A DNA stretch of 64,000 nt from an uncultured Erysipelotrichaceae bacterium. GTDB taxonomy: Bacteria > Bacillota_I > Bacilli_A > RFN20 > CAG-826. The translations under genes and the position numbers were made by a program. Below, piece after piece: positions 1 to 64,000 of the stretch (position 1 is its first letter; each line of letters starts with the position of its first letter). Location of the stretch: contig CAMVEL010000006.1 of the NCBI GenBank assembly GCA_947166565.1, forward strand, positions 1 to 64,000, written 5' to 3'. A model generated the notes under the pieces. That model saw nothing but the letters and a program-made list of their open reading frames with translations, made no database searches and was not told the origin of the DNA.

Positions 1-60
1 CGACACCATCGCGCGAAGGCTGGAGGACTACCCGTCCGAAGTTCCGTATATAGAGATTGA

Positions 61-255
61 AACTTCATTCCATACATATCGGGAATCGAATACCCAAGCG
101 AATGGAACAGAATTCTTAAATATGTAGATTTTCCAACAGAATTCTTTTTCGAAAATAATAGGTTAGACTTTGCAGAATACACATCATTAACGACATCTAA
201 AAATAAGCCATTATCTACTTTTAATTTTATAAATTTCATAGTGATTTGCCTTTAA
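61..255 (+). pseudogene. possible 3' remnant of an unidentified gene
   Basis: An open stretch without a start codon runs on the plus strand to a TAA at 253-255. It would encode about 64 residues rich in Phe, Asn and Thr that read like a genuine protein C-terminus. It converges with, and overlaps by 20 bases, the end of the minus-strand gene that follows. Bases 1-60 are clearly more GC-rich and open in a different frame (2-127), so a junction or frameshift lies near base 60. I do not recognise the product. It could also be a chance open frame in AT-rich DNA. Confidence 0.25.
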
Positions 256-1351
256 TAACTTTTGCGATTGTCGAGTAATCACTCAGTGTGCAATAAAGAA
301 AGAAAATCGTAGCGGCTTTCTCGATGTTTTTGTCTTCGTATCTAAAGTATTTTGAGTATTCTTCCCATGCTTTCAAAATATATTCTTTCTTTTTATCGCT
401 CTTATTAATCGGAATAAAAGCACGATAATTGTTTAAGATGTCATTCATCAGTTCATAATCATAAGAACTGCTAAAAGATCTTACCAAAGCTTCCACTTGC
501 ACACCCATCACATCATCATAGCCTTCTTCGATATAATCAGATACTTCGCTCGGAGAGTGCTTCAAACTTGAAACAGTAATAATTGGCCAGCAAAATTGTT
601 CTTTTGTAATAGTTTTATTTTTACTAGAATTCTTAAGTTCACTATCATAGTAGAACATGTTGTGCCATACATCGAACAATTCATCAGTAATGGCAGAAAT
701 TCTATGCATGTCATCAATCTCTAAATCTTCATGAAGAAACTTAGCGATCCTTTCAGTCAATGTTGTTTTATCATTTCCTTCAAAATAGCGAGTAATTGAT
801 AAAAAAGAAAGGCTGTCCAGATTAAACTTATTCAGTTTTTCAAGAATTAATATTAGTTTTTCCCTCTGTTTGTCACTTGTTTTGTCAGATTCTATCCCGG
901 CTTGTACCTTTGTCTTTGCTGATTCTAATTTCTCTTTAACAATATCCTTTGCTCGCTTACTTAATAATGAATATTTAACAATGGTATTATCAAACTGACC
1001 TTTCATTTCATCTCCGAAAAGATTGGGTATATTTGTGACATATATCAACTTATCATCTTCATTGATATAATGGCGCGCTAAAGAGAATAACGCATCAAAC
1101 AATTTTGATCCAAACCCATCGCAATTATAAGGGTCCTGTGATGCTTTTGCCTGAGCCATTATATAGTGACCATTCTTGTCAACCATTTCAATATCTTGAA
1201 GCGATGACTCAATTTTTATCGTTTTAACATCTTTATAGAATTCACAAAACAAATATAATCCAGCGTCGGCTTGAAATGCGTATCCAAAAGGAGCGAAAGA
1301 AGCATCGTTATCTTCTAATATATTATTCTTAATGTATTCAATTTCTTCCAT
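236..1351 (-). CDS. DUF4297-like (Cap4-type) putative nuclease of an accessory cassette
   Basis: Predicted 371-residue protein. Residues about 20-110 resemble the DUF4297 dsDNA endonuclease domain known from Cap4-type defence effectors: a GYAFQADAGLYLF helix, then E48, D53 and Q67-x-K69 in the spacing of a PD-(D/E)xK nuclease, then a LIYVTN strand. The remaining 260 residues are helical and unfamiliar; they could be a sensor or partner-binding part. I chose the ATG at 1351 because GGGGGAG stands 4 bases upstream; an earlier start at 1381 would add ten residues. It is the last gene of a four-gene accessory set and starts 27 bases after the previous stop. The nuclease assignment is by motif only. 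Confidence 0.6.
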   Translation of the reverse strand: MEEIEYIKNNILEDNDASFAPFGYAFQADAGLYLFCEFYKDVKTIKIESSLQDIEMVDKNGHYIMAQAKASQDPYNCDGFGSKLFDALFSLARHYINEDDKLIYVTNIPNLFGDEMKGQFDNTIVKYSLLSKRAKDIVKEKLESAKTKVQAGIESDKTSDKQREKLILILEKLNKFNLDSLSFLSITRYFEGNDKTTLTERIAKFLHEDLEIDDMHRISAITDELFDVWHNMFYYDSELKNSSKNKTITKEQFCWPIITVSSLKHSPSEVSDYIEEGYDDVMGVQVEALVRSFSSSYDYELMNDILNNYRAFIPINKSDKKKEYILKAWEEYSKYFRYEDKNIEKAATIFFLYCTLSDYSTIAKVIKGKSL

Positions 1352-1377
1352 ACTTCTCCCCCTTCCCTTATGATTCG

Positions 1378-2073
1378 TCAATCTATTTGCTTTATTCTCT
1401 GTGCAAAAGATTCTTGTAAATGAATAATGATTTTTGAAATCTTTGGAATATCAATTTTGTGGCAAGCACGCAAACACAGTACTAGCCTTACTTCTTGCTG
1501 TGGGGAATATTGTTTTTTAACTTTAAAGAACGCTGAGAAAAAGTCAGTATAAATACCACTATCAATTTCCAGTTTGCTATTGTCTCGCAACACTCCTGCC
1601 CCATGAACATCAGTTTCATACTCAACGCATTTCAAAATTGGGGTGAAGGCACAAGAATAAAAAGTGCCTGTGGAATATGATGGATTAAAGTGTCCTTCAA
1701 TCGCTATTGTATTCAACAAGGATCCGTTTTCATCATAAAACTCAACGCCTTTATCGAAGTCTATGCAGTCAAGGCCAAAGTCAGAAAATTGAACTACAAT
1801 TTGATTAGGCTTATTTGTCTTCCAATACTCCAAAGACCTTTCATTATATTTCGAAAAGCATTTTACGAATGCTATTTTAACTATGTGCGGAAAACGTGAA
1901 TTAAATACTGCTTCGCTTTTCCATATTTCAACGCACGATAATGATAATTGTTTATTGATTTCAATTTCTGCAAATTCTTCTTTGCACATCGACCTAATGA
2001 GGTCGACATTCTTGATCGATGTTCTATCCTCAAATTCAAAAGGCATCATTAATTTTTCAAAATCAATTATCAT
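1378..2073 (-). CDS. DUF2971-like accessory protein
   Basis: Predicted 231-residue soluble protein. Three stretches match the layout of DUF2971 proteins: a CFSKYNERSLEYW segment (family pattern CFS...mW..Y), an internal CVEYE segment, and KKQYSPQQEVRLVL near residue 195 (family pattern K...W..E.E.R). DUF2971 proteins are often found in bacterial defence islands, but their activity is not settled. ATG at 2073 is preferred; a TTG at 2091 is possible and would overlap the upstream gene by 10 bases. It lies between the DUF4297-like and SEC-C genes and is surely cotranscribed with them. Similarity is by eye and weak. Confidence 0.5.
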   Translation of the reverse strand: MIIDFEKLMMPFEFEDRTSIKNVDLIRSMCKEEFAEIEINKQLSLSCVEIWKSEAVFNSRFPHIVKIAFVKCFSKYNERSLEYWKTNKPNQIVVQFSDFGLDCIDFDKGVEFYDENGSLLNTIAIEGHFNPSYSTGTFYSCAFTPILKCVEYETDVHGAGVLRDNSKLEIDSGIYTDFFSAFFKVKKQYSPQQEVRLVLCLRACHKIDIPKISKIIIHLQESFAQRIKQID

Positions 2074-2081
2074 TAAATCGC

Positions 2082-2903
2082 CTACTTCCAAGTGTTTCCT
2101 GTTATTTTTTTAATTGGTTTTATTGGATGAGAAAAAATTATCTCGTGATGGTCATACAATTCATTGTTTGTCCCTAAGCAACACTTCTTATACTTTTTGT
2201 CACTACCACATGGGCACAATTCATTTCTCCCAATACTATGGAACTCTGTTTTCTTCTCTTTGTGTGTTGCCACATTGAAAAAATCATACGGATCTTTCCA
2301 ATTAATCAACAAATGCTCTAACATAAAGTAATTGTATTCTTTGTCTTCAGGCTTAAGCATTGTATATTTATCAAACGGATCGCGCACTAAAGCAAAGGCC
2401 TTCAAATCCATTTTTTCAACTATCATTGCACACATTTTGCCCATATAGAGTTTCCCGGGAATGTGATTACAATGATTCCTCAATCCGTTTTCTTTGCCAC
2501 ATATAGAACAGCGTTCCTTAATGATTACAGATTCTCTACTTAAAAAGAAAACATAAGGAAATAGTTTTTGTAAGTCGTGAATTTGATTTCTTATTTTTAA
2601 CAAACCAAACAAGTCGCTCACGTAAAGGTCGAAATTTTCACAAACATCACCAATTAATATATCTGTTTGATCCAAGTGATTCCATGCACTTTCGTATTTA
2701 GCTTCTACTAGCTCATGATACGCATGAACATATAGTTCTTTGATTATATATACCTTTTCTAAATACCAGAAATAATTGGCATTGGTTTCATCTTCGTTCT
2801 TTATATAAATCTTCTTAGCATCGACAATATCCTTTAAAACATTCGAATCAAAGCTTATTAAATTTTGCTGCAAATACGATTCAATCGACTCTAAATCAAT
2901 CAT
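2082..2903 (-). CDS. zinc-finger and SEC-C motif protein
   Basis: Predicted 273-residue protein of the accessory cassette. The N-terminal 130 residues are helical and unfamiliar. A first metal site follows: CSICGKENGLRNHCNH, then GKLYMGKMC, a Cys/His cluster also seen in small phage and island proteins. The C-terminus carries a textbook SEC-C motif, GRNELCPCGSDKKYKKCC, near residues 227-244, which binds zinc and in SecA and other proteins mediates protein or ribosome contact. SEC-C adaptors recur in bacterial conflict systems. It overlaps the upstream gene by 8 bases, consistent with translational coupling. Specific function unknown. Confidence 0.65.
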   Translation of the reverse strand: MIDLESIESYLQQNLISFDSNVLKDIVDAKKIYIKNEDETNANYFWYLEKVYIIKELYVHAYHELVEAKYESAWNHLDQTDILIGDVCENFDLYVSDLFGLLKIRNQIHDLQKLFPYVFFLSRESVIIKERCSICGKENGLRNHCNHIPGKLYMGKMCAMIVEKMDLKAFALVRDPFDKYTMLKPEDKEYNYFMLEHLLINWKDPYDFFNVATHKEKKTEFHSIGRNELCPCGSDKKYKKCCLGTNNELYDHHEIIFSHPIKPIKKITGNTWK

Positions 2904-3402
2904 CTTTTGTAATCTTCTCTATTTCTTTGAGCGAGTCAACAAAACCTTTGGCTGAACCCTTGTACTTGAATTTAATGGTTTTATTTTTGTCTTTCTCAAC
3001 GTTTATTTCTATTTTGGTCTCAACAGCCTTTGCATCTTTGCCGCGCTTTTTGATTTTATCGTATAAATATGAGGATATCAGATTAAGAAAAACTGGTAGT
3101 ACCGCGCTTGTAAGTAAAAAGATACCTAAATCAAAAACAGCATCATGTAATTCTATTTCTTTGAAATCCTCATCAGAACAAGGAACATCAACTTTAATTT
3201 GGTTCGAATTCTCCAAAAATCTTAAAATCTCTTTTGCCTGCTCAGAAAACAAAATTTCATATCCTTCGCGAAATCTTTCATAAGGCAAAAGCAATACATC
3301 AGTATTGTTAATGTCGCATTCACTAGAAAAATAGTTTGCAGTTTTAACATTCTCAAAAGACACGCTTGTATCGTATTCGATAATTAAATCGTCATTAAAC
3401 AT
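2896..3402 (-). CDS. small single-pass hydrophobic protein, first gene of accessory cassette
   Basis: Predicted 168 residues. An acidic N-terminal half is followed by one hydrophobic segment (about residues 93-113, DLGIFLLTSAVLPVFLNLI) and a charged, beta-prone tail beginning KKRGKDAKAVETKIEINVE. The architecture of hydrophobic helix plus short beta domain recurs in small effector-associated proteins of conflict systems, but I do not recognise a named family. AAGGAG stands upstream of the ATG at 3402. The 5' region (3,403-3,490) is AT-rich and contains a GCTAT...ATAGC stem, and it probably carries the cassette promoter. As the first gene it may be the membrane or regulatory component. Confidence 0.55.
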   Translation of the reverse strand: MFNDDLIIEYDTSVSFENVKTANYFSSECDINNTDVLLLPYERFREGYEILFSEQAKEILRFLENSNQIKVDVPCSDEDFKEIELHDAVFDLGIFLLTSAVLPVFLNLISSYLYDKIKKRGKDAKAVETKIEINVEKDKNKTIKFKYKGSAKGFVDSLKEIEKITKDD

Positions 3403-3549
3403 ACTTGCTTTTCTCCTTTTCTTATTACCCCACCGCTATTCGGCTATCGGCTTGCCATAGCAAAAAACGATTATTATCCTCTACTATATATCAAGAATGT
3501 CATTAAGCATTTGGTCAGCTCAATTAGCGACAAAATGGGTTTTAGTTAG

Positions 3550-4113
3550 TTAGAATTCTATCTTTGCGTCCTTCAACGACGGATGCTTCTTATCTTTTTC
3601 GCTCAATAGCACTTCACCATCAATTGGCCACTCTATTCCAATGCCGGGATCATCCCATATTATTCCGCCTTCATCTTCCGGATGATAAAGCTCATCGCAT
3701 TTGTAACAGAATGTGGCGGTTTCGGAAAGAACAACAAAGCCATGAGCAAACCCCCTAGGGATCATGAATTGGTTGCCTTTTTCGGCTGAAAGCACCACGC
3801 CTTCCCACTTACCGTACGTAGGACTGCCCTTCCTTAAATCGACGCATACATCGAAGACCTCGCCTTCAATACATCTTACGAGTTTGGCTTGAGGATATTT
3901 CTTTTGGAAATGAAGTCCTCTAAGAACACCCTTCTTAGATTTTGATTGATTGTCTTGAATGAATTTGTAATTGAGCCCTGCTTGGTTGAAATCGGATTCC
4001 TTATACGTTTCCATAAAGTAACCGCGATTGTCCCCGTATTTCTTGGGTTCAACGATAAACACATCCTTGATCGATGTTTCTATGAACGTGAAGTTGTTTA
4101 TTGTTTTTTGCAT
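3550..4113 (-). CDS. rfbC: dTDP-4-dehydrorhamnose 3,5-epimerase
   Basis: 187-residue RmlC-type cupin epimerase converting dTDP-4-keto-6-deoxyglucose to the 4-keto-rhamnose form in the dTDP-L-rhamnose pathway. Family hallmarks are visible: GDNRGYFMETY near the start, LRGLHFQ carrying the catalytic His, the DLRKGSPTYGKW strand, and IPRGFAHGF. The ATG at 4113 is chosen because GGGAGG lies 8 bases upstream; the TTG at 4137 has nothing comparable. It is the last gene of the long glycan operon, separated from rmlD by the acylation genes rather than adjacent to it. Confidence 0.93.
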   Translation of the reverse strand: MQKTINNFTFIETSIKDVFIVEPKKYGDNRGYFMETYKESDFNQAGLNYKFIQDNQSKSKKGVLRGLHFQKKYPQAKLVRCIEGEVFDVCVDLRKGSPTYGKWEGVVLSAEKGNQFMIPRGFAHGFVVLSETATFCYKCDELYHPEDEGGIIWDDPGIGIEWPIDGEVLLSEKDKKHPSLKDAKIEF

Positions 4114-4179
4114 TTGATTGTCCTCCCATTGTTTCAAAAAAGTGTTCTTACACCAAAACAGTCGCAGATGTTGTTGGCA

Positions 4180-5397
4180 TCAAATATCAATACTATTAAT
4201 TGCAGAAGCAATCCTTTCGGATGCTTTTACTAAGCCATCAAATTGTCTCTCGACGGCTTCCATAATAAGCGTATCGCCAGGTTTCAGAGCATTTATCGCA
4301 GGAACAAGTGATGAATAGCAATCTTCTTTGAAATGTGTCTTAAAAACTTCGGAATAATCACAACCGATAATATAATGCCAATACCCAGAAAATGAATCTC
4401 CAGCAATAACACACTTCCTCTCGTTTCCACAATTGCTAGTCGACTTGGTGGTCCAATAATCGATTTGATTATACGTAACACTGATATTGGTTTTATATTC
4501 AATGGTATTAGTTACGTATTCTTCTCCGGTTATCCCAAGCATATTTGCGGTTCCGCCTCCAACTTTTGTTTCCTCTTTTATGGTATAAACAGGCTTATCC
4601 ATACCGAGAACGTTGCACAAAGCTTCATAACCAATCATAGCTCCATAATTATTCCAATGCGTGTCTTGCATGAGATAAGTATTTTTCGAGTGGGCTCGGC
4701 CGTGTATCAACTCTTCCAAGGGATAAACAAACGGTAGATTGCTTTGTGCTTTTGCGTACTCCCTAAATCTTAAAAGTTTCTTTTTTCTTTCTCTTATGGG
4801 ATAAGTAGGCATTTTATCAGCGTAGACTTGCTCTTTGTTAGGAAGGACTATTACAGCAAAGTTTATGCCTTTCTTTTTGCACGCCTCTTGAACAAGAGTT
4901 AAACTCCTTACCGAACTCTCCATCTGATCTATTGACAAAATGTTCACGCCTTTATAATCGTTAAGAGAATTCTCTCCGGAATAAAACAGCCAATTCTCTC
5001 TTCCAAAAATAACTTGTCCTTGTTCCTTGGCAGGATAATATGGTTGTCCTTTATCAAGATAAGGGTCCTTGATAAGGTTATCCCAAGAAAACATTTCTTC
5101 ACCCATGGGATAAGTTTGATTTCCATAAACAAGTGAATAGAGAAGGTTGAAATACCAGGTTTCCACGTTGTTGCTAAAATTGCTAAATCCGTTAATTATT
5201 TGTTCACGGAAAGGCGAATGATCGGTAAACCATGAAGCAATTTGATCAAAATAATGATTATTAAACGAGGACGGGAACTGAGCTATATCCTTAGTTTCGT
5301 CCATCTTCGAGGTTTTATCTGAAAGTAAAAAGGAAGCCAACGGAATCACAAGTATCGAAATAAACAAGCCAACAATAATAACCTTTAACTTTTTCAT
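4180..5397 (-). CDS. AlgJ/AlgX-like SGNH-type O-acetylation protein
   Basis: 405 residues. A signal anchor (residues about 5-25) precedes an extracellular domain. Features fit the AlgJ/AlgX/DHHW family: a GRENWLFY start to the domain, an IVLPNKEQVY strand, QDTHWNNYGA containing the family Asp-x-His-Trp motif, and AGDSFSGY with the nucleophile Ser of SGNH enzymes. Such proteins take acyl groups passed across the membrane by an MBOAT partner and attach them to polysaccharide. The MBOAT gene is immediately upstream (TGA, one base, ATG), so the two form a decoration module. Start at 5397 fits the signal sequence. Confidence 0.85.
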   Translation of the reverse strand: MKKLKVIIVGLFISILVIPLASFLLSDKTSKMDETKDIAQFPSSFNNHYFDQIASWFTDHSPFREQIINGFSNFSNNVETWYFNLLYSLVYGNQTYPMGEEMFSWDNLIKDPYLDKGQPYYPAKEQGQVIFGRENWLFYSGENSLNDYKGVNILSIDQMESSVRSLTLVQEACKKKGINFAVIVLPNKEQVYADKMPTYPIRERKKKLLRFREYAKAQSNLPFVYPLEELIHGRAHSKNTYLMQDTHWNNYGAMIGYEALCNVLGMDKPVYTIKEETKVGGGTANMLGITGEEYVTNTIEYKTNISVTYNQIDYWTTKSTSNCGNERKCVIAGDSFSGYWHYIIGCDYSEVFKTHFKEDCYSSLVPAINALKPGDTLIMEAVERQFDGLVKASERIASAINSIDI

Positions 5398-5398
5398 A

Positions 5399-6799
5399 TC
5401 AAAAACCACCATATAAAGAAGGCGAATAACTGCCGTTTGTAATTGCCACAACACAGACAATGAGAAGAGCTAGGCCAATAAATGCTTTTGAATAAACCCA
5501 AATGCTATTCTTATTTCTATTTGGCCAAAATCGATTAAGAAGCAAGGGGACAACCGTCGAGAAAAGAACACCGATAGTCAAAGCGATCGTAACTTTTAGG
5601 CTCATCAAGCCCAATACACTATAACTCGAAATGTTGTCTTGGATGGAAAATAGATTTCTAAAAAAATAGCCTATATCAGTAATTGATGGGCAAATGAAAA
5701 GGACCCATCCCATCATAACAACAAATATAGAATAAACCCAGTTAATGGGTTTGAATTTATTGTTGTCAAGCAATTTGCCCAAGAAAAGCCTCTCAACAAT
5801 CATAAAAAAGCCGAAGAACAGGCCCCAAAATAGAAAATTAATGGTTGGTCCATGCCACAATCCCGTCAGCACAAAAATAATAAATAAGTTAAGCAACGTT
5901 CTGGCCTGGCCTTTTCTGTTTCCACCAAGGGGAATATAAACGTAATTCTTAAACCAAGACGATAACGATATGTGCCATCTCCTCCAAAAATCTCTTATTG
6001 ATGTAGATAAATATGGGTTGTTGAAATTTTCTGGCAACTCATATCCAAACATTAAGCCAAGGCCAATAGCCATATCACAATACCCAGAAAAGTCAAAGAA
6101 CAGCTCAATTGTATAGCAGACTATGCAAAGCCAAGAAACAGAAGTCCCAATATATTGAACTTCAGATAAAGAGGATGTAACGACGGTTGCAAGAACGTCA
6201 GCGATTAAGACTTTTTTTGCTAGACCAAAACAAAAACGGACAATGCCATTAAAAAGTTTGTCAAAGGAAAGTGAATTATCTTTGATTTGATTAAAAGTTG
6301 TTATCGGCCCCTCAATCAATTTCATAAATAAAAAGATATATAAAAGATATGAAAAAAGACTCACTGTGCCATATTTCACGGTATTGCGATATACATCTAC
6401 CGTAAACGATATAGATTGGAAAGTTATGAACGATAAAGCTAAAGGAAAAGCAAATTGTCTTGGTAAAGGGAGGTAATTACTATACTTAAAAAATAAAAGT
6501 AGCAACGCTGAAACGGTTATATCAAAAATTAGTAAAAACTTTGATAACCCCCCCCTCGTCTCTTGACTGTTTCTAACTTTGCTTAAAAAGAAGCACATTA
6601 AATAATGAAACAAAGAAACCCCTATAATCAATGCACAATGAAAAAGGCTTGAGTTAAAAACATAGAACGCCACCCCCCCAAGTAAAAGCAGCGCTCTAGA
6701 TAATGTCCTGCTCTCGTTTTCAAATTTATGAATAAACCAATATAAGCCAAGGAGCAAAGGCAAAAAGACCATTAAAAACAAAAGCGAATTAAAATCCAT
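5399..6799 (-). CDS. AlgI-like MBOAT O-acyltransferase
   Basis: 466-residue polytopic membrane protein of the MBOAT family. Diagnostic segments are FDFSGYCDMAIGLGLMFG, NPYLSTSIRDFWRRWHISL, YIPLGGNRKG and LTGLWHGP, the last holding the conserved catalytic His. In alginate, DltB and PatA systems such proteins move an acyl group across the membrane to a partner esterase/transferase. Here that partner is the AlgJ-like protein encoded next. It follows rmlD by 2 bases, placing glycan acylation in the same transcript as rhamnose synthesis. The acyl group cannot be told from sequence; acetyl is most likely. Confidence 0.92.
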   Translation of the reverse strand: MDFNSLLFLMVFLPLLLGLYWFIHKFENESRTLSRALLLLGGVAFYVFNSSLFHCALIIGVSLFHYLMCFFLSKVRNSQETRGGLSKFLLIFDITVSALLLLFFKYSNYLPLPRQFAFPLALSFITFQSISFTVDVYRNTVKYGTVSLFSYLLYIFLFMKLIEGPITTFNQIKDNSLSFDKLFNGIVRFCFGLAKKVLIADVLATVVTSSLSEVQYIGTSVSWLCIVCYTIELFFDFSGYCDMAIGLGLMFGYELPENFNNPYLSTSIRDFWRRWHISLSSWFKNYVYIPLGGNRKGQARTLLNLFIIFVLTGLWHGPTINFLFWGLFFGFFMIVERLFLGKLLDNNKFKPINWVYSIFVVMMGWVLFICPSITDIGYFFRNLFSIQDNISSYSVLGLMSLKVTIALTIGVLFSTVVPLLLNRFWPNRNKNSIWVYSKAFIGLALLIVCVVAITNGSYSPSLYGGF

Positions 6800-6801
6800 A
6801 G

Positions 6802-7707
6802 TTACTTAATTTCCTTAAGATATCTCAAAAGCGCATCTTTCCAATCAGGAAGCGGTTCGAATCCGCTATTCATAAGTTTGTTTTTATCAAGTCTAGAATT
6901 AAATGGCCTCTTTGCTACCGAAGCTCCATATTCAGCCGTTGTCACGCGATGAACCTTCACATCTTTATTAACCTGTTTGAAAATCTCCTCAGCAAAATCT
7001 GCCCAGCTAATGTATCCGCCTTCGTTCGTTGCATGGTAATATCCGTATTTATCGGTTTGAACCATATCAACCAACAGCCTAGCAAGGTCATATGTATAGG
7101 TAGGCGTTCCGATTTGATCGTTCACCACCTTCAATTCCTTATAGCCTTTATCCGCTAAGGAAATCATAGTTTTTATGAAGTTCTTACCATTCAAACCAAA
7201 CACCCATGCGATGCGAACAATAAAGAATTTGTCAAGTTGTGATGAAACCGCCAATTCGCCTTGAAGCTTGGTTTCCCCATAATAGTTTTGTGGTGCGTAA
7301 TTCTTATCATCGGGTTGCCAAGGTCTGGTTCCTTCGCCATCAAAGACATAATCAGTTGAAATATAAAGGAATTTGCAGCCTATTTCTTTTGCAACTTTGA
7401 CTAGATTATCTGTACCGTTAGCATTTATTTTTTTGACTAATGGCTTGTTGTTCTCGTCTTCGGCACCATCGACATTAGTCCAAGCTGCGCAGTGAATAAT
7501 GGCATCAGGCTTTATTTCGCCAACAACTTCTTCTACTCTAGTTTTGTCAGTTATATCTAGTTGAACATACGTAGACCAATTGGCCTTATTGATCAATTCG
7601 TTTTCTTGGCGAATATCCGTTCCAATCGCTTTATGGCCACGTTTTGCCAGTTCGTTTATTACATCATAGCCTAATTGTCCCGCTACGCCGGTTACTAGTA
7701 CTCTCAT
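6802..7707 (-). CDS. rfbD: dTDP-4-dehydrorhamnose reductase
   Basis: 301-residue short-chain reductase that performs the last step of dTDP-L-rhamnose synthesis. It shows the Rossmann motif VTGVAGQLGYD at the N-terminus, the AWTNVDGAE segment typical of RmlD, STDYVFDG, and YYGETKLQGE with the Tyr-x3-Lys pair. The ATG at 7707 lies one base after the rmlA stop (TGATATG), which is a better start than 7737. Gene order rmlA-rmlD is normal, but rmlB is absent from the window. Confidence 0.94.
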   Translation of the reverse strand: MRVLVTGVAGQLGYDVINELAKRGHKAIGTDIRQENELINKANWSTYVQLDITDKTRVEEVVGEIKPDAIIHCAAWTNVDGAEDENNKPLVKKINANGTDNLVKVAKEIGCKFLYISTDYVFDGEGTRPWQPDDKNYAPQNYYGETKLQGELAVSSQLDKFFIVRIAWVFGLNGKNFIKTMISLADKGYKELKVVNDQIGTPTYTYDLARLLVDMVQTDKYGYYHATNEGGYISWADFAEEIFKQVNKDVKVHRVTTAEYGASVAKRPFNSRLDKNKLMNSGFEPLPDWKDALLRYLKEIK

Positions 7708-7708
7708 A

Positions 7709-8596
7709 TCAATATTTAATCTTCCCATTCGCGACATTTAGGAGATGTTGTCCATACTGGTTCTTCTTCATCAATTCGCCTTGTTCAATTAAGGTTTCTT
7801 TGCTGATCCATCCGTTTTTATATGCAATTTCTTCCGGACAGCAAACTTTTAAGCCTTGGTGGTCTTCTAATATTTTGATATAGTTCGAAGCTTCGACCAA
7901 TGACTCGTGAGTTCCGGTATCAAGCCAAGAATAACCACGTCCCAGTGTAGTAACATGAAGATTATGTTCTTCGAGATACATATTGTTTAATGTCGTTATC
8001 TCAAGTTCGCCCCTATCGGAAGGTTTGACTTCTTTAGCTTTCTTTGAGACGCCGGCAGGATAGAAATAAAGACCGGTTACGCAATAATTCGATTTTGGAT
8101 TTTTAGGTTTTTCTTCGATTGATATTGCGTTGCCTTCACTGTCGAGTTCCACTATTCCAAATCTTTCTGGATCGTGAACATAATATCCATAGATGGTAGC
8201 CTTATGCTCTTCTTCCGCTCTTCTAACAGAATTCTGTAAATGCTTAATTAATCCAGAACCGTAAAAAATATTATCTCCAAGCACCATCGCGCAGGCGTCA
8301 TCGCCAACAAATTCTTCACCAAGGATAAAGGCTTGAGCTAGTCCATCAGGAGATGGTTGAACCTTATAAGATAAATGGATGCCAAATTTCGATCCATCGC
8401 CCAATAGTTGTTCCATTCTAGGAAGATCGACTGGGGTGGAGATTATTAAAATATCCCTTATGCTCGCCATCATAAGAACAGAAAGCGGATAATAAATCAT
8501 TGGTTTATCATATACTGGTAGCAACTGCTTAGAAGTTACCATTGTTAAAGGATAAAGTCTTGTTCCGGATCCTCCCGCAAGTATAATGCCTTTCAT
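7709..8596 (-). CDS. rfbA: glucose-1-phosphate thymidylyltransferase
   Basis: 295 residues. It makes dTDP-glucose from dTTP and glucose-1-phosphate, the entry step to dTDP-rhamnose. The nucleotide-binding signature [17 protein letters not shown] opens the protein, followed by [27 protein letters not shown] and the [13 protein letters not shown] region typical of RmlA. Full family length. It sits 8 bases after the SDR gene of the branched-sugar module, so two nucleotide-sugar pathways run on within one transcript. Confidence 0.95.
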
Positions 8597-8604
8597 ACCA
8601 AGTC

Positions 8605-9513
8605 CTACTCTTTCTCAAGATTTTTTAATATTTCATTTATCCCAGCTTCAAACGTAAATGTTGGTGACCAATTTGTTTCTTTTTTTAATTTACTTATGTT
8701 TGGCTCAATACTGACAACTCCGCTTGGGCCGTAAGGGATGGATCCATAGTTCAGTTTTGATGAGCTCTTTAGAATTGTTTTAATTTCCTCAATATAATCT
8801 TTTAATTGTCTTATATCACCGCTTCCAAAATTATAGGCCCCATCATCACAATCGATTGTTGATAGTTTAAAAACCGCATCAATCGCATCTTGAATATAAA
8901 GAAAGTCCCACATTTGGATCGACTTTGTAAAATCACATTCTTCATTATTTTTCATTTTTTTGATTGTGCTCATAATTAGAGTGCCAGGAAAATCTCCAGG
9001 TCCGTATAAACTAAAAAACCGAGGTTCCTTATAGGAAACATGCTTTTCAGAGCACAGCTTACAAACATCATTGAAAAGTTTGAGTTTATATTTCCCATAT
9101 TCCGTGTTCGGATTGCAAGGAGTATTTTCATCAATTAATCCAGAGCAAAGACCATATTCAGCTTGGGATCCGGCAGTTAGGATTTTTTTACAACCATTTT
9201 CTATGGAACTGCGTATGGCAGAAAATACCTTTTTGTAGTTTTCGGACTGAAGGTTTTCATCCATTCTTGCAACACCCCGAGTCCCTATCCACGTAAGAAC
9301 AACCAAGCAGTCGACAGGACCAACAATTGATCCTAGTTTGTCATAATCTCCAAAGTCCAATTCGAGAATAGTAACATTTTTTATATCTAATAATTCTTTG
9401 CAGTTTTTATTCCCGGCTCTAACCAGAGCAATAACATCATTATTTTCTGATGCAAATTTATGAACGAGCGGAAAACCTACAAAGCAATCTGCGCCAGCAA
9501 CACATACTCGCAT
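8605..9513 (-). CDS. NAD-dependent epimerase/dehydratase (SDR), likely 4-ketosugar reductase
   Basis: 302-residue extended SDR. The N-terminal nucleotide-binding turn reads [13 protein letters not shown], one residue off the usual GxxGxxG. The active-site region has GSQAEYG and YGKYKLK (Ser, Tyr-x3-Lys), and [10 protein letters not shown] and [10 protein letters not shown] are typical of sugar SDRs. It comes directly after the split transketolase and the CDP-sugar genes, so reduction or epimerisation of the CDP-linked sugar is the natural guess, by analogy with YerF in yersiniose synthesis. It is not RmlB: the dTDP-dehydratase signatures are missing. Confidence 0.75.
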
Positions 9514-9517
9514 ACCA

Positions 9518-10462
9518 TCAATTCTCCTTTTTGCTTAAAGATACAAATGATTCAGAAATACCATTTGCGTCTAATTTATATTTTTTGTACAAAAATGGAG
9601 CATGCGCCATAGAAACAAATTCATCATTTATTCCCAAAATTCTAAAATTACACGTCCACCCATTTTCAACGATGTACTTTGCCAATATAGATCCTAATCC
9701 GCCATATACATTATGGTCTTGTGCAACAACAACGTTTTTTGTATTAACCGCTTTCAACAAAGCCTCCGCATCAAATGGCTTAATTGAGTACATATCAATA
9801 ACCCCGACAATAAGGTTGTATTCTTCCTTTAAAATTTTGGAAGCTAGCACCGCTTGATGCACGACGACTCCGCTACAAAGAATGTATCCGTCTTTTCCTT
9901 GAATTAATTCAGTGCTGCCACCTTCCTTGATTACAAACTCGTCATCATAAACATCATCAACAGGATCAACGCCTATTCGAATATAAACCGGCTTATTTAA
10001 AGAAAGGCTATAATCCAATAGTTTTCTTGCCATTTTGCTATCGCTTAACTCAAACACACTAACATTAGGTATCGATGTCATAATTCCACAGTCTTCGATA
10101 GACCAATGTGTCGCTCCAGAGATTCCACCCGATACACCAGCATAAACAGCAATCATTTTCACATTCTTATTGCCATAGGCAACGTCTGTTCTCACTTGTT
10201 CACACGCTCGCATTGAGAGAAAAGGAGCCATGGTAAAGACGTATGGTTTAAAACCCTCATGGGCCAGACCTGCGGCAAAGGAAATCATGTTTTGTTCTGC
10301 GATTCCAACGTTGAAAGATCTATTAGGGAAAGAATCAGAGAAAGACTTGTTTCTGCATGTTCCGGATAAATCGGCGTTAACCACGACAACTTTAGAATCA
10401 CGATTGCCTAATACCTGAGTGTATTCACCGACAACATTTCGTAAAAATACTTTTTCAGACAT
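9518..10462 (-). CDS. transketolase C-terminal subunit
   Basis: 314 residues covering the pyrimidine-binding and C-terminal domains of transketolase. The catalytic Glu is in VGIAEQNMISFAAGLA, and VYAGVSGGISGATHWSIED is the following conserved loop. It overlaps the gene for the N-terminal half by 8 bases, so the two are translated together and should form one thiamine-diphosphate enzyme. A housekeeping transketolase is normally a single chain. A split pair next to rfbFGH suggests a dedicated role in sugar biosynthesis, most simply transfer of a two-carbon unit to the 4-ketosugar. Confidence 0.85.
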   Translation of the reverse strand: MSEKVFLRNVVGEYTQVLGNRDSKVVVVNADLSGTCRNKSFSDSFPNRSFNVGIAEQNMISFAAGLAHEGFKPYVFTMAPFLSMRACEQVRTDVAYGNKNVKMIAVYAGVSGGISGATHWSIEDCGIMTSIPNVSVFELSDSKMARKLLDYSLSLNKPVYIRIGVDPVDDVYDDEFVIKEGGSTELIQGKDGYILCSGVVVHQAVLASKILKEEYNLIVGVIDMYSIKPFDAEALLKAVNTKNVVVAQDHNVYGGLGSILAKYIVENGWTCNFRILGINDEFVSMAHAPFLYKKYKLDANGISESFVSLSKKEN

Positions 10463-11312
10463 TAGACCACCTCTTGAGGAAATTCTCGTTTAATTCTGTT
10501 GCTGCTTCATCTAACTGGTCATCACTAATTTTGCCAGCGTGCCATCGACGTTGATTTTCCATAAACGATACGCCTTTTCCTTTGATAGTATGAGCAATTA
10601 TTATTGTTGGTATTTCAGAATTACTATCAGGAATATTATCCAAACAATCTATAATTTCAGACATGTTATTACCATCAATTTCTACTACATTCCAACCAAA
10701 AGAGGTATATTTTTTTCCGATATCTCCAAGGGAAGTTATTTCATCAATAGTTCCATCCGCTTCAAGACAATTATTATCAACAAATGCAATTAAATTACCT
10801 AATTTATACTTAACCGCATTTAGTGCTGCTTCCCATATGGATCCTTCTGACTGCTCACCATCGCCCATAATGGTATATACGCGACTTTTTTTGTTCCCTT
10901 TCAACCTAAGTCCAGCAGCAATGCCACACGCAACTGGAAAACCATGCCCCAGAGAACCGGTAGAAATCTCAACATATGGATTCACCAGATTGCAAGAATG
11001 CATAGAAAAACGGCCTCCGTCTTTTGCGTATTCCTTAAGAACCGATTGTGTAGAAAAGCATCCTATGGCAGCTTGATTGAAACTAGTGACCGCAGAAGCA
11101 TGTCCTTTTGACAAGACAAATCTGTCTCTACTTTCATCGAATGGATCGTTTATATTATAAGTCATTTTATATTGCCACAATGCAGTCATAATATCGCATA
11201 TAGACAGGTCTCCACCAATATGGATGACTTCTTTATTACAAAGCGTTATCAAATTAATTCGTATTTGAAGAGATTTATACTCAAGTTCTTTGATTAATTT
11301 ATTATCCATCAC
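10455..11312 (-). CDS. transketolase N-terminal subunit
   Basis: 285 residues covering the diphosphate-binding domain. The thiamine-diphosphate motif begins TIMGDGEQSEGS and ends in FVDNN; RFVLSKGHAS and STGSLGHGFP are conserved active-site His segments. It overlaps rfbH by 4 bases and the C-terminal subunit by 8. Split transketolases occur in pentose metabolism and in secondary sugar pathways; position within the CDP-dideoxy-sugar genes favours the latter here. The donor and acceptor cannot be read from sequence. Confidence 0.87.
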   Translation of the reverse strand: MMDNKLIKELEYKSLQIRINLITLCNKEVIHIGGDLSICDIMTALWQYKMTYNINDPFDESRDRFVLSKGHASAVTSFNQAAIGCFSTQSVLKEYAKDGGRFSMHSCNLVNPYVEISTGSLGHGFPVACGIAAGLRLKGNKKSRVYTIMGDGEQSEGSIWEAALNAVKYKLGNLIAFVDNNCLEADGTIDEITSLGDIGKKYTSFGWNVVEIDGNNMSEIIDCLDNIPDSNSEIPTIIIAHTIKGKGVSFMENQRRWHAGKISDDQLDEAATELNENFLKRWSNV

Positions 11313-12643
11313 TGATTCACAGCCTCAACAATTACTTTCGCCATGTAATCTATCATTTCATCCGTCATGCCTGGATAAACACCAACCCAGAACGTATTAT
11401 TCATAATTCTATCGGTGTTGGTTAAATTACCCACAATACGATATACATCCGTTCCTCTAATCTGGTCGAAACAGGGGTGCTTAATCAAGTTACCGCTGAA
11501 CAATAGTCTTGTTTGGACATTATGTTTCTCAATGTATCTAGTAACTTTGTTTCTATCTAAACCATCTTTGACGGTAATCAAAAATCCAAACCAGGATGGA
11601 TTACTACTGTCCGCTGGTTCTGGAAGAATGAGTTTATCTCGGGCGCTTTCCAAAGCTTTATACAGTCTTTGCCAATTGTGTCTTCTTCTTTCAATGAATG
11701 ATGGAAATTTTCTAAGTTGTTCGCAGCCGACGGCAGCTTGCATATCGGTTACTTTTAAATTGTATCCAAAATGGCTATACACATATTTGTGGTCATAACC
11801 GTGGGGTAATTCACCAAAATCACCATCAAACCTATGACCGCAGAAGTTATCTTTTCCTGACGGGCAAATGCAATCTCTACCCCAATCACGGTAAGACAAA
11901 ATCAATCTATGAAGCAAAGGATTGTTTGTGTAGACACAGCCCCCTTCACCCATAGTCATATGATGAGGTGGGTAGAAACTCGATGTTCCTATATCACCCC
12001 ATGTTCCAGTGAATCTAGTTTCATCATTAATTGTGTATTCGCTTCCTAAAGCATCACAATTATCTTCAACAAGCCATAATTTGTGTTTGCCACAGAATTC
12101 TTTAACTACTTTTAAATTAAATGGATTACCCAATGTATGTGCAACCATAACCGCTTTTGTTTTTGATGATAAAGCTTTTTCTAACATTGAAACATCAATG
12201 TTATATTGAGGAATGGTGACATCCACGAAAACAGGTACTGCACCATATTGAATAGCGGGAGTTATTGTTGTTGGGAATCCGCATGCAACAGTAATAACTT
12301 CGTCACCTTTTTTAATTTGTCTATCGCCTAGTTCGGGAGCGGTTAATGCCATAAAGGCAATTAAATTCGCAGAAGATCCACTATTGACTAAGTGAGCAAA
12401 TCTAACACCAATCCATTTCGCAAATTCTTTTTCGAATCGATCAGCAAATCTGCCTGTTGTAAGCCAAAAATCGAGAGTAGCATCTGTTAGTGCGCACATC
12501 TCTTTTTCGTCAAAAACGCGAGAAGCATAAGAAATCCTGTCGCCTTCTTTAAACGATTCTTTTTTTTCCTTGAATTGATGATAATACTCAGTCACCAATT
12601 CTTTTATGTTATTGCGAGCTTCTTCTTCACTTTTCCACATCAT
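11309..12643 (-). CDS. rfbH: CDP-4-keto-6-deoxy-D-glucose 3-dehydrase (E1-type)
   Basis: 444 residues, the normal length. RfbH/DdhC-type enzymes use pyridoxamine phosphate and a [2Fe-2S] cluster to remove the C3 hydroxyl of CDP-4-keto-6-deoxyglucose. The PLP-anchoring Lys of ordinary aminotransferases is replaced by His in SFYPPHHMTMGEGG, as in the true dehydrase. Cysteines able to hold the cluster are present in EDNCDALG, DCICPSG and NFCGH. The flavin/iron-sulfur reductase that supplies electrons (DdhD/AscD type) is not in the window. Confidence 0.94.
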   Translation of the reverse strand: MMWKSEEEARNNIKELVTEYYHQFKEKKESFKEGDRISYASRVFDEKEMCALTDATLDFWLTTGRFADRFEKEFAKWIGVRFAHLVNSGSSANLIAFMALTAPELGDRQIKKGDEVITVACGFPTTITPAIQYGAVPVFVDVTIPQYNIDVSMLEKALSSKTKAVMVAHTLGNPFNLKVVKEFCGKHKLWLVEDNCDALGSEYTINDETRFTGTWGDIGTSSFYPPHHMTMGEGGCVYTNNPLLHRLILSYRDWGRDCICPSGKDNFCGHRFDGDFGELPHGYDHKYVYSHFGYNLKVTDMQAAVGCEQLRKFPSFIERRRHNWQRLYKALESARDKLILPEPADSSNPSWFGFLITVKDGLDRNKVTRYIEKHNVQTRLLFSGNLIKHPCFDQIRGTDVYRIVGNLTNTDRIMNNTFWVGVYPGMTDEMIDYMAKVIVEAVNQ

Positions 12644-13679
12644 TGTAAAACTCCTCTATTTGCTTATTCATACAGCCATTGATATCACCATTAGTCAACC
12701 AACATTTGTACCATTCGACGGTTTTTTCAATAGCCTTATCTAAATTCCATCTAGGCTTCCAATTGAAAGTTCTTTTTAATTTAGTGCAATCCAATTTCAA
12801 AAATGCAGCCTCGTGAGGCCCACCATCATACTTATTAATCCACCTTGCCCCGCTTCCCCAATGTTTGCAAAACAAATCTACCAATGCGCCTGTTTCAAAA
12901 CAGTCAACTTCATCGGGGCCGACATTATACCAACTCTGATATTCAGCATTTTCGTACTGCCTTTGGGCAATCATTAGATATGCAAACAATGGTTCTAGAA
13001 CATGTTGATATGGTCTGGTTGAATACGGGTTTCTAACGATTATGTTATCTCCTTTTTGCATTGCTCTAACGCAGTCTGGAATGATTCGATCATTGGCAAA
13101 ATCGCCACCACCAATAACATTACCAGCTCTTGCGGTTGAGACGGCAACATCTTGAAGAAAAGATTTTTTGTAGGAGTGTGTCACCAATTCAGAACACGAT
13201 TTTGAATTAGAATATGGATCAAACCCATCTAATTTCTCGTCTTCTACAAAACCATGATTATCTAAGTCGTTATTCTCATAGACTTTGTCAGTAGTCACAT
13301 TTAGAAACGATTTTACACAAGGGTTACTCCGTACACATTCTAAAATATTAACTGTTCCAATTACGTTTGTTTCATATGTATATTTTGGATCCTTGTAGGA
13401 ATCTCTAACAATAGGTTGTGCAGCTAAATGAAAAACTATATCCGGTTTAAACTCATCAAATGCTTTTTTTAATGTCTTATAATCCCGAATATCACCAACA
13501 ATAGATACTATTTTTTTATCAATTTGACTGATGGCAAATAAAGATGGGGACGTTGGAGGCTCAAGTGAATATCCAGCCACTATTGACCCTGCGTTTATAA
13601 GAATTTTGCAAAGCCAAGAACCTTTAAATCCAGTGTGGCCTGTTATAAATACTCTTTTGCCTTTGTAAAATTCTAACAT
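12627..13679 (-). CDS. rfbG: CDP-glucose 4,6-dehydratase
   Basis: 350-residue SDR that converts CDP-glucose to CDP-4-keto-6-deoxyglucose. Signatures are VFITGHTGFKGSWL at the N-terminus, FHLAAQPIVRDSY, NVTTDKVYEN and GFDPYSNSKSCSE, all typical of RfbG. The ATG at 13679 has AAGGA about 7 bases upstream and follows the rfbF stop by 2 bases; an earlier ATG at 13703 would overlap rfbF. Second enzyme of the CDP-3,6-dideoxyhexose module. Confidence 0.94.
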   Translation of the reverse strand: MLEFYKGKRVFITGHTGFKGSWLCKILINAGSIVAGYSLEPPTSPSLFAISQIDKKIVSIVGDIRDYKTLKKAFDEFKPDIVFHLAAQPIVRDSYKDPKYTYETNVIGTVNILECVRSNPCVKSFLNVTTDKVYENNDLDNHGFVEDEKLDGFDPYSNSKSCSELVTHSYKKSFLQDVAVSTARAGNVIGGGDFANDRIIPDCVRAMQKGDNIIVRNPYSTRPYQHVLEPLFAYLMIAQRQYENAEYQSWYNVGPDEVDCFETGALVDLFCKHWGSGARWINKYDGGPHEAAFLKLDCTKLKRTFNWKPRWNLDKAIEKTVEWYKCWLTNGDINGCMNKQIEEFYNDVEK

Positions 13680-13681
13680 GT

Positions 13682-14464
13682 TCAATCCTTCCATTTTTTC
13701 CATGGGGCATTACCCGAAGAATAAAGTTTTTCTAAAAACTCTTTCTCTCTCATATTATCCATGCACTGCCAAAATCCCTTATGCATATATGACATTAGTT
13801 CCCCGCGTTTTGCGAGTTTTTCTAATGGCTCTTTTTCGAATACAGTTTGATCCCCGTCAATATAATCGAAGATTTCTTTATTTAAAACCATAAATCCTGC
13901 ATTAATTGGAGCTCCATCATACTTGTTTTTTTCCCTGAACGATTTGACAGCGTTATCTCCGCCTATATCAAGAACGCCTTTTTGTTGTTCAAGCATAACG
14001 GCTGTTAGCGTGGCCGTTTTTCCATGAGATCTATGAAATTCAATTAATTTATTGACATCCACGTCGCAAACGCCATCACCATATGTCATTAGGAATGCCT
14101 CGTCGCCAACATATTCACGAATTCTTTTGATTCGTCCACCAGTCATTGTGTTTAACCCAGTGTCAATTATAGTAACTTTCCATGGCTCTATTTTTTTGTG
14201 GTGAACGATTAATTCGTTATTTCCGCGAGTATAATCAAATGTAATGTCAGAATTATGCAAAAAATAATTTGAAAACCACTCTTTGATGTATTCTTGTTTG
14301 TATCCCGCGCAGATAACAAAATCATTAAATCCATAACATGAAAACGATTTCATAATGTGCCAAAGAATCGGCATGCCGCCAATTTCTATCATTGGTTTTG
14401 GTTTTGAAATAGATTCTTCGGAGATTCTTGTTCCGAATCCGCCAGCTAATAACACGACTTTCAT
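13682..14464 (-). CDS. rfbF: glucose-1-phosphate cytidylyltransferase
   Basis: 260 residues, standard length. It makes CDP-glucose from CTP and glucose-1-phosphate. The signature VVLLAGGFGTRISEESISK is followed by KPMIEIGGMPILWHIM and YGDGVCDVD. It overlaps the upstream gene by 4 bases. Gene order rfbF-rfbG-rfbH is the standard one in Salmonella and Yersinia O-antigen clusters. Here the set continues into a transketolase pair rather than abequose, paratose or tyvelose enzymes. Confidence 0.95.
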   Translation of the reverse strand: MKVVLLAGGFGTRISEESISKPKPMIEIGGMPILWHIMKSFSCYGFNDFVICAGYKQEYIKEWFSNYFLHNSDITFDYTRGNNELIVHHKKIEPWKVTIIDTGLNTMTGGRIKRIREYVGDEAFLMTYGDGVCDVDVNKLIEFHRSHGKTATLTAVMLEQQKGVLDIGGDNAVKSFREKNKYDGAPINAGFMVLNKEIFDYIDGDQTVFEKEPLEKLAKRGELMSYMHKGFWQCMDNMREKEFLEKLYSSGNAPWKKWKD

Positions 14465-15678
14465 TTTTCATTTCCCCAATCTGCTTTATATTTTTTTAAC
14501 AACAATTCGCCGATAATATTCTTTATTTCTTCTCGCGCACGGCCAAAAGATAAATTATCAGAAAAATATAGTTTTCTAATTGTATTCCTTCCTTTTTCCA
14601 TTCCGTCATTCCAATTATTTCTTGCGAGGAACTGTAATTGTGCTAACACATCGTCAAATGTGTAGGCTTTGAAACCACATTCATTTTTATCAAAAGGAAG
14701 ATATAGGTCTCTCTCACTAACTAAATATTCCTGTAAATCGTATGCATAAAGAATAATTGGCCTGTTTAACAACAAATAATCAATATAGCAAGCAGAATAA
14801 TCAGATATAAGAGCATCGGCTTGAAAAAGAAGCGTTTGGGTATCTATCATCTCACCAGTTATGTCAAAAATATTAGAATACTCAGAAATATCTTCTTTTT
14901 CATCTTTGTGATAAAAGTGTTTTTTTATAATAAAAACAGCATTGTTCTCTTTACAAAAATCATCAATCTTTTTTAAATTAAAAATTTTCCTAATATTGAT
15001 TGGAACTTTGCCGCAAGACCTTTGGGTTGGCATGTATACAATGGCCCTTTTGCCAGCTTTTATGTCATCAACAATAGAGTTATTACCAATTCTAAGCTTT
15101 TCATCGAAGAAAACGTCAGTTCTCGGTTTGTTGCATTTTACGATTTGCATTTCAGAGAGTTTCCAGCATCTTTCAATGATTCGTTCAACAAATAAACTCG
15201 AAGCTGTCATGTAATAATTTATAAATAGGCAAAGCAATTTAAAAAAACTCTCTGTTTTTTTTGTGGAATCGTTTATTTCGAAACCAGATTGCTTAATTGG
15301 AAAACCGTGATCAAGGTCAAAATATATACATCTTGTTAATAAATATTTGTTAAAGTCTGCAAACTGAACAGAAGAAACTAACATTTTTGCTCTCAATTGT
15401 TTCCAAAGGCCCATTAACGATTTACCATAAACGACGGGTTTACCTTGTTTTTTTAAATCTTCCAAAATAGTTTTATCTAATGTATACCAGAAAACTTTGA
15501 ACTCACTTTTGAGTAAATATTCGTACATATACATAGAACTATCCGCATATTTTTTTCCAAACCACGCAGAAAACAATATTAAATTCTGATCTTTTGGAAT
15601 CACAGCAAGAACTACTTTCATAATGAATATTACGATTCTCTTAGCGTAATGTAGAACATTTCTAAACATTTTGTTCAC
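14461..15678 (-). CDS. CDP-glycerol glycerophosphotransferase family protein (TagB/TagF-like)
   Basis: 405 residues of the PF04464 type. An amphipathic, membrane-associating N-terminus (about residues 1-28) is followed by a GT-B-like core. Recognisable parts are YFDLDHGFPIK (the family usually has WHGTP), IVYMPTQRSCGK, FIIKKHFYHKD, and ISDYSACYIDYLLLNRPIILY, which carries the conserved Ser-Asp-Tyr-Ser. Members move polyol phosphates (glycerol-, ribitol-phosphate) from CDP donors. It suggests a phosphodiester or polyol-phosphate substituent on this glycan. No CDP-glycerol synthase is present in the window. Confidence 0.85.
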   Translation of the reverse strand: MNKMFRNVLHYAKRIVIFIMKVVLAVIPKDQNLILFSAWFGKKYADSSMYMYEYLLKSEFKVFWYTLDKTILEDLKKQGKPVVYGKSLMGLWKQLRAKMLVSSVQFADFNKYLLTRCIYFDLDHGFPIKQSGFEINDSTKKTESFFKLLCLFINYYMTASSLFVERIIERCWKLSEMQIVKCNKPRTDVFFDEKLRIGNNSIVDDIKAGKRAIVYMPTQRSCGKVPINIRKIFNLKKIDDFCKENNAVFIIKKHFYHKDEKEDISEYSNIFDITGEMIDTQTLLFQADALISDYSACYIDYLLLNRPIILYAYDLQEYLVSERDLYLPFDKNECGFKAYTFDDVLAQLQFLARNNWNDGMEKGRNTIRKLYFSDNLSFGRAREEIKNIIGELLLKKYKADWGNEK

Positions 15679-17116
15679 CTTTATTCCTAATTTGCATAAA
15701 TATGGTCATTATCTTTTTTCTAAACAAAATGCCAATAACCAATATCAAAATAACTAACGAATAGCGAATATACCAATAGTTAAACAGCATCATAGCTAAA
15801 CAAGATAAAATGATGACAGAGAACGATATTATCAAAATCAGCTTATTATTGTATACATCATTGCCTTCACATTTTTGTTTGACAATCCTGTTGGAAAAAA
15901 CATAGTGGGCAAAAGCATATATTGCAAAACAAGCAAGCGTTGTAAAACCCGCTGCTAGATATCCATACATTTTTATGAACACATAATTTAGTCCAATATT
16001 AATTAATGCAGTAGCGACTGATGCAATCATAATAAAGTAGTTTTTTTCATAGTAAAATTCCACATTTCCATACATTGCATATAAGAATCTAAAAAAGATA
16101 CTTGCTGCAATAGGCGCAATAATCCAAACACCATCTGCGTATTCTTCGCCGCCCAAAGCCCACATAATCTCAGGAGCAATAATTACAAGCAATAACGAAA
16201 TAATGGCAATGAAAACAACTAAAAAAGCTGAAACACTTTTTATTCTCTCATACTGACTTGACTTCAGATGTTGATACATCCAAGGAGTAAACGTGTTCAT
16301 TATTGCCTCATTAAAAATTATGACTAACGCACCAATTGTATATGCAAGTCCATATATTCCGGCTTCGCTTGTGCCAACCATATTATTAATCATAATTCTG
16401 TCACTTTGATTCAAGATAACGGAGGATAAATAATGAGGTATTAGAGGCAAATTAAAAACTAAGGCCCATTTCCAATACTTTTTGTTAAAAAAAATCTTGC
16501 CCTTTAAAAAAATAAATAGATAAATGAAAACAGCTATTATTATTTGTGAACCAACTGAAGTAACGATTTTAGCAATTCCTTTTTCATTAGACAACAATAC
16601 AGCGGGGACACCTAAACCGGCTGTCAAACAAGAAATAATTATCGTAAGGATTACCAACGTTCGATATTTATACTCAAATCTTTGTTTTGCCGCCCAAAAT
16701 CTAAAAGCGGGAACAAATAATACTTCAACAAACAAAAAGCATGTCATAATAGTGGTCATGCCCGTTAACCCATTAATCCACTCTTGAAATACTAAATATA
16801 GGCAGAACGTTGATAAAGTAATAGTCGTGCACAACCCTTGCATTGATGAAGTAGCAACATCTTTATCATCAGGATACTTAGTTAAAGCGTTATTATAAAC
16901 ACCGTAAAAAAGATTTAGAGTTGCAAAAATTGTGAAAACCTCAACCCAAGAATTATAAACTGTCACCTGCCCATATTGTTCGGTCGACATTAACCTTGTA
17001 AAAATTGGTGTAGTAAGAAAAGCGATTCCCTTTTGCAGCACACTGCAAACAACGAACCATAATGAAGCTTTAAGTGGAACAGGCAATTGCTTATATTTTG
17101 TTATTAGTTTGCTCAT
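15662..17116 (-). CDS. Wzx-like polysaccharide flippase
   Basis: 484 residues with 12-14 predicted hydrophobic segments, of the polysaccharide transporter branch of the MOP superfamily. The N-terminus VPLKASLWFVVCSVLQKGIAF followed by FLTTPIFTRLMSTEQYG is typical. It should flip lipid-linked repeat units across the membrane for polymerisation by the Wzy-like protein encoded at 20,509-21,783. It overlaps the next gene by 17 bases. Confidence 0.92.
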   Translation of the reverse strand: MSKLITKYKQLPVPLKASLWFVVCSVLQKGIAFLTTPIFTRLMSTEQYGQVTVYNSWVEVFTIFATLNLFYGVYNNALTKYPDDKDVATSSMQGLCTTITLSTFCLYLVFQEWINGLTGMTTIMTCFLFVEVLFVPAFRFWAAKQRFEYKYRTLVILTIIISCLTAGLGVPAVLLSNEKGIAKIVTSVGSQIIIAVFIYLFIFLKGKIFFNKKYWKWALVFNLPLIPHYLSSVILNQSDRIMINNMVGTSEAGIYGLAYTIGALVIIFNEAIMNTFTPWMYQHLKSSQYERIKSVSAFLVVFIAIISLLLVIIAPEIMWALGGEEYADGVWIIAPIAASIFFRFLYAMYGNVEFYYEKNYFIMIASVATALINIGLNYVFIKMYGYLAAGFTTLACFAIYAFAHYVFSNRIVKQKCEGNDVYNNKLILIISFSVIILSCLAMMLFNYWYIRYSLVILILVIGILFRKKIMTIFMQIRNKGEQNV

Positions 17117-17147
17117 TTATTTACACACCATTCGATGGTTTTTTTGC

Positions 17148-18173
17148 TCATCTTTGAACTCTTCCGTTTCCGCTACCGTTCATTAAAGTTAGCACATCTT
17201 CAACAGAGCAACGGTTAAAGTCACCCTCTATAGTTTGCTTCAAGCAACTGGCTGCAACCGCAAATTCAATTGCTTGCTGATTGTTCATTTTTGTAATTAA
17301 TCCATAAATAAGGCCAGCAGCAAAGCTATCTCCACCACCAACTCGATCGACCAATTGAATTTCATATTTTTTTGACAGGTAAAAACTCTTACTATCACAC
17401 AGAACGGCGGACCAGCCATTCATGCTGGCAGAATAACTTTCTCTCAATGTAAAAGCTACATACTTGCATCCATATTCTTTTTGGATTTTTTCGGCGATTT
17501 TTTTATATCCATCTATATTTAGATTTGCATTTTCAACATCATTCTCAATTTGGATTCCGAGGGCCATTTGAGCGTCTTCCTCATTGCCGATGCAAACATC
17601 AACATATTCAAGCAAGACTTTCATGGCTTTTTGAGCATTTTCACTTGACCATAATTTCTTTCTATAGTTCAAATCGCAGGAAACGGTAAGCCCCTTAGCT
17701 TTTGCAACTTTGCAAGCTTCTAGTGTAATTTCGAACATACTTTGGGAAAGTGCCGGATCAATTCCGGTAAAATGGAACCAGTCCGCGCCTTCAAATATCG
17801 AATTCCAATCAAAGTCCTTAATGCTTGCTATGGAAATTGCAGAATTCACTCTATCGTATATTATCTTCGATGGGCGTTGCGAGGCACCCTTTTCAAGATA
17901 ATACAATCCCATTCTGCCTTCTCCGCAACAGATTCTTGACGTGTCAACTTTGAATTCGTTTAGCGCTCTTTCCGCTGCGTGACCAACATCATTATTTGGA
18001 AGTTTGGTTATGAAAGCTGAATCGATACCGAAATTTGATAGGGACACGGCAACATTCGCCTCTCCACCACAAAAAGTACAATCCAAAGAACCTCTTTGAA
18101 ATAGTTTGTTATATCCAGGGGCCGACAACCTTAATAACAATTCGCCAAACGTTATTACTCTCATTTTACTCAC
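17148..18173 (-). CDS. PfkB-family sugar kinase (KDG-kinase-like)
   Basis: 341 residues. FGELLLRLSAPGY opens the protein, CGGEANVAVSLSNFG is the substrate-binding glycine turn, and VDRVGGGDSFAAGLIYGL contains the catalytic Asp and anion hole of PfkB kinases. The overall pattern is nearest to 2-keto-3-deoxygluconate kinases. The gene overlaps the aldolase fusion gene by 8 bases and lies close to the KdsB-like cytidylyltransferase gene. It may phosphorylate a ulosonic acid or its aldose precursor. The real substrate is unknown. Confidence 0.88.
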   Translation of the reverse strand: MSKMRVITFGELLLRLSAPGYNKLFQRGSLDCTFCGGEANVAVSLSNFGIDSAFITKLPNNDVGHAAERALNEFKVDTSRICCGEGRMGLYYLEKGASQRPSKIIYDRVNSAISIASIKDFDWNSIFEGADWFHFTGIDPALSQSMFEITLEACKVAKAKGLTVSCDLNYRKKLWSSENAQKAMKVLLEYVDVCIGNEEDAQMALGIQIENDVENANLNIDGYKKIAEKIQKEYGCKYVAFTLRESYSASMNGWSAVLCDSKSFYLSKKYEIQLVDRVGGGDSFAAGLIYGLITKMNNQQAIEFAVAASCLKQTIEGDFNRCSVEDVLTLMNGSGNGRVQR

Positions 18174-19749
18174 CTATTTTTATGTGCACCGGCTTAGTTA
18201 AGAACTCGATGGAGATTTCATTGTTCAGTTCCTTTAGCACCTTATTCATTCCTTCATTCATTTGATCAAGCACTGAGTTTCTGGTTATCCATGCCATACT
18301 ACTATCAGCATAGTTTTCTTTAGGTTCGTGCGAATAGCCGTCAAAACCTGCAAGTAAAACTTTTTTAACCCCGAATGTAATGAGAAGTTTAATGGCCATC
18401 AAACCAGCGTTGTCGTTAACAAACTCTTCACCATTCAAGAGCGATTTATAATCTGTTTGGTAATAAACGCCATCAAAAGGTATATTGGATGTTACAATAC
18501 ATTTTTCTTTTGAAGATTTCTCAAGTTCTTTGAATCTTCTGATATTGCTCAAAAAGATGAAATCAGTTTTTAGGTACTTATAATCAAAGTTCACGCTAAT
18601 CGTCACTGCATTTATCTCTCGGACAAATCGATTAATCGCTTCTTTCTCAAGAGTAGAACTCTTCCCTGGGGCAATCAAAACAACGGGTTTATCCCTAAAA
18701 ATCGCGGTCAATTCTTCCGATCTCGAATTCTGTATTGCTCCTTTTTCCATAAATTGGACATAAAGCGCTTCAATGTAGTTTTTGTCGAATTCAACTTTTT
18801 TGTCCTGCGGCATCATTTCGAATATCTCGTCTATTTCCTCAAATGTTAATGTCTTTTTATCGTCTAAGTATCCAGCATAATTAGGATGAGCATTATGCTT
18901 TGCAGAAAGATAATTTGGCAAAGAATAACCCCAATAGTTTTCATGATGAAATTTAGAAAGAATCGTATCTACAACACGTAATAAAGGCTTGACATTGTAG
19001 CTTTTCTCATAATTTTCATTTAAATACTCAATGAGTAACTCCGTATTCAAGTTGCCGGCTCCTCTGCCCATTCCATAAATTGATGAATCCAAGATAATGT
19101 CTTTGTTTGTTGGCATACCTAAAAGAGTCATGGCATTTGAATATGCGAGTTGCAAGTTATTGTGCGAATGAAATCCAACCTTAATAGATGAATCTAAATT
19201 GTTTTCGATCATATAGAAGAATCGGTTTAGATCCTTTGATTTCATCATTCCAAAGCTATCAACAATATAAAAGGCATATGGTTGCATCTCATTCGCAAGT
19301 CCAATCATTTCGATAAACTCGATGTCTGTATAATTTACCGATACCATCGGTTGTATAAAAACAAGGTATCCTTTTTCTTTGATTTGTTTGCACAGAGCAA
19401 TAGCTTCGTATCTATTCTTTTTATGGAAAGCCAGCCTTATTCCGTCTATGGATGTCCCATCATTCTCTGGCAATTCAGAAAGATTGAACTCACCATAATT
19501 CATCATCGCCACATAGAGCTTTCCTTTTTGTTTTTCTCCAATGACATCTTTAAACTCAGCTACACTATTGAATTTGCTGAAGTCATCACCAAAAGACGCC
19601 TTTTGTGTAATAAAACCACATTCAATGATATCAACATCAGCCTCAACAAGGCTTTTGATTATTTCTTTAATATTCTCATATCCAAAATGCCACTGATTGC
19701 AATACCCGCCATCTCTCAAAGTGCAATCCAAAACCTTAATCTTATTCAT
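18166..19749 (-). CDS. DRE-TIM aldolase fused to a DUF115/GT42-like domain
   Basis: 527 residues in two parts. Residues 1 to about 300 form a DRE-TIM metalloaldolase of the 4-hydroxy-2-oxovalerate aldolase type: KVLDCTLRDGGYCNQW, IIECGFI, the metal site GFHSHNNLQLA, and YGMGRGAGNLNTELL. Family enzymes join pyruvate to an aldehyde, giving a 3-deoxy-2-keto acid. Residues about 340-525 begin KPVVLIAPGKSS and include VSVNF-like and VKKVLLAGFDGYS strands, reminiscent of DUF115 (Maf) and GT42 sialyltransferase folds. Such enzymes use CMP-ulosonic acids, which fits the adjacent cytidylyltransferase. The C-terminal assignment is tentative. Confidence 0.8.
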   Translation of the reverse strand: MNKIKVLDCTLRDGGYCNQWHFGYENIKEIIKSLVEADVDIIECGFITQKASFGDDFSKFNSVAEFKDVIGEKQKGKLYVAMMNYGEFNLSELPENDGTSIDGIRLAFHKKNRYEAIALCKQIKEKGYLVFIQPMVSVNYTDIEFIEMIGLANEMQPYAFYIVDSFGMMKSKDLNRFFYMIENNLDSSIKVGFHSHNNLQLAYSNAMTLLGMPTNKDIILDSSIYGMGRGAGNLNTELLIEYLNENYEKSYNVKPLLRVVDTILSKFHHENYWGYSLPNYLSAKHNAHPNYAGYLDDKKTLTFEEIDEIFEMMPQDKKVEFDKNYIEALYVQFMEKGAIQNSRSEELTAIFRDKPVVLIAPGKSSTLEKEAINRFVREINAVTISVNFDYKYLKTDFIFLSNIRRFKELEKSSKEKCIVTSNIPFDGVYYQTDYKSLLNGEEFVNDNAGLMAIKLLITFGVKKVLLAGFDGYSHEPKENYADSSMAWITRNSVLDQMNEGMNKVLKELNNEISIEFLTKPVHIKIGE

Positions 19750-19769
19750 GTAGCGACCTCACTTCCAAA

Positions 19770-20537
19770 CTATTCAGGAATAACTATTTCCCCACTATCT
19801 ATTTTTTCTTTAACTATTTTTCTAACCTTTTCCAAATCGTTTGGAGTATCCACTGCGACGGTTTCTGACTCAACTTCAATGTATTGAACCTTATAACCAT
19901 TTTCTATGAATCTCAAAATTTCAATATCTTCAATTTCCTCTATCTTTGCCTTGCCATACTTCATTCCATAATCACAGTAAAACTGCAATGCTTCTGGCTT
20001 GAATCCATAAACGCAAACTTGCTTGAAATAATGATAATTGATACTCCCTTTTGGATATGGAGCTGTTGATCGAGTTAGATAGATGCCTATGCCATCTTTG
20101 TTCGTCAAAACCTTAGGGACTGTAAAATTCACGACATCAACAGGGTCTTTAATTTTTGTCATCAAATTAGAAATCTGGAGTTCTGGGTTTGAAAAGAAAG
20201 GCTCGATAGCGGCTTTAATTGTCGATGGTTCAAGCAATGGTTCATCGCCTTGAATATTAACGATTAAATCAGCTTTAATCTTTCTAGCAACCTCTCCGAT
20301 TCTATCCGTGCCAGTTCGATGCGTATCCGCAGTTAAAACGACATTTACACCAAGTTCATTGCATTTATCTACAATGCGTTGATCTTCAGTAGCAACATAC
20401 ACCTCATCCAAATCTTTTACTTTTTTGCATTGCTGATAAACCCACCAAATCATGGGCTTGCCACAAATATCTGCTAATGGTTTGCCTGGAAATCTGCTAC
20501 TTTTGTATCTAGCAGGAATGACGCCTATTATTTTCAT
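19770..20537 (-). CDS. KdsB-like 3-deoxy-ulosonate cytidylyltransferase
   Basis: 255 residues of the CMP-Kdo synthetase type. VIPARYKSSRFPGKPLA at the start, THRTGTDRIGEV, and VNIQGDEPLLEPSTI are KdsB hallmarks; NeuA enzymes differ in these places. It should activate a 3-deoxy-2-ulosonic acid as its CMP sugar. The ATG at 20537 has GGAGG eight bases upstream; the start at 20552 does not. It overlaps the wzy-like gene by 29 bases and precedes the aldolase and PfkB genes. No KdsA, KdsD or KdsC is seen, so the acid must be made another way. Confidence 0.88.
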   Translation of the reverse strand: MKIIGVIPARYKSSRFPGKPLADICGKPMIWWVYQQCKKVKDLDEVYVATEDQRIVDKCNELGVNVVLTADTHRTGTDRIGEVARKIKADLIVNIQGDEPLLEPSTIKAAIEPFFSNPELQISNLMTKIKDPVDVVNFTVPKVLTNKDGIGIYLTRSTAPYPKGSINYHYFKQVCVYGFKPEALQFYCDYGMKYGKAKIEEIEDIEILRFIENGYKVQYIEVESETVAVDTPNDLEKVRKIVKEKIDSGEIVIPE

Positions 20538-21783
20538 AAAATATACCTCCATTTACACTTTTAGAATTAATCGACCCAATCGCATACCAAAAGAGAAAAC
20601 CCGGCACAAGTAGCGAAAGAGTATTTGAACCAACAGAATGTAACAACATAATAAAAATAACTGCTACTTCACAATACTTTTTCTTCTTAAATCCGCTAAT
20701 GATAGCAGTCAAACAAATAATAGCAAAAAGCGAAAGTCCAATAATGCCATTCTCACAAAGGATTTTAATATAATTACCATCACGTACTGTGAACTCTGAA
20801 TACGGCATAGCGTGATGGCCAACACTACCAAGGCCCGATCCGAATAAAAGACTTGGAGTATTTTCTATTGCCGCAATCCAAGTGCCGGTTCTTTCGCTGA
20901 AAGCTGTGTCAAATGACTCTGTTCTAGAAAAAAATCTTTCCAAGTAAACTGACATACTAGAGGAATACATTAAGTAATAACCCAAAACAAAGCAGGCAAC
21001 TATAAATATGCCAAGAAGCACGATTTTATTTGTCAGTCTTTCTTTAACTCTAAACATATAAACTAGGAAGTACACAACAATAACAACAGCACAAACAATA
21101 TAAGAAGATCTTTGGTAGCAAAAAAACACACCCATCAAATTTATTACAAAGTGGACAATAAATGCTTTTTTGTGTCTAATCAAAAACTTATCAAGTGAAA
21201 CGGCAACCGCATAGCAACACAAAATACCAATAATAGTACTATTATAGATTGAACACATTCTACCAGATTGCTCATAAACAACCTCATGAAATCTTCCCGA
21301 ATATGTGGAATATCTGAGAAACTCAATGTAAAACGATGGAGTAGTAAGAAATAATATAATCCCTATAATAGTAACGAATGATGTAATATAGCAAAACCAG
21401 GAATAAACCCTTTCTTTGTTAGAGGACTTTGCCAAATAATAAAAGACAATTGGGACAAAACTCGATAAGGCATCAGAGAAAAAAACAGAAAGAGGTATTT
21501 GGTTATAAGTGTAATGGACTATTGAAAAAATATTTAAAATAATAAAAAGATAGACGAGAATATCCAAACGACTCTTTGATTTGGCAAAAATAGTTTGAAA
21601 TATAACTGGTAAAGATACAAAAATAATGACGAGACCACAAATCACTCCAATAGGGAGATTAAGATAAAACATTCGAATGCAGTAAAACACTGTGCACAAA
21701 AAATATATAAGTGTCGACTTATCGTCTATTATTCTTTTGTTCTTCGTTTTTCTTTTTGTGTTTAAACACATCACTTCATTCAT
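20509..21783 (-). CDS. Wzy-like O-antigen/capsule polymerase
   Basis: 424 residues with about 10-12 hydrophobic segments and one larger loop (residues about 275-330) containing FSERTGTWIAAIEN and LLFGSGLGSVG, the pattern of the Wzy_C/O-antigen ligase family. It probably polymerises lipid-linked repeat units outside the membrane. Flippase and chain-length genes are in the same locus. It overlaps both neighbours. Confidence 0.85.
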   Translation of the reverse strand: MNEVMCLNTKRKTKNKRIIDDKSTLIYFLCTVFYCIRMFYLNLPIGVICGLVIIFVSLPVIFQTIFAKSKSRLDILVYLFIILNIFSIVHYTYNQIPLSVFFSDALSSFVPIVFYYLAKSSNKERVYSWFCYITSFVTIIGIILFLTTPSFYIEFLRYSTYSGRFHEVVYEQSGRMCSIYNSTIIGILCCYAVAVSLDKFLIRHKKAFIVHFVINLMGVFFCYQRSSYIVCAVVIVVYFLVYMFRVKERLTNKIVLLGIFIVACFVLGYYLMYSSSMSVYLERFFSRTESFDTAFSERTGTWIAAIENTPSLLFGSGLGSVGHHAMPYSEFTVRDGNYIKILCENGIIGLSLFAIICLTAIISGFKKKKYCEVAVIFIMLLHSVGSNTLSLLVPGFLFWYAIGSINSKSVNGGIFYENNRRHSC

Positions 21784-22870
21784 TGTTAATAACCTTTTTT
21801 ATCGTATTTAAATACCCATATTTGTTCTCTTCATCTGGTTCTAAGTAGCACCCTTCACCCCACTCATTCCAAGCATTTACAAAAATAAATGAGTTTTCGC
21901 ATGATAAATCATATGTTTTTTTAAAAAAGTCGCAAAACAACGTTGGGCTAGATTTTACATAAATAGATCCTTTGTAGCCCCGTCTTGGAGTATTGTCCCA
22001 CGAAGGAAAAATACCATAATAAACAGGCTTAAGATATTTTTTACGGAAGTTTTTGCTCATTAATTTATACGCTTTATTCGTATCTTCGATTCTTTCAACA
22101 GTTTTCATTTTTTTAAAATGGTTGAAAAATAATCGAAGTGCAATCTTGGCGTTTCTAAGAGTTTTGTCAAAAAAGCGCATGTTATATTTCATAGAATAGG
22201 TCGGTTCAAAATTGTAAAACGCATCAACATGAGATAGTCTGTCTTCAATCAAACCATTGCTGTTGCAAACCACTACATGAAGTCCTGGAAATCCATGTTT
22301 TTTTGCCAACATATCCCAGCACAAAAGCATCTCATCCAACTTCTCAATATTTTTGGAGCGATATATATTAATCATTGGTTTTCCATCGACCCTTATATAC
22401 CTAATATCTTTAAAAAAATCTAAAAAGTAATTGAAGTGCTTCTCCCATTCTGCATAGTCACCATATGTTTGTTCAACCAATGTCTCTTTATCAAGCCCGT
22501 ACCAAGTTCTTGTCCACGACTCATTTGCCCAAACAAAACAAAAATTAATTTCAATTTCTTTATGATCAAGCAAAATTCGTGCAGGTCTCTCCAACATCAT
22601 TTTATCGTTTCCAAACCAATAATGATAAATAGCAAAACCGTATATACCATTTTCCTTAGCGAGCTTGCTTTGCCACATCCAAGTTTCTACCCCTTGATTG
22701 ACCAAGTCATAATAATGATTATTCAACGGAATTTTTGGCTGCTTATGATTTTTATAAAGTGGATGAGCTTTCATTACAGCCGTCCATTCTGTATACCCCT
22801 TCCCCCACCACTTATCATTTTCGGGAGTTTCGTGATATTGAGGAAGGTACAAAGCCAACACTTTTTTCAT
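21776..22870 (-). CDS. WbsX-like glycosyltransferase/GH99-like protein
   Basis: 364 residues of the PF14307 (WbsX) family found in O-antigen and capsule loci. The start VLALYLPQYHETPENDKWWG, the GYTEWTAV, YGFAIYHYWF and NFCFVWANESWTRTW segments, and the late NAWNEWGEGCYLEPD are diagnostic. The fold is a TIM barrel related to GH99; the members are thought to build or trim repeat units but their chemistry is not well established. It overlaps both neighbours by 4-8 bases. Confidence 0.88.
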   Translation of the reverse strand: MKKVLALYLPQYHETPENDKWWGKGYTEWTAVMKAHPLYKNHKQPKIPLNNHYYDLVNQGVETWMWQSKLAKENGIYGFAIYHYWFGNDKMMLERPARILLDHKEIEINFCFVWANESWTRTWYGLDKETLVEQTYGDYAEWEKHFNYFLDFFKDIRYIRVDGKPMINIYRSKNIEKLDEMLLCWDMLAKKHGFPGLHVVVCNSNGLIEDRLSHVDAFYNFEPTYSMKYNMRFFDKTLRNAKIALRLFFNHFKKMKTVERIEDTNKAYKLMSKNFRKKYLKPVYYGIFPSWDNTPRRGYKGSIYVKSSPTLFCDFFKKTYDLSCENSFIFVNAWNEWGEGCYLEPDEENKYGYLNTIKKVINNE

Positions 22871-24231
22871 TTTAACATCTCCTTATTAATTTCCGCTTGA
22901 AGAGAATCTAAATCAAAAACCTTCAAAATAAAAGGGTCTTGCAATGATGGAAATGTATCAAAAATCATTTTATCATTTTCATTAATGATTACAGCAATTG
23001 CTGATGATTTATTGTACTTTGCCTCAACTAGAATAGTTGATTTCCTTGCAACGCAAACAGAGTTAGTTATTGCATAGTTGAAATCATCACAGTATTCAAT
23101 TTGGTCTTGAATCTCTTCGTAGTTATCTTTGCTATCTGCGGGATGCAACTTCAGTAAAATTGGACTTTTTGTAATCTCTAAAATCGATTTAACTATTTTA
23201 ATATTTACAAATGGCTCTCTTGGTTCAGAAAAATAAACAATTTTATGGTCACTATTCCCATTATCTACCGAAAACATCTTATGACAAACATCAGGCGAAT
23301 AAACAAACTTTTCTTCTCGGTAAAAAAAGTTAAGATAATTAGCAGCAGTTTGCGATGTACAATAAAAAATGTCGCCAGTAAAGCAATGGGGGAGAAAAAA
23401 ACCATACTCTATTCCGTGTGGAATACAAATCAACTTACAATTGAATTTGCGACAAACTCTTTCTTGTATTATCGCAAACCTATCTAAATTATCGCCTGTG
23501 TAACAGGTCTTGCCCTCAAAAAAAGAACAAAAACGGTTAAATATTTCTTCGTAGAACGAAGTATGCAAGACTCTTTTCGAGTAAAACCTCAACGAATCAA
23601 TGGCACAGTTTTCCCCATAGACATTAGTCACATAATTTTTTATTTTTTTAATTCGCCGAAATGACTTAAAAAAAGAGACAAACAATAGGCTGACTAATTC
23701 ATTTCTCGAAAAATTAGACAAATATGACACCTTGTTAAAAAAGTTTTCATAAATTTTCTCAACGGTATCATCTTCTTTAAGTGCGCGAATCATCTTAATG
23801 TCTTGTTTTGCTCTAGAGACATAAAACGATTCATACTTCAAATGATTGCTAACAATTGTTTTTCTTTTAATTATTTTTGAAAGTAGAAAAAATAAGGATG
23901 CTATATTGATGAACAAAAATCTTATTCTTACAATAATTTTTTTAAAGAATGAGGCACGCCTTCCAACTACATCTTTTACAATGCTTTGTATTTTTGAATC
24001 GCAATTATAAGAATATATTTTATCGGGGTGGGACCCGGAAAATAATCCACTCAACGCTACAGATTCATGAGCATATTTAATAAACAACTCGTTGATCTCA
24101 TCGATATCTTCAAGCAAATATTTATCCTTATTGTTGGTAATGATGTTTTCAACGTTTTCATTATACAAATCCACTGTACTTATGTCTTTTCCGTCAACGC
24201 TTATATAATCTTTATAAATCGCAATTTTCAT
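22867..24231 (-). CDS. putative GT-B glycosyltransferase with HP and S motifs (sialyltransferase-like)
   Basis: About 454 residues, not closely recognised. The C-terminal half has CIPHGIEYGFFLP, ILLKLHPADSKDNYE and VARKSTILVEAKYN. A Lys-x-His-Pro followed by a Ser-Ser/Thr segment is the pattern of bacterial sialyl- and polysialyltransferases (GT38, GT52 and related), which use CMP sugars. A CMP-ulosonate is predicted in this operon, so this protein is a candidate user. The N-terminal half is basic and helical. ATG at 24231 has a weak GGAA 9 bases upstream; 24240 is the alternative. Confidence 0.6.
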   Translation of the reverse strand: MKIAIYKDYISVDGKDISTVDLYNENVENIITNNKDKYLLEDIDEINELFIKYAHESVALSGLFSGSHPDKIYSYNCDSKIQSIVKDVVGRRASFFKKIIVRIRFLFINIASLFFLLSKIIKRKTIVSNHLKYESFYVSRAKQDIKMIRALKEDDTVEKIYENFFNKVSYLSNFSRNELVSLLFVSFFKSFRRIKKIKNYVTNVYGENCAIDSLRFYSKRVLHTSFYEEIFNRFCSFFEGKTCYTGDNLDRFAIIQERVCRKFNCKLICIPHGIEYGFFLPHCFTGDIFYCTSQTAANYLNFFYREEKFVYSPDVCHKMFSVDNGNSDHKIVYFSEPREPFVNIKIVKSILEITKSPILLKLHPADSKDNYEEIQDQIEYCDDFNYAITNSVCVARKSTILVEAKYNKSSAIAVIINENDKMIFDTFPSLQDPFILKVFDLDSLQAEINKEMLK

Positions 24232-25306
24232 TTTTATCATTTCCGTTCATTTTTATAAAAACAGTTTTCCCGTCATAGTTGTGGACGGATCTAAAATACA
24301 CTAATAGGTATTTGTTTTTTTCTTGCAAAGGAAAGTTAGCATAGCCAAATTGAAAAAGTCCATATGGCAAGCAATCTTTTTTAGCCTTAAAAATAATTTT
24401 TGTATTAGAACCATCGAAACTATAAACACAGACGTCATTACTATTAATGCCTGAGCCTCGTTTTGTGGAGAGCATATACGAGACCATATTTGAATGATCA
24501 TAGTCTGGTTCTACTTCAGTTGAAAAATAACACATGTTACCGATTTTTATTCCATAAATTGATGAACCATTAATGGAACAAATATCAGCGCATAAAGCAT
24601 TTTCTTTGCCAACAATTATCTCACACAATCTGTTTGGCTTATCTGGATAATCAGTGCACGAATATAATTTGTCATTTAAAAAAAACAAATGGCAACATCT
24701 AAACGGGGTTTCCTTCCCGAACAACGGTTTCACTTCCCGAGTCATAAAATCAGCAGACCAAATGTTTGCTGCATCATCATAGTCGCCAGTGAGAATAAAT
24801 ACATTGTCATTATGGCGATCATGAACTATTGAATGAACATGATTTACAGTACCTTCTCCAAAAGTATAAATGCATGACCATTTTTTTCCATTTGAGCTGA
24901 ACAATATCTCCACAGCATGTCTTTGATCATTGTTTGGATACTGTCCAAAATAAAAACCATCTTTACATTTTTTTGATCCGCTAATATATACAATATTTAA
25001 AGGAGGTCTTTCACTTTTTTTAAAATACGTAACGGTATATGTCTTTTCTATCAAATTAATCGAATATAATGCGTTTTTGAAACTAAAAACAAAGATGTTT
25101 TTTGCCAAAACATAAGACCTAATGTCAACCCTTAGTAGCCTTCTAAAAACATTGAATAGACATAATATACGCTGAAAAATGTTCAACTTAAGTCGTATTG
25201 TCATAGTTTCTTTATCAAAAAGCGCATGTACTTTTAGACCTTTTTGATAAATTGACAAATTTGATTGAAACAAAAGATAATGTTTACGCGAAATATAATA
25301 ATCCAT
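24212..25306 (-). CDS. beta-propeller (BNR/sialidase-like) protein of unknown role
   Basis: 364 residues without a signal peptide. Repeating short beta strands and an Asp-box-like ILFSSNGKKWSCIYTF, together with VNHVHSIVHDRHNDNVFILTGDYDDAANIW, indicate a sialidase-type propeller. The catalytic Arg triad and Tyr of true sialidases are not evident. Within a glycan operon it may bind or process the sugar chain. It overlaps the GT-B gene by 20 bases and starts 1 base after the upstream stop, so expression is coupled. I know of no defined function. Confidence 0.5.
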   Translation of the reverse strand: MDYYISRKHYLLFQSNLSIYQKGLKVHALFDKETMTIRLKLNIFQRILCLFNVFRRLLRVDIRSYVLAKNIFVFSFKNALYSINLIEKTYTVTYFKKSERPPLNIVYISGSKKCKDGFYFGQYPNNDQRHAVEILFSSNGKKWSCIYTFGEGTVNHVHSIVHDRHNDNVFILTGDYDDAANIWSADFMTREVKPLFGKETPFRCCHLFFLNDKLYSCTDYPDKPNRLCEIIVGKENALCADICSINGSSIYGIKIGNMCYFSTEVEPDYDHSNMVSYMLSTKRGSGINSNDVCVYSFDGSNTKIIFKAKKDCLPYGLFQFGYANFPLQEKNKYLLVYFRSVHNYDGKTVFIKMNGNDKNENCDL

Positions 25307-25307
25307 G

Positions 25308-26492
25308 TTATTTAGACATATTGTCTAATCCTTTGCGAATTAGATTTTCCTTATCAAAATTTAAATGGTAATAAATTGATGAATTCTCTCCTAATAAATG
25401 GAGATTTTGATCTATGAGAAAAGCTATCGCAGCACATAGTTTTTGAGCATTTCCTATCTCACAGCATAAGCCACATTTTGCTTCTTCAATTATTCTTTTA
25501 GTCTCGCCTGAAGCCGATGCAAGAATAGGCATTCCACACGCCATATAACTTTGAAGCTTAGCAGGAATAGTTTTCTCAAATAAAGGGTTATCCATGAAGG
25601 AAATAAAAGCAGCGTCGCATGCACATAACAATACGGGTATTCTTTCAGCAGGTTGACGATTTATAAAAATGAACTTGTCCTTTACATCCTCTGTTTCTTT
25701 GATTAATTGTTCCTTATATCTACCATCGCCAACTATAACAAAGCAAATGTCATTATTAACAAGTTTTGCTACTTTCGGCAATATGTCCAGCCCTTGAGCA
25801 GTTCCGACATTTCCCGTAAATATAATCTTAAAACGACCATCTTTAGGTATTTCTGGCGGATTAGGATTGTCTACAGGTTTATAAATCTCTTCAGCATATT
25901 GAGGCCAATAGATAACTTTTTCTTTATCCTCTACTCTTTCCTGAATAGCTTTTACAAAACTTGGTGATGTAGCAAATATCTTTGTGCATCTTTTGTAAAT
26001 CTTATCAGTCATCTTTTGATAGTGGTTCAATATATGTTTGTTATGAATTCCACCAACTACTTCCAAGTTCTCAGGCCATAGGTCTTGCACATATAGATAG
26101 TTCGGTATTTTTCTTCTTTTAGAAAACCATTTGCCAATTAACGCCTGAGTCATAGGCGACACTTCAAACGTGAATATTAAATCAGGTTTTAAGCTTGTAA
26201 AAGTTTTCCAAAACCAGCCAGACCAAACAAACGAATAATAATTTAATATTAATCTAATAGATGAATGGCCCCTAGATATGATTGGAATTCGAATAATATC
26301 TATACCTTTCCAGGTGTCTTTTCTTTTTTTGAACCATCCATAGCCTTTATAAAACTTCCCTTCGGGATAATTAGGAATGCCTGTTAGAACAGTTACTTTG
26401 TGTCCTCTTTTGATCCACTCTTGGCATATATCATTAATCCTAAATGGTTCTGGATAGAAATATTGAGATATGACAAGAATGTGTTTACTCAT
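25308..26492 (-). CDS. family 4 glycosyltransferase (WbuB/WcaI-like)
   Basis: 394 residues of GT4. The opening HILVISQYFYPEPFRINDICQEW is typical of WbuB/WcaI enzymes. TGIPNYPEGKFY, LYVQDLWPENLEVVGG, IIFTGNVGTAQGLDILP and FEKTIPAKLQSYMACGMPIL follow, the last including the nucleotide-sugar binding Glu region. It is likely to add the second sugar after the initiating transferase. It overlaps the epimerase gene by 4 bases. Confidence 0.92.
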   Translation of the reverse strand: MSKHILVISQYFYPEPFRINDICQEWIKRGHKVTVLTGIPNYPEGKFYKGYGWFKKRKDTWKGIDIIRIPIISRGHSSIRLILNYYSFVWSGWFWKTFTSLKPDLIFTFEVSPMTQALIGKWFSKRRKIPNYLYVQDLWPENLEVVGGIHNKHILNHYQKMTDKIYKRCTKIFATSPSFVKAIQERVEDKEKVIYWPQYAEEIYKPVDNPNPPEIPKDGRFKIIFTGNVGTAQGLDILPKVAKLVNNDICFVIVGDGRYKEQLIKETEDVKDKFIFINRQPAERIPVLLCACDAAFISFMDNPLFEKTIPAKLQSYMACGMPILASASGETKRIIEEAKCGLCCEIGNAQKLCAAIAFLIDQNLHLLGENSSIYYHLNFDKENLIRKGLDNMSK

Positions 26493-27364
26493 ATTTTTTC
26501 CGTTTCCTTAATGCTTTCTTCCAGACTAAATTTTCTATAATTTGTTTTATATTCGCTCATGGATTGGTCGTAGCTGAGATTACCAAAAGCCTTATTCACC
26601 AAACCAGTAAACAAACTAAATACTTTAAGTAGCCAACCAAATCCTTTTATTAAATGAACCTTTTTTCCATTAACTTCGCCAATCATCTTTACTAATTCGC
26701 TGGTATTTGAATATTCTGCATTCTGCGGCCAAAAGATTCCTTGCTCTTCGTTTTCGATCATCAATCTTACAAACTCGACTAAGTTTCCAATGTAAAGCAT
26801 AGAGCGTTCATTTTTGACATATGGGAAGAATTTCATTTTCTTAGCAAACTTTTCAAGTTGAGGAAAATTGCCTTTGCTTCCTTTGCCATAAATCATAGGC
26901 GGCCTTAATACGCACACCTTAAATGTGTCGTCTTGTAACGGAAGAATGCCAAGCTCTGCTTGAACTTTAGAGTCTCCATAACAATTAGCTGGATTTGTTG
27001 GCGTATCTTTTGTGATGACTTTCTTTTTTCCGATCTTCCCGCTATCGCCATAAACAATGGCAGAAGACATAAAAATAAACTGTCTTACACCATCGGCTTT
27101 TGCTTTCTTTGCGGTTTCGATAGTCAAATCGGTGTTTACACTTCTATAAAGTTTTTCTTTTTCTGCTGATATTTTGCCACTATCACTATGGGCAATTCCC
27201 GCCACGTGATAAACAACATCATATCCAGCAAAACTCTTTTCTCTCCAAGAGCCATCAATCATATCAATTGTATCCACCTGATATTCTTCTGGCCATTGGA
27301 TCATGTATTTTTCAAAGGAAGTGCCAATATACGAATTTGCACCTGTGATTAAGATCTTTTTCAT
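26489..27364 (-). CDS. NAD-dependent epimerase/reductase (WbpV/WreQ-like)
   Basis: 291-residue extended SDR. LITGANSYIGTSFEKYM holds the nucleotide turn, MSSAIVYGDSG the Ser, and NCYGDSKVQAE the Tyr-x3-Lys. Size and pattern resemble WbpV and WreQ, which reduce UDP-4-keto-QuiNAc to UDP-QuiNAc. Such genes often stand next to an initiating transferase and a WbuB-like enzyme, exactly as here. The substrate would come from the 4,6-dehydratase encoded at 33,714-35,576. The assignment to QuiNAc is inference. Confidence 0.8.
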   Translation of the reverse strand: MKKILITGANSYIGTSFEKYMIQWPEEYQVDTIDMIDGSWREKSFAGYDVVYHVAGIAHSDSGKISAEKEKLYRSVNTDLTIETAKKAKADGVRQFIFMSSAIVYGDSGKIGKKKVITKDTPTNPANCYGDSKVQAELGILPLQDDTFKVCVLRPPMIYGKGSKGNFPQLEKFAKKMKFFPYVKNERSMLYIGNLVEFVRLMIENEEQGIFWPQNAEYSNTSELVKMIGEVNGKKVHLIKGFGWLLKVFSLFTGLVNKAFGNLSYDQSMSEYKTNYRKFSLEESIKETEKI

Positions 27365-28005
27365 TTGGCTTCTTCCTGTTCTTTTTTCTCTTTCTCTAAT
27401 TCACCAGTTCCACCTTCAACAACGCCTTCGTGTTTGAATACACTAAATGCAGTTCGAAATAGCAAACCAATGTCGTAGAAAAATCCTCTCTTCTCAACAT
27501 ATTCACCATCAAATTTGGCTTTAACTGGTATTTCTAATTCATCTCTACCGCTGATTTGAGCAAGACCTGTTAAACCAGGCTTTACATCATTTGCGTGGTA
27601 TTTATCTCTCTCAGCAATTAAATCGTCCTGATTCCAAAGAGCTGGTCTAGGACCGACAAAGCTCATCTTTCCGGAAAGGATATTGAATAGCTGAGGAAGC
27701 TCGTCTATTGATGTCTTTCTAATAAAACCGCCAACCTTGGTAATGTGCGATGTCGCATTACCTAGTTGATGGGTTGGTGCGTTTGGATCCGTATCAGTAA
27801 ACATCGAACGGAATTTAAGTATTTTGAATATCTTCTTGTTCTTGCCTATTCGATCTTGTTTAAAGAACACCGGACCTTTTGAGTCTATTTTGATTGCTAT
27901 AGCCACTATCAGCATTGGTAAAGCCAAAATAATAATGGCTAGCAATGAGCAAAATATATCAAAACATCGCTTAAAAAATGAATATATCGGTTTTTTCTTC
28001 ATCAC
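27361..28005 (-). CDS. initiating sugar-phosphate transferase (PglC/WcaJ-type), second copy
   Basis: 214 residues. One membrane-inserting helix (about residues 8-32) is followed by the PglC-type catalytic core: KQDRIGKNKKIFKILKFRSM, TSIDELPQLFNILSGKMSFV and VGPRPALW. It links a sugar phosphate to undecaprenyl phosphate to start the repeat unit. A second, similar enzyme lies at 33,094-33,717 in the upstream part of the locus. It overlaps both neighbours by 4 bases. Confidence 0.93.
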   Translation of the reverse strand: MMKKKPIYSFFKRCFDIFCSLLAIIILALPMLIVAIAIKIDSKGPVFFKQDRIGKNKKIFKILKFRSMFTDTDPNAPTHQLGNATSHITKVGGFIRKTSIDELPQLFNILSGKMSFVGPRPALWNQDDLIAERDKYHANDVKPGLTGLAQISGRDELEIPVKAKFDGEYVEKRGFFYDIGLLFRTAFSVFKHEGVVEGGTGELEKEKKEQEEAK

Positions 28006-28517
28006 TCGCTAAACTCCCAATTATCAGGTTTCGTGACCCTTGTGATCACTTGGCCATAATTTAAATGCATTTTTTCAGGCACTACGGCATCTGCACCAAC
28101 AACGGCGTTACAATCGATGTGGCAGCCTTGTTTGACTACCGCATTATGATTGACCGCCGCTCCTGCGGAGACGATCGTACCCTTCTCGACTTTGGCGTTT
28201 GCATTGATTACAGCCATCGGCTCAACAATACAGCCCAATTCTATCTTCGCTGATGGAGAGACGAACGCTTGAGGACTAATCAAAGTCGGAATCTCAAATC
28301 CCACTTCAACCAATTTTTCGATCCAAGCAAGTCTCGCTTCATTATTCCCAATAGCCACGATTACTTGGTATTCACCAACGAACTTCTTGAATTCTTCAAA
28401 TTTCCCAATTGCAACACTTGAGTTGTCGTCAAGAAAATCTATCGTCGTATATTTGTTTCGTGCCAGTTCTTTGACTAATTGCCCATATTCACCGGCACCC
28501 AATATCAAAAGTTTCAT
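28002..28517 (-). CDS. NeuD/PglD-like sugar O/N-acyltransferase
   Basis: 171 residues. An N-terminal Rossmann-like part (LLILGAGEYGQLVKELAR) and a C-terminal left-handed beta-helix with repeats such as INANAKVEKGTIVSAGAAVN form the NeuD/PglD architecture. The His in VNHNAVV corresponds to the catalytic base of PglD. The ATG at 28517 has AGGAAAGG just upstream. It is the first gene after the long leader, directly before an initiating transferase, but no PglE-type aminotransferase is present to make an amino acceptor. It may therefore act on a hydroxyl. Confidence 0.85.
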   Translation of the reverse strand: MKLLILGAGEYGQLVKELARNKYTTIDFLDDNSSVAIGKFEEFKKFVGEYQVIVAIGNNEARLAWIEKLVEVGFEIPTLISPQAFVSPSAKIELGCIVEPMAVINANAKVEKGTIVSAGAAVNHNAVVKQGCHIDCNAVVGADAVVPEKMHLNYGQVITRVTKPDNWEFSE

Positions 28518-28690
28518 ATGAGCCTTTCCTATTTCTAACTCGCCCTGCATAAATATCCATGAGGGTTTCTAGTTCTATTCTCGATTTGTAGCGGATTCGA
28601 TACGGCGCAACGTTTTTAACATTTCTTTAACATCCAGGGCCTTGAACCCTCGCATTCATTCAGATTTACCACGCTAATTTGGGTTCAAAA

Positions 28691-28729
28691 TGTAACGCCC
28701 TATTGTACAAAAGTTTTGCGTGCGTTACA
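28691..28729. repeat. inverted repeat TGTAACGC / GCGTTACA
   Basis: Perfect 8-bp arms at 28,691-28,698 and 28,722-28,729 with a 23-base loop, inside the leader of the glycan operon. A second pair, GAACCC at 28,644-28,649 and GGGTTC at 28,681-28,686, lies just downstream on the transcript. It could be an RNA element or an operator. Confidence 0.5.
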
Positions 28730-28817
28730 CGCTTTGCAACAGTGGACATGGAAACCTTGCGCTTGTCCGTTTTCAGCTATAAAAAGATAAAAAATCGATT
28801 GGTTCGGGGACTTATAG

Positions 28818-28842
28818 AGGTATTTTTGGTCTAAAAACACCT
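28818..28842. repeat. 10-bp hairpin in glycan-operon leader
   Basis: Arms 28,818-28,827 and 28,833-28,842 pair over 10 bp (one G-U in RNA) around the loop GGTCT. No U-run follows on the minus strand, so it is not a simple terminator. It is a candidate antitermination or pause hairpin. Confidence 0.5.
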
Positions 28843-28876
28843 TGTCAAAAAAACGGAAAAACCGCTAGAACACAAT

Positions 28877-28959
28877 AGGCGTTCATGCAAATCATGTTAT
28901 CAGATGATTTAAGAGTCAATTCGCTTCAATATGATTTGCGTATATCAATAGGAACGCCT
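28877..28959. repeat. 83-bp interrupted palindrome in the leader
   Basis: Outer arms AGGCGTTC (28,877-28,884) and GAACGCCT (28,952-28,959), and inner arms GCAAATCAT (28,887-28,895) and ATGATTTGC (28,931-28,939), are all perfect. One side has a 2-base, the other a 12-base, interruption. As RNA it folds into a long two-part stem with a 35-base loop. As DNA it resembles a miniature inverted-repeat element. No target-site duplication is obvious. Confidence 0.6.
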
Positions 28960-29472
28960 TCAGCTTGACGGAGGACAAATATTTTTGAAAGAGATGCTAT
29001 ATATTTGAACTCCGAAGTCTGTATGGATCCTAAAGAACTGAGGAAGCTCACCAAAGACATCCGTGACGTCGCGCCATTCATCCTCGAACATATCCGCGCC
29101 TTTGAAGGAAACGGTATTGTCTTCCCCGCCTCCCAAAACCACTTCCATGGATATATCCCCTCCACCAATCTCGATCATCATCTCGGTAATCGATTGAAAT
29201 GGATGGATATTCTTAATAAATCAGTTTGACGATAGATCGCATAAACCATCGTCAAAAGAAATCATGCTTGTGTTGATATGAACCGCCCAATCGTTAGATA
29301 AAACCATGGTGGATTCATCTATATTATTAACGGATAAAGCCTTCTCCTCGCTAGAAGCCTTATTCAAGATGGTTCCTTTAGGAGACGATTCGTTAAGTAA
29401 GAACGCGGAAAACGCTCTCAATGTTAGGACCGAAACGTCAATGTTGAAGATTATCGATTAGGTCCTACTTAT

Positions 29473-30006
29473 TCAGTTGGTCTTGGTGACGATATTGACT
29501 CCAACGTCAATTTGGACCTTCCTGTTAAACATCGGAACCTCCACGGTTATTTTCCTTTTATGAAGGTTTTTCTTAATGATTCTGCCTTCGATATCCTTTA
29601 AGGGGCCCGTAAGTATTCTTATGTTCTCTCCTTCAGTCAGTTCAATGTCACTTATCTTGGTGTTTCTATTGTCATCTTTGTTATAAAGGATGTTGATCAT
29701 TCTTTCCTCTTCTTGATTTAAAGGGGTGAAATAATATGTTTCTTTTCCTTGTCTACCAAGCAGCTTAGTAAAGTCTGGCACCCAATATAAATCGAAAAAT
29801 AGCTGTTTGACGTCATCGGTCTCTACGAATACATATCCGGGAAAACACTTCTCAGTATATTCCCTATACTTACAATTGTACTTACGTAAAGTTGTTCTTG
29901 TTGGAGTAAATACATCAAAAGATTCAGATCTATTCGTATTAAAACGATTGATGTCATTGATGACTTTCTCTTCTTCTCCCGTTTTAACTTGAATTACGTA
30001 ATACAT
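29473..30006 (-). CDS. loaP: LoaP/NusG-family transcription antiterminator
   Basis: 177 residues of the specialised NusG class. The NGN domain opens MYYVIQVKTGEEEKV and has KCFPGYVFVETDD; the C-terminal KOW domain has LTEGENIRILTGPLKDIEGRI. LoaP proteins, known in Firmicutes, let RNA polymerase read through terminators across long polysaccharide or antibiotic operons. Start at 30006 is chosen because the conserved domain begins there; a longer frame to 30075 adds 23 unlike residues. It lies just before the 25-kb glycan operon. A housekeeping NusG would be elsewhere, near secE and rplK. Confidence 0.88.
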   Translation of the reverse strand: MYYVIQVKTGEEEKVINDINRFNTNRSESFDVFTPTRTTLRKYNCKYREYTEKCFPGYVFVETDDVKQLFFDLYWVPDFTKLLGRQGKETYYFTPLNQEEERMINILYNKDDNRNTKISDIELTEGENIRILTGPLKDIEGRIIKKNLHKRKITVEVPMFNRKVQIDVGVNIVTKTN

Positions 30007-30188
30007 GTTGCTTCTCTTTTTTTGTTGTATGAAAGACCTTCCGTCATGTGTATATCTACATGGCGGTGACGTCATTAAGCCATTCAGCGTGCCACAGGCT
30101 TCAAGGAAGGGGACTTAAGACGGTTTGGGAAGGCTTTTATTTCGTCAAAAAGACGGGATAATCAGCCTTTCCCTCATAGTTTTTCTTT

Positions 30189-30240
30189 CCTCAAAGGTTC
30201 TTAAGGAATATAAAGAATTATATTCTTTAAGGCCTTGAGG
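30189..30240. repeat. long imperfect hairpin upstream of loaP
   Basis: Arms 30,189-30,213 and 30,218-30,240 pair over about 23 bp with few mismatches and a 4-base loop. It lies in the 330 bases between the membrane protein gene and loaP. The bases after it on the minus strand are A-rich, not U-rich, so it does not look like a terminator. It could be an mRNA stability or antitermination element. The rest of this gap has no gene. Confidence 0.55.
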
Positions 30241-30336
30241 CACCTTAATTATGGACTTATTAAGGGATAATGCAACAAAAATAGAGAATCGATATACAAT
30301 TAAGAGAAGAGAAAAAGCCGATTATATCCCATTAAA

Positions 30337-31620
30337 TCAAGATTCTTTTGAACGGATTTTTCTCCGCCTAAGAATCATGAATAACCAAGTTCCAATTCCT
30401 AATAGTCCGAATAGGAAGATAACGAAAAAGGAAAGGAATGTCTTGTTGCCAAAGAAAGAGAAATCGATGTTGAAAGAACGTTTTTCTCCAGTTTTTGGAT
30501 CAATCCCAGCACTATAGCAAATCGCATTCCATTTCTCGTTGACTGAGTAGGTTCCGGACTTTGGAACCGCTGGGTTATACTCACCATTGATGTAGGCGTC
30601 TCCGCCATAATCAAGAATCTTGACGTTTTTGAGGTCTTCGTTTGAAGCAGATTTGTTCTTAAACCATGTGTTAAACAAATTGCTTATCGTCGTTGAGTCG
30701 ACTCCATTCGACGGTTCTTTACCGTAGGTAAGGTAAGCTTCTACAACCTTACCAAGAAGATAAGCATCTGCGTTAGAAACGTTGACTGTATTAATTTCGG
30801 TCCAGTCTTTATCAATCATCGGATTAGCTTCATAGCATAAGCCATACGTAGCCATCGCTATTGGAGCTTCGGAAGCGATGATGAAATTATGGTCTTTGCT
30901 AGAAGACATCCTCAGGAAGGAGATGCTTCTTACTTCTTTAGGAATATCGACGTAATAATAGTTGCGATTATCAAATATATTCGTTATTTTAGACATTACG
31001 GTATAGCCATAATCGTCCTCGTCGCATTCGTAATAGACGACGTTTTGATACGGTGTGCCCCATGGATCAAGATCGTAAAAGGATTGGTTTTCGTTTCTTA
31101 GCCAGACCCTTTGGGTGGCCGCGGTGGCATCAAGGTTATCTTTTATCTTGTTTCCGTAATAACCAAAGCCAACGGCTTCTTCGTTTGAAGAATCCAAATC
31201 TAAACAAACGTAGTTATAGCTATCTTTTAGCAAAGGTGACCAATCTGAAAACCAAGAATCTATAACGAGAGTTCCATTATCTTCCTGATATATGCCAAAT
31301 ATATTTGGGGACGATCCATTAAATAAAGGAATCTCCTCTGAAGTTTGGAAAATACCATTATCTATATAAACAAGAGGAACCTTGACCACTTCTTTATTCG
31401 GGTCCTCGTATTGAAAGGCATAACCTTCCGTTGTCTCATCTTGTTCAAGGTTTAAAGATAGGTCTACATAAAGGGCTTTGTCGTAGGTTATTACTTCCCA
31501 AGCCTTGATGTTCTTTATAGAAGACAACGAATAAGAAAGAGAGGAAACAAGAGTTAACAAAGCCGAAAATAAGGTAATGCCCTTTATGGTTTGGCTATTG
31601 ATGATTCCTTTCTTCTTCAT
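30337..31620 (-). CDS. surface-anchored protein of unknown function in glycan locus
   Basis: 427 residues. An N-terminal signal sequence or anchor (about residues 13-35), an extracellular part, and a C-terminal membrane helix FFVIFLFGLLGIGTWLFMIL with a basic tail (RRRKIRSKES) give a type I topology. The outer part has Trp/Tyr-rich beta segments (RVWLRNENQSFYDLDPWG, YYYVDIPKEVRSISFLRMS) similar in style to carbohydrate-binding modules, but no named family is clear. It lies between the cpsD-like gene and loaP. No Shine-Dalgarno is visible; a terminator hairpin ends 8 bases upstream of the ATG. Confidence 0.7.
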   Translation of the reverse strand: MKKKGIINSQTIKGITLFSALLTLVSSLSYSLSSIKNIKAWEVITYDKALYVDLSLNLEQDETTEGYAFQYEDPNKEVVKVPLVYIDNGIFQTSEEIPLFNGSSPNIFGIYQEDNGTLVIDSWFSDWSPLLKDSYNYVCLDLDSSNEEAVGFGYYGNKIKDNLDATAATQRVWLRNENQSFYDLDPWGTPYQNVVYYECDEDDYGYTVMSKITNIFDNRNYYYVDIPKEVRSISFLRMSSSKDHNFIIASEAPIAMATYGLCYEANPMIDKDWTEINTVNVSNADAYLLGKVVEAYLTYGKEPSNGVDSTTISNLFNTWFKNKSASNEDLKNVKILDYGGDAYINGEYNPAVPKSGTYSVNEKWNAICYSAGIDPKTGEKRSFNIDFSFFGNKTFLSFFVIFLFGLLGIGTWLFMILRRRKIRSKES

Positions 31621-31628
31621 AAAGTAAA

Positions 31629-31647
31629 AAGCGGGTCGAACCCGCTT
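31629..31647 (-). terminator. intrinsic terminator after cpsD-like gene
   Basis: An 8-bp GC-rich stem (AAGCGGGT / ACCCGCTT) with a 3-base loop, followed on the minus strand by a run of Ts. It sits between the cpsD-like stop (31,654) and the next start codon (31,620). The membrane-protein gene therefore depends on read-through. Confidence 0.75.
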
Positions 31648-31653
31648 AAAGAG

Positions 31654-32271
31654 TTATTTGAGGAGGACGACCTTTGCAAGAGGAAGCTCTTCCTGCTTGC
31701 AATAGCAAGAAGCTTCATATATGTCTTGCTTACGGGTTTTATTACGTTCAGTAAGAAGAACAACCGCGTTTAGGACATCCTTAAAGAGAACGATTTCCTT
31801 ATGTTTCTTAATAGAAGGAAGAAGGATGATGACATGGTCGAATTGTTCCTTCTTCTCGTTGATTATCTTATGAACGTTGCCTTCTTTGATATAAGCGCTA
31901 GGATAGACTTCCTTTTGGAAGCAATAGCAAGAGACGGATTTATCTAATTCATATTGCTCTGCGTTTTTGTTCTCGCCTTTTCCTAAGACAACGGAAAGAG
32001 ATGGATTATAAAGATTCGCGTCGATGATAATTGCAGAAGCGCCATTTAATGCATAAGCGTCCGCGAAGCCTTTGGCAAAGCGCGCGGATAATTCATCGTT
32101 GTTAATCGAGGTTACGGCGATAACCTTGGTTTCGAAGGAGACACCGATCTCGTTTTGAAGGGTAGTTAGCCTTTGCTGAAGGTCTTCCCTTTCCTTGACG
32201 TTAAGGAGGTTGTTGTTGGTTCTTTCTTTCTTCTTATCGGAGAAACAATTGAAGATACTGTTGCCTTTCAT
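31654..32271 (-). CDS. CpsD/CapB-like ATPase with degenerate active site
   Basis: 205 residues, the size and position of a CpsD-type bacterial tyrosine kinase next to its Wzz activator. The fold is visible: a basic N-terminal stretch, VIAVTSINNDELSARFAKGF, AIIIDANLYNP (Walker A' with its Asp) and FDHVIILLPSI (Walker B position). The Walker A segment lacks GK[S/T], Walker B lacks its Asp, and there is no C-terminal tyrosine cluster. It is probably a pseudokinase or scaffold. AAGGAGG stands upstream of the ATG. The fold call rests on context and these partial motifs. Confidence 0.75.
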   Translation of the reverse strand: MKGNSIFNCFSDKKKERTNNNLLNVKEREDLQQRLTTLQNEIGVSFETKVIAVTSINNDELSARFAKGFADAYALNGASAIIIDANLYNPSLSVVLGKGENKNAEQYELDKSVSCYCFQKEVYPSAYIKEGNVHKIINEKKEQFDHVIILLPSIKKHKEIVLFKDVLNAVVLLTERNKTRKQDIYEASCYCKQEELPLAKVVLLK

Positions 32272-32291
32272 GTTCGCTTTCCTCCTTTTTC

Positions 32292-33008
32292 TTATTTGGC
32301 ACTGGCCTTGATCTCAAAGCCATCCGCGCCTAGGTTATAGATGTCTTTATAATCCCAAACTTCATCGGAAAGAATCTCATCGATGAATGGGAGGGCAAGG
32401 GCGATAACTAAACCCGCGGCAAGGGCGATTACGAAATATTTGTTCTCACTGCTAGACTTGCTAACCTTAGCAGCCTGTTTGGCAGTGATGTTAGGCATAT
32501 TTGCCTTCTGTTTGAAGGCACTCACCAAGAACGGGGAAGTCGCATCAAGAATCTTTTGGGGAACGAGGGAATCCGTGGAAGTATAGGAAAAAGTTAGGTT
32601 GATGGAATTGGTGGCCAAAGAACCAACAGAGATCCTAGAGTAGATCTCATCCGCGGTGATTTCCGCACCATTCGCATGTTTTGTTCCGTCCGTCTTTAAA
32701 GCTTTCGCGGCTTCGGTATAAACATAATGGGTTTCGGCCTCCCCCCCTTCTGGAGTGACCGTATAGGAGAGTTTGCTATCCTTTAAGGAGTTTTGGATAA
32801 TCGCGTATTGGGTCGCGTTGATGACAGCCGTATTGGATAAGGTAAATGAACTCGCGTAGGTCTTTGTCATCATCGTCTGGGTAACGATTAACGAGGCTAA
32901 AGCGATTGGGATAAAGATAAGTATAATGCCTAGATAACGTCTTATTATCGTAAGCCAAATTGTTTTTAGGGAAATAGTTCTCTGATAGGGTTCCATAGTC
33001 TTAAACAT
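32292..33008 (-). CDS. Wzz/CapA-like chain-length determinant protein
   Basis: 238 residues with membrane helices near residues 27-47 and 191-210 and a short external domain between. SLKTIWLTIIRRYLGIIL opens the Wzz fold, and the C-terminal tail DEILSDEVWDYKDIYNLG faces the cytoplasm, where the CpsD partner would bind. It should regulate polymer length. Start is uncertain: the ATG at 33008 is only 1-2 bases from AAGGAGG, so the ATG at 32996 is possible. Confidence 0.85.
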   Translation of the reverse strand: MFKTMEPYQRTISLKTIWLTIIRRYLGIILIFIPIALASLIVTQTMMTKTYASSFTLSNTAVINATQYAIIQNSLKDSKLSYTVTPEGGEAETHYVYTEAAKALKTDGTKHANGAEITADEIYSRISVGSLATNSINLTFSYTSTDSLVPQKILDATSPFLVSAFKQKANMPNITAKQAAKVSKSSSENKYFVIALAAGLVIALALPFIDEILSDEVWDYKDIYNLGADGFEIKASAK

Positions 33009-33031
33009 TCCTCCTTGAGGATATCCACGTC

Positions 33032-33062
33032 ATTATAGCACGCATAAGAGGGCGCGTGTCGA
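33032..33062 (-). promoter_or_regulatory. extended -10 promoter ahead of wzz
   Basis: On the minus strand a perfect TATAAT (33,032-33,037) preceded by TGC makes an extended -10. TCGACA (33,057-33,062) stands 19 bp upstream as -35. It lies just upstream of the Wzz-like gene and suggests an internal start separate from the dehydratase/transferase pair. Confidence 0.6.
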
Positions 33063-33093
33063 GCAAAATAATCCTAGGGGAATCGCCCGATAA

Positions 33094-33717
33094 TCAACTC
33101 TGTTTTCCTTCCAAAACGTCTTTATGGGAAAGGGCCCTAAAGAACGTGAGAAAGATTATTTTTATATCAAGCCATAAGGAAAAATGCTCTAGGTAATGCT
33201 TATCAAGGTCCGCTTTTTCTTCAATTGAAACTTTATCTCTCCCATTTATTTGGGCGTATCCCGTTAACTCTGGACGAATTACTTGAACGTTTCTTTTATT
33301 ACGTTCTTTAATCAAGTCTTCTTGACTCCATAAAGCTGGACGAGGCCCAACGAAAGACATATGCCCAACAAAAATGTTGAACAATTGAGGAAGTTCATCT
33401 AGAGATGATTTCCTAAGGAATTTGCCTACATGGGTTATGTATTTTTCTGGATTCTCCAATAAATGGGTAGGAACATCCCTAGGAGTGTTGACGTTCATAC
33501 TGCGTAATTTCAGGATTAGAAACTCCTTATTGTTTTTACCAATACGCCTTTGACGGAATATGGGAAATCCTCTTGTATCTATTAGAACAATAAAGAAAAG
33601 GATTATGAATAACGGAGAAAGAATGAGAATGAATACAAATGAGAAAATGATATCGAAAAGACTTTTAAATGGTAGGTACATCCTTTGCCTTATAGACAAA
33701 ACGGAATCCTTTTTCAT
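33094..33717 (-). CDS. initiating sugar-phosphate transferase (EpsL/PglC-type), first copy
   Basis: 207 residues. Hydrophobic segment at about 18-45, then FRQRRIGKNNKEFLILKLRS, SSLDELPQLFNIFVGHMSFV and VGPRPALW, the catalytic core of undecaprenyl-phosphate sugar transferases. It is a clear paralogue of the protein encoded at 27,361-28,005. It overlaps the dehydratase gene by 4 bases, an arrangement seen with EpsC/CapD and its transferase. Confidence 0.92.
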   Translation of the reverse strand: MKKDSVLSIRQRMYLPFKSLFDIIFSFVFILILSPLFIILFFIVLIDTRGFPIFRQRRIGKNNKEFLILKLRSMNVNTPRDVPTHLLENPEKYITHVGKFLRKSSLDELPQLFNIFVGHMSFVGPRPALWSQEDLIKERNKRNVQVIRPELTGYAQINGRDKVSIEEKADLDKHYLEHFSLWLDIKIIFLTFFRALSHKDVLEGKQS

Positions 33718-35576
33718 TTAGCTCCGTTCTCGGTAATCCGATATGTTGTAATAACTTGAGAAAGAAGTTCTTTAACGTCTTTGGTTTCTTCCATTTCGAA
33801 GACTTTGGAGATGGTTTTGATATCGTCTTCAATTGGATGAGCGGCCTCTTTTTCCTCTACATAGATACGTTTATTCGCCGTCTTGGTTTGATGCTCGGTA
33901 TCAAGGAGCAATTCCTCGAAGAGTTTCTCGCCAGGACGAAGACCGGTTTCGACTATATCGATGTCAACATAAGGAACAAGCCCTGCCTGACGGATAAGTT
34001 TTTCAGCAAGATTAAGGATCTTAACGGGTTTACCCATATCGAGGATGAAAATCTCTCCGCCTTCTGCGAACAAACCGCATTGAAGGATAAGGGAAACCGC
34101 TTCAGGAATGGTCATGAAATAACGGATGATCTCTTTATCCGTAATGGTAATTGGTCCCCCTGCTTCAATCTGTTTTTTAAATAATGGGACGACCGAACCA
34201 TTAGACCCAAGAACATTACCGAATCTAACCGCGGCATAGGCGGTATTTTTGGATTTTTCACTGAAATATTGGATGATGGTCTCCGCGAAGCGTTTGGTGG
34301 CACCCATGACGTTCGTTGGTCTGACCGCCTTATCGGTGGAGACCAAAACCATCTTCTTTACCTTATATTTATCCGCGAGTCTAGCGACGTTATATGTTCC
34401 TATGACATTGGTCCTGATAGCCTCAGCAGGGCTATCTTCCATCAAAGGAACATGTTTATAGGCCGCGGCGTGATAAATATAATCTGGTCTATATTTCTTG
34501 ATGATTTGTTCAACCCTAAAGTCGTTATAGGTTGAACCAATTAAGGTGACGAGCTTAATATCCTTGATATCTTCTTCCCTCATCTTCCTAACTAATTCCA
34601 TCTGGATATCGTAGGTGGAATTCTCGTAGATATCGAATAAGACCAATGTAGAAGGATGGGTAGCAAATATCTGCCTAACCAATTCGGAACCGATTGAGCC
34701 TCCCGCGCCTGTGACCATCACGGTCTTGCCATGAAGCATACCCTTAACCTCATGGTTATCAAGTTTGATGGGTTCGCGGCAAAGAAGATCATCGAGGTTA
34801 ACCGAGATCATCCTCTTGTCGTTAGGCCCTTCCATCTCGCTGATTAACGGCATACGCCTAACCCTAACTGGGCAGGAATCAAGAAGGTTAAGAATCTCAT
34901 GAAGTCTGTCATAAGAGATCTTGCTCATCGCGATGATGACCTCTTCCGCGTGGAAAAAATCAACGATCTTGGATATTTCGCTTATTGGGCCTTTAACGGG
35001 GATGTTCGCGAACAATCCACCGATTTTATTTGGATCATCATCGACGATCGCGACGATTTGGTTATGGTTATCCTTGTTCCTTCTAGATTCATCGACGACG
35101 ACTTTCCCGGTCGCTCCCGCGCCAATAACAATGGTAGGAACCTTTTTCTCTTTGCTCCTAATGATACCCGCAAGATTAAAGACGCGGACCAAAACGCGAA
35201 GAGAGGGATGGATAAAGAAACTAGAGACAAAGCCAAGTAACCAAGAAGGGAAGAATAGACTAATGCGAGGTAAAGAAGGAATAACCGCGATGCAGATTAA
35301 GCCGATTAGATGGACGCCTAAGACAATAGCCATAATCCTCATGCATTCGAATAAGCCTATTTCTGTGGTGATGATCTTATAGACCTTGAAGATAAGGAAA
35401 AGGATAACGATGGAAGCCGCGATTGAGGCGGAATAGATCATTATAGGGGTTAGATTAGGCTGGAATTCATCGACATCATAGAAAGAAAAAAAGGCCAAAA
35501 CGGAGAGGCCAAAGGCGACGATTAGGTCAGCGATAAGATAAAGGAAATGAAGATTGGGATGGCTTTTGAGTTTCAT
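33714..35576 (-). CDS. membrane-bound UDP-sugar 4,6-dehydratase (CapD/EpsC/PglF-like)
   Basis: 620 residues. Four N-terminal membrane helices (residues about 10-120), a CoA-binding-like Rossmann domain (VIGAGATGKVVVDESRR, VAIVDDDPNKIGG), then the catalytic SDR (MVTGAGGSIGSELVRQI, HAAAYKHVPLMED, STDKAVRPTNVMGATKR). The Ser-x-Asp-Lys in place of Ser-x-Tyr-Lys is typical of PglF/FlaA1-class inverting or retaining dehydratases acting on UDP-GlcNAc. The product could feed the WbpV-like reductase downstream. ATG at 35576 is preferred to a TTG at 35585; neither has a good ribosome binding site. Confidence 0.93.
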   Translation of the reverse strand: MKLKSHPNLHFLYLIADLIVAFGLSVLAFFSFYDVDEFQPNLTPIMIYSASIAASIVILFLIFKVYKIITTEIGLFECMRIMAIVLGVHLIGLICIAVIPSLPRISLFFPSWLLGFVSSFFIHPSLRVLVRVFNLAGIIRSKEKKVPTIVIGAGATGKVVVDESRRNKDNHNQIVAIVDDDPNKIGGLFANIPVKGPISEISKIVDFFHAEEVIIAMSKISYDRLHEILNLLDSCPVRVRRMPLISEMEGPNDKRMISVNLDDLLCREPIKLDNHEVKGMLHGKTVMVTGAGGSIGSELVRQIFATHPSTLVLFDIYENSTYDIQMELVRKMREEDIKDIKLVTLIGSTYNDFRVEQIIKKYRPDYIYHAAAYKHVPLMEDSPAEAIRTNVIGTYNVARLADKYKVKKMVLVSTDKAVRPTNVMGATKRFAETIIQYFSEKSKNTAYAAVRFGNVLGSNGSVVPLFKKQIEAGGPITITDKEIIRYFMTIPEAVSLILQCGLFAEGGEIFILDMGKPVKILNLAEKLIRQAGLVPYVDIDIVETGLRPGEKLFEELLLDTEHQTKTANKRIYVEEKEAAHPIEDDIKTISKVFEMEETKDVKELLSQVITTYRITENGAK

Positions 35577-35640
35577 AAGTATCAAGTAATGATATCCAAG
35601 ATAAGGGAGAAGGGACTCTCCTCCTCTTCTTGCGTCAATA

Positions 35641-35669
35641 ACTTTAGTCTAACCAGCAGGGGATAACAA
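35641..35669 (-). promoter_or_regulatory. candidate promoter of the upstream glycan operon
   Basis: On the minus strand TTGTTA (35,664-35,669) and TAAAGT (35,641-35,646) are 17 bp apart, 4 of 6 matches each. It lies in the 170-base gap before the dehydratase gene. The -35 is inside the hairpin GATAACAA/TTGTTATC. Confidence 0.3.
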
Positions 35670-35731
35670 GATTTTGTTATCTTTGGCTTAAGCAAAGTGC
35701 AAGGAAAATAGGGTTTCCGCGCTTTGCTTAA
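35662..35731. repeat. two nested hairpins upstream of glycan locus
   Basis: GATAACAA/TTGTTATC (35,662-35,669 and 35,674-35,681) and TTAAGCAAAG/CTTTGCTTAA (35,688-35,697 and 35,722-35,731) are perfect inverted repeats. They stand between the sugar isomerase gene and the dehydratase gene. Neither is followed by a convincing T-run on the minus strand. One may still serve as the isomerase terminator. Confidence 0.4.
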
Positions 35732-35745
35732 TGCCATAGAAAGCC

Positions 35746-37227
35746 TTATTTCTTGAAAGGGTTCTCACTCTTATAAGGGAGAGAGGAAGGCTGGTTATAA
35801 CCGATAAGTTCAACGCCTAGATATTTGAAGACCTCGAAGATGGTCTTGCCATAATGACCAAAGGCCACCGCGCCGTGATGGGGGAAGCCGTTTTCGATTA
35901 GGACATGCCTATAGAACCTAGCCATCTCGGGTATTGCGAATACGGCGATAGATCCAAATGAATGGGTAGAAACAGGGAGGATCTCTCCTTCTGCAACATA
36001 AGCTAGAAGATGGTTATCCGCGGTAGATTGCAATCTATAGAAAGTGATATCACCTGGCTTGATATCTCCTTCTAAGGTACCATTCGTGACTTCCTTTGGA
36101 AGGCTTCTAGCCATGATCTTTTGATAACGCATCTCGGGATTGCAAAGTAGCCTTGAACAGGTGTTGCCACAATGGAAGCCCATGAAGGTATCGTCGAATT
36201 TGTAATTGAATTTACCTTCAATGTCATTCTTATATAGTTCCTTTGGAAGGGTATTATTGATATCCAATAAGGTAACCGCGTCTTCTGCGATGCAGGTTCC
36301 GATATATTCGGACAAACACCCATAGATATCGACTTCACAAGATACGGGGATTCCTCTTCCGGTTAACCTAGAATTAACATAGCAAGGAACAAAACCAAAC
36401 ATGGTTTGGAAGGCTGGCCAGCACTTGGAAGCTATCGCGACATATTCCCTATATCCTTTATGGTTATCGATCCAATCAAGAAGGGTCAATTCATATTGGG
36501 CTAACTTAGGAAGGATGGAAGGAATCTTATTCCCGTTACCTAATTCCTTCTTCATATCTTCTACTACTTCAGGAATACGTGGATCGCCTTCATGTTTCTT
36601 AAATGATTCGAAGAGGTCAAGCTCACTGTTTTCCTCGATTTCAACATCTAGGTTATATAGCTGCTTGATTGGCGCGTTACAGGCAAGGAAGTTCTGTGGT
36701 CTAGGACCAAAGGAAATAATCTTGAGTTTGCTTAGTCCTATTAAGACTCTTGCGATTGGCAAGAATTCATGGAGTCTATCCGCGAGGTCATCCGCGTCTC
36801 CAACAGGATTCTTGGGGATATAGGCTTTGATATTACGGAGTTTGAGGTTATAGGAAGCGTTAAGAAGACCGCAGTAAGCATCGCCCCTATCGGAAGAGAG
36901 AACTTCGATATTCTCTTCTTCCGCGGCGATAAACATCTTTGGACCATCGAAATGTTTGGCTAATAATGTTTCGGAGATCTCTGGCCCAAAATTACCTAGA
37001 TAAACGCATAAGGCATTGCAACCATGAGATTTGATATCGTCAAGAGATTTGACCATATCTATCTCCGATTCAAAGATGCAAATCGGGCATTCATAGATAT
37101 CGTCTTGGTTGTATTTCTTCTTATAGGCTTCCACAAGGGCTTTCCTTCTTCTTATGGAAAGCTCAATCGGAAAACAATCGCGACTGACAGCGACAATACC
37201 TAATTTAACGGATGGGACATTATTCAT
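35746..37227 (-). CDS. L-fucose/L-arabinose isomerase family protein
   Basis: 493 residues, close to the usual length of this Mn-dependent isomerase family. LGIVAVSRDCFPIEL at the start, GIPVSCEVDIYG with metal-binding Glu/Asp, FHCGNTCSRLL, and HHGAVAFGHYGKTIFE near the C-terminus fit the FucI/AraA-like fold. It may interconvert an aldose and ketose taken up from host glycans. AAGGAG precedes the ATG by 10 bases. A terminator separates it from the upstream nahK-like gene, so it is a separate unit. The exact sugar is unknown. Confidence 0.82.
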   Translation of the reverse strand: MNNVPSVKLGIVAVSRDCFPIELSIRRRKALVEAYKKKYNQDDIYECPICIFESEIDMVKSLDDIKSHGCNALCVYLGNFGPEISETLLAKHFDGPKMFIAAEEENIEVLSSDRGDAYCGLLNASYNLKLRNIKAYIPKNPVGDADDLADRLHEFLPIARVLIGLSKLKIISFGPRPQNFLACNAPIKQLYNLDVEIEENSELDLFESFKKHEGDPRIPEVVEDMKKELGNGNKIPSILPKLAQYELTLLDWIDNHKGYREYVAIASKCWPAFQTMFGFVPCYVNSRLTGRGIPVSCEVDIYGCLSEYIGTCIAEDAVTLLDINNTLPKELYKNDIEGKFNYKFDDTFMGFHCGNTCSRLLCNPEMRYQKIMARSLPKEVTNGTLEGDIKPGDITFYRLQSTADNHLLAYVAEGEILPVSTHSFGSIAVFAIPEMARFYRHVLIENGFPHHGAVAFGHYGKTIFEVFKYLGVELIGYNQPSSLPYKSENPFKK

Positions 37228-37337
37228 GGTTATGTATCTCCTTAATTCTTATCTCGAGATGATTATGGTTGAATCAATCATAAACCAAAACGATTTATTT
37301 ACCTAAAATAATAGGCATTTAAGTTAAAAAGAAAAAA

Positions 37338-37364
37338 CCTCTAAACGTTTCAAACGTCTAAAGG
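37338..37364 (-). terminator. intrinsic terminator after nahK-like gene
   Basis: On the minus strand an imperfect stem (G-U pairs allowed) closes around a small loop and runs into six Ts at 37,332-37,337. It ends the nagA-ROK-nahK transcript. Confidence 0.75.
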
Positions 37365-37380
37365 CTAGGAACAGTGAGTT

Positions 37381-38412
37381 TTATTCAACTTTCATCTTAT
37401 CGATGTTCTTGATGATGTCTTTCGCTAGGGCAATCTGGGTTCTAGCTCTTATTAGGTTATGGGTTGGGTATTCCACGCGGAAATACTCGTCGCCATTGAT
37501 GAAGTCTGTTAAGAAACGGAGGGCCAATTCTTCCGTGATGACAAGGATTGAATAAGGTAAGAGTTCCACTTCTTTTTTATTCATCGTCTCCTTCATCATC
37601 GAATAATAACCGCGGAGATAAGCTTTATAGATGCCCATATCCACCTTGAGTTTAGAGGTATCGAGAGAGTCTTCGTTATCTCCCGTGAATAAGGAACGGA
37701 GGCCATCCCCAAAATCATAGAGGAAGGTTCCGGTCATAACGGTATCTAGGTCTAAGATACAGGAGACCTTGTTCGTATCTTTGTCAAAAACCACGTTATT
37801 GATCTTCGGATCGTTATGGGTGACGGATTGACGAATTTCCCCTTTATCTAAGGCAGAGGTCAATAAGGAATAATCCGCTTCCCTGCTAAGAAGGAAATCG
37901 ACTTCATCCTCACATAAGGAGAGACGTCCTCTTTTATTACGGTTGACCGCCTGCCTAAAGGCGATGAAGCGTTTAACCGTGTTATGGAAATCAGGGATGA
38001 CGTCGCCGATTTTTGAGACGTCAATATCCGCGAGGTCCTTATGGAACTGTCCAAATCCCTTCGCGGCTTCTTCAACCATCTCCAAAGAAGGAAGAGCTTC
38101 ATAGCAAAGGGAATTCTCGATGAATTTATAGCCACGTAGATAATCGTCCGCGACCGTATCGTAAAGCCTTCCGTCTTTGGTTTTGACTATCTCAAGGCTT
38201 CTATGGCCTTTGGAACGGATATGCTCGGTTACCAAATTGATGTTATTCATCAATAAGGCAACATTAGGGAAGACCTTGGAATTAACGAATTGGAAAATAT
38301 AGGATTCCTTATCGGTTTTGACTAAGAAGGTCTTATTGATATGGCCATTGCCATAAGGCTCGATGGAGATAGGTTCTCCGTTTAAAGCAAATCTTTTGAT
38401 GAGATTAATCAT
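37381..38412 (-). CDS. NahK-like N-acetylhexosamine 1-kinase (APH fold)
   Basis: 343 residues of the aminoglycoside-phosphotransferase fold. GNGHINKTFLV is the glycine-rich loop, VTHNDPKINNVVFD holds the catalytic Asp and Asn, and ILDLDTVMTGTFLYDFGD the metal-binding Asp. This is the pattern of NahK, which phosphorylates the anomeric hydroxyl of GlcNAc or GalNAc released by lacto-/galacto-N-biose phosphorylase. The usual VMPG is VMTG here. It lies with nagA and a ROK gene, consistent with amino-sugar use, though no phosphorylase is in the window. Confidence 0.82.
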   Translation of the reverse strand: MINLIKRFALNGEPISIEPYGNGHINKTFLVKTDKESYIFQFVNSKVFPNVALLMNNINLVTEHIRSKGHRSLEIVKTKDGRLYDTVADDYLRGYKFIENSLCYEALPSLEMVEEAAKGFGQFHKDLADIDVSKIGDVIPDFHNTVKRFIAFRQAVNRNKRGRLSLCEDEVDFLLSREADYSLLTSALDKGEIRQSVTHNDPKINNVVFDKDTNKVSCILDLDTVMTGTFLYDFGDGLRSLFTGDNEDSLDTSKLKVDMGIYKAYLRGYYSMMKETMNKKEVELLPYSILVITEELALRFLTDFINGDEYFRVEYPTHNLIRARTQIALAKDIIKNIDKMKVE

Positions 38413-38464
38413 ATTCGTATATCCGTTTGTTTATATTAATTATATAAGATGAGGCCAAATATGA

Positions 38465-39844
38465 CTAACCCCTATTAGGAAGTGAGGCCGCGGCGATCGA
38501 TTGGCCAACTCGCCTCATGGATTCGCTTGGCATTTGGAGATTGAAATGGGCGTATTCAGGGAATTCCTTCCTGAGGGTTTCCCTAGCGACATCGATGATG
38601 ATATCCCCTCCTTTGCCAGAGGTTACCCTTCCTAAAAGAAGGACATGCTTTATCTCATAGAATTCCGCGTAGAAGGCGAGGGCGTAACCTAGATAAATCC
38701 CAATGGTCTCAAATATCTTCTTCGCGCGAGGATCGTCTTTTTCCATTAAGAATTGGACGAAGGAAAGTTTCTCCGCGAGGGTGAGGTTTTCATCCACTTC
38801 AATATTAGCTGCAGGAAGAAGTTTGATGACCGCGTCTTGGGAAAGGTATTTGCAGCCTACCCCATAATCCTTGCTCCATTCGTCCACCATAGAATTTGGA
38901 TTGAAATCTAATGGAACGAAGGCAAGCTCGCTGAACCAGCCTGGGAGATTGCCGTTATGATCGACGTATCCCCCTGCTTCAGAGGTGCCCATAGAGATGC
39001 CTAGGACGCAGTTATCATGCAAATCGACCGCACCTGCTAAGGCGGTGACGTCGCCATCGTTAGCGACGACATAAGGAACGGGGTGGCCTAGTTCTTTAGC
39101 TAGACGCTTCGCGCAATTGACGTAAGCGTATTTAACGAGTTCAAAGTCTTTTTTGGGGACCTTGATGAAGATAGAGGAAACCATCGGACGATCGGTGACG
39201 ATGACTCCGGCGGTGCTGATGCCTATTGCGTCCGCATCCCCTCCAAGAAGTTCAACTCCGCGCTTCATCGCGGCGTAGATATGTTCATAATGGTAATTGA
39301 TGTCTTCGTTAAGCTTAGGAAGCCAAACGATCTCCTCGCTGGCGATGACCTTGCCATCAACGACCGCGGAGACCTTGATGTCGCTTCCTCCGGCATCGAA
39401 GCCGATGCGTTTCCCTTCAAGATGCCCTCCCGCGGATTCGCTGGAGACCACTTCTTTAGGAATGTTATCAAGAGTGCATTCGATGACCTCGACTTCCCTT
39501 TCGAAGGTCGTGGACCAGAAATCATAATCGAATTCCCTTAGGCCGCCTTTCCGGTAATAGGATTTGATGGCCTCGTAGACCTTATGGGAACCAGCGATAT
39601 AGATACGGAATCCGCCGATTATCCACAAAATGGATTTGATGAGCCTTTCGGTGATGAGGGCGTTCCTCTTATCGTCGATCCCATCTTCGAAGATATCGAA
39701 TTCCTTCCTATAGATATATCCTCCCGCGCGTTCGACCGCGACATAAAGACGTTGCTTATTCTTGGCTTTGGCAACGTCATCGTTAAATTTTCTTATCTCT
39801 AAGATAATCGGGCGGAAATTCTTGTCTAGTTCTGGAACGATCAT
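38465..39844 (-). CDS. ROK-family sugar kinase-like protein with extended N-terminus
   Basis: 459 residues, about 150 longer than a typical ROK kinase. Residues 150-455 form the ROK domain: RIGFDAGGSDIKVSAVVDG (phosphate loop), AIGISTAGVIV, VANDGDVTALAGA with the catalytic Asp, and CVLGISMGTSEAGG. The zinc site CxCGxxGCxE is absent, so it is not a standard NagK/NagC. The N-terminal 145 residues are unfamiliar and lack a DNA-binding helix-turn-helix. Within the nagA operon it may phosphorylate an amino sugar. Confidence 0.8.
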   Translation of the reverse strand: MIVPELDKNFRPIILEIRKFNDDVAKAKNKQRLYVAVERAGGYIYRKEFDIFEDGIDDKRNALITERLIKSILWIIGGFRIYIAGSHKVYEAIKSYYRKGGLREFDYDFWSTTFEREVEVIECTLDNIPKEVVSSESAGGHLEGKRIGFDAGGSDIKVSAVVDGKVIASEEIVWLPKLNEDINYHYEHIYAAMKRGVELLGGDADAIGISTAGVIVTDRPMVSSIFIKVPKKDFELVKYAYVNCAKRLAKELGHPVPYVVANDGDVTALAGAVDLHDNCVLGISMGTSEAGGYVDHNGNLPGWFSELAFVPLDFNPNSMVDEWSKDYGVGCKYLSQDAVIKLLPAANIEVDENLTLAEKLSFVQFLMEKDDPRAKKIFETIGIYLGYALAFYAEFYEIKHVLLLGRVTSGKGGDIIIDVARETLRKEFPEYAHFNLQMPSESMRRVGQSIAAASLPNRG

Positions 39845-39877
39845 AAATGGAGGGTTCTTTCTATGTGTGTTTTTGTT

Positions 39878-41008
39878 TTATTTGACCTTATTGCCTTCTT
39901 TATAGACTTCCTTAACGGAATAATCCTGATCAAGAAGGACGATATCGGCGAGTTTTCCTTCTTCGAGGGTTCCCCTATCATCAAAATGGAGGCTTCTTGC
40001 GGCGTTAGAAGCAAACATCTTGGCAAGGGAGACATTATCCGCCTTGGTGACGTTTCTTACGTTACGGAGGCCTTGATCCATAAAGAGGATGCTGCCCGCG
40101 AGGGTTTTGCCGTCGCTTAGATAGGCGGCGTCTTCCTTCCTGATGCAATCAAGCCCGAAAAGTTGGAAGGAAGATTGCTCACTATGCTTGACCTTAAGGG
40201 CATCGGTGATCGCGACGAAGCGATTGGGTCCGACTATTTTATAGAAGGTCTTAAGGGTATTGGGGCAAACGTGGACCAAGTCGCAGATGACTTCGGTGAA
40301 TAGACTATCGAAATACATCGCGGCCGTCACGACGCCAGGATTACGGTGATGATGGGGGGACATCGCGTTATGGGTATGGGTGGTGTTGGTTAGGCCTACT
40401 TCTATAGCTTTCTCGACTTCATCGAACGTTGCTTCGGTATGGCCAGCGGAGACCACGACCCCTTCATTAGTGATTCTCTTGATAAAGGGCAAGGCATCTG
40501 GACGTTCGGGGGCCAAAGATATATATCTAACGTTTCCCTTGGCTTTGCTTTGGAGATATTCGAATTCCTCGATATCGGGATCGCGGATAAATTCCGGGTT
40601 TTGGGCGCCTTTATATTTCAAACTGATATAGGGCCCTTCGAAATGGATGCCCCCTAAGGAAGGGACGTCTTTCTTAATCCTCGCAACGGTTTCGCAAACC
40701 CTTGCTAAGGAAGATTTATCGCTAGTGAGGGTCGTCGCCAAAAAGGTGGTGACCCCTTCTTCATAGAGGGAGGAAGCGATTATCTTATAATCATCTTCCC
40801 TTGCATCCATGAAATCGATGCCCATTGATCCATGGATATGGATATCGATGAATCCAGGAAAAGCGATTAAGCCTTCCTTTTCGATAGATTCCTTATTGCC
40901 GACATATGGCTTTTTGCCAATTGAAAGGATCTTATTCCCCTCAACTTCAATATAACCCCTTTCTATCTCTTCGTTTGGGGTTACGATTCTTAGATTATTT
41001 AATATCAC
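39878..41008 (-). CDS. nagA: N-acetylglucosamine-6-phosphate deacetylase
   Basis: 376 residues when started at the GTG at 41008, which has GGAAGG five bases upstream and gives the normal NagA N-terminus (ILNNLRIVTPNEEIERG); a TTG at 41035 is less likely. Catalytic and metal features are FPGFIDIHIHGSMGIDFMD, LGGIHFEGPYIS, VSAGHTEATFDE, THTHNAMSP and FVAITDAL. It deacetylates GlcNAc-6-phosphate. First gene of the amino-sugar operon. Confidence 0.93.
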   Translation of the reverse strand: MILNNLRIVTPNEEIERGYIEVEGNKILSIGKKPYVGNKESIEKEGLIAFPGFIDIHIHGSMGIDFMDAREDDYKIIASSLYEEGVTTFLATTLTSDKSSLARVCETVARIKKDVPSLGGIHFEGPYISLKYKGAQNPEFIRDPDIEEFEYLQSKAKGNVRYISLAPERPDALPFIKRITNEGVVVSAGHTEATFDEVEKAIEVGLTNTTHTHNAMSPHHHRNPGVVTAAMYFDSLFTEVICDLVHVCPNTLKTFYKIVGPNRFVAITDALKVKHSEQSSFQLFGLDCIRKEDAAYLSDGKTLAGSILFMDQGLRNVRNVTKADNVSLAKMFASNAARSLHFDDRGTLEEGKLADIVLLDQDYSVKEVYKEGNKVK

Positions 41009-41137
41009 AAAGGCCTTCCAATCTAGCTTTAGCAAGAATAGTTAAGCATAAGGGAAAAAGGAAGGCAAATAAAAATATAAGTATATTTTCATTTAAGGTG
41101 TTGCAGATTTATGGGGCATGGGCATCTATCGAACTTT

Positions 41138-41218
41138 CAGTTTTGTGGGAAACGGCCTCAAAAAGGTTGTCAGTTTTGTGGTAAATGACCCCTAAACACC
41201 TTGCAGTTTTGTGGGAAA
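41138..41218 (+). repeat. three 15-bp direct repeats at exact 33-bp spacing
   Basis: CAGTTTTGTGGGAAA at 41,138-41,152 and 41,204-41,218, and CAGTTTTGTGGTAAA at 41,171-41,185. The intervals are exactly 33 bp, about three helical turns, with partial similarity in the spacers. Multiple phased repeats of this kind are characteristic of IS21-family ends (transposase sites) but also of regulator binding arrays. No transposase gene is nearby. They lie 130 bases upstream of nagA. Confidence 0.7.
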
Positions 41219-41224
41219 ACAAGA

Positions 41225-41273
41225 AAAAGGCATCCCCATGGTTTCCTTAAATATGGTTATGGGGACGCCTTTT
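41225..41273 (-). terminator. terminator of lipoprotein hydrolase gene
   Basis: Arms 41,225-41,239 and 41,259-41,273 form a 14-15 bp stem with one mismatch, followed by T-runs on both strands. It is placed just after the stop of the minus-strand gene at 41,296. Confidence 0.8.
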
Positions 41274-41295
41274 AAAGTTAAGTAATATCGATATT

Positions 41296-43818
41296 TTAGT
41301 TCATGACCTTGGCTTTAAGGTAAGCTAGGTACATCTCATGGAAATGCGCGGGATAGACGAACATCACCCCGTTTATGAAGGTCGCGGCGTTTTCGATATC
41401 CTTGGTCAGGCTATATTCGCCTTCAGGATTGAAGAGAAGGTTGATGATGATGTCTTTGACTTGATTTGGCTTAGCTTCAAGGAGATCGACGTATTTGCCG
41501 TTTCTTTCATTCCTTAGTTTCTCCAATAGGTCGATAATGGACTGGCTAACCGCATCCTTGAATGGGAGTGGGGTCTTGCCGTCTTCCTCTTTTGGAGAGG
41601 CGTTATTGAGGATTTCCATAAGGGTATCGCCGAGAGGGGCGGGATCCTTAGCAATGGTCTGCTCGCCATCAAAGGAACCATTGAAGATGAGGTTGACGAG
41701 ATTTGGGGAACCGCTTAAGGCCATGAGGGAAGCCGCGGTATACATGAGATATCTCATCTGCCAATCGGGGGCGATAAGGGTGCCTTCATCATACCTTCCG
41801 TTTGCGCAGCAATCGAGGACATCGAGGATTCCAGCGCGTAGCATCGCGGTTTCATTCTCATAATCGCTTGGGTTATAGGTTTTGCCGGTTAACATGCCTA
41901 GATATGAAGCATATTCAAGAGGGAAGATGCCGGCAAGGGCGTCGATTATCGGGGAGACGATCTCGGAATCCTTGTTCTCACTCACGTGCTTCGAAAGGAG
42001 CTCGAATAGGCCATCGACGGTGCGCGGCTGATATTCATGCTCCTTCGCATAATCGAGGATCGAAGAATAGAGGAGCCCAATATTCTCTGGGAGGATGGAG
42101 ATTAGTTTTTCATACCTTCCCTTACTATTTGGGTCGGTTTGGTAATCGTTAACGAGGAAATCGAGGAAATCGGAGAGGAATTGCTGATCGGTATAGGTCG
42201 GCCGGTCATCGATCTCCTTTCCAAAAAGTTCCATCAAATCCATGATGATATCGCTTAAAGCGGCCTTGGGTTCGATGTTTTTGCTTTCCGAAGCGTAATC
42301 GATATAGGTGAATAAGGCGGCTTTGACAATCGCCCCGATATTGGACTTTAGATCATCGAACAAGGTCGAATCGTCAAGTCCGAATAAGACGGTGAAGGCC
42401 CCGAAAAGATCGGAATAGCCCTTTTCGACCATATCCGCGCGGGAATCGCCTAATTTAAGCAAAGAAGCTAGACGTTCCTCGAGAAGGGAATCCATTGAGA
42501 TTTTCTTCTTTGTATCGACTAGTTCGAAATTCTGGAAATCGATGGTCTTGCCAGGAAGAGCGATGGAATAATTCTTCTCCGCGGAGAATTTGGAGGCGGT
42601 TTCTTCATCGTATTCCTTCAAATAGGTAAGCATGCTTTCTTCGCCATAGACGATATCCTCTGTTTTGCCATAACGCGAGAAATCCCATTCCTTATAGGGG
42701 AGCTTGGTTATATAATCGCCAGTCGCTGTAAAATTATGGATACCGTTATATTGGCTTCCGCTTAAATCGAGGGTCCCTTCCCCTTCATAGACATAAGGGT
42801 CTTCAACCGTATCGATATAGCCTTCCGCTTCCCTTGGACCAGATACGCTTAAGGCATCGGAGAGAGTGACGCCGGTATTCGGTAAGGTAAGTGGGGTCCC
42901 GATGGTATAGACGAATAAATCGCTTGGAGTAAGTCTGACCTTCTCGCCTAGATAAGCGGATCCATCCGCGAGATATCCTCCGAAAAGGTTCGCAACAGCT
43001 GCCCCGCGGCTATATCCGGAAGCCCAAAGCTTGATCTTGCCCTCGATCTTTCTGCTAGAAATATAGTCTTTGAGGAAGCGAAGCAATTCGTCCCTAGCTT
43101 CCTTGAATCCTTGATGGATACCGCTTTTCCCCATATTGAAATTACCATACCATTCAAGGTCATAACCGGCGTTACGCGGGAAAAAAGCAAGAAGGGTGAA
43201 GGGCTCGCCTTTAGCGTCCTTCAATACCTTTCTTCCAACGATCGCCCCGATCGAATCCTCGAGTTTCACTTCCCTTGCGTAATAACCGTTAAGCGCGATA
43301 TCGGAGAATCCCGTATCAAGGAGGAGGTTCTTGATCTTACCTCCCTTGTTATCCGCAGGATCACAATAGGAGGCCCCTCCAGCCATCGCGGACATCAAGG
43401 CTAGTTCAGGGTTAAGCGAAGCGGAATCATTTAGGAACCAACGGTCATCATAGATGGCCTTGTCCTTCCTTTGATATGATTCCTCATCTTCCTTCTTGAA
43501 ATGGTTGAAGGTAACGACTTCCACTTCCTTGCGGATAAGGTCGGATCCCTCCGGTTCACTTGATTCGCTGGCTTCACTTGATTGTCTGGACTCGATTGGT
43601 TCGCTGGATTCACTGGATTCAGGAGGCAGGCTCGAATCACTGGGGGTGACTTCTGTTTGGGAAGTCTTTTCCCCTTCGGTTGAGGTGATAGAGGATTCAG
43701 GATCCTCGCTTCTTGAAGTGGGACTAGTCTCGCTGCTTCTACTTGATTCAGCTTGGCCGCCACAGGCGGAAAGAAGCAATGGCATTATTCCTAAAACCAA
43801 TAATTTAGTCTTTTTCAT
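41296..43818 (-). CDS. lipoprotein lipase-like alpha/beta hydrolase
   Basis: 840 residues. Signal peptide with lipobox LLLSACGG (Cys about 19), then a low-complexity Ser/Glu/Pro linker to about residue 90, then a hydrolase domain. WASGYSRGAAVANLFGGYLA contains the G-x-S-x-G nucleophile elbow near residue 270, followed by LFVYTIGTP. The C-terminal 350 residues are helical and unassigned. It is a distant paralogue of the 667-residue protein at 58,462-60,465 (GFSRGG). Probably cell-surface, acting on a lipid or ester. Substrate unknown. Confidence 0.82.
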   Translation of the reverse strand: MKKTKLLVLGIMPLLLSACGGQAESSRSSETSPTSRSEDPESSITSTEGEKTSQTEVTPSDSSLPPESSESSEPIESRQSSEASESSEPEGSDLIRKEVEVVTFNHFKKEDEESYQRKDKAIYDDRWFLNDSASLNPELALMSAMAGGASYCDPADNKGGKIKNLLLDTGFSDIALNGYYAREVKLEDSIGAIVGRKVLKDAKGEPFTLLAFFPRNAGYDLEWYGNFNMGKSGIHQGFKEARDELLRFLKDYISSRKIEGKIKLWASGYSRGAAVANLFGGYLADGSAYLGEKVRLTPSDLFVYTIGTPLTLPNTGVTLSDALSVSGPREAEGYIDTVEDPYVYEGEGTLDLSGSQYNGIHNFTATGDYITKLPYKEWDFSRYGKTEDIVYGEESMLTYLKEYDEETASKFSAEKNYSIALPGKTIDFQNFELVDTKKKISMDSLLEERLASLLKLGDSRADMVEKGYSDLFGAFTVLFGLDDSTLFDDLKSNIGAIVKAALFTYIDYASESKNIEPKAALSDIIMDLMELFGKEIDDRPTYTDQQFLSDFLDFLVNDYQTDPNSKGRYEKLISILPENIGLLYSSILDYAKEHEYQPRTVDGLFELLSKHVSENKDSEIVSPIIDALAGIFPLEYASYLGMLTGKTYNPSDYENETAMLRAGILDVLDCCANGRYDEGTLIAPDWQMRYLMYTAASLMALSGSPNLVNLIFNGSFDGEQTIAKDPAPLGDTLMEILNNASPKEEDGKTPLPFKDAVSQSIIDLLEKLRNERNGKYVDLLEAKPNQVKDIIINLLFNPEGEYSLTKDIENAATFINGVMFVYPAHFHEMYLAYLKAKVMN

Positions 43819-43902
43819 ATCATGAACCTCCCAAATCGGTTTTTTCTTGCGGCAATTCTACTTGAATAAAACTTATTCATAAAGTAGGCAAAACAAAGGA
43901 AA

Positions 43903-43928
43903 AGGCCGCGCCCAAGGGGGTGCGGCCT
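43903..43928 (-). terminator. terminator of phosphatase lipoprotein gene
   Basis: AGGCCGC/GCGGCCT arms with inner CCC/GGG pairs, followed on the minus strand by TTTTCC. It lies just past the stop at 43,956. Confidence 0.75.
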
Positions 43929-43955
43929 AATTTGGCTTGTTGTTCTTTGACGGCC

Positions 43956-46667
43956 TTATTTGGCTGCTAAGGACATGTTGCCGTTAGCGTTGACGGATAG
44001 ACGGTATCCGCCGGAGGAGCCAACGGAGATGACGATGGTGTTGACGACGTCTTTCTCGAGATTGACTTCGGCGAAGGCGACATCGACGAACTCTTTGTTG
44101 TTGGTGGTTAGTCCGATTTCGCCATAGCTCTTGCCGGTGACGAGGACGGTGCCGGCGACGTCATTGGCCTTAATGGTGAAGGCCTGTCCATCGCTACCGA
44201 TGACGTAGTCGGTGCCATTGGAGTTGCCGGCTAGAGGGATCGTGAGGACATAGGTGCCGGTGGCTGGGACGCCTTTGACCCTGAAGATATAGTTGGAGCT
44301 CTGTTTGAACTTGCCGGAATCGAGGGTCGCGGAATCCTCGGTGATCGCATCGGACCATTTGAAGGTCGGATAGACGGCCTTGGTGTCGCTTGGATCTGGT
44401 GGGACGATTTCCTCGCCGACGATGGTGGCGTCGGAATTGAACATGATGTGGACCTTGCCGGAGAAGGTTAGGCGGTAGCCAACGGCTTCCTGCCATAGAC
44501 GGATGACGTTATCACCGGCTTTGAGGTCGATATCGGCGAAATAGAATGGGCCAGCGCCGCAGCCAGCTTCGGTATAGGTGCCCGCGATATTCGGATAGAT
44601 CTTATCGCCATCGCCGAGTTGGACGGAATAACGCCACTTGGCTTCGGTTTCCTTATCCTTGTATTCTTCGCTTGCTGGATCGTTTGGATAATCTTCGCCG
44701 GTGACTGGGTTAACTGGGTTAACGGCCTTGTTCTGGTTGAAGAAATAACGGTTCATGTTGCCGGAGGAATCGGTCTTGCCTTCGAAGTAGATCTTCGCAC
44801 CGGTGATGGCCTTATCGACGTTGATGTGCCAGGCGGTGTTGGTCTTGCCCTTGTTATTCATCTTGGTGGCGACACTAGATTGGGCGACGCCATCTTCATA
44901 GGTGACGCCATCGGTATAGGCAATCGCGATTTCCTTATCGCCGCAGCCGGCGCAGGTGCCTAAGGTAACAGGCTTGCCATCGGCATTAGCGACGGTCTTC
45001 TCGACTTTGTAGTTATGAGCGCCTTTTGGAGTCTCGGTGACGACTCTCTTCTCGCAGACGGAGCAGACTTTTTCGATATGGCCTTCATGGGCGCAATCGG
45101 CTTCCTGGGTATGCTCGGGGTCGACGACGAGGTTATGACGGCCCCAGTCGCAGCGGACGTTGGCGTCTTCTTCGGCTTCATGATAGTGGCCTAAGTCGTT
45201 TCCGACGAAGGCACCGGCTTTTGGCGTGTAGGTCGGTTCGGTCTCAGTGATGCCGGCTTCATAGCCTTCGAGCATGATGGAGCGGATCTTCTCGATCGTG
45301 GCCTTTGGAACGTTGAAGAAGTTCACGAGGACGTTTTCGGCGTTGACGTTGACGGTCTTCGTCTTATCGAATTCCGGACGCTTGGTGAAGGCGTCGAGGA
45401 ATTTCGGGAAGTGGGCGTTGCTCGAATTATGCATATGGCAACGTTTGTTGTTGGTTTCGGTGGTGAGCTCGAAATCGGCGACGAGGTCGGTATAGGAGAC
45501 ACCTAGGATCGCGTTAAGGAAGAAGGCGATCATGCCAGTGCGGTCCGCGCCACCCCAGCAATGGAAGTAAACGTGTTCCTTATCGGCATTGGAGAGAAGC
45601 TCGAAGATTTGTGGGACGGAGGCTTGCGAGGTGGATCCGAAGAAGGAATCGTAAGCGACTACCTCTAATGGATGGTAGGCCGCGGTGGTAAGGCAAGAGA
45701 CGGTCCTGCCGTTACGGCCGCCGGAATCCTTGAGATCGATTTCATGGGCGATCTTCATGACTTCCTTGTTGACCTTCTCGACGTTCTCGTTGTAGTTCGC
45801 GCCGTGAGAGGAGAAGGATTCATCGATGATTTCGTAACCACGATAGATGAGGCCTTGTTTTATCCTCTTGCCATAGGAGGTCTTATAACCACCCATGTCG
45901 CGGATATTGGGGACGCCGCCCATCGAGATGGTGCGGACGTAATCGGCGGTGGTGAAGGTCGCTTCCTGGGAAACGTAGCGCTTGGCGCCATCGGCGAGGA
46001 GCTGATATTTGTAGGTGGTGTTCGCGTAGAGGTTTGGAAGATCGGCGGTGATCAGATCGCTATTGGCTTGGATGATGCGCTCATCGGACTTGTCGGCCTT
46101 CGACCAAACCCTGATGTAGGCTTTGGTGTATTCGAGGTTGCCTTTTTCCCAAGAAACGCGGATTGGGTAGTTCTCGGTCTTGCCCGAATAATCGTTGCGG
46201 TTAAGCATCGTGCAGACATCGACTCCACCGAGTTCATCCTCGGTATAACCCTTGTAGTTATCGTCCCTATCCTGTCCTGGGGCACCAAAGTTCTCTGGTC
46301 CATAAAGGGCGGTGAGGCGATATGGGTATTGGAGGGTCTTCTCCTGCTCATGCATCGCGTCGAGGTAGGCCTTGATCTTCGGGGAGACCATGACGTTATC
46401 GGCGACTTCGTTGAAGGCGATGTTCGCTTCTTCCTCTTCAAGCGGTTCCGTGCTGGTGACTGGAGGTTCGCTTGTGGTGGATTCCGGCTTTGTTTCCGAG
46501 GTTCCTGGAACGGTGGATGTCGCCGGAGGATTAGTCGAGGTCTGTCCACTGGGGGTCGAGGATCCCGGATCAGCCGAGGTCGTTGATGATGGGGCTGGGT
46601 TTCCGCCGCAAGCAGAAAGGGCTAGCAAAGCGGATGCCACTAGAGAGAAAAGGATACTTTTTTTCAT
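43956..46667 (-). CDS. large lipoprotein tyrosine phosphatase with Cys-pair and sugar-binding-like modules
   Basis: 903 residues. Lipobox LLALSACGG, then a Thr/Ser/Pro linker. A fibronectin-like strand region precedes a MptpB/LipA-type phosphatase domain (PF13350): MGGVPNIRDMGGYKT and HCWGGADRTG near residue 369, the HCx5R loop. Next comes a Cys-pair module (CAHEGHIEKVCSVCEKR and TCAGCGDK) of the type common on Firmicute surface proteins, then two beta-rich modules that look carbohydrate-binding. ATG at 46667 fits the signal peptide and AGGGG. Exported tyrosine phosphatases are unusual; the target could be a phosphosugar, lipid or protein. Confidence 0.85.
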   Translation of the reverse strand: MKKSILFSLVASALLALSACGGNPAPSSTTSADPGSSTPSGQTSTNPPATSTVPGTSETKPESTTSEPPVTSTEPLEEEEANIAFNEVADNVMVSPKIKAYLDAMHEQEKTLQYPYRLTALYGPENFGAPGQDRDDNYKGYTEDELGGVDVCTMLNRNDYSGKTENYPIRVSWEKGNLEYTKAYIRVWSKADKSDERIIQANSDLITADLPNLYANTTYKYQLLADGAKRYVSQEATFTTADYVRTISMGGVPNIRDMGGYKTSYGKRIKQGLIYRGYEIIDESFSSHGANYNENVEKVNKEVMKIAHEIDLKDSGGRNGRTVSCLTTAAYHPLEVVAYDSFFGSTSQASVPQIFELLSNADKEHVYFHCWGGADRTGMIAFFLNAILGVSYTDLVADFELTTETNNKRCHMHNSSNAHFPKFLDAFTKRPEFDKTKTVNVNAENVLVNFFNVPKATIEKIRSIMLEGYEAGITETEPTYTPKAGAFVGNDLGHYHEAEEDANVRCDWGRHNLVVDPEHTQEADCAHEGHIEKVCSVCEKRVVTETPKGAHNYKVEKTVANADGKPVTLGTCAGCGDKEIAIAYTDGVTYEDGVAQSSVATKMNNKGKTNTAWHINVDKAITGAKIYFEGKTDSSGNMNRYFFNQNKAVNPVNPVTGEDYPNDPASEEYKDKETEAKWRYSVQLGDGDKIYPNIAGTYTEAGCGAGPFYFADIDLKAGDNVIRLWQEAVGYRLTFSGKVHIMFNSDATIVGEEIVPPDPSDTKAVYPTFKWSDAITEDSATLDSGKFKQSSNYIFRVKGVPATGTYVLTIPLAGNSNGTDYVIGSDGQAFTIKANDVAGTVLVTGKSYGEIGLTTNNKEFVDVAFAEVNLEKDVVNTIVISVGSSGGYRLSVNANGNMSLAAK

Positions 46668-46793
46668 GTGTAATTCCCCTTGTTTGTAAAAATAGTATAA
46701 AGGAAACGCGCAAGGCGTTAGAGGGACTATGTTGCGCAAAAGACGCGCTTATTTATGCGGTTTATATATGAAAATATGTAGATAAAAGCCGAA

Positions 46794-47279
46794 TTAATGG
46801 AGATTTCCTTCTAGGGCCATGTTGCGGAAACCGTCTTGGCGGAGGACCTCGTAGACCCCGATTGCGACGGCATTGGAAAGGTTAAGGGAACGCAGTCCTT
46901 CCCTCATTGGGATACGGAGCGTTTTGGTTTCGTTGGCCCTTAGGATATCCTCAGGAATTCCCTTGGTTTCCTTACCAAACATCAAATAGACTTCCTCGGG
47001 GTAATCCACTTCCGTATAAACGTGATGGGCCTTCTTCGAATAATAATAGATATCCGCGTTAGGGTTCTTTGATAGGAAGTCCTCGTAATTCTCATAGATA
47101 TGGATATCGAGCTTATCCCAATAATCCAGACCACACCGTTTCAGGTATTTGTCGTTGATAGAAAAGCCTAGCGGCTTTATTAAATGGAGGCTAGCCCCAA
47201 CCACCGCGGCGGTTCTAGCGATGTTCCCCGTGTTTTGGGGGATTTCCGGTTCATGGAGGACGATGTGGATGTGTCTCAT
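46794..47279 (-). CDS. trmL: tRNA (cytidine/uridine-34 2'-O)-methyltransferase
   Basis: 161-residue SPOUT-class enzyme of the TrmL/YibK type. IVLHEPEIPQNTGNIARTAA at the start, LMFGKETKGIPEDIL and RSLNLSNAVAIGVYE form the knotted SAM site. It methylates the ribose at wobble position 34 of tRNA-Leu. It is a single-domain protein of normal length. Near leuS, which charges the same tRNA, although separated by a 350-base gap. Confidence 0.93.
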   Translation of the reverse strand: MRHIHIVLHEPEIPQNTGNIARTAAVVGASLHLIKPLGFSINDKYLKRCGLDYWDKLDIHIYENYEDFLSKNPNADIYYYSKKAHHVYTEVDYPEEVYLMFGKETKGIPEDILRANETKTLRIPMREGLRSLNLSNAVAIGVYEVLRQDGFRNMALEGNLH

Positions 47280-47388
47280 ATGTTTATGATAGCCCCTTAG
47301 AAGGGAAAGGGGTTATGAGAAGATTGAAATCGCGTTTATCATAAAGCCAGGAATAGCCATTCTCTTGCAATTATTGCATATTTTTACT

Positions 47389-47424
47389 CAGCGGTATTCA
47401 GGCAAAAAGTGCTCAATACCGCTG
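47389..47424. repeat. perfect 10-bp inverted repeat CAGCGGTATT / AATACCGCTG
   Basis: Arms 47,389-47,398 and 47,415-47,424 around a 16-base loop, upstream of trmL. No T-run follows on either strand, so it is more likely an operator or structured RNA than a terminator. Confidence 0.6.
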
Positions 47425-47593
47425 GAAACCATAGGCATTTATTGCATAGTCGAGACGCATTTAAGGATAACGGAATTTGTTTAATCCGCTCTGACTGTTC
47501 GTTTTCAAGACATATGTATTGACTAAAGTCTAAAGGAGTCTAAAAAACCAAAAAGACCATCTAAGATTCCTAAATGAGAGAAAAGCAAAGAAA

Positions 47594-47624
47594 AAACCTA
47601 GGGCTTCTTAGGGCACCTAGGTTT
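47594..47624 (-). terminator. leuS terminator
   Basis: AAACCTAGG/CCTAGGTTT perfect 9-bp arms at 47,594-47,602 and 47,616-47,624, followed on the minus strand by six Ts. It starts 7 bases after the leuS stop. Confidence 0.85.
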
Positions 47625-47630
47625 AAGGTT

Positions 47631-50042
47631 TTAGATGACGACGATATTGAGGATTCGGCCTTTGACGAAGATGATCTTCTTGATTGTCTTCCCTTCGACG
47701 TAGGAAGCGACTTTCGGGGAAGCGACCGCTAAAGCGCAAGCCCCATCTTGATCGATATCGACCGGCATTGCGATGACATCGCGCGTCTTCCCGTTAATCG
47801 AAACCGCGATATTGGCCTCGTTCTTTTGGAGTTTTGATTCATCGTAAATTGGCCAGCTCTCGTAGGCGATCGTGCCCGAATGGCCAAGTTTCTCCCACAT
47901 CTCCTCCCCAACGAAAGGACAGATGCAGGCGAACATCTTCACAAACCCTTCCATATACGGGCGGTAGATGGATTTGGCCTTATAGCAATCGTTGATGAAG
48001 ACCATCATCGCGGCGATCGCCGTGTTGAAGGCTAGCTTTTCATAATCCTCGCTCACCTTCTTGACGAGGAAGTTATAGGAATAATCGAGTTCGCCCGTAT
48101 TCTCATCGGATAATTCGACGGTAACCTCTTCCTTATCGATAAGGCGATAGACCCTATTGATGAAGCGGAAGGCCCCATCGATTCCGGTCGTGGACCAGGG
48201 TTTTTGTTCTTCTAGTGGGCCTGCGAACATCTCGAACAAGCGGAGGGAATCCGCGCCATGGGAGGCGACTATATCATCGGGATTGACGACGTTCCCGCGG
48301 GATTTGGACATCTTTTCCCCATTCGCCCCAAGGATCATGCCTTGATGGAAGACCTTCTTGAAGGGTTCCTTGCAGGAAACCACTCCGATATCGAAGAGGA
48401 ATTTATGCCAGAACCTCGCATAAAGGAGATGGAGAACCGCGTGTTCCGCTCCTCCTACATATAAATCGACGGGGAGCCAATGGTCCATCAATTCCTTATC
48501 CGCGAGGACCTTGTCGTTATGAGGATCAATATAACGGATGTAATACCAGGAAGATCCCGCCCATTGGGGCATGGTGTTGGTCTCCCTTTCTCCCTTCCTT
48601 CCGTCTTTGGTCTCATATTGTAGCCAAGAAGAGGGGGCTTCCGATAAGGGGGGTTTGCCGCCTTTCCCGGGTTTATAGTCATCCATTTCGGGGAGGACGA
48701 GGGGGAGTTCGTCTTCGGGGAGAGGGAATTCGGTGCCATCATCGAGTTTGACGACGGGGATCGGTTCGCCCCAATAACGTTGACGGGAGAAGATCCAGTC
48801 ACGGAGTTTGTAATTGATGACGCGTTTGCCTTTGCCTAGTTCCTCTAGACGCTTGGTGATCGCGACTTTGGCATCGGCTATATTAAGTCCATCCGCGAAA
48901 TCGGAATTGATATGTTTCGCGTCACCCGTGTATGCGTTTTCGGAAATATCGCCTTCGAGGACTTGAATCATGGGAAGGCCATGTTTCTTAGCGAAGGCAT
49001 AATCCCTTTCATCGTGGGCGGGGACCGCCATAACGGCGCCGGAGCCATATGAACCTAAAACGTAATCAGCGACGTAGACGGGGATTTTCTTCCCGTTAAT
49101 AGGATTAATCGCATAAACCCCGAGGAAGACGCCGGTTTTCTCCTTATCATCCGCGGAGGTGCGGGAGAGTTCACTCTTGCGGGAAGCGGATTCAACATAA
49201 TCGAGGACTTCCTTCTCCTGCTCCTTGCTTACTAGTTTCTTAACTAGAGGATGCTCGGGGGCGAGGCAGCAATAGGTGCAACCAAACAAGGTATCGACTC
49301 GCGTGGTGAAGACATCGAAGGATTCGTCGCTTCCTTCAACCGCGAATTTGATGGAGACGCCTTCGGATTTGCCAATCCAGTTACGTTGCATCTCAAGGGT
49401 GCTCTTAGGCCAATCCAAGGAGGAGAGATCTTCCGCGAGACGGTCCGCGTATTTGGTGATACGGAGGACCCATTGCCTCATCGGCATGCGGATGACGGGA
49501 TAGCCACCCCTTTCGGATTTGCCGTCTATTACCTCTTCATTGGCTAAGACGGTCCCTAGTTCGGGGCAATAATTGACGGGGATATCATCGACATAGGCCA
49601 AATCGTGTTTGAAGAGTTCGAGGAAGATCCATTGGGTCCATTTATAGTAGGATGGGTCGGTCGTGGAGAATTCTTTGCTCCAATCATAGGAGAAGCCTAG
49701 GCTTTGGATTTGATCTTTGAAATGGGCGATGTTCTTTTTGGTGAAGCCCTCAGGGTGGACGTTATTGGCGATCGCGAATTGCTCCGCGGGCAAACCAAAG
49801 GCATCCCAGCCCATCGGGTGAAGGACGTTATAGCCCTGCATCCTCTTCATCCTCGAGATGATGTCGGTCGCCGTATAGCCTTCGGGATGGCCGACATGGA
49901 GGCCTTGTCCGGAAGGATAGGGGAACATGTCTAACGCATAATATTTTGGTTTGGAGAAATCGTGGGTATCGCAATAGAAGGTGTTGTTGTCTTCATAATA
50001 CTTACGCCACTTCTTTTCGATTGTTTTGAAGTCATAGGCCAT
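47631..50042 (-). CDS. leuS: leucyl-tRNA synthetase
   Basis: 803 residues, typical bacterial length. [19 protein letters not shown] is the HIGH-like motif, [14 protein letters not shown] the KMSKS loop, and the inserted editing domain has [12 protein letters not shown] and [11 protein letters not shown]. The ATG at 50042 has AAGGAGG nine bases upstream; an earlier frame start at 50099 adds 19 unlike residues. The gap to the upstream gene is only 96 bases, too short for a T-box leader, which is common on leuS in other Firmicutes. Confidence 0.97.
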
Positions 50043-50138
50043 AGGGAAAATCCTCCTTGTCGGGAAAGCAAGGGCAATTATAGACTTTGATAACATCAAA
50101 GAAAAGGATAAGCGAAAGCGAAAAGAAAGTGACTTTCT

Positions 50139-51365
50139 TTAGTTTTGGAGGGCCAGTTCGATTTTTACGGAAAGGCAAAGGATCCTCGCGGCAAGTTCAA
50201 GATCTTCTATCGAAGGATAAGAAGGGGCGATGCGTATAGTCGAATTCAATGGATCCTTATGATATGGATAAGGGGCTCCGGCATCTGTTAGGGTAACCCC
50301 CGCTTCTTTGCATCTAGCGATTACTTGCTTAGCGATCCCAGGAACTTCAAGCGCGATGAAATAGCCACCGCGCGGCTTAGTCCAAGAGGCTAAGCCCGTT
50401 AGTTCTTCCGCGAATATCCTCTCCACCATCTCGAATTTCGGACGGAGGATGTCCGCATGCTTTTTCATATGGGCCTTGATGCCTTCCAAATCCTTGAAAA
50501 AGCGTACATGCCTCAGCTCATTTACCTTATCGTAGCCGATCGTCATGACCGACATCTGCTTTTTGATTTCCTTGATATTGGCCTCGCTAGAAGCGATGCC
50601 CGCGACCGCGGAACCTGGGAAAGTGATCTTGGAGGCGGAGAAGAATTTATAAACCAAATCGGGGTTCCCCGCTTTCTCGCATTCGGAGATTATTTCAAGG
50701 AGGTAATCCTGCTTATCTTCATAAAGATGATGGACGGAATAGGCGTTATCCCAATAGATACGGAAATCCTTCGCCCCGGGTTTTAGCCTAGCGAACCTCC
50801 TAACCACTTCATCCGAATATGTGACCCCCGTAGGATTGGAATACTTAGGAACGCACCAAATGCCTTTGACCGATTCGTCTTTGATATATTCCTCAATCAA
50901 ATCCATATCGGGCCCATCTTCATGAAGGGGGATATTTATCATTTCGATTCCGAACGATTCGGTGATGGAAAAATGACGGTCATAACCAGGGACCGGACAA
51001 AGCCATTTGACCTTATCCAGTTTGCACCAAGGGGTGGAACCAAGGACCCCATGCATATAGGAATTAGCGATTCGATCATACATGACGGCGATGGAGGAAT
51101 TGCCAAAAATCAGGATATTCTTCGCGGGGACTTCAATCATTTCCCCTAGAAGCCTCTTGCATTCCTCGATGCCCCCAAGGACCCCGTAATTACGGCAATC
51201 GATGCCGTCTTCGCAATTCAAATCCGCCGAGGAATTCAAAACGTCCATCATCGGCATCGAAAGGTCAAGCTGCTCCTTGCAGGGTTTGCCTCTTGCCATA
51301 TTGAGGGATAATCCCTTGGCTTTATATTCTTCGAATTGCTTTAACAATGAGTCGAGGTTTTCCAT
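50139..51365 (-). CDS. PLP-dependent aminotransferase (MocR-like class I)
   Basis: 408 residues of fold type I. SLNMARGKPCKEQLDLS at the N-terminus, CRNYGVLGGIEECKRLL, KYSNPTGVTYSD, and FFSASKITFPGSAVAGIAS with the PLP Lys are visible. This matches the PF12897 group of aminotransferases, often annotated as aspartate- or alanine-type. No helix-turn-helix domain is attached. Stands alone between leuS and glgA; substrate not certain. Confidence 0.87.
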   Translation of the reverse strand: MENLDSLLKQFEEYKAKGLSLNMARGKPCKEQLDLSMPMMDVLNSSADLNCEDGIDCRNYGVLGGIEECKRLLGEMIEVPAKNILIFGNSSIAVMYDRIANSYMHGVLGSTPWCKLDKVKWLCPVPGYDRHFSITESFGIEMINIPLHEDGPDMDLIEEYIKDESVKGIWCVPKYSNPTGVTYSDEVVRRFARLKPGAKDFRIYWDNAYSVHHLYEDKQDYLLEIISECEKAGNPDLVYKFFSASKITFPGSAVAGIASSEANIKEIKKQMSVMTIGYDKVNELRHVRFFKDLEGIKAHMKKHADILRPKFEMVERIFAEELTGLASWTKPRGGYFIALEVPGIAKQVIARCKEAGVTLTDAGAPYPYHKDPLNSTIRIAPSYPSIEDLELAARILCLSVKIELALQN

Positions 51366-51434
51366 AACGATAAGATTCTAATGGTCAAAACGAAAAAGTG
51401 TTATAAATATCGTTTGCTCTAAAGGAATAATCCT

Positions 51435-52880
51435 TTATTTACGGTTATTGAGCTCTTCGTAGATTCCTAAGTAGAGCTTCGCGCTGCTGCCCCAGGAATT
51501 ATCGGTATTAAGCGCATTACGTTGGAGTTTATGGAAGAGGGTCTTGTTCTTATAGACTTTCTCCGCCTCGAACATGGCATAGGAAAGTCCGCCTTCATCG
51601 TAATCGCGGAAGAGGAAGCCGTTGGCCTTATCCTCGTTATTCCCGTTATAGGAAATAACCGTATCGGCAATTCCCCCGGTTTGTCTGCCGACTGGAAGGG
51701 TGCCATATTTTTCGGCGATAAGCTGGCCAATGCCGCATGGTTCGAATAAGGAAGGCATCAGGAAGAAATCGCTTCCCGCGTAGACCTTATGGGCGAAATC
51801 ATCGCTATAGCCGATATGGGCGTGGACTTGCTTTGGATAGAATTGCTGTAGGTAAAGCAACCCGTTCTCCAGTCCTTCTTCCCCAGAGCCCAAAACGATG
51901 ATGTTTCCACCTCTATCAAGGGTGTAATGGGCGGCCTTTAAAATAAGATCGATGCCTTTTTGATAGGTGAGGCGGGAGACGAGTCCAAATATCGGGCCCC
52001 CGTTATCTTCCATTTCGCAGGTCGAGAGAAGGTCTTTCCTGCAGGCTTCCTTGCCCTTAACAAGATTCTTCGCATCGAAATTTAAGGCGATGCGTGTATC
52101 CTTTTTCGGGTCGAATTCGAGTTCATCGACGCCATTGACGATGCCGCAGAAATCGTTTTCCCTTAAACGCAAGATGCCGCAAAGGCCCTGCGAGAGGGAT
52201 TCGCTTAATAGCTCTTCGCGATGGGTTGGGGATACCGTCGTGATCTTATCGGCATCGACGATGCCGGACTTTAAGGTTGAGACCTGTCCTTCGAAACGAA
52301 CTCTTCCGGAATGGAATAAATCGTCGCTTAGACCAAAGAAATCGTTGAGGAAATAAGGATCTAGATAACCTTTGAAGGCAGGGTTATGAATCGTTAAAAC
52401 CGTATGGGTATGCGCATAGACGCTTTCCGCATGGAATCTTTCCTTCAACAAAGTTGGGATTATCGCGCTTTGCCAATCATGGACATGGATGATATCCGGG
52501 GCGAATTCTAGGAAAGGCAATAGCCTAATGGAAGCTAAGGCAAAGAAAGCGAACCTTTCCCCATCATCCCCATAACCATAAAGGTTAGGACGACCGAAAT
52601 AATAATAATTCCCGATTAGGTAATAGGGAACGCCATTGATCTCGGTATGGTAAATCTCCGCTTCAAGATGACGCCAACCCAAATCGACGCCATATCTTCC
52701 TAGCCACTTGATTTCCACTCCCGCGGGGCGTTTGTTATCGATCGATTTATAATAGGGGATAACGATAATCGCCTCATGCCCCTGCTTTTTGTATTCTTCC
52801 GATAACGCGGAGACGACATCCGCCAAACCACCGCTTTTGGCTAGGGGGTTTGCTTCGGAAGCAATCATCGCGATCTTCAT
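51435..52880 (-). CDS. glgA: glycogen synthase
   Basis: 481 residues, GT5 family, full length. IASEANPLAKSGGLADVVSAL contains the ADP-glucose binding Lys-x-Gly-Gly-Leu variant (KSGGL), HVHDWQSAIIP, GLVSRLTYQKGIDLI and MPSLFEPCGIGQLIA with the catalytic Glu region. It extends alpha-1,4-glucan from ADP-glucose. It overlaps glgD by 4 bases. Branching enzyme and phosphorylase genes are not in the window. Confidence 0.95.
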   Translation of the reverse strand: MKIAMIASEANPLAKSGGLADVVSALSEEYKKQGHEAIIVIPYYKSIDNKRPAGVEIKWLGRYGVDLGWRHLEAEIYHTEINGVPYYLIGNYYYFGRPNLYGYGDDGERFAFFALASIRLLPFLEFAPDIIHVHDWQSAIIPTLLKERFHAESVYAHTHTVLTIHNPAFKGYLDPYFLNDFFGLSDDLFHSGRVRFEGQVSTLKSGIVDADKITTVSPTHREELLSESLSQGLCGILRLRENDFCGIVNGVDELEFDPKKDTRIALNFDAKNLVKGKEACRKDLLSTCEMEDNGGPIFGLVSRLTYQKGIDLILKAAHYTLDRGGNIIVLGSGEEGLENGLLYLQQFYPKQVHAHIGYSDDFAHKVYAGSDFFLMPSLFEPCGIGQLIAEKYGTLPVGRQTGGIADTVISYNGNNEDKANGFLFRDYDEGGLSYAMFEAEKVYKNKTLFHKLQRNALNTDNSWGSSAKLYLGIYEELNNRK

Positions 52881-54004
52881 AGGATGATACCTTGCTCCAC
52901 GTAGATTGGATCATCTTCCTTGCCGGAGACATGATGTCCGCGGGTGATGATTCCGTATTTATCAAGCAATGCGTTTTCAACGACCGCGTCTTCGCCTATC
53001 TTGGTATTGGAGAAGACGATCGAATTGCGGACGACCGCTCCTTTAGCGACCTTGACGTTACGGCAGAGGATCGAATTGATGACGGTGCCTTCGACGGTCG
53101 AGCCGTTGGAGACGAAGGAATTGCTGACGTTCGCGGTCTCGCTATAGATGGAAGGCGGGGTGTCCTGGGTGATCGTGTAGATTGGCCAAGACGGACGGAA
53201 TAAGCCATCGAAATGCTCCCTTTCGAGGATTTCGAAGGAATAATCCATATAATGCTTGAAGGAATCGAAGCAACGGGAATAGCCGTCGTAGATTTCGCAT
53301 TTAACCTTGTAAATGCCTTCGACCGCGGCCCTATATACCAAGCCACCCAAATGGAGGTAGGGGTTCTTCGGGAGGAATTGATGGATCATGTCCGCGAGGA
53401 CGGTGCGGTTAATGATGACAACGCCCATGGAAGCGAGGCTTGGTCCTTCGATGGAGCCATCGTTTTGGCGGATGTCCTCAACATATCCTAGACGATCAAG
53501 GGAGAGGATATCCTGCCCAAGGTATTCTTCCTTGGGGTTATCGATCTTGGTGGCCAAGACGGTGATCCTCTCTTTGTTGGCGATATGCTTTTCTAGAAGA
53601 GGACGGAAATCGATGGGGGCGATGATATGGACGGGGGCTAAGATGACGTAGTCCGCGTTGGAATCATAGAGGATCCAATCGTTTTCCTTGATGTTATTCA
53701 AGTCGGTGTTAAGTTCTGGGTTATTGCAGGCCGCCTCATTGAAGAGGATACGCATCTGCCCCGTCTTGGTGTTATGGACCCATGAATCCATGGAGCCAAC
53801 GTGCTTCAAAACCGACCTTTCATGGTCTTTGACGAGAAGTCCGACCCTCTCGATTCCCGAATTGCAGAAATTGGAAAGGGCGAAGTCGCATAAGGCGTAT
53901 CTTCCTAGGAAGGAGGTACTTCCCAAGGACCTCGAATCGCATAATGGGCGGATGAGTGGGGAGGAATGGAAGTTGACCATTCCGATGACGTCTTTCATAT
54001 TCAT
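52877..54004 (-). CDS. glgD: GlgD subunit of glucose-1-phosphate adenylyltransferase
   Basis: 375 residues. Nucleotidyltransferase fold with C-terminal beta-helix, but the N-terminal catalytic signature of GlgC is degraded: RPLCDSRSLGSTSFLGRYALCDF lacks the GGxGTRL loop. This is the normal state of GlgD, the Firmicute partner that modulates GlgC. It lies 13 bases after glgC and overlaps glgA by 4 bases. Confidence 0.93.
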   Translation of the reverse strand: MNMKDVIGMVNFHSSPLIRPLCDSRSLGSTSFLGRYALCDFALSNFCNSGIERVGLLVKDHERSVLKHVGSMDSWVHNTKTGQMRILFNEAACNNPELNTDLNNIKENDWILYDSNADYVILAPVHIIAPIDFRPLLEKHIANKERITVLATKIDNPKEEYLGQDILSLDRLGYVEDIRQNDGSIEGPSLASMGVVIINRTVLADMIHQFLPKNPYLHLGGLVYRAAVEGIYKVKCEIYDGYSRCFDSFKHYMDYSFEILEREHFDGLFRPSWPIYTITQDTPPSIYSETANVSNSFVSNGSTVEGTVINSILCRNVKVAKGAVVRNSIVFSNTKIGEDAVVENALLDKYGIITRGHHVSGKEDDPIYVEQGIIL

Positions 54005-54017
54005 AACTCAATTCCTC

Positions 54018-55145
54018 CTACTTGGTCTTGGAGACGAGGGCGATGTCCTTCGCCTCCTCGTTGATGATTTCGTTTTCCCCGACAAAGGAGGATGGGCCAC
54101 ACATGGCCGAGTTGACCCTCGCGTTTTTGCCGATAAAGGCATCCGCCATCAAGACGGAATTGCGGACGACCGCCCCTTCTTGGACGACGACGCCATCGGA
54201 GATGACGCAATGGTCGACTTCGCCAAGGATCGTCGCGCCCTGGTTGATAAGGCAATCGCGGATCTTGGCTTTGGGTCCGACATATTGGGGGACGGCATGG
54301 GTATCTTCCGTGTAGATGCGGTGGCTGGCCTGGACGGTGAAGAGGTTGATCTCTGGGTCTCCTGAAAGAAGAAGATCCATATTGGCTTGGTGGAGGGAGG
54401 CGATCGTTCCGACATCCTTCCAATAGCCTTTGAAGGTATAGGAAATCATCCTTTTGCCTTCCGAAAGCATCGTCGGGATGATGTCACCGCCGAAATCGTG
54501 CTGGGAATTCTCTTTCTTCGCATCGGCGATAAGTTCGGCGCGGAGAGTCTTGTAATCGAAAATATAGATGCCCATGGAGGCAAGATTGCTCGTTGGGTTC
54601 TTCGGTTTTTCCTTAAAGGCGGTGATATTGCCCTTTTCATCGGTTTCGAGGATTCCGAAACGGGAGGCTTCTTCCCAGGGGACCTCGATGACCGAGATGG
54701 TGCAGTCGGCTTTCGCGGCGATATGGCGAGCGAGCATCTCATCGAAGGTGGTGCAATAGATATGGTCACCGGAAAGGATGAGGACGTGCTCCGGATCTAG
54801 CCTATCGAGCCAATCGAGGTTCTCATAAATCGCATCCGCGGTGCCCCTATACCAGGAAGAGCCTTCCTCGGTTTGGTGGGGGGTGAGGACACTAGTCAAG
54901 GAATTGACTCCGTTAAGCCCCCAGTTCTTACCGTTTCCGATATAGGTGTTGAGTTCGCTGGACTCGTATTGGGTGAGGACGCCGACATGGTTGATGCCGG
55001 AGTTCGCACAATTTGAGAGGGGGAAATCGATGATACGGTATTTCGCCCCATAGCTGACAGCCGGTTTGGCCGTTTTCCGCGTTAAAGATTTCAAGCGGGT
55101 TCCTTTTCCGCCCGCAAGGACCATCGCGGCGATTTTGATGCCCAT
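54018..55145 (-). CDS. glgC: glucose-1-phosphate adenylyltransferase catalytic subunit
   Basis: 375 residues. AAMVLAGGKGTRLKSLT, KPAVSYGAKYRIIDFPLSN, WYRGTADAIYENLDWL and LSGDHIYCTTFDEM are the GlgC signatures. It makes ADP-glucose. The ATG at 55145 has AAGGAGG nine bases upstream; a frame start at 55196 adds 17 unlike residues. First gene of glgCDA. A 7-bp hairpin lies 47 bases upstream. Confidence 0.96.
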   Translation of the reverse strand: MGIKIAAMVLAGGKGTRLKSLTRKTAKPAVSYGAKYRIIDFPLSNCANSGINHVGVLTQYESSELNTYIGNGKNWGLNGVNSLTSVLTPHQTEEGSSWYRGTADAIYENLDWLDRLDPEHVLILSGDHIYCTTFDEMLARHIAAKADCTISVIEVPWEEASRFGILETDEKGNITAFKEKPKNPTSNLASMGIYIFDYKTLRAELIADAKKENSQHDFGGDIIPTMLSEGKRMISYTFKGYWKDVGTIASLHQANMDLLLSGDPEINLFTVQASHRIYTEDTHAVPQYVGPKAKIRDCLINQGATILGEVDHCVISDGVVVQEGAVVRNSVLMADAFIGKNARVNSAMCGPSSFVGENEIINEEAKDIALVSKTK

Positions 55146-55191
55146 TATGTGTAGCCTCCTTAGAAGTTGCCTTATGTTAGCATAATAAAAG

Positions 55192-55208
55192 GCCATCTTC
55201 TAGATGGC
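55192..55208 (-). promoter_or_regulatory. hairpin GCCATCT / AGATGGC ahead of glgC
   Basis: Perfect 7-bp arms with a 3-base loop, followed on the minus strand by CTTTTATTATG. It can be a second terminator of the ATPase gene or a leader attenuator/operator of glgC. Confidence 0.45.
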
Positions 55209-55240
55209 AGGCAAAAAATATGCGTTTTTTGACATTAACC

Positions 55241-55277
55241 TTTCTTTTAAAAGAAAAAGGCCTCGCGAGGAGGCCTT
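55241..55277 (-). terminator. terminator of DnaB-C-like ATPase gene with adjoining palindrome
   Basis: AAGGCCTC/GAGGCCTT arms (55,257-55,264 and 55,270-55,277) are followed on the minus strand by TTTTTCTTTTAAAAG. The 16-bp perfect palindrome TTTCTTTTAAAAGAAA at 55,241-55,256 immediately follows. Confidence 0.8.
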
Positions 55278-55295
55278 GGAGAAGTCGAGGATATA

Positions 55296-55949
55296 TTAGT
55301 GATTGTAGATTTCCTTGATGTTGACGGAGGAGAAATGGCGGAGGTCATAGCCATCGATTAGGATGACATGGACGATATCATCGTAATTGATGCGGGAATC
55401 GATGATGTTGGCCTTGCCGATAAACATCTTGATGACGTTATTGTCCTTGACCGTCTCGGTGAAGCTAGCGAGTTCGTTGACCGTATTGGTGAAATCGCTA
55501 TGGGCGCCGACTTGGGAGAGGAGGATGACAGGGATATTTAGTTCTTTGGCAAGTTCCGAAAGTTCCTTGATGATCGATTGGATCTGCTTCATCGTCTCCC
55601 CTTCGGATTTAGCTTCCGCGAACGTCGCTTCGCGAAGCAAATCGAGATAATCGATATAGACGACGTCGACGCTCTCCTTCTTCGAGCGGACCATCTCGGT
55701 GAGGAAATGGATGTTCATCTTCGCGGCGTCGACGATATTTAGCCTTAGTAATGAAGACCAGCCGACCTGGAAATGGGAGATTAGCTTGTTATAGATGATG
55801 GATTGGCAATATTCATAGGAAAAGAAGATGACGTTTTTCCCGATTTTGAGGTTCTCGCTCGCATCGTAAACCGTGATGGTGCTTTTGCCCATATCGGTCT
55901 TGCCCGTAAGAATCGTCAGCTTTCCCTTTTCGGATTTGATGATTTCCAT
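55296..55949 (-). CDS. stand-alone DnaB-C/RecA-type ATPase
   Basis: 217 residues, only the motor domain. Walker A ILTGKTDMGKST near residue 15, Walker B VDVVYIDYLDLL near 95, and PVILLSQVG (the DnaB-type Gln-containing motif H3 region) are clear. The primase-binding N-terminal domain and linker of DnaB are absent. It is not a full RadA either: no zinc finger or Lon-like domain. It has its own promoter and terminator. Function unknown; possibly a replication or conflict-related ATPase derived from a phage helicase. Confidence 0.8.
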   Translation of the reverse strand: MEIIKSEKGKLTILTGKTDMGKSTITVYDASENLKIGKNVIFFSYEYCQSIIYNKLISHFQVGWSSLLRLNIVDAAKMNIHFLTEMVRSKKESVDVVYIDYLDLLREATFAEAKSEGETMKQIQSIIKELSELAKELNIPVILLSQVGAHSDFTNTVNELASFTETVKDNNVIKMFIGKANIIDSRINYDDIVHVILIDGYDLRHFSSVNIKEIYNH

Positions 55950-55975
55950 ATATTTAGCTCCTAATGCTGGAAATT

Positions 55976-56010
55976 ATTATATCAGTAATTCAAAGGGGCG
56001 GTTAAGCCCC
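55976..56010 (-). promoter_or_regulatory. promoter of the DnaB-C-like gene overlapping an upstream hairpin
   Basis: On the minus strand TGA-TATAAT (55,976-55,981, extended -10) has TTAACC (56,000-56,005) 18 bp upstream. The -35 is the loop of a GGGGC/GCCCC hairpin (55,995-56,010), which may also end the preceding gene. Confidence 0.5.
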
Positions 56011-56085
56011 TAAGAAAGGGGTTATCGGTAACGCTTATTAGATAAACGAAAACCGATGTATGTCCCTCTTATTTTTGGTAATTGC

Positions 56086-57165
56086 TTATGTCAGTTTGTC
56101 CGCGGCCGAGGTGATTGCTTGTCCTTCTTCAATGGTGATCTCGTAATAGAAATTCATATAATGAGCCCTCGATGAGGAATCTAGGTATTTGTATTTCAAC
56201 ATGACCTTATCTAGATCATTATGAAGCGCATATGACCAATCGCCCGCGTGCCCTTGCTTTTCGTCGAAGTTATAATACAAAGTCACGAAGAAGGGGGCTC
56301 CGTTATTCGATTTTTCCTTATAGACGTGGTTGGCGTTTTTGATTGTGGCAAGAACGCTGCCATCGTCGGATTTGAGGGAACCTTGGTATTTGACCCATTT
56401 AAGGTCTTTCGCCTCCATCGCGGCAAGAAAATGGTCAAGATCCCCTTCGACCAACGCTTTTTCCTTATCGGTCTCGAAGGATTTGAAATAATCGTCGCTT
56501 ACCTTTCTGGCGATCGCGATGACTTCTTTGGCTTCCTTTGCGGTGGTCTCCCCGGATTTAAAGAAGGAGAAACTATTTTTCCCAGTTGAATTCCTATTAT
56601 AAAGGGAAAGGTTGACGTTCCCCGAAGAATAGACGTTGATCTTGCCTTCGAAATAATCGATCTTAACATAGAAGGCGAAATGGTCTTCGGAATCGGATAC
56701 TTCCTTGGGATTAGTCACTTCCTTCCATGACATCGCGCCTAAAGATTGCCTAACAAGGCCCGCGTTATCATAAACGGCTTCGCCTTCCTCCCTAGGTTCA
56801 CCAAAACTAATGATGCCGTCCCCATTTGCATTATTGACCATAAGGGCCGGGGTTCCATATTTTTCCATTATTCTTTCATCGCGGCTATCCCTAATGGAAA
56901 TACCGACAAGGTTGAAAAGTGCAATTGAGGAAGTGAAGAAAGAAACCAAAACCGAGACGGTGATGGTAAGGCCTATCGCCATTTTCCGCGCGCTTTTCCT
57001 TCCGATCACCGCGTAGATAGTCGCTAAAACCAAAGAAGCTAGGCAAAAACCGAATGTTAGGAAGGAATAAAGGGCTTCAGAACGTATAAAGGCCAAAACC
57101 GCAAAGATAATCGAAGCAAAGACGAGCAATACCGACAATATTGGAAGAATGATGATTTTCTTCAT
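56086..57165 (-). CDS. membrane protein of unknown function
   Basis: 359 residues. Three N-terminal membrane helices (about residues 4-28, 34-55 and 64-90) are followed by a 265-residue soluble part with beta strands and lysine-rich helices. VEGDLDHFLAAMEAKDLKWVKYQGSL and the Tyr-rich C-terminus carry no motif I recognise. TACTCC-complement (GGAGTA) precedes the ATG. It is a single-gene unit among secreted-protein genes, so the soluble part may be outside the cell. Confidence 0.7.
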   Translation of the reverse strand: MKKIIILPILSVLLVFASIIFAVLAFIRSEALYSFLTFGFCLASLVLATIYAVIGRKSARKMAIGLTITVSVLVSFFTSSIALFNLVGISIRDSRDERIMEKYGTPALMVNNANGDGIISFGEPREEGEAVYDNAGLVRQSLGAMSWKEVTNPKEVSDSEDHFAFYVKIDYFEGKINVYSSGNVNLSLYNRNSTGKNSFSFFKSGETTAKEAKEVIAIARKVSDDYFKSFETDKEKALVEGDLDHFLAAMEAKDLKWVKYQGSLKSDDGSVLATIKNANHVYKEKSNNGAPFFVTLYYNFDEKQGHAGDWSYALHNDLDKVMLKYKYLDSSSRAHYMNFYYEITIEEGQAITSAADKLT

Positions 57166-57214
57166 GGGTACTCCTTCTTTTTTTATAGGCTAGGGGGATT
57201 ATAGCAAATTAAAA

Positions 57215-57237
57215 GCTTCCCCGTTTGACGAGGAAGC
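57215..57237 (-). terminator. terminator of lipoprotein gene
   Basis: GCTTCC/GGAAGC arms extended by CG/CG pairs, followed on the minus strand by TTTTAATTT. It lies after the stop at 57,276. Confidence 0.75.
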
Positions 57238-57275
57238 GATTATCGTAAGGCTTTGTTTGCGTTCCCTTTAAGTTT

Positions 57276-58451
57276 CTAGAAGGCTTTGGGGATGACGTTA
57301 TTCGAAAGATCGGTGATGAATTTGTTGCCATCGTCGTAAACGACGGGGTTTGGGTAATCCTGAGTCGGATTCACATGATCGTCGCGATATGAACGTCCGG
57401 TAGCCTCAAAACGGCTGGAAGTCGTGTGGACGTCCCCCGTAACTTCGTCGACGATACTGCTAGCTGAGACAGAAAGGTAATGGTAAGTTTCGTAAATGCC
57501 CGTTTCCTTATCGTAAAACAATGTTCCGGTAAGGACTCCTGGCGGGACGTCATGTTCATCAATCTTGGTCATAATCTCTTCGTTAAGGAGTTCGAAATTG
57601 ACTTCCGTATATTCTTCCCCATCGACGATATTTATGTGGTTCTCCGCCATGAAGGCGGCGAGCTCATCGTCGGAATAGGTAACCAATTCACGGCAGACCT
57701 CGTAATAGAGATCATCGAGGAAACACGTGGTTTCCTGCACTCCGTAAAGGTTGGTGCTATTCAAGATCTTGCCAAGGGCCTGCGGGGAGATGGAATCGAA
57801 AAGGATATCCTTGCTTATTTTGGCGTTGAATTTCTGATTAATAGTCTCTTCGGAGTTTACCTCTTCGTTAAAACTTAGGGAGTTGTATATGCGATAATCG
57901 GTCTCGGTGAAGAAAGAGATTACCTGCTGGAAGAAACTGTAATGCTTTGTTTCGTTCTCTATATAAACATCGTCGATGTTGTCGTGGGTATAGGAGATGG
58001 AATCCCCAACTTGGAGTATTTCGTAATCGCCGTTACCGATTGAAAGGAGATCAAATAGACCAGCCTGCCCTTTCGCTTCCGCTTCTTCATAGGCTTCTTT
58101 GGTAAGGTCATAAAAGAAACCCCAGGCTCCCGAATTACGCAAGGTATAGAAATAGGTGTATTGACCGACTTGATCTTCGATGTCCTTGGTATGGGAGAGG
58201 ATATTTATGTCCTGAGCGAAAATAGCGGAGAAAAGCCGATTGTAGAAAGGGGAAAGATCTTGTTTGGAAAGGAGGTCTTTCAGCCATGCGACCTGTTCCT
58301 TTGAAGGGACGAATTCGCTGGAAGAGGGCTCTATTTCAGAGGTTTGGTCTTCGCTAGACGGAGATATATCGGTCGAACATGGTTGGCATTGCCCTCCTCC
58401 ACAGGCAGATAGGAGAAGGAAAAGCAGGAAAATGGAGAATTGTTTTTTCAT
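57276..58451 (-). CDS. lipoprotein of unknown function
   Basis: 391 residues. Signal peptide with lipobox LLLSACGGG followed by two extra cysteines (QCQPC), a Ser/Glu linker to about residue 50, then a mainly helical and later beta-rich domain with many acidic residues. The frame opens upstream at 58547, but the ATG at 58451 with AGGGGG and the signal peptide is the right start. It follows the lipase-like gene by 10 bases and so is cotranscribed with it. No family recognised. Confidence 0.78.
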   Translation of the reverse strand: MKKQFSIFLLFLLLSACGGGQCQPCSTDISPSSEDQTSEIEPSSSEFVPSKEQVAWLKDLLSKQDLSPFYNRLFSAIFAQDINILSHTKDIEDQVGQYTYFYTLRNSGAWGFFYDLTKEAYEEAEAKGQAGLFDLLSIGNGDYEILQVGDSISYTHDNIDDVYIENETKHYSFFQQVISFFTETDYRIYNSLSFNEEVNSEETINQKFNAKISKDILFDSISPQALGKILNSTNLYGVQETTCFLDDLYYEVCRELVTYSDDELAAFMAENHINIVDGEEYTEVNFELLNEEIMTKIDEHDVPPGVLTGTLFYDKETGIYETYHYLSVSASSIVDEVTGDVHTTSSRFEATGRSYRDDHVNPTQDYPNPVVYDDGNKFITDLSNNVIPKAF

Positions 58452-58461
58452 CGGTTCCCCC

Positions 58462-60465
58462 TTACAAAACGATGTTGACATCGCGTTTATGACGGTCGGA
58501 ATTGAAATAGGTCTTTTCCTTCTTATGGTCTTTCTCAACCCTTTCACGTCCCGTATTATCCAAGGTGAAATATTCGTAATAGGCCCAATATTCGCAGCGG
58601 TGATAAGGCTTCTTGGAATAGGATTTCATCGAGATGTTGTATTTGCGATTAGCCGGCATGAAGGCTTCCATCTTCTCCTCGGTGGCATAGGAATAATACC
58701 CGGAAGCATAGCCATTATCGCATTGATGGATGACGCTCTTACCGAAAGTGAAACCTTCGATATTGATGACACGGGTGCCTTTTTTGCTATTGAGCCTAAG
58801 GCCGATATCGTTATAACCGAAGAACTTCATCCTGCCATAATCGGCGTTGTTGATGAATGGGACGATCCTGATTTGATCGGCTCCTGATTTGCCCTTGTTA
58901 TATTCATCGATGTAATAGCTATCCTGAGAGGCGACGTGGGCCAAGTTAACGTCGGGGTTATGGTTTTGAAAGATGTCGGAAATCGATAAGGCGATAGACA
59001 TAAGCTCATTTGGCCTTTCCCAGTAGGTGCTGATAAGAGGGCTCAGCAATTTGCCGATGAGGTCATAAAGGACATCGCCGACATCCTTTCCCCAGGTTTC
59101 GGAGATTTTGGCTTTCGCGGACTTCTTGTTGCCGATGGCGGCGTCGAAGATGCTCGAGGCGATTGAGCCGGCCAAGGATTTGAAGATCGAATCCTCCATC
59201 CCCGCTTCATTGAAGAGAAGAAGCATCATGCTTTCGAGGGAATTCTGGATATTTCTCACGTAAGTATTCCTATCGCCGAGGTTTTTTACGACTTCTTCAA
59301 TTAAGAGGGAGACGGCGATATTCGCATCGTAATTGGCCTTGGTCTTATCGACGAATTGATCGATGAGACTTTGGTCGGCGGCGAAGACGTTGGTGAGGAT
59401 TTCGACGATCCTCGGGATGGAGAAATTCTCGATGCCGAAGCCGACCATCTTGAATTCATCGGCTCGGAAGGTCACGTTCTTGTTGAGGTTGAAGACATCG
59501 AACATCGCACGGGCCGTGCGGCGGTTTTCTTCGTAATTGGCGGGATCGTAGAATTTGTTGGTCACATATTTATCGACCCCGAAACGGGTGAAGCCATATT
59601 GTTTCATGGCGACCTTTGGAACGGCGTCGAGAGGATTGACGACGTTGAAGATGTTGTTATAAAGGGCGTCTTTCGGTTTCTTGATGGTCTTGGAATTGAC
59701 GTTAGCGCCTTGGGGGGATTCGAAGGTATAGGCAAAGAGATCATCCCTAGCTAAGGAAACCTTATCGCCTAGGACCTTCTCGCCTTTTTCGATTCTATTA
59801 TCAAGAAGAGCGGCCGCGATATTGGTGGTGGCGCCTCCGCGGGAGAAGCCGCTCATCCATAATTTTACCTTACCCGTGACGTTATTATCGCTTACGTAAT
59901 CCTGGACGAAGCTGATCATTTTGTTGGCGGCGTTATACCAGCCTTCATGCATCATGTCGGATTTGGAACCATCGCCAAGACGCATGTTGTTGGCCCATTC
60001 CCTCTTATATCCGCCTGACCTTGGGGCGACGCCGATGAGCGTATAGCCGGGGAATTCCTTTTTGGCCGCGCATAATCCGAGGGTATCGAAGTTGGCGCTC
60101 ACCTTGTAATCATCGTTGGTGACGAAGGAATTAAAGCCGATGGCCTCAAAGAAGCCATTGGCCTTTTTGGATTGATTCAAATACCAGGCCTCGTCAAACG
60201 GGGGGAAATCGGTGAAGGTCGAGACCGCTAGGCATAATGAGGTGGTGGCAAGGTGGGGGTCATATTCGGTGGAAGGGTGCTCAAAATACCCTTGGGAGAA
60301 ATAGACGTCGGCATAATAATCCTTGACCGATCCATCTCCTATCGGGGAATAATGGAAGGTGCTCTTGGTTACTTCGTAACTATCACCGGCCTTCAATTGG
60401 ACAGTTCCGATTGAGGAGACCGTGATCGCGGAAAGCATAATGGCAACAAATCCGAGGAATTTCAT
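58462..60465 (-). CDS. secreted lipase-like alpha/beta hydrolase
   Basis: 667 residues. Signal peptide FLGFVAIMLSAITVSS; no lipobox, so it may be freely secreted or remain tethered. WMSGFSRGGATTNIAAALLD has the G-x-S-x-G elbow near residue 205, and DDLFAYTFESPQGAN follows as in the paralogue at 41,296-43,818. A helical insert separates this from a C-terminal beta-rich part ending in a charged tail. ATG at 60465 has AAGGTGG eight bases upstream; GTG at 60477 is the alternative. Substrate unknown. Confidence 0.82.
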   Translation of the reverse strand: MKFLGFVAIMLSAITVSSIGTVQLKAGDSYEVTKSTFHYSPIGDGSVKDYYADVYFSQGYFEHPSTEYDPHLATTSLCLAVSTFTDFPPFDEAWYLNQSKKANGFFEAIGFNSFVTNDDYKVSANFDTLGLCAAKKEFPGYTLIGVAPRSGGYKREWANNMRLGDGSKSDMMHEGWYNAANKMISFVQDYVSDNNVTGKVKLWMSGFSRGGATTNIAAALLDNRIEKGEKVLGDKVSLARDDLFAYTFESPQGANVNSKTIKKPKDALYNNIFNVVNPLDAVPKVAMKQYGFTRFGVDKYVTNKFYDPANYEENRRTARAMFDVFNLNKNVTFRADEFKMVGFGIENFSIPRIVEILTNVFAADQSLIDQFVDKTKANYDANIAVSLLIEEVVKNLGDRNTYVRNIQNSLESMMLLLFNEAGMEDSIFKSLAGSIASSIFDAAIGNKKSAKAKISETWGKDVGDVLYDLIGKLLSPLISTYWERPNELMSIALSISDIFQNHNPDVNLAHVASQDSYYIDEYNKGKSGADQIRIVPFINNADYGRMKFFGYNDIGLRLNSKKGTRVINIEGFTFGKSVIHQCDNGYASGYYSYATEEKMEAFMPANRKYNISMKSYSKKPYHRCEYWAYYEYFTLDNTGRERVEKDHKKEKTYFNSDRHKRDVNIVL

Positions 60466-60494
60466 GTCAAAAACCACCTTTCTTTTTATTTTCG

Positions 60495-60523
60495 CCTATA
60501 CTTTAGCATGTTGATTGCCACAA
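60495..60523 (-). promoter_or_regulatory. promoter of secreted hydrolase gene
   Basis: On the minus strand TTGTGG (60,518-60,523) and TATAGG (60,495-60,500) are 17 bp apart, 30 bases before the start codon at 60,465. Confidence 0.5.
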
Positions 60524-60653
60524 TAGTGTCACAAATGTAATTTGAATCTTTTATGGCTATGAAAAGAGTTCGTTTTGTTGTGGCTTCAATCGTCAACAAA
60601 ACCCCCAAATGACAAGCCAATCCCAATTAGGGCCTATAAAATAGAGAAAATGA

Positions 60654-60682
60654 TTGCATGAGGGTTTTCCACATGGTAGACT
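60654..60682 (+). promoter_or_regulatory. rpmB promoter
   Basis: TTGCAT (60,654-60,659), 17-bp spacer, then TAGACT (60,677-60,682) preceded by TGG as an extended -10. It lies 34 bases before the rpmB start. Confidence 0.7.
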
Positions 60683-60716
60683 ACTGCACGCGTAAAAAGC
60701 GAAAGAGGTGAGAATT

Positions 60717-60920
60717 ATGTCAAGATATTGCCCCGTTACCGGAAAAGGACCAATGAGCGGAAACAACCGTAGCCACTCCTTACGTGCCACCCGCCGTCGT
60801 TGGAATGTCAACCTTCAGAAATATCAAGTTGAGATCGATGGGAAAATGGTCACCGTCCGTATGAGCGCCCGTGCCTATCGCACGCTCAACAAGACCATCA
60901 AAGCCAAAGAAGCTGAATAA
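60717..60920 (+). CDS. rpmB: 50S ribosomal protein L28
   Basis: 67 residues, the normal length. SRYCPVTGKGPMSGNNRSHS and RRRWNVNLQ are L28 signatures. The ATG at 60717 has GAGGTG six bases upstream; the frame opens at 60708 but that start would add three unlike residues. It has its own promoter and terminator and is the only clear plus-strand gene. In Bacillus rpmB also lies close to the prpC-prkC-rpe cluster. Confidence 0.97.
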   Translation: MSRYCPVTGKGPMSGNNRSHSLRATRRRWNVNLQKYQVEIDGKMVTVRMSARAYRTLNKTIKAKEAE

Positions 60921-60945
60921 GGTCACTTTTTGAAAATGAAAAATT

Positions 60946-60967
60946 AGACCCGTTTGGGTCTTTTTTT
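60946..60967 (+). terminator. rpmB terminator
   Basis: AGACCC/GGGTCT stem with a 4-base loop (60,946-60,961) running into seven Ts. Confidence 0.9.
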
Positions 60968-60995
60968 CTATTCGTAGCACGCGCACATGCGCGAA

Positions 60996-61685
60996 CTATC
61001 TAATCAAGATATAAAGCGCGGCGAAGGCGACGCCGATCATGACGAATAAAAGGAATTCCAAGCCTAATGATAGCCATTCGGAGAAAGCAAGGACAAAGGG
61101 ACGCGGCCTTTCCAAATGGGCGCCGGATTCCTCCTCGACGACCTTCATCTTCGGCCAAGTGGAAAGGCGGGGGTTAATCGCAAGAAGAAGATAGCATAGG
61201 CAAAGCAACCAAAGGATGATTGAGAAAACATAGGCAAACACGGGGTGATCAACCCTTAACTGGAAGAACAATAGCCCCGCGAAGAAAGAGACGAGGGAAC
61301 CATTGAGGAAAGAAAGGATAGCTAGAAGGAAATGCGGTTTCTCGTTAGAGGCCGGAACGAAAAGGATGAAGGTGAACAAAATGGCCTTAAGGGCCTCCGC
61401 GCCTAAAAGGAAATAGGCCATGCTTGTTAGGCCTACTAAGGAATCCACCCCTAAAATCGTGACGGGCAATAAGCAAAAAGCGAGCTCGAAGAAAATAAAG
61501 CAAATTCGCGAAAAAGAAGATAAGGGGTTGCTTGTTTTATATAATTCAAACGGGAAATCCGCGAGGAAATCATATCTTCTGCTTCCACTTCTTTCCCTTT
61601 TGTGATTCATCAAACCCATGAACATGAAAAGGGCGAAGAAGGCTAAACCGATGGAGATAGTGAGAATCAGCATGGGAATGTTCAT
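60996..61685 (-). CDS. polytopic membrane protein of unknown function
   Basis: 229 residues with about six hydrophobic segments (residues about 5-25, 58-80, 85-110, 118-145, 150-172, 200-228). No motif I recognise. It overlaps rpe by 4 bases, so it ends the rlmN-prpC-prkC-rpe operon. In other Firmicutes this place is usually taken by thiN or similar genes. Confidence 0.75.
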   Translation of the reverse strand: MNIPMLILTISIGLAFFALFMFMGLMNHKRERSGSRRYDFLADFPFELYKTSNPLSSFSRICFIFFELAFCLLPVTILGVDSLVGLTSMAYFLLGAEALKAILFTFILFVPASNEKPHFLLAILSFLNGSLVSFFAGLLFFQLRVDHPVFAYVFSIILWLLCLCYLLLAINPRLSTWPKMKVVEEESGAHLERPRPFVLAFSEWLSLGLEFLLFVMIGVAFAALYILIR

Positions 61686-62332
61686 AAGGCCATCATCCCT
61701 CTTACCCTTTCCTTATAATCCTCGTGTCCGAAAAAATAGGTGCCGGATACGAGGATATCCGCGCCTTCTTTCGCGCATAAGGCGCCGGTTTCAAGATTGA
61801 TGCCCCCATCGACTTCGATGAGGTAATCGAGGTGAAGTTCTTCTTTTTTCTTCTTGAAGAAAGCGATTTTATCCAAGGCGCCCATCATGAAGGATTGCCC
61901 GCCTTCGCCAGGTTCGACGGACATCACGAGGACCAAGCCAACATAAGGGAGGAAAGGCTCGATAACCCTCTCTTCCGTTTTGGGTTTGATGGATAAACCG
62001 GGGGTAACGCCTTTGGAAGAGATGTATTTAAGGGTTTTAATAAGGTCTTCATCGTTATCGAAGGCTTCGTAATGCACCGTGATGACGTTGGAACCAGCCT
62101 TAGCAAAGCTATCGATTTTCTTATAGGGGTCAACAACCATCAAATGGGTGTCGAGGACGGCATCGATTCCCTTTAAGGAAGAGACGACTTTGCTATCCCA
62201 GGTGGTGTTCTTCACGAATTTGCCATCCATGATATCGATATGGATGAATCTCACGCCTAAATCAACCATCTTGGAGGCTTCCTCGAATAGATGGTTCTTA
62301 TCCGCGGCTAAAATCGAAGGGGCGACAATCAT
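61682..62332 (-). CDS. rpe: ribulose-phosphate 3-epimerase
   Basis: 216 residues, TIM barrel, full length. IVAPSILAADKNHLFEEA, FIHIDIMDGKFVKN, THLMVVDPYKKID, VMSVEPGEGGQSFM and YLIEVDGGIN hold the metal and catalytic residues. Pentose phosphate pathway enzyme. It overlaps both neighbours by 4 bases. The usual rsgA gene between prkC and rpe is missing. Confidence 0.96.
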   Translation of the reverse strand: MIVAPSILAADKNHLFEEASKMVDLGVRFIHIDIMDGKFVKNTTWDSKVVSSLKGIDAVLDTHLMVVDPYKKIDSFAKAGSNVITVHYEAFDNDEDLIKTLKYISSKGVTPGLSIKPKTEERVIEPFLPYVGLVLVMSVEPGEGGQSFMMGALDKIAFFKKKKEELHLDYLIEVDGGINLETGALCAKEGADILVSGTYFFGHEDYKERVRGMMAL

Positions 62333-63201
62333 TTGAAACCAAAGATCCTTGAGAGGATCCCCTTCCTTTCCTTGAAGTTTTCCCTATCGCTCATGGCCTC
62401 GACTATCGCATCATGCATCTTGATCGCGGATGGATAACGTTCCTCTGGGCGTTTACGGCAGGCGGTGATGATGATTTTATCGATGGACTTAGGGATTGAG
62501 GGAACGAGTTTGGAGGGTTCGGGGAAGCGCTTCTTAAGTTGCTTCAAGGCTACTTCCTCAAGCGAGTTGCCGTCAAATGGGAGGAAGCCCGTCAAACATT
62601 CATAAAAGACGACACCCATGCTATAGATATCGTTAGCAATCGAGGTTGGGGCACCTGTCAAAACCTCAGGGGCGCAGTAATAGATCGTGCCTTGGATCGC
62701 ATCCCCTTCATTGGCGGTGCCGATTGGGGCGGCGATGCCGAAATCGCTGATCTTGACCGTGCCGTCTGACATATAGAAAAGGTTATCGGGTTTGATGTCG
62801 CGGTGGATCAAGCCATGGCGATGGATGTAATCGATGCCGGAAGTAAGTTGTAACATGACTTCGCAGGTATCCATCAAAGGCAATTGAATTGCGAAATTGA
62901 GTTTATCGCGGAGGGTTTGACCCTTGATATATTCGTTGGTCATATAGGGGCGGCCTTCGATGACGCCTCTACCATAGACTTTGACGATATTCGGGTGGTT
63001 CAGGCTAGCGGCTGCTTCCGTTTCCGCGTTAAAACGCGAGAGATTGATTGGGTCGTTCAAAAGCTCTTCCTTCATCACCTTAATGGTGACGATGCGACGC
63101 CCGACCAAATCGTTGGCTTCGTAGACGTCTGCCATGCCTCCCGTAGCGATGCGGCTTACGATACGGTAACGCTCATCTATTTTGTCACCGATCTTAATCA
63201 C
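62329..63201 (-). CDS. prkC: PrkC-like Ser/Thr protein kinase, kinase domain only
   Basis: 290 residues. RIATGGMADVYEANDL is the glycine loop, VTIKV the ATP Lys, IHRDIKPDN the catalytic loop and KISDFGIAAP the magnesium loop. The protein ends just after the kinase domain; the membrane helix and PASTA repeats of PrkC are absent. The GTG at 63201 gives the usual start (MIKIGDKIDERYRIV), has GGGAGG nine bases upstream, and overlaps the prpC stop as GTGATTAA. Confidence 0.9.
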   Translation of the reverse strand: MIKIGDKIDERYRIVSRIATGGMADVYEANDLVGRRIVTIKVMKEELLNDPINLSRFNAETEAAASLNHPNIVKVYGRGVIEGRPYMTNEYIKGQTLRDKLNFAIQLPLMDTCEVMLQLTSGIDYIHRHGLIHRDIKPDNLFYMSDGTVKISDFGIAAPIGTANEGDAIQGTIYYCAPEVLTGAPTSIANDIYSMGVVFYECLTGFLPFDGNSLEEVALKQLKKRFPEPSKLVPSIPKSIDKIIITACRKRPEERYPSAIKMHDAIVEAMSDRENFKERKGILSRIFGFK

Positions 63202-63949
63202 GCTTGCTGGCCTCCCATAAAACGATGCCAATATTGTCGGAGCCGCCGTTGGAATTGGCTTCGGCGATCAAGGAAGCGACCTTTTCATCGGGTCTTTCGT
63301 CCGTAGATAAAGTCGCCCTAATCGAGGCTTCGGAGAGATTGTTATATAGACCATCGCTGCAAAGCAAAATCGTTTCCCCGAAATATGGGTAAATCCTGAT
63401 ATCGCTCGCGCAGCTTGGATAAACGCCCAAGGCGTTAGTCAAAACGTGTCTTTCCGGGGAGGAAGCCACTTCTTTCTCGCTCATCTTGTTGACCCTGACG
63501 AGGTAATCCCCGACCGTTTGGTCTTCGGTGAGGCGCCTAAGATTGAAGCCATCATAGGCATAGGCCCTAGAATCGCCGACGTTAGCGACGATCATCTTAT
63601 CGCCAAGGAGCATGACGGCAACCGTGGTGGTGCCCATCCCGGAATATGAAGGGTTGCTTTCCGATTCCGAATAGATGATGAAATTGGCCTTCCTTAAGGC
63701 ACGGGATAGCCATCTTTTGGCAACGAAAGGCAGCATTTTCCTCTTGGAACGGAAATCCTCCATCAAGGAATCGATCGCTGTTTTGGAGGCGTAATCGCCC
63801 TTATTGGCCCCGCCCATACCATCGCAGACGACCAAAAGGGCTTCCTTATATGGACTAAAGGAAGCGGAGGCCTGGTCTTCGTTGGAGATACGGATTTTGC
63901 CGACGTCCGTCTTATAGGCATAGACGCCTTTGAGTTCCATTTTACTCAT
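63194..63949 (-). CDS. prpC: PP2C-family protein phosphatase (PrpC/Stp)
   Basis: 251 residues. RISNEDQASASF, LVVCDGMGGANKGDYAS, VANVGDSRAYAY, LCSDGLYNNLSEA and GGSDNIGIVLWEA are the PP2C metal-binding motifs. It reverses PrkC phosphorylation. The ATG at 63949 overlaps the rlmN stop (ATGAGTAA), the same coupling as at the prkC start. Confidence 0.95.
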   Translation of the reverse strand: MSKMELKGVYAYKTDVGKIRISNEDQASASFSPYKEALLVVCDGMGGANKGDYASKTAIDSLMEDFRSKRKMLPFVAKRWLSRALRKANFIIYSESESNPSYSGMGTTTVAVMLLGDKMIVANVGDSRAYAYDGFNLRRLTEDQTVGDYLVRVNKMSEKEVASSPERHVLTNALGVYPSCASDIRIYPYFGETILLCSDGLYNNLSEASIRATLSTDERPDEKVASLIAEANSNGGSDNIGIVLWEASKRD

Positions 63950-64000
63950 CGGCTTTGCCCCCAAGGATCGTTTTGGCGCGAAGCTGTCCGCAGGCGGCAT
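63942..64000 (-). CDS. rlmN: rlmN C-terminus, cut by the window edge
   Basis: The minus strand from the window edge reads AACGQLRAKTILGGKADE and a TAA at 63,942-63,944. AACGQL is the conserved C-terminal Cys motif of the 23S rRNA/tRNA methyltransferase RlmN (the Cys that forms the methyl intermediate). It fits the conserved rlmN-prpC-prkC order. Only 18 codons are visible. Confidence 0.75.
   Translation of the reverse strand, partial: AACGQLRAKTILGGKADE

What the first reader, a model, noticed from the sequence alone, without database searches (positions are those of the whole stretch)
28551..30006. LoaP plus a structured leader predicted to control a 25-kb operon
Seen: a LoaP-type NusG paralogue followed by some 950 non-coding bases with at least four perfect inverted repeats and then 24 closely coupled genes. 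Known: LoaP recognises an RNA hairpin in the leader and prevents termination across long operons. Inference: one of these hairpins is the LoaP target and the operon is an antitermination regulon.
Basis: partly seen in the sequence, partly recalled or inferred. Interest (0 to 1): 0.7.

Follow-up and report, generated by a model that had tools for sequence, protein, structure and literature searches.

The report
LoaP's RNA target lies before loaP
In a small uncultured Bacilli-class bacterium, a long sugar-coat operon begins with the antiterminator gene loaP, and the conserved RNA structure that LoaP probably recognises sits just before loaP rather than in the 950-base gap after it; the same kind of RNA precedes loaP genes in many gut Firmicutes and matches no Rfam family in our searches.

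Summary
In detail: a LoaP-family gene (29473-30006, minus strand), a 922-base gap with four perfect inverted repeats of at least 8 bp (chance 0.56), then 24 tightly packed polysaccharide genes. The gap is not the conserved leader: it has no homologue in 61 related genomes, no match to either LoaP-leader RNA model and no UNCG-loop hairpin. A conserved, strongly covarying RNA of about 95 nt lies on the other side of loaP, in loaP's own 5' leader (30027-30122, minus). A model trained without the window finds it (36.9 bits). Across 279 genomes of the order, the RNA occurs in 16, all with loaP, directly before loaP; none of the 257 loaP-less genomes has it. One relative carries two further copies before a second capsule operon that lacks loaP. 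A related variant precedes loaP in most of 80 named loci, mainly Erysipelotrichales and Lachnospiraceae. No Rfam family matches at gathering threshold. Best reading: this element recruits LoaP to the loaP-capsule transcript, with loaP as first gene of its own regulon. LoaP binding and antitermination are inferred; identity with the published B. velezensis dfn hairpin could not be tested.

The parts
30027..30122 (-). conserved LoaP-leader RNA element (variant of the window's order)
   Evidence: model R2, built without the window, hits 30014-30128(-) at 36.9 bits, E 7.8e-5 over 179 kb; the single-sequence MFE fold gives the comparative architecture; single copy in the genome
30112..30122 (-). 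5' arm of outer helix (CGUCUUAAGUC)
   Evidence: pairs with 30070-30081 in the MFE fold; all 8 modelled pairs of this helix show changes on both sides across relatives
30070..30081 (-). 3' arm of outer helix (GGCUUAAuGACG)
30089..30102 (-). nearly invariant core GAAGCC-UGU-GGCAC, a small hairpin with bulged A residues
   Evidence: invariant or nearly invariant columns in 20 leaders
30041..30066 (-). second hairpin (CCGcCAUGU...ACAUGaCGG)
   Evidence: helix 4 of the counted structure, 91% of cells paired, 5 of 7 pairs with changes on both sides
30027..30040 (-). 3' box AAGGUCUUUCAUAC, partly pairing with GUC after the outer helix, just before the ribosome-binding region
   Evidence: conserved CAU[A/G]C in relatives; corresponds in position to GGCGAAGCAUACC of the Clostridia/Erysipelotrichia variant
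29473..30006 (-). loaP, first gene of the unit
   Evidence: NF033641 128.2 bits against cut-off 125; the start is the ATG shared with relatives
28551..29472 (-). structured 922-base gap between loaP and the operon; possible termination checkpoint; not conserved
   Evidence: 4 perfect inverted repeats with arms of at least 8 bp against 0.56 by chance; no homologue in 61 relatives
28845..28866 (-). weak terminator-like hairpin AGCGG-UUUUU-CCGUU followed by a U tract
   Evidence: terminator-like sites in these regions are not more numerous than in shuffles
3550..28550 (-). 24-gene polysaccharide biosynthesis operon (acetyltransferase, sugar transferase, epimerases, glycosyltransferases, Wzy, Wzx-type flippase, CDP-/NDP-sugar enzymes, Rml genes, MBOAT/AlgX pair)
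   Evidence: Pfam and NCBIfam; spacing

Best explanation
The locus is a self-contained LoaP regulon: [leader with the LoaP-linked RNA element, 30027-30122] - loaP - 922-base gap - 24-gene capsule/exopolysaccharide operon, all on the minus strand. The element is transcribed at the head of the transcript and folds into two domains: an outer helix enclosing the invariant core hairpin, then a second hairpin with a conserved 3' box. It is bound by LoaP and loads it onto RNA polymerase, which then reads through terminators or pauses in the gap and along the 25-kb operon. Because loaP is itself translated from the head of that transcript, LoaP favours completion of the transcript that encodes it. Shown here: the protein family, the gene order, the existence, conservation and covariation of the element, its restriction to loaP genomes and its recurrence before a loaP-less capsule operon. 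Inferred: that LoaP binds this element, that transcription is continuous from the element through the operon, and that read-through is the effect.
For: R2, trained on 13 relatives without the window, finds the window's element, and the window's own MFE fold matches the comparative structure. Covariation in 24 distinct sequences: 91.8% of cells paired against 75.9% shuffled and at most 51% slid; 74 cells with both sides changed against 21.9; 0 of 500 shuffles. Order-wide: 16 of 279 genomes have the element, all among the 22 loaP genomes, none of the other 257, each directly upstream of loaP. In G208 two further tandem copies lie 72 bp before a second capsule operon (Wzz-like, tyrosine autokinase, Cps4B-like, sugar transferase) with no loaP beside it. 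A variant of the same plan (R1) precedes loaP in most of 80 named loci with strong covariation. Class-wide it occurs in 12 of 395 genomes: the 11 f20/f25 genomes with LoaP over the cut-off, plus one carrying a phage-borne LoaP-like protein. In Sharpea the element sits after loaP, directly before the sugar-transferase gene. B. velezensis LoaP needs a leader RNA hairpin for antitermination in vitro and in vivo (PMC12691694).
Against: No binding or expression data. The models were trained on loaP leaders, so presence in loaP genomes is partly by construction; the informative parts are absence elsewhere, the held-out hits (window, G025, G229) and the copies away from loaP. The window's variant lacks the UNCG loop reported for the B. 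velezensis hairpin and is not detected by R1, so homology of the two variants rests on shared plan and position plus weak cross-hits. No convincing promoter was found upstream of the element in the window. Terminators in gap and operon are not enriched over shuffles.
Confidence: 0.7

Rival explanations
1. One reading: a hairpin in the 922-base gap downstream of loaP is LoaP's RNA target and the gap is the operon's leader.
For: Four perfect inverted repeats beyond chance, folding z -3.1; in Sharpea the LoaP-linked element does lie downstream of loaP, so this order is possible in principle.
Against: No match to either leader model in the gap with filters off; gap not conserved in 61 relatives; no UNCG-loop stem; a matching element already exists upstream of loaP.
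Confidence: 0.1
2. The upstream element controls only loaP, for example as an autoregulatory translational or attenuation element, possibly with another ligand, and the polysaccharide operon has its own promoter in the gap.
For: The element ends 8-20 nt before loaP's start codon, close to the ribosome-binding region; the 922-base gap leaves room for a promoter.
Against: Copies of the same RNA sit before operons whose first gene is not loaP (G208, Sharpea), so loaP expression cannot be its only business; promoter-like sites in the gap are at chance level.
Confidence: 0.15
3. The element is an EAR-like RNA that makes RNA polymerase termination-resistant by itself, and LoaP is only a co-inherited partner.
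For: Its position at the head of polysaccharide operons resembles what I recall of the EAR RNA of Bacillus eps operons (own knowledge).
Against: No Rfam family matched in the window or in 20 other loaP loci at gathering threshold, none meaningful below it in the window; strict restriction to loaP genomes.
Confidence: 0.05

Closest known systems
Bacillus velezensis LoaP with the dfn/mln leader hairpins (PMC12691694)
   Same: LoaP-family protein, long biosynthetic operon, structured leader RNA at the head of the transcript, proposed read-through of intrinsic terminators
   Different: There the described determinant is a small UNCG-type hairpin in the leaders of the dfn and mln polyketide operons; here the element is a two-domain RNA of about 95 nt in loaP's own leader, with a GCC-UGU-GGC core and no UNCG loop, on a polysaccharide operon. 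Identity of the two RNAs could not be tested (no B. velezensis sequence reached).
UpxY regulators of Bacteroides fragilis capsule operons (described in PMC7819879)
   Same: NusG paralogue encoded with a capsule operon, acting on the 5' leader upstream of its own gene
   Different: Different NusG subfamily (UpxY 59 bits, below its cut-off of 100, against LoaP 128 bits above its cut-off); the UpxY leaders were not compared here
EAR (eps-associated RNA) of Bacillus
   Same: Structured RNA associated with exopolysaccharide operons and processive antitermination (own knowledge)
   Different: No Rfam match at gathering threshold here; strictly associated with loaP
RfaH with ops/JUMPStart
   Same: NusG paralogue with a leader element on capsule and LPS operons
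   Different: RfaH reads a DNA element in the non-template strand; here the conserved thing is a base-paired RNA with compensatory changes

Membership tests
LoaP family (NusG paralogue) | scores above the curated NF033641 cut-off | tested here: met
   128.2 bits against 125; UpxY, RfaH and NusG models all below their cut-offs
LoaP family (NusG paralogue) | encoded next to a long biosynthetic operon, in addition to a housekeeping NusG | tested here: met
   24 polysaccharide genes downstream; second NusG-family hit on contig 4
LoaP family (NusG paralogue) | RNA-contacting residues E40, R41, I143 of B. velezensis LoaP | not tested
   the B. velezensis sequence was not reached with these tools
LoaP family (NusG paralogue) | specific leader-RNA binding and antitermination activity | not testable with these tools
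   needs biochemistry
dfn-type LoaP hairpin | UNCG tetraloop on a short stem in the leader | tested here: not met
   no U-N-C-G loop closed by 3 or more pairs on the minus strand of 28551-30350
loaP-leader RNA defined here, window's order (model R2) | found by a covariance model trained without the window, directly upstream of loaP | tested here: met
   36.9 bits, E 7.8e-5; single genomic copy
loaP-leader RNA defined here, Clostridia/Erysipelotrichia variant (model R1) | R1 match at the same place | tested here: not met
   no R1 match at 30014-30128; shared plan only; weak cross-hits at the right places for L053 and L134
any Rfam 15 family, including EAR | gathering-threshold match | tested here: not met
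   low-threshold scan of 28500-30350 gave chance-level matches only

The most novel reading that the evidence does not exclude
A widespread, so far undescribed RNA family of about 95-115 nt, with at least two sequence variants, is the recruitment site of LoaP. It sits at the head of loaP-capsule operons across Bacilli and Clostridia, occurs in front of further operons controlled in trans, and is also used by a LoaP-like protein encoded among phage terminase genes.
Probability: 0.45. Interest if true: 0.72.

Novelty: new variant of a known kind. Interest (0 to 1): 0.55.

Why it matters
LoaP is reported to be the only bacterial NusG-like protein known to bind an RNA specifically (PMC12691694), and the study read here characterises its target in one species. 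A covariance model of the element turns the question 'what does LoaP control?' into a genome search: it picks out loaP operons and also operons elsewhere in the genome, such as the second capsule operon of G208. It gives concrete RNAs for binding and reporter tests in gut Firmicutes, where loaP sits on capsule loci. For this locus it moves the experiment to the right place: before loaP, not after it.

Tried and rejected
(1) Rfam at gathering and relaxed thresholds: nothing credible in the window and nothing at gathering threshold in 20 other loaP loci. (2) An H-type pseudoknot (core GUGGC with downstream GUCAU): the same GUC(AU) instead pairs well with the start of the 3' box in the R1 alignment; not kept. 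(3) R1 on the window: no hit at the element. (4) R3, built with the window included, to unite both variants: only marginal cross-hits. (5) Promoters upstream of the element: clear in some relatives (e.g. L049, L048, L100), not in the window; on average no enrichment in the window's order. (6) Terminators between element and loaP: rare (3 of 31 gaps longer than 30 nt). (7) Attempts to reach B. velezensis through genome samples failed, and the primary papers on LoaP and the dfn hairpin are not held. (9) Gap as a decayed gene: no family match for the longer small ORFs, no homologous DNA in relatives.

Full report
Observation. All genes concerned are on the minus strand. The ORF 29473-30075 is a LoaP-family protein (NCBIfam NF033641, 128.2 bits, cut-off 125; NusG, UpxY and RfaH models below their cut-offs). 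Downstream follow 922 bases without an evident sense gene (28551-29472) and then 24 genes to 3550, mostly overlapping or a few bases apart, for polysaccharide and sugar-nucleotide synthesis and export. The four perfect inverted repeats are real: arms of at least 8 bp at 29225-29256, 28887-28939, 28691-28729 and 28642-28688, against 0.56 expected and 0 of 100 shuffles reaching four.

Where the conserved RNA is. I collected 22 genomes with a LoaP relative among 279 genomes of the same order and read the DNA before and after loaP. A motif, G[A/C]AGCC-UGU-GGCAC with satellites, recurs about 90-110 nt before the loaP start codon in nearly all of them, the window included. It sits in an RNA with an outer helix whose sequence changes from species to species while pairing is kept (window UUAAGUC/GGCUUAA, G114 UCUAUC/GAUAGA, G181 UCAUUAU/AUAAUGA), a second hairpin, and a 3' box ending in CAU[A/G]C close to the ribosome-binding site. 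Counted on 24 distinct sequences, 91.8% of cells pair (75.9% shuffled, at most 51% when slid) and 74 cells show changes on both sides (21.9 shuffled), with 0 of 500 shuffles reaching the observed values (that alignment was fitted to the model, which favours the structure). The window's single-sequence minimum-energy fold is this architecture, although its energy alone is unremarkable (z -0.77).

Independent test. Model R2 was built from 13 relatives without the window, G025, G022, G229, G181 or G182. It finds the window's element at 30014-30128(-) with 36.9 bits, E 7.8e-5, and G229, G025 and, weakly, G022, G181 and G182 at the same place. In the window's neighbourhood, with filters off, nothing else exceeds 8.1 bits, and nothing in the 922-base gap exceeds 7.6 bits. 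The gap has no homologue in 61 related genomes. So the gap is structured but is not the conserved leader.

Link to LoaP. Over 279 genomes of the order, R2 hits 16, all among the 22 with loaP and none of the 257 without; each has a hit directly before loaP. Because the model was trained on loaP leaders, the informative parts are the absence elsewhere, the held-out hits, and the two extra copies in G208. These stand in tandem 72 bp before a second capsule operon (chain-length determinant, tyrosine autokinase, Cps4B-like protein, sugar transferase), about 34 kb from the loaP locus on the same contig. An RNA shared by loaP's own leader and by a capsule operon without loaP is what a LoaP recruitment site should look like, and it argues against an element that serves only loaP expression.

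A wider family. A scan of named genomes gave 80 LoaP loci. Most carry, before loaP, [helix]AAUCGUCGC-NNN-GYCGCGUU[helix], then GGUCAU, a hairpin, and AUGGCGAAGCAUACC. On 36 aligned sequences RNAalifold finds the core helix with 22 sequences changed on both sides at one pair; over the whole structure 85.1% of cells pair against 73.2% shuffled and at most 46% slid, with 148 both-side cells against 54.8. Model R1 hits about 60 of the 80 loci and, class-wide, 12 of 395 genomes: the 11 genomes of two families with LoaP over the cut-off, plus G474, where a LoaP-like protein lies among phage genes. In 26 named loaP genomes it gives 36 hits in 24, most just before a loaP gene and a few on contigs without a loaP match. 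In Sharpea the element is after loaP, directly before the sugar-transferase gene. R1 does not detect the window's variant. The two variants share plan and position and give weak cross-hits at the right places, so common descent is likely but not shown statistically. No Rfam family matches at gathering threshold (relaxed scan of the window).

Mechanism. LoaP of B. velezensis binds a leader hairpin and lets polymerase pass terminators by opposing NusA (PMC12691694). By analogy, here the element at the head of the transcript would load LoaP, made from the first gene of the same transcript, and the polymerase would then pass the structured gap and the 25-kb operon. The layout (target, regulator, capsule operon) resembles that described for UpxY in Bacteroides, which prevents termination in the leader upstream of its own gene (PMC7819879). 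What the gap does is open; its one terminator-like hairpin (28845-28866) is weak and not beyond chance.

Limits. No expression or binding data; many of the genomes are draft assemblies; no promoter was found before the element in the window. The published UNCG hairpin could not be compared because neither the primary papers nor the genome was reachable. A literal UNCG-loop stem is absent from 28551-30350. It remains possible that the published hairpin is the core of R1; the element would then be an extension of a known one rather than new.

Verdict. Observation confirmed; interpretation partly supported.

Noticed in passing
L195:1004-1614 (genome G474): A LoaP-like NusG paralogue (NF033641 96 bits, below cut-off) lies just before a phage terminase large-subunit gene, with an R1 element (44.8 bits) overlapping its 3' end: a phage or prophage apparently using the LoaP RNA. 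Distant NusG-like relatives occur in three unannotated gut phage records (MT836860, MT835475, MT835795).
   Followed up: partly
L200:2439-2717 (genome G208): Two tandem copies of the leader RNA 72 bp before a capsule operon that has no loaP beside it; no other tandem pair this close was seen.
   Followed up: partly
L065:2020-2127 and L065:3206-3314 (minus): Two R1 elements about 1.2 kb apart on the same strand, one just before loaP and one further upstream; what lies between was not identified.
   Followed up: no
window 29005-29229 and 29307-29462, plus strand: Two small ORFs with protein-like composition inside the 'non-coding' gap, antisense to the operon; the longer one has no Pfam or NCBIfam match.
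   Followed up: partly
window 30165-30240, minus strand: A long imperfect palindrome (CCTCAAGG..TTAAAGAATATAATTCTTTATATTC..CCTTTGAGG) between the upstream gene and the leader RNA, shared in part with G025.
   Followed up: no
genome G638 (locus L134): Seven LoaP genes but one R1 element, suggesting LoaP subfamilies with other, unrecognised RNA targets.
   Followed up: no
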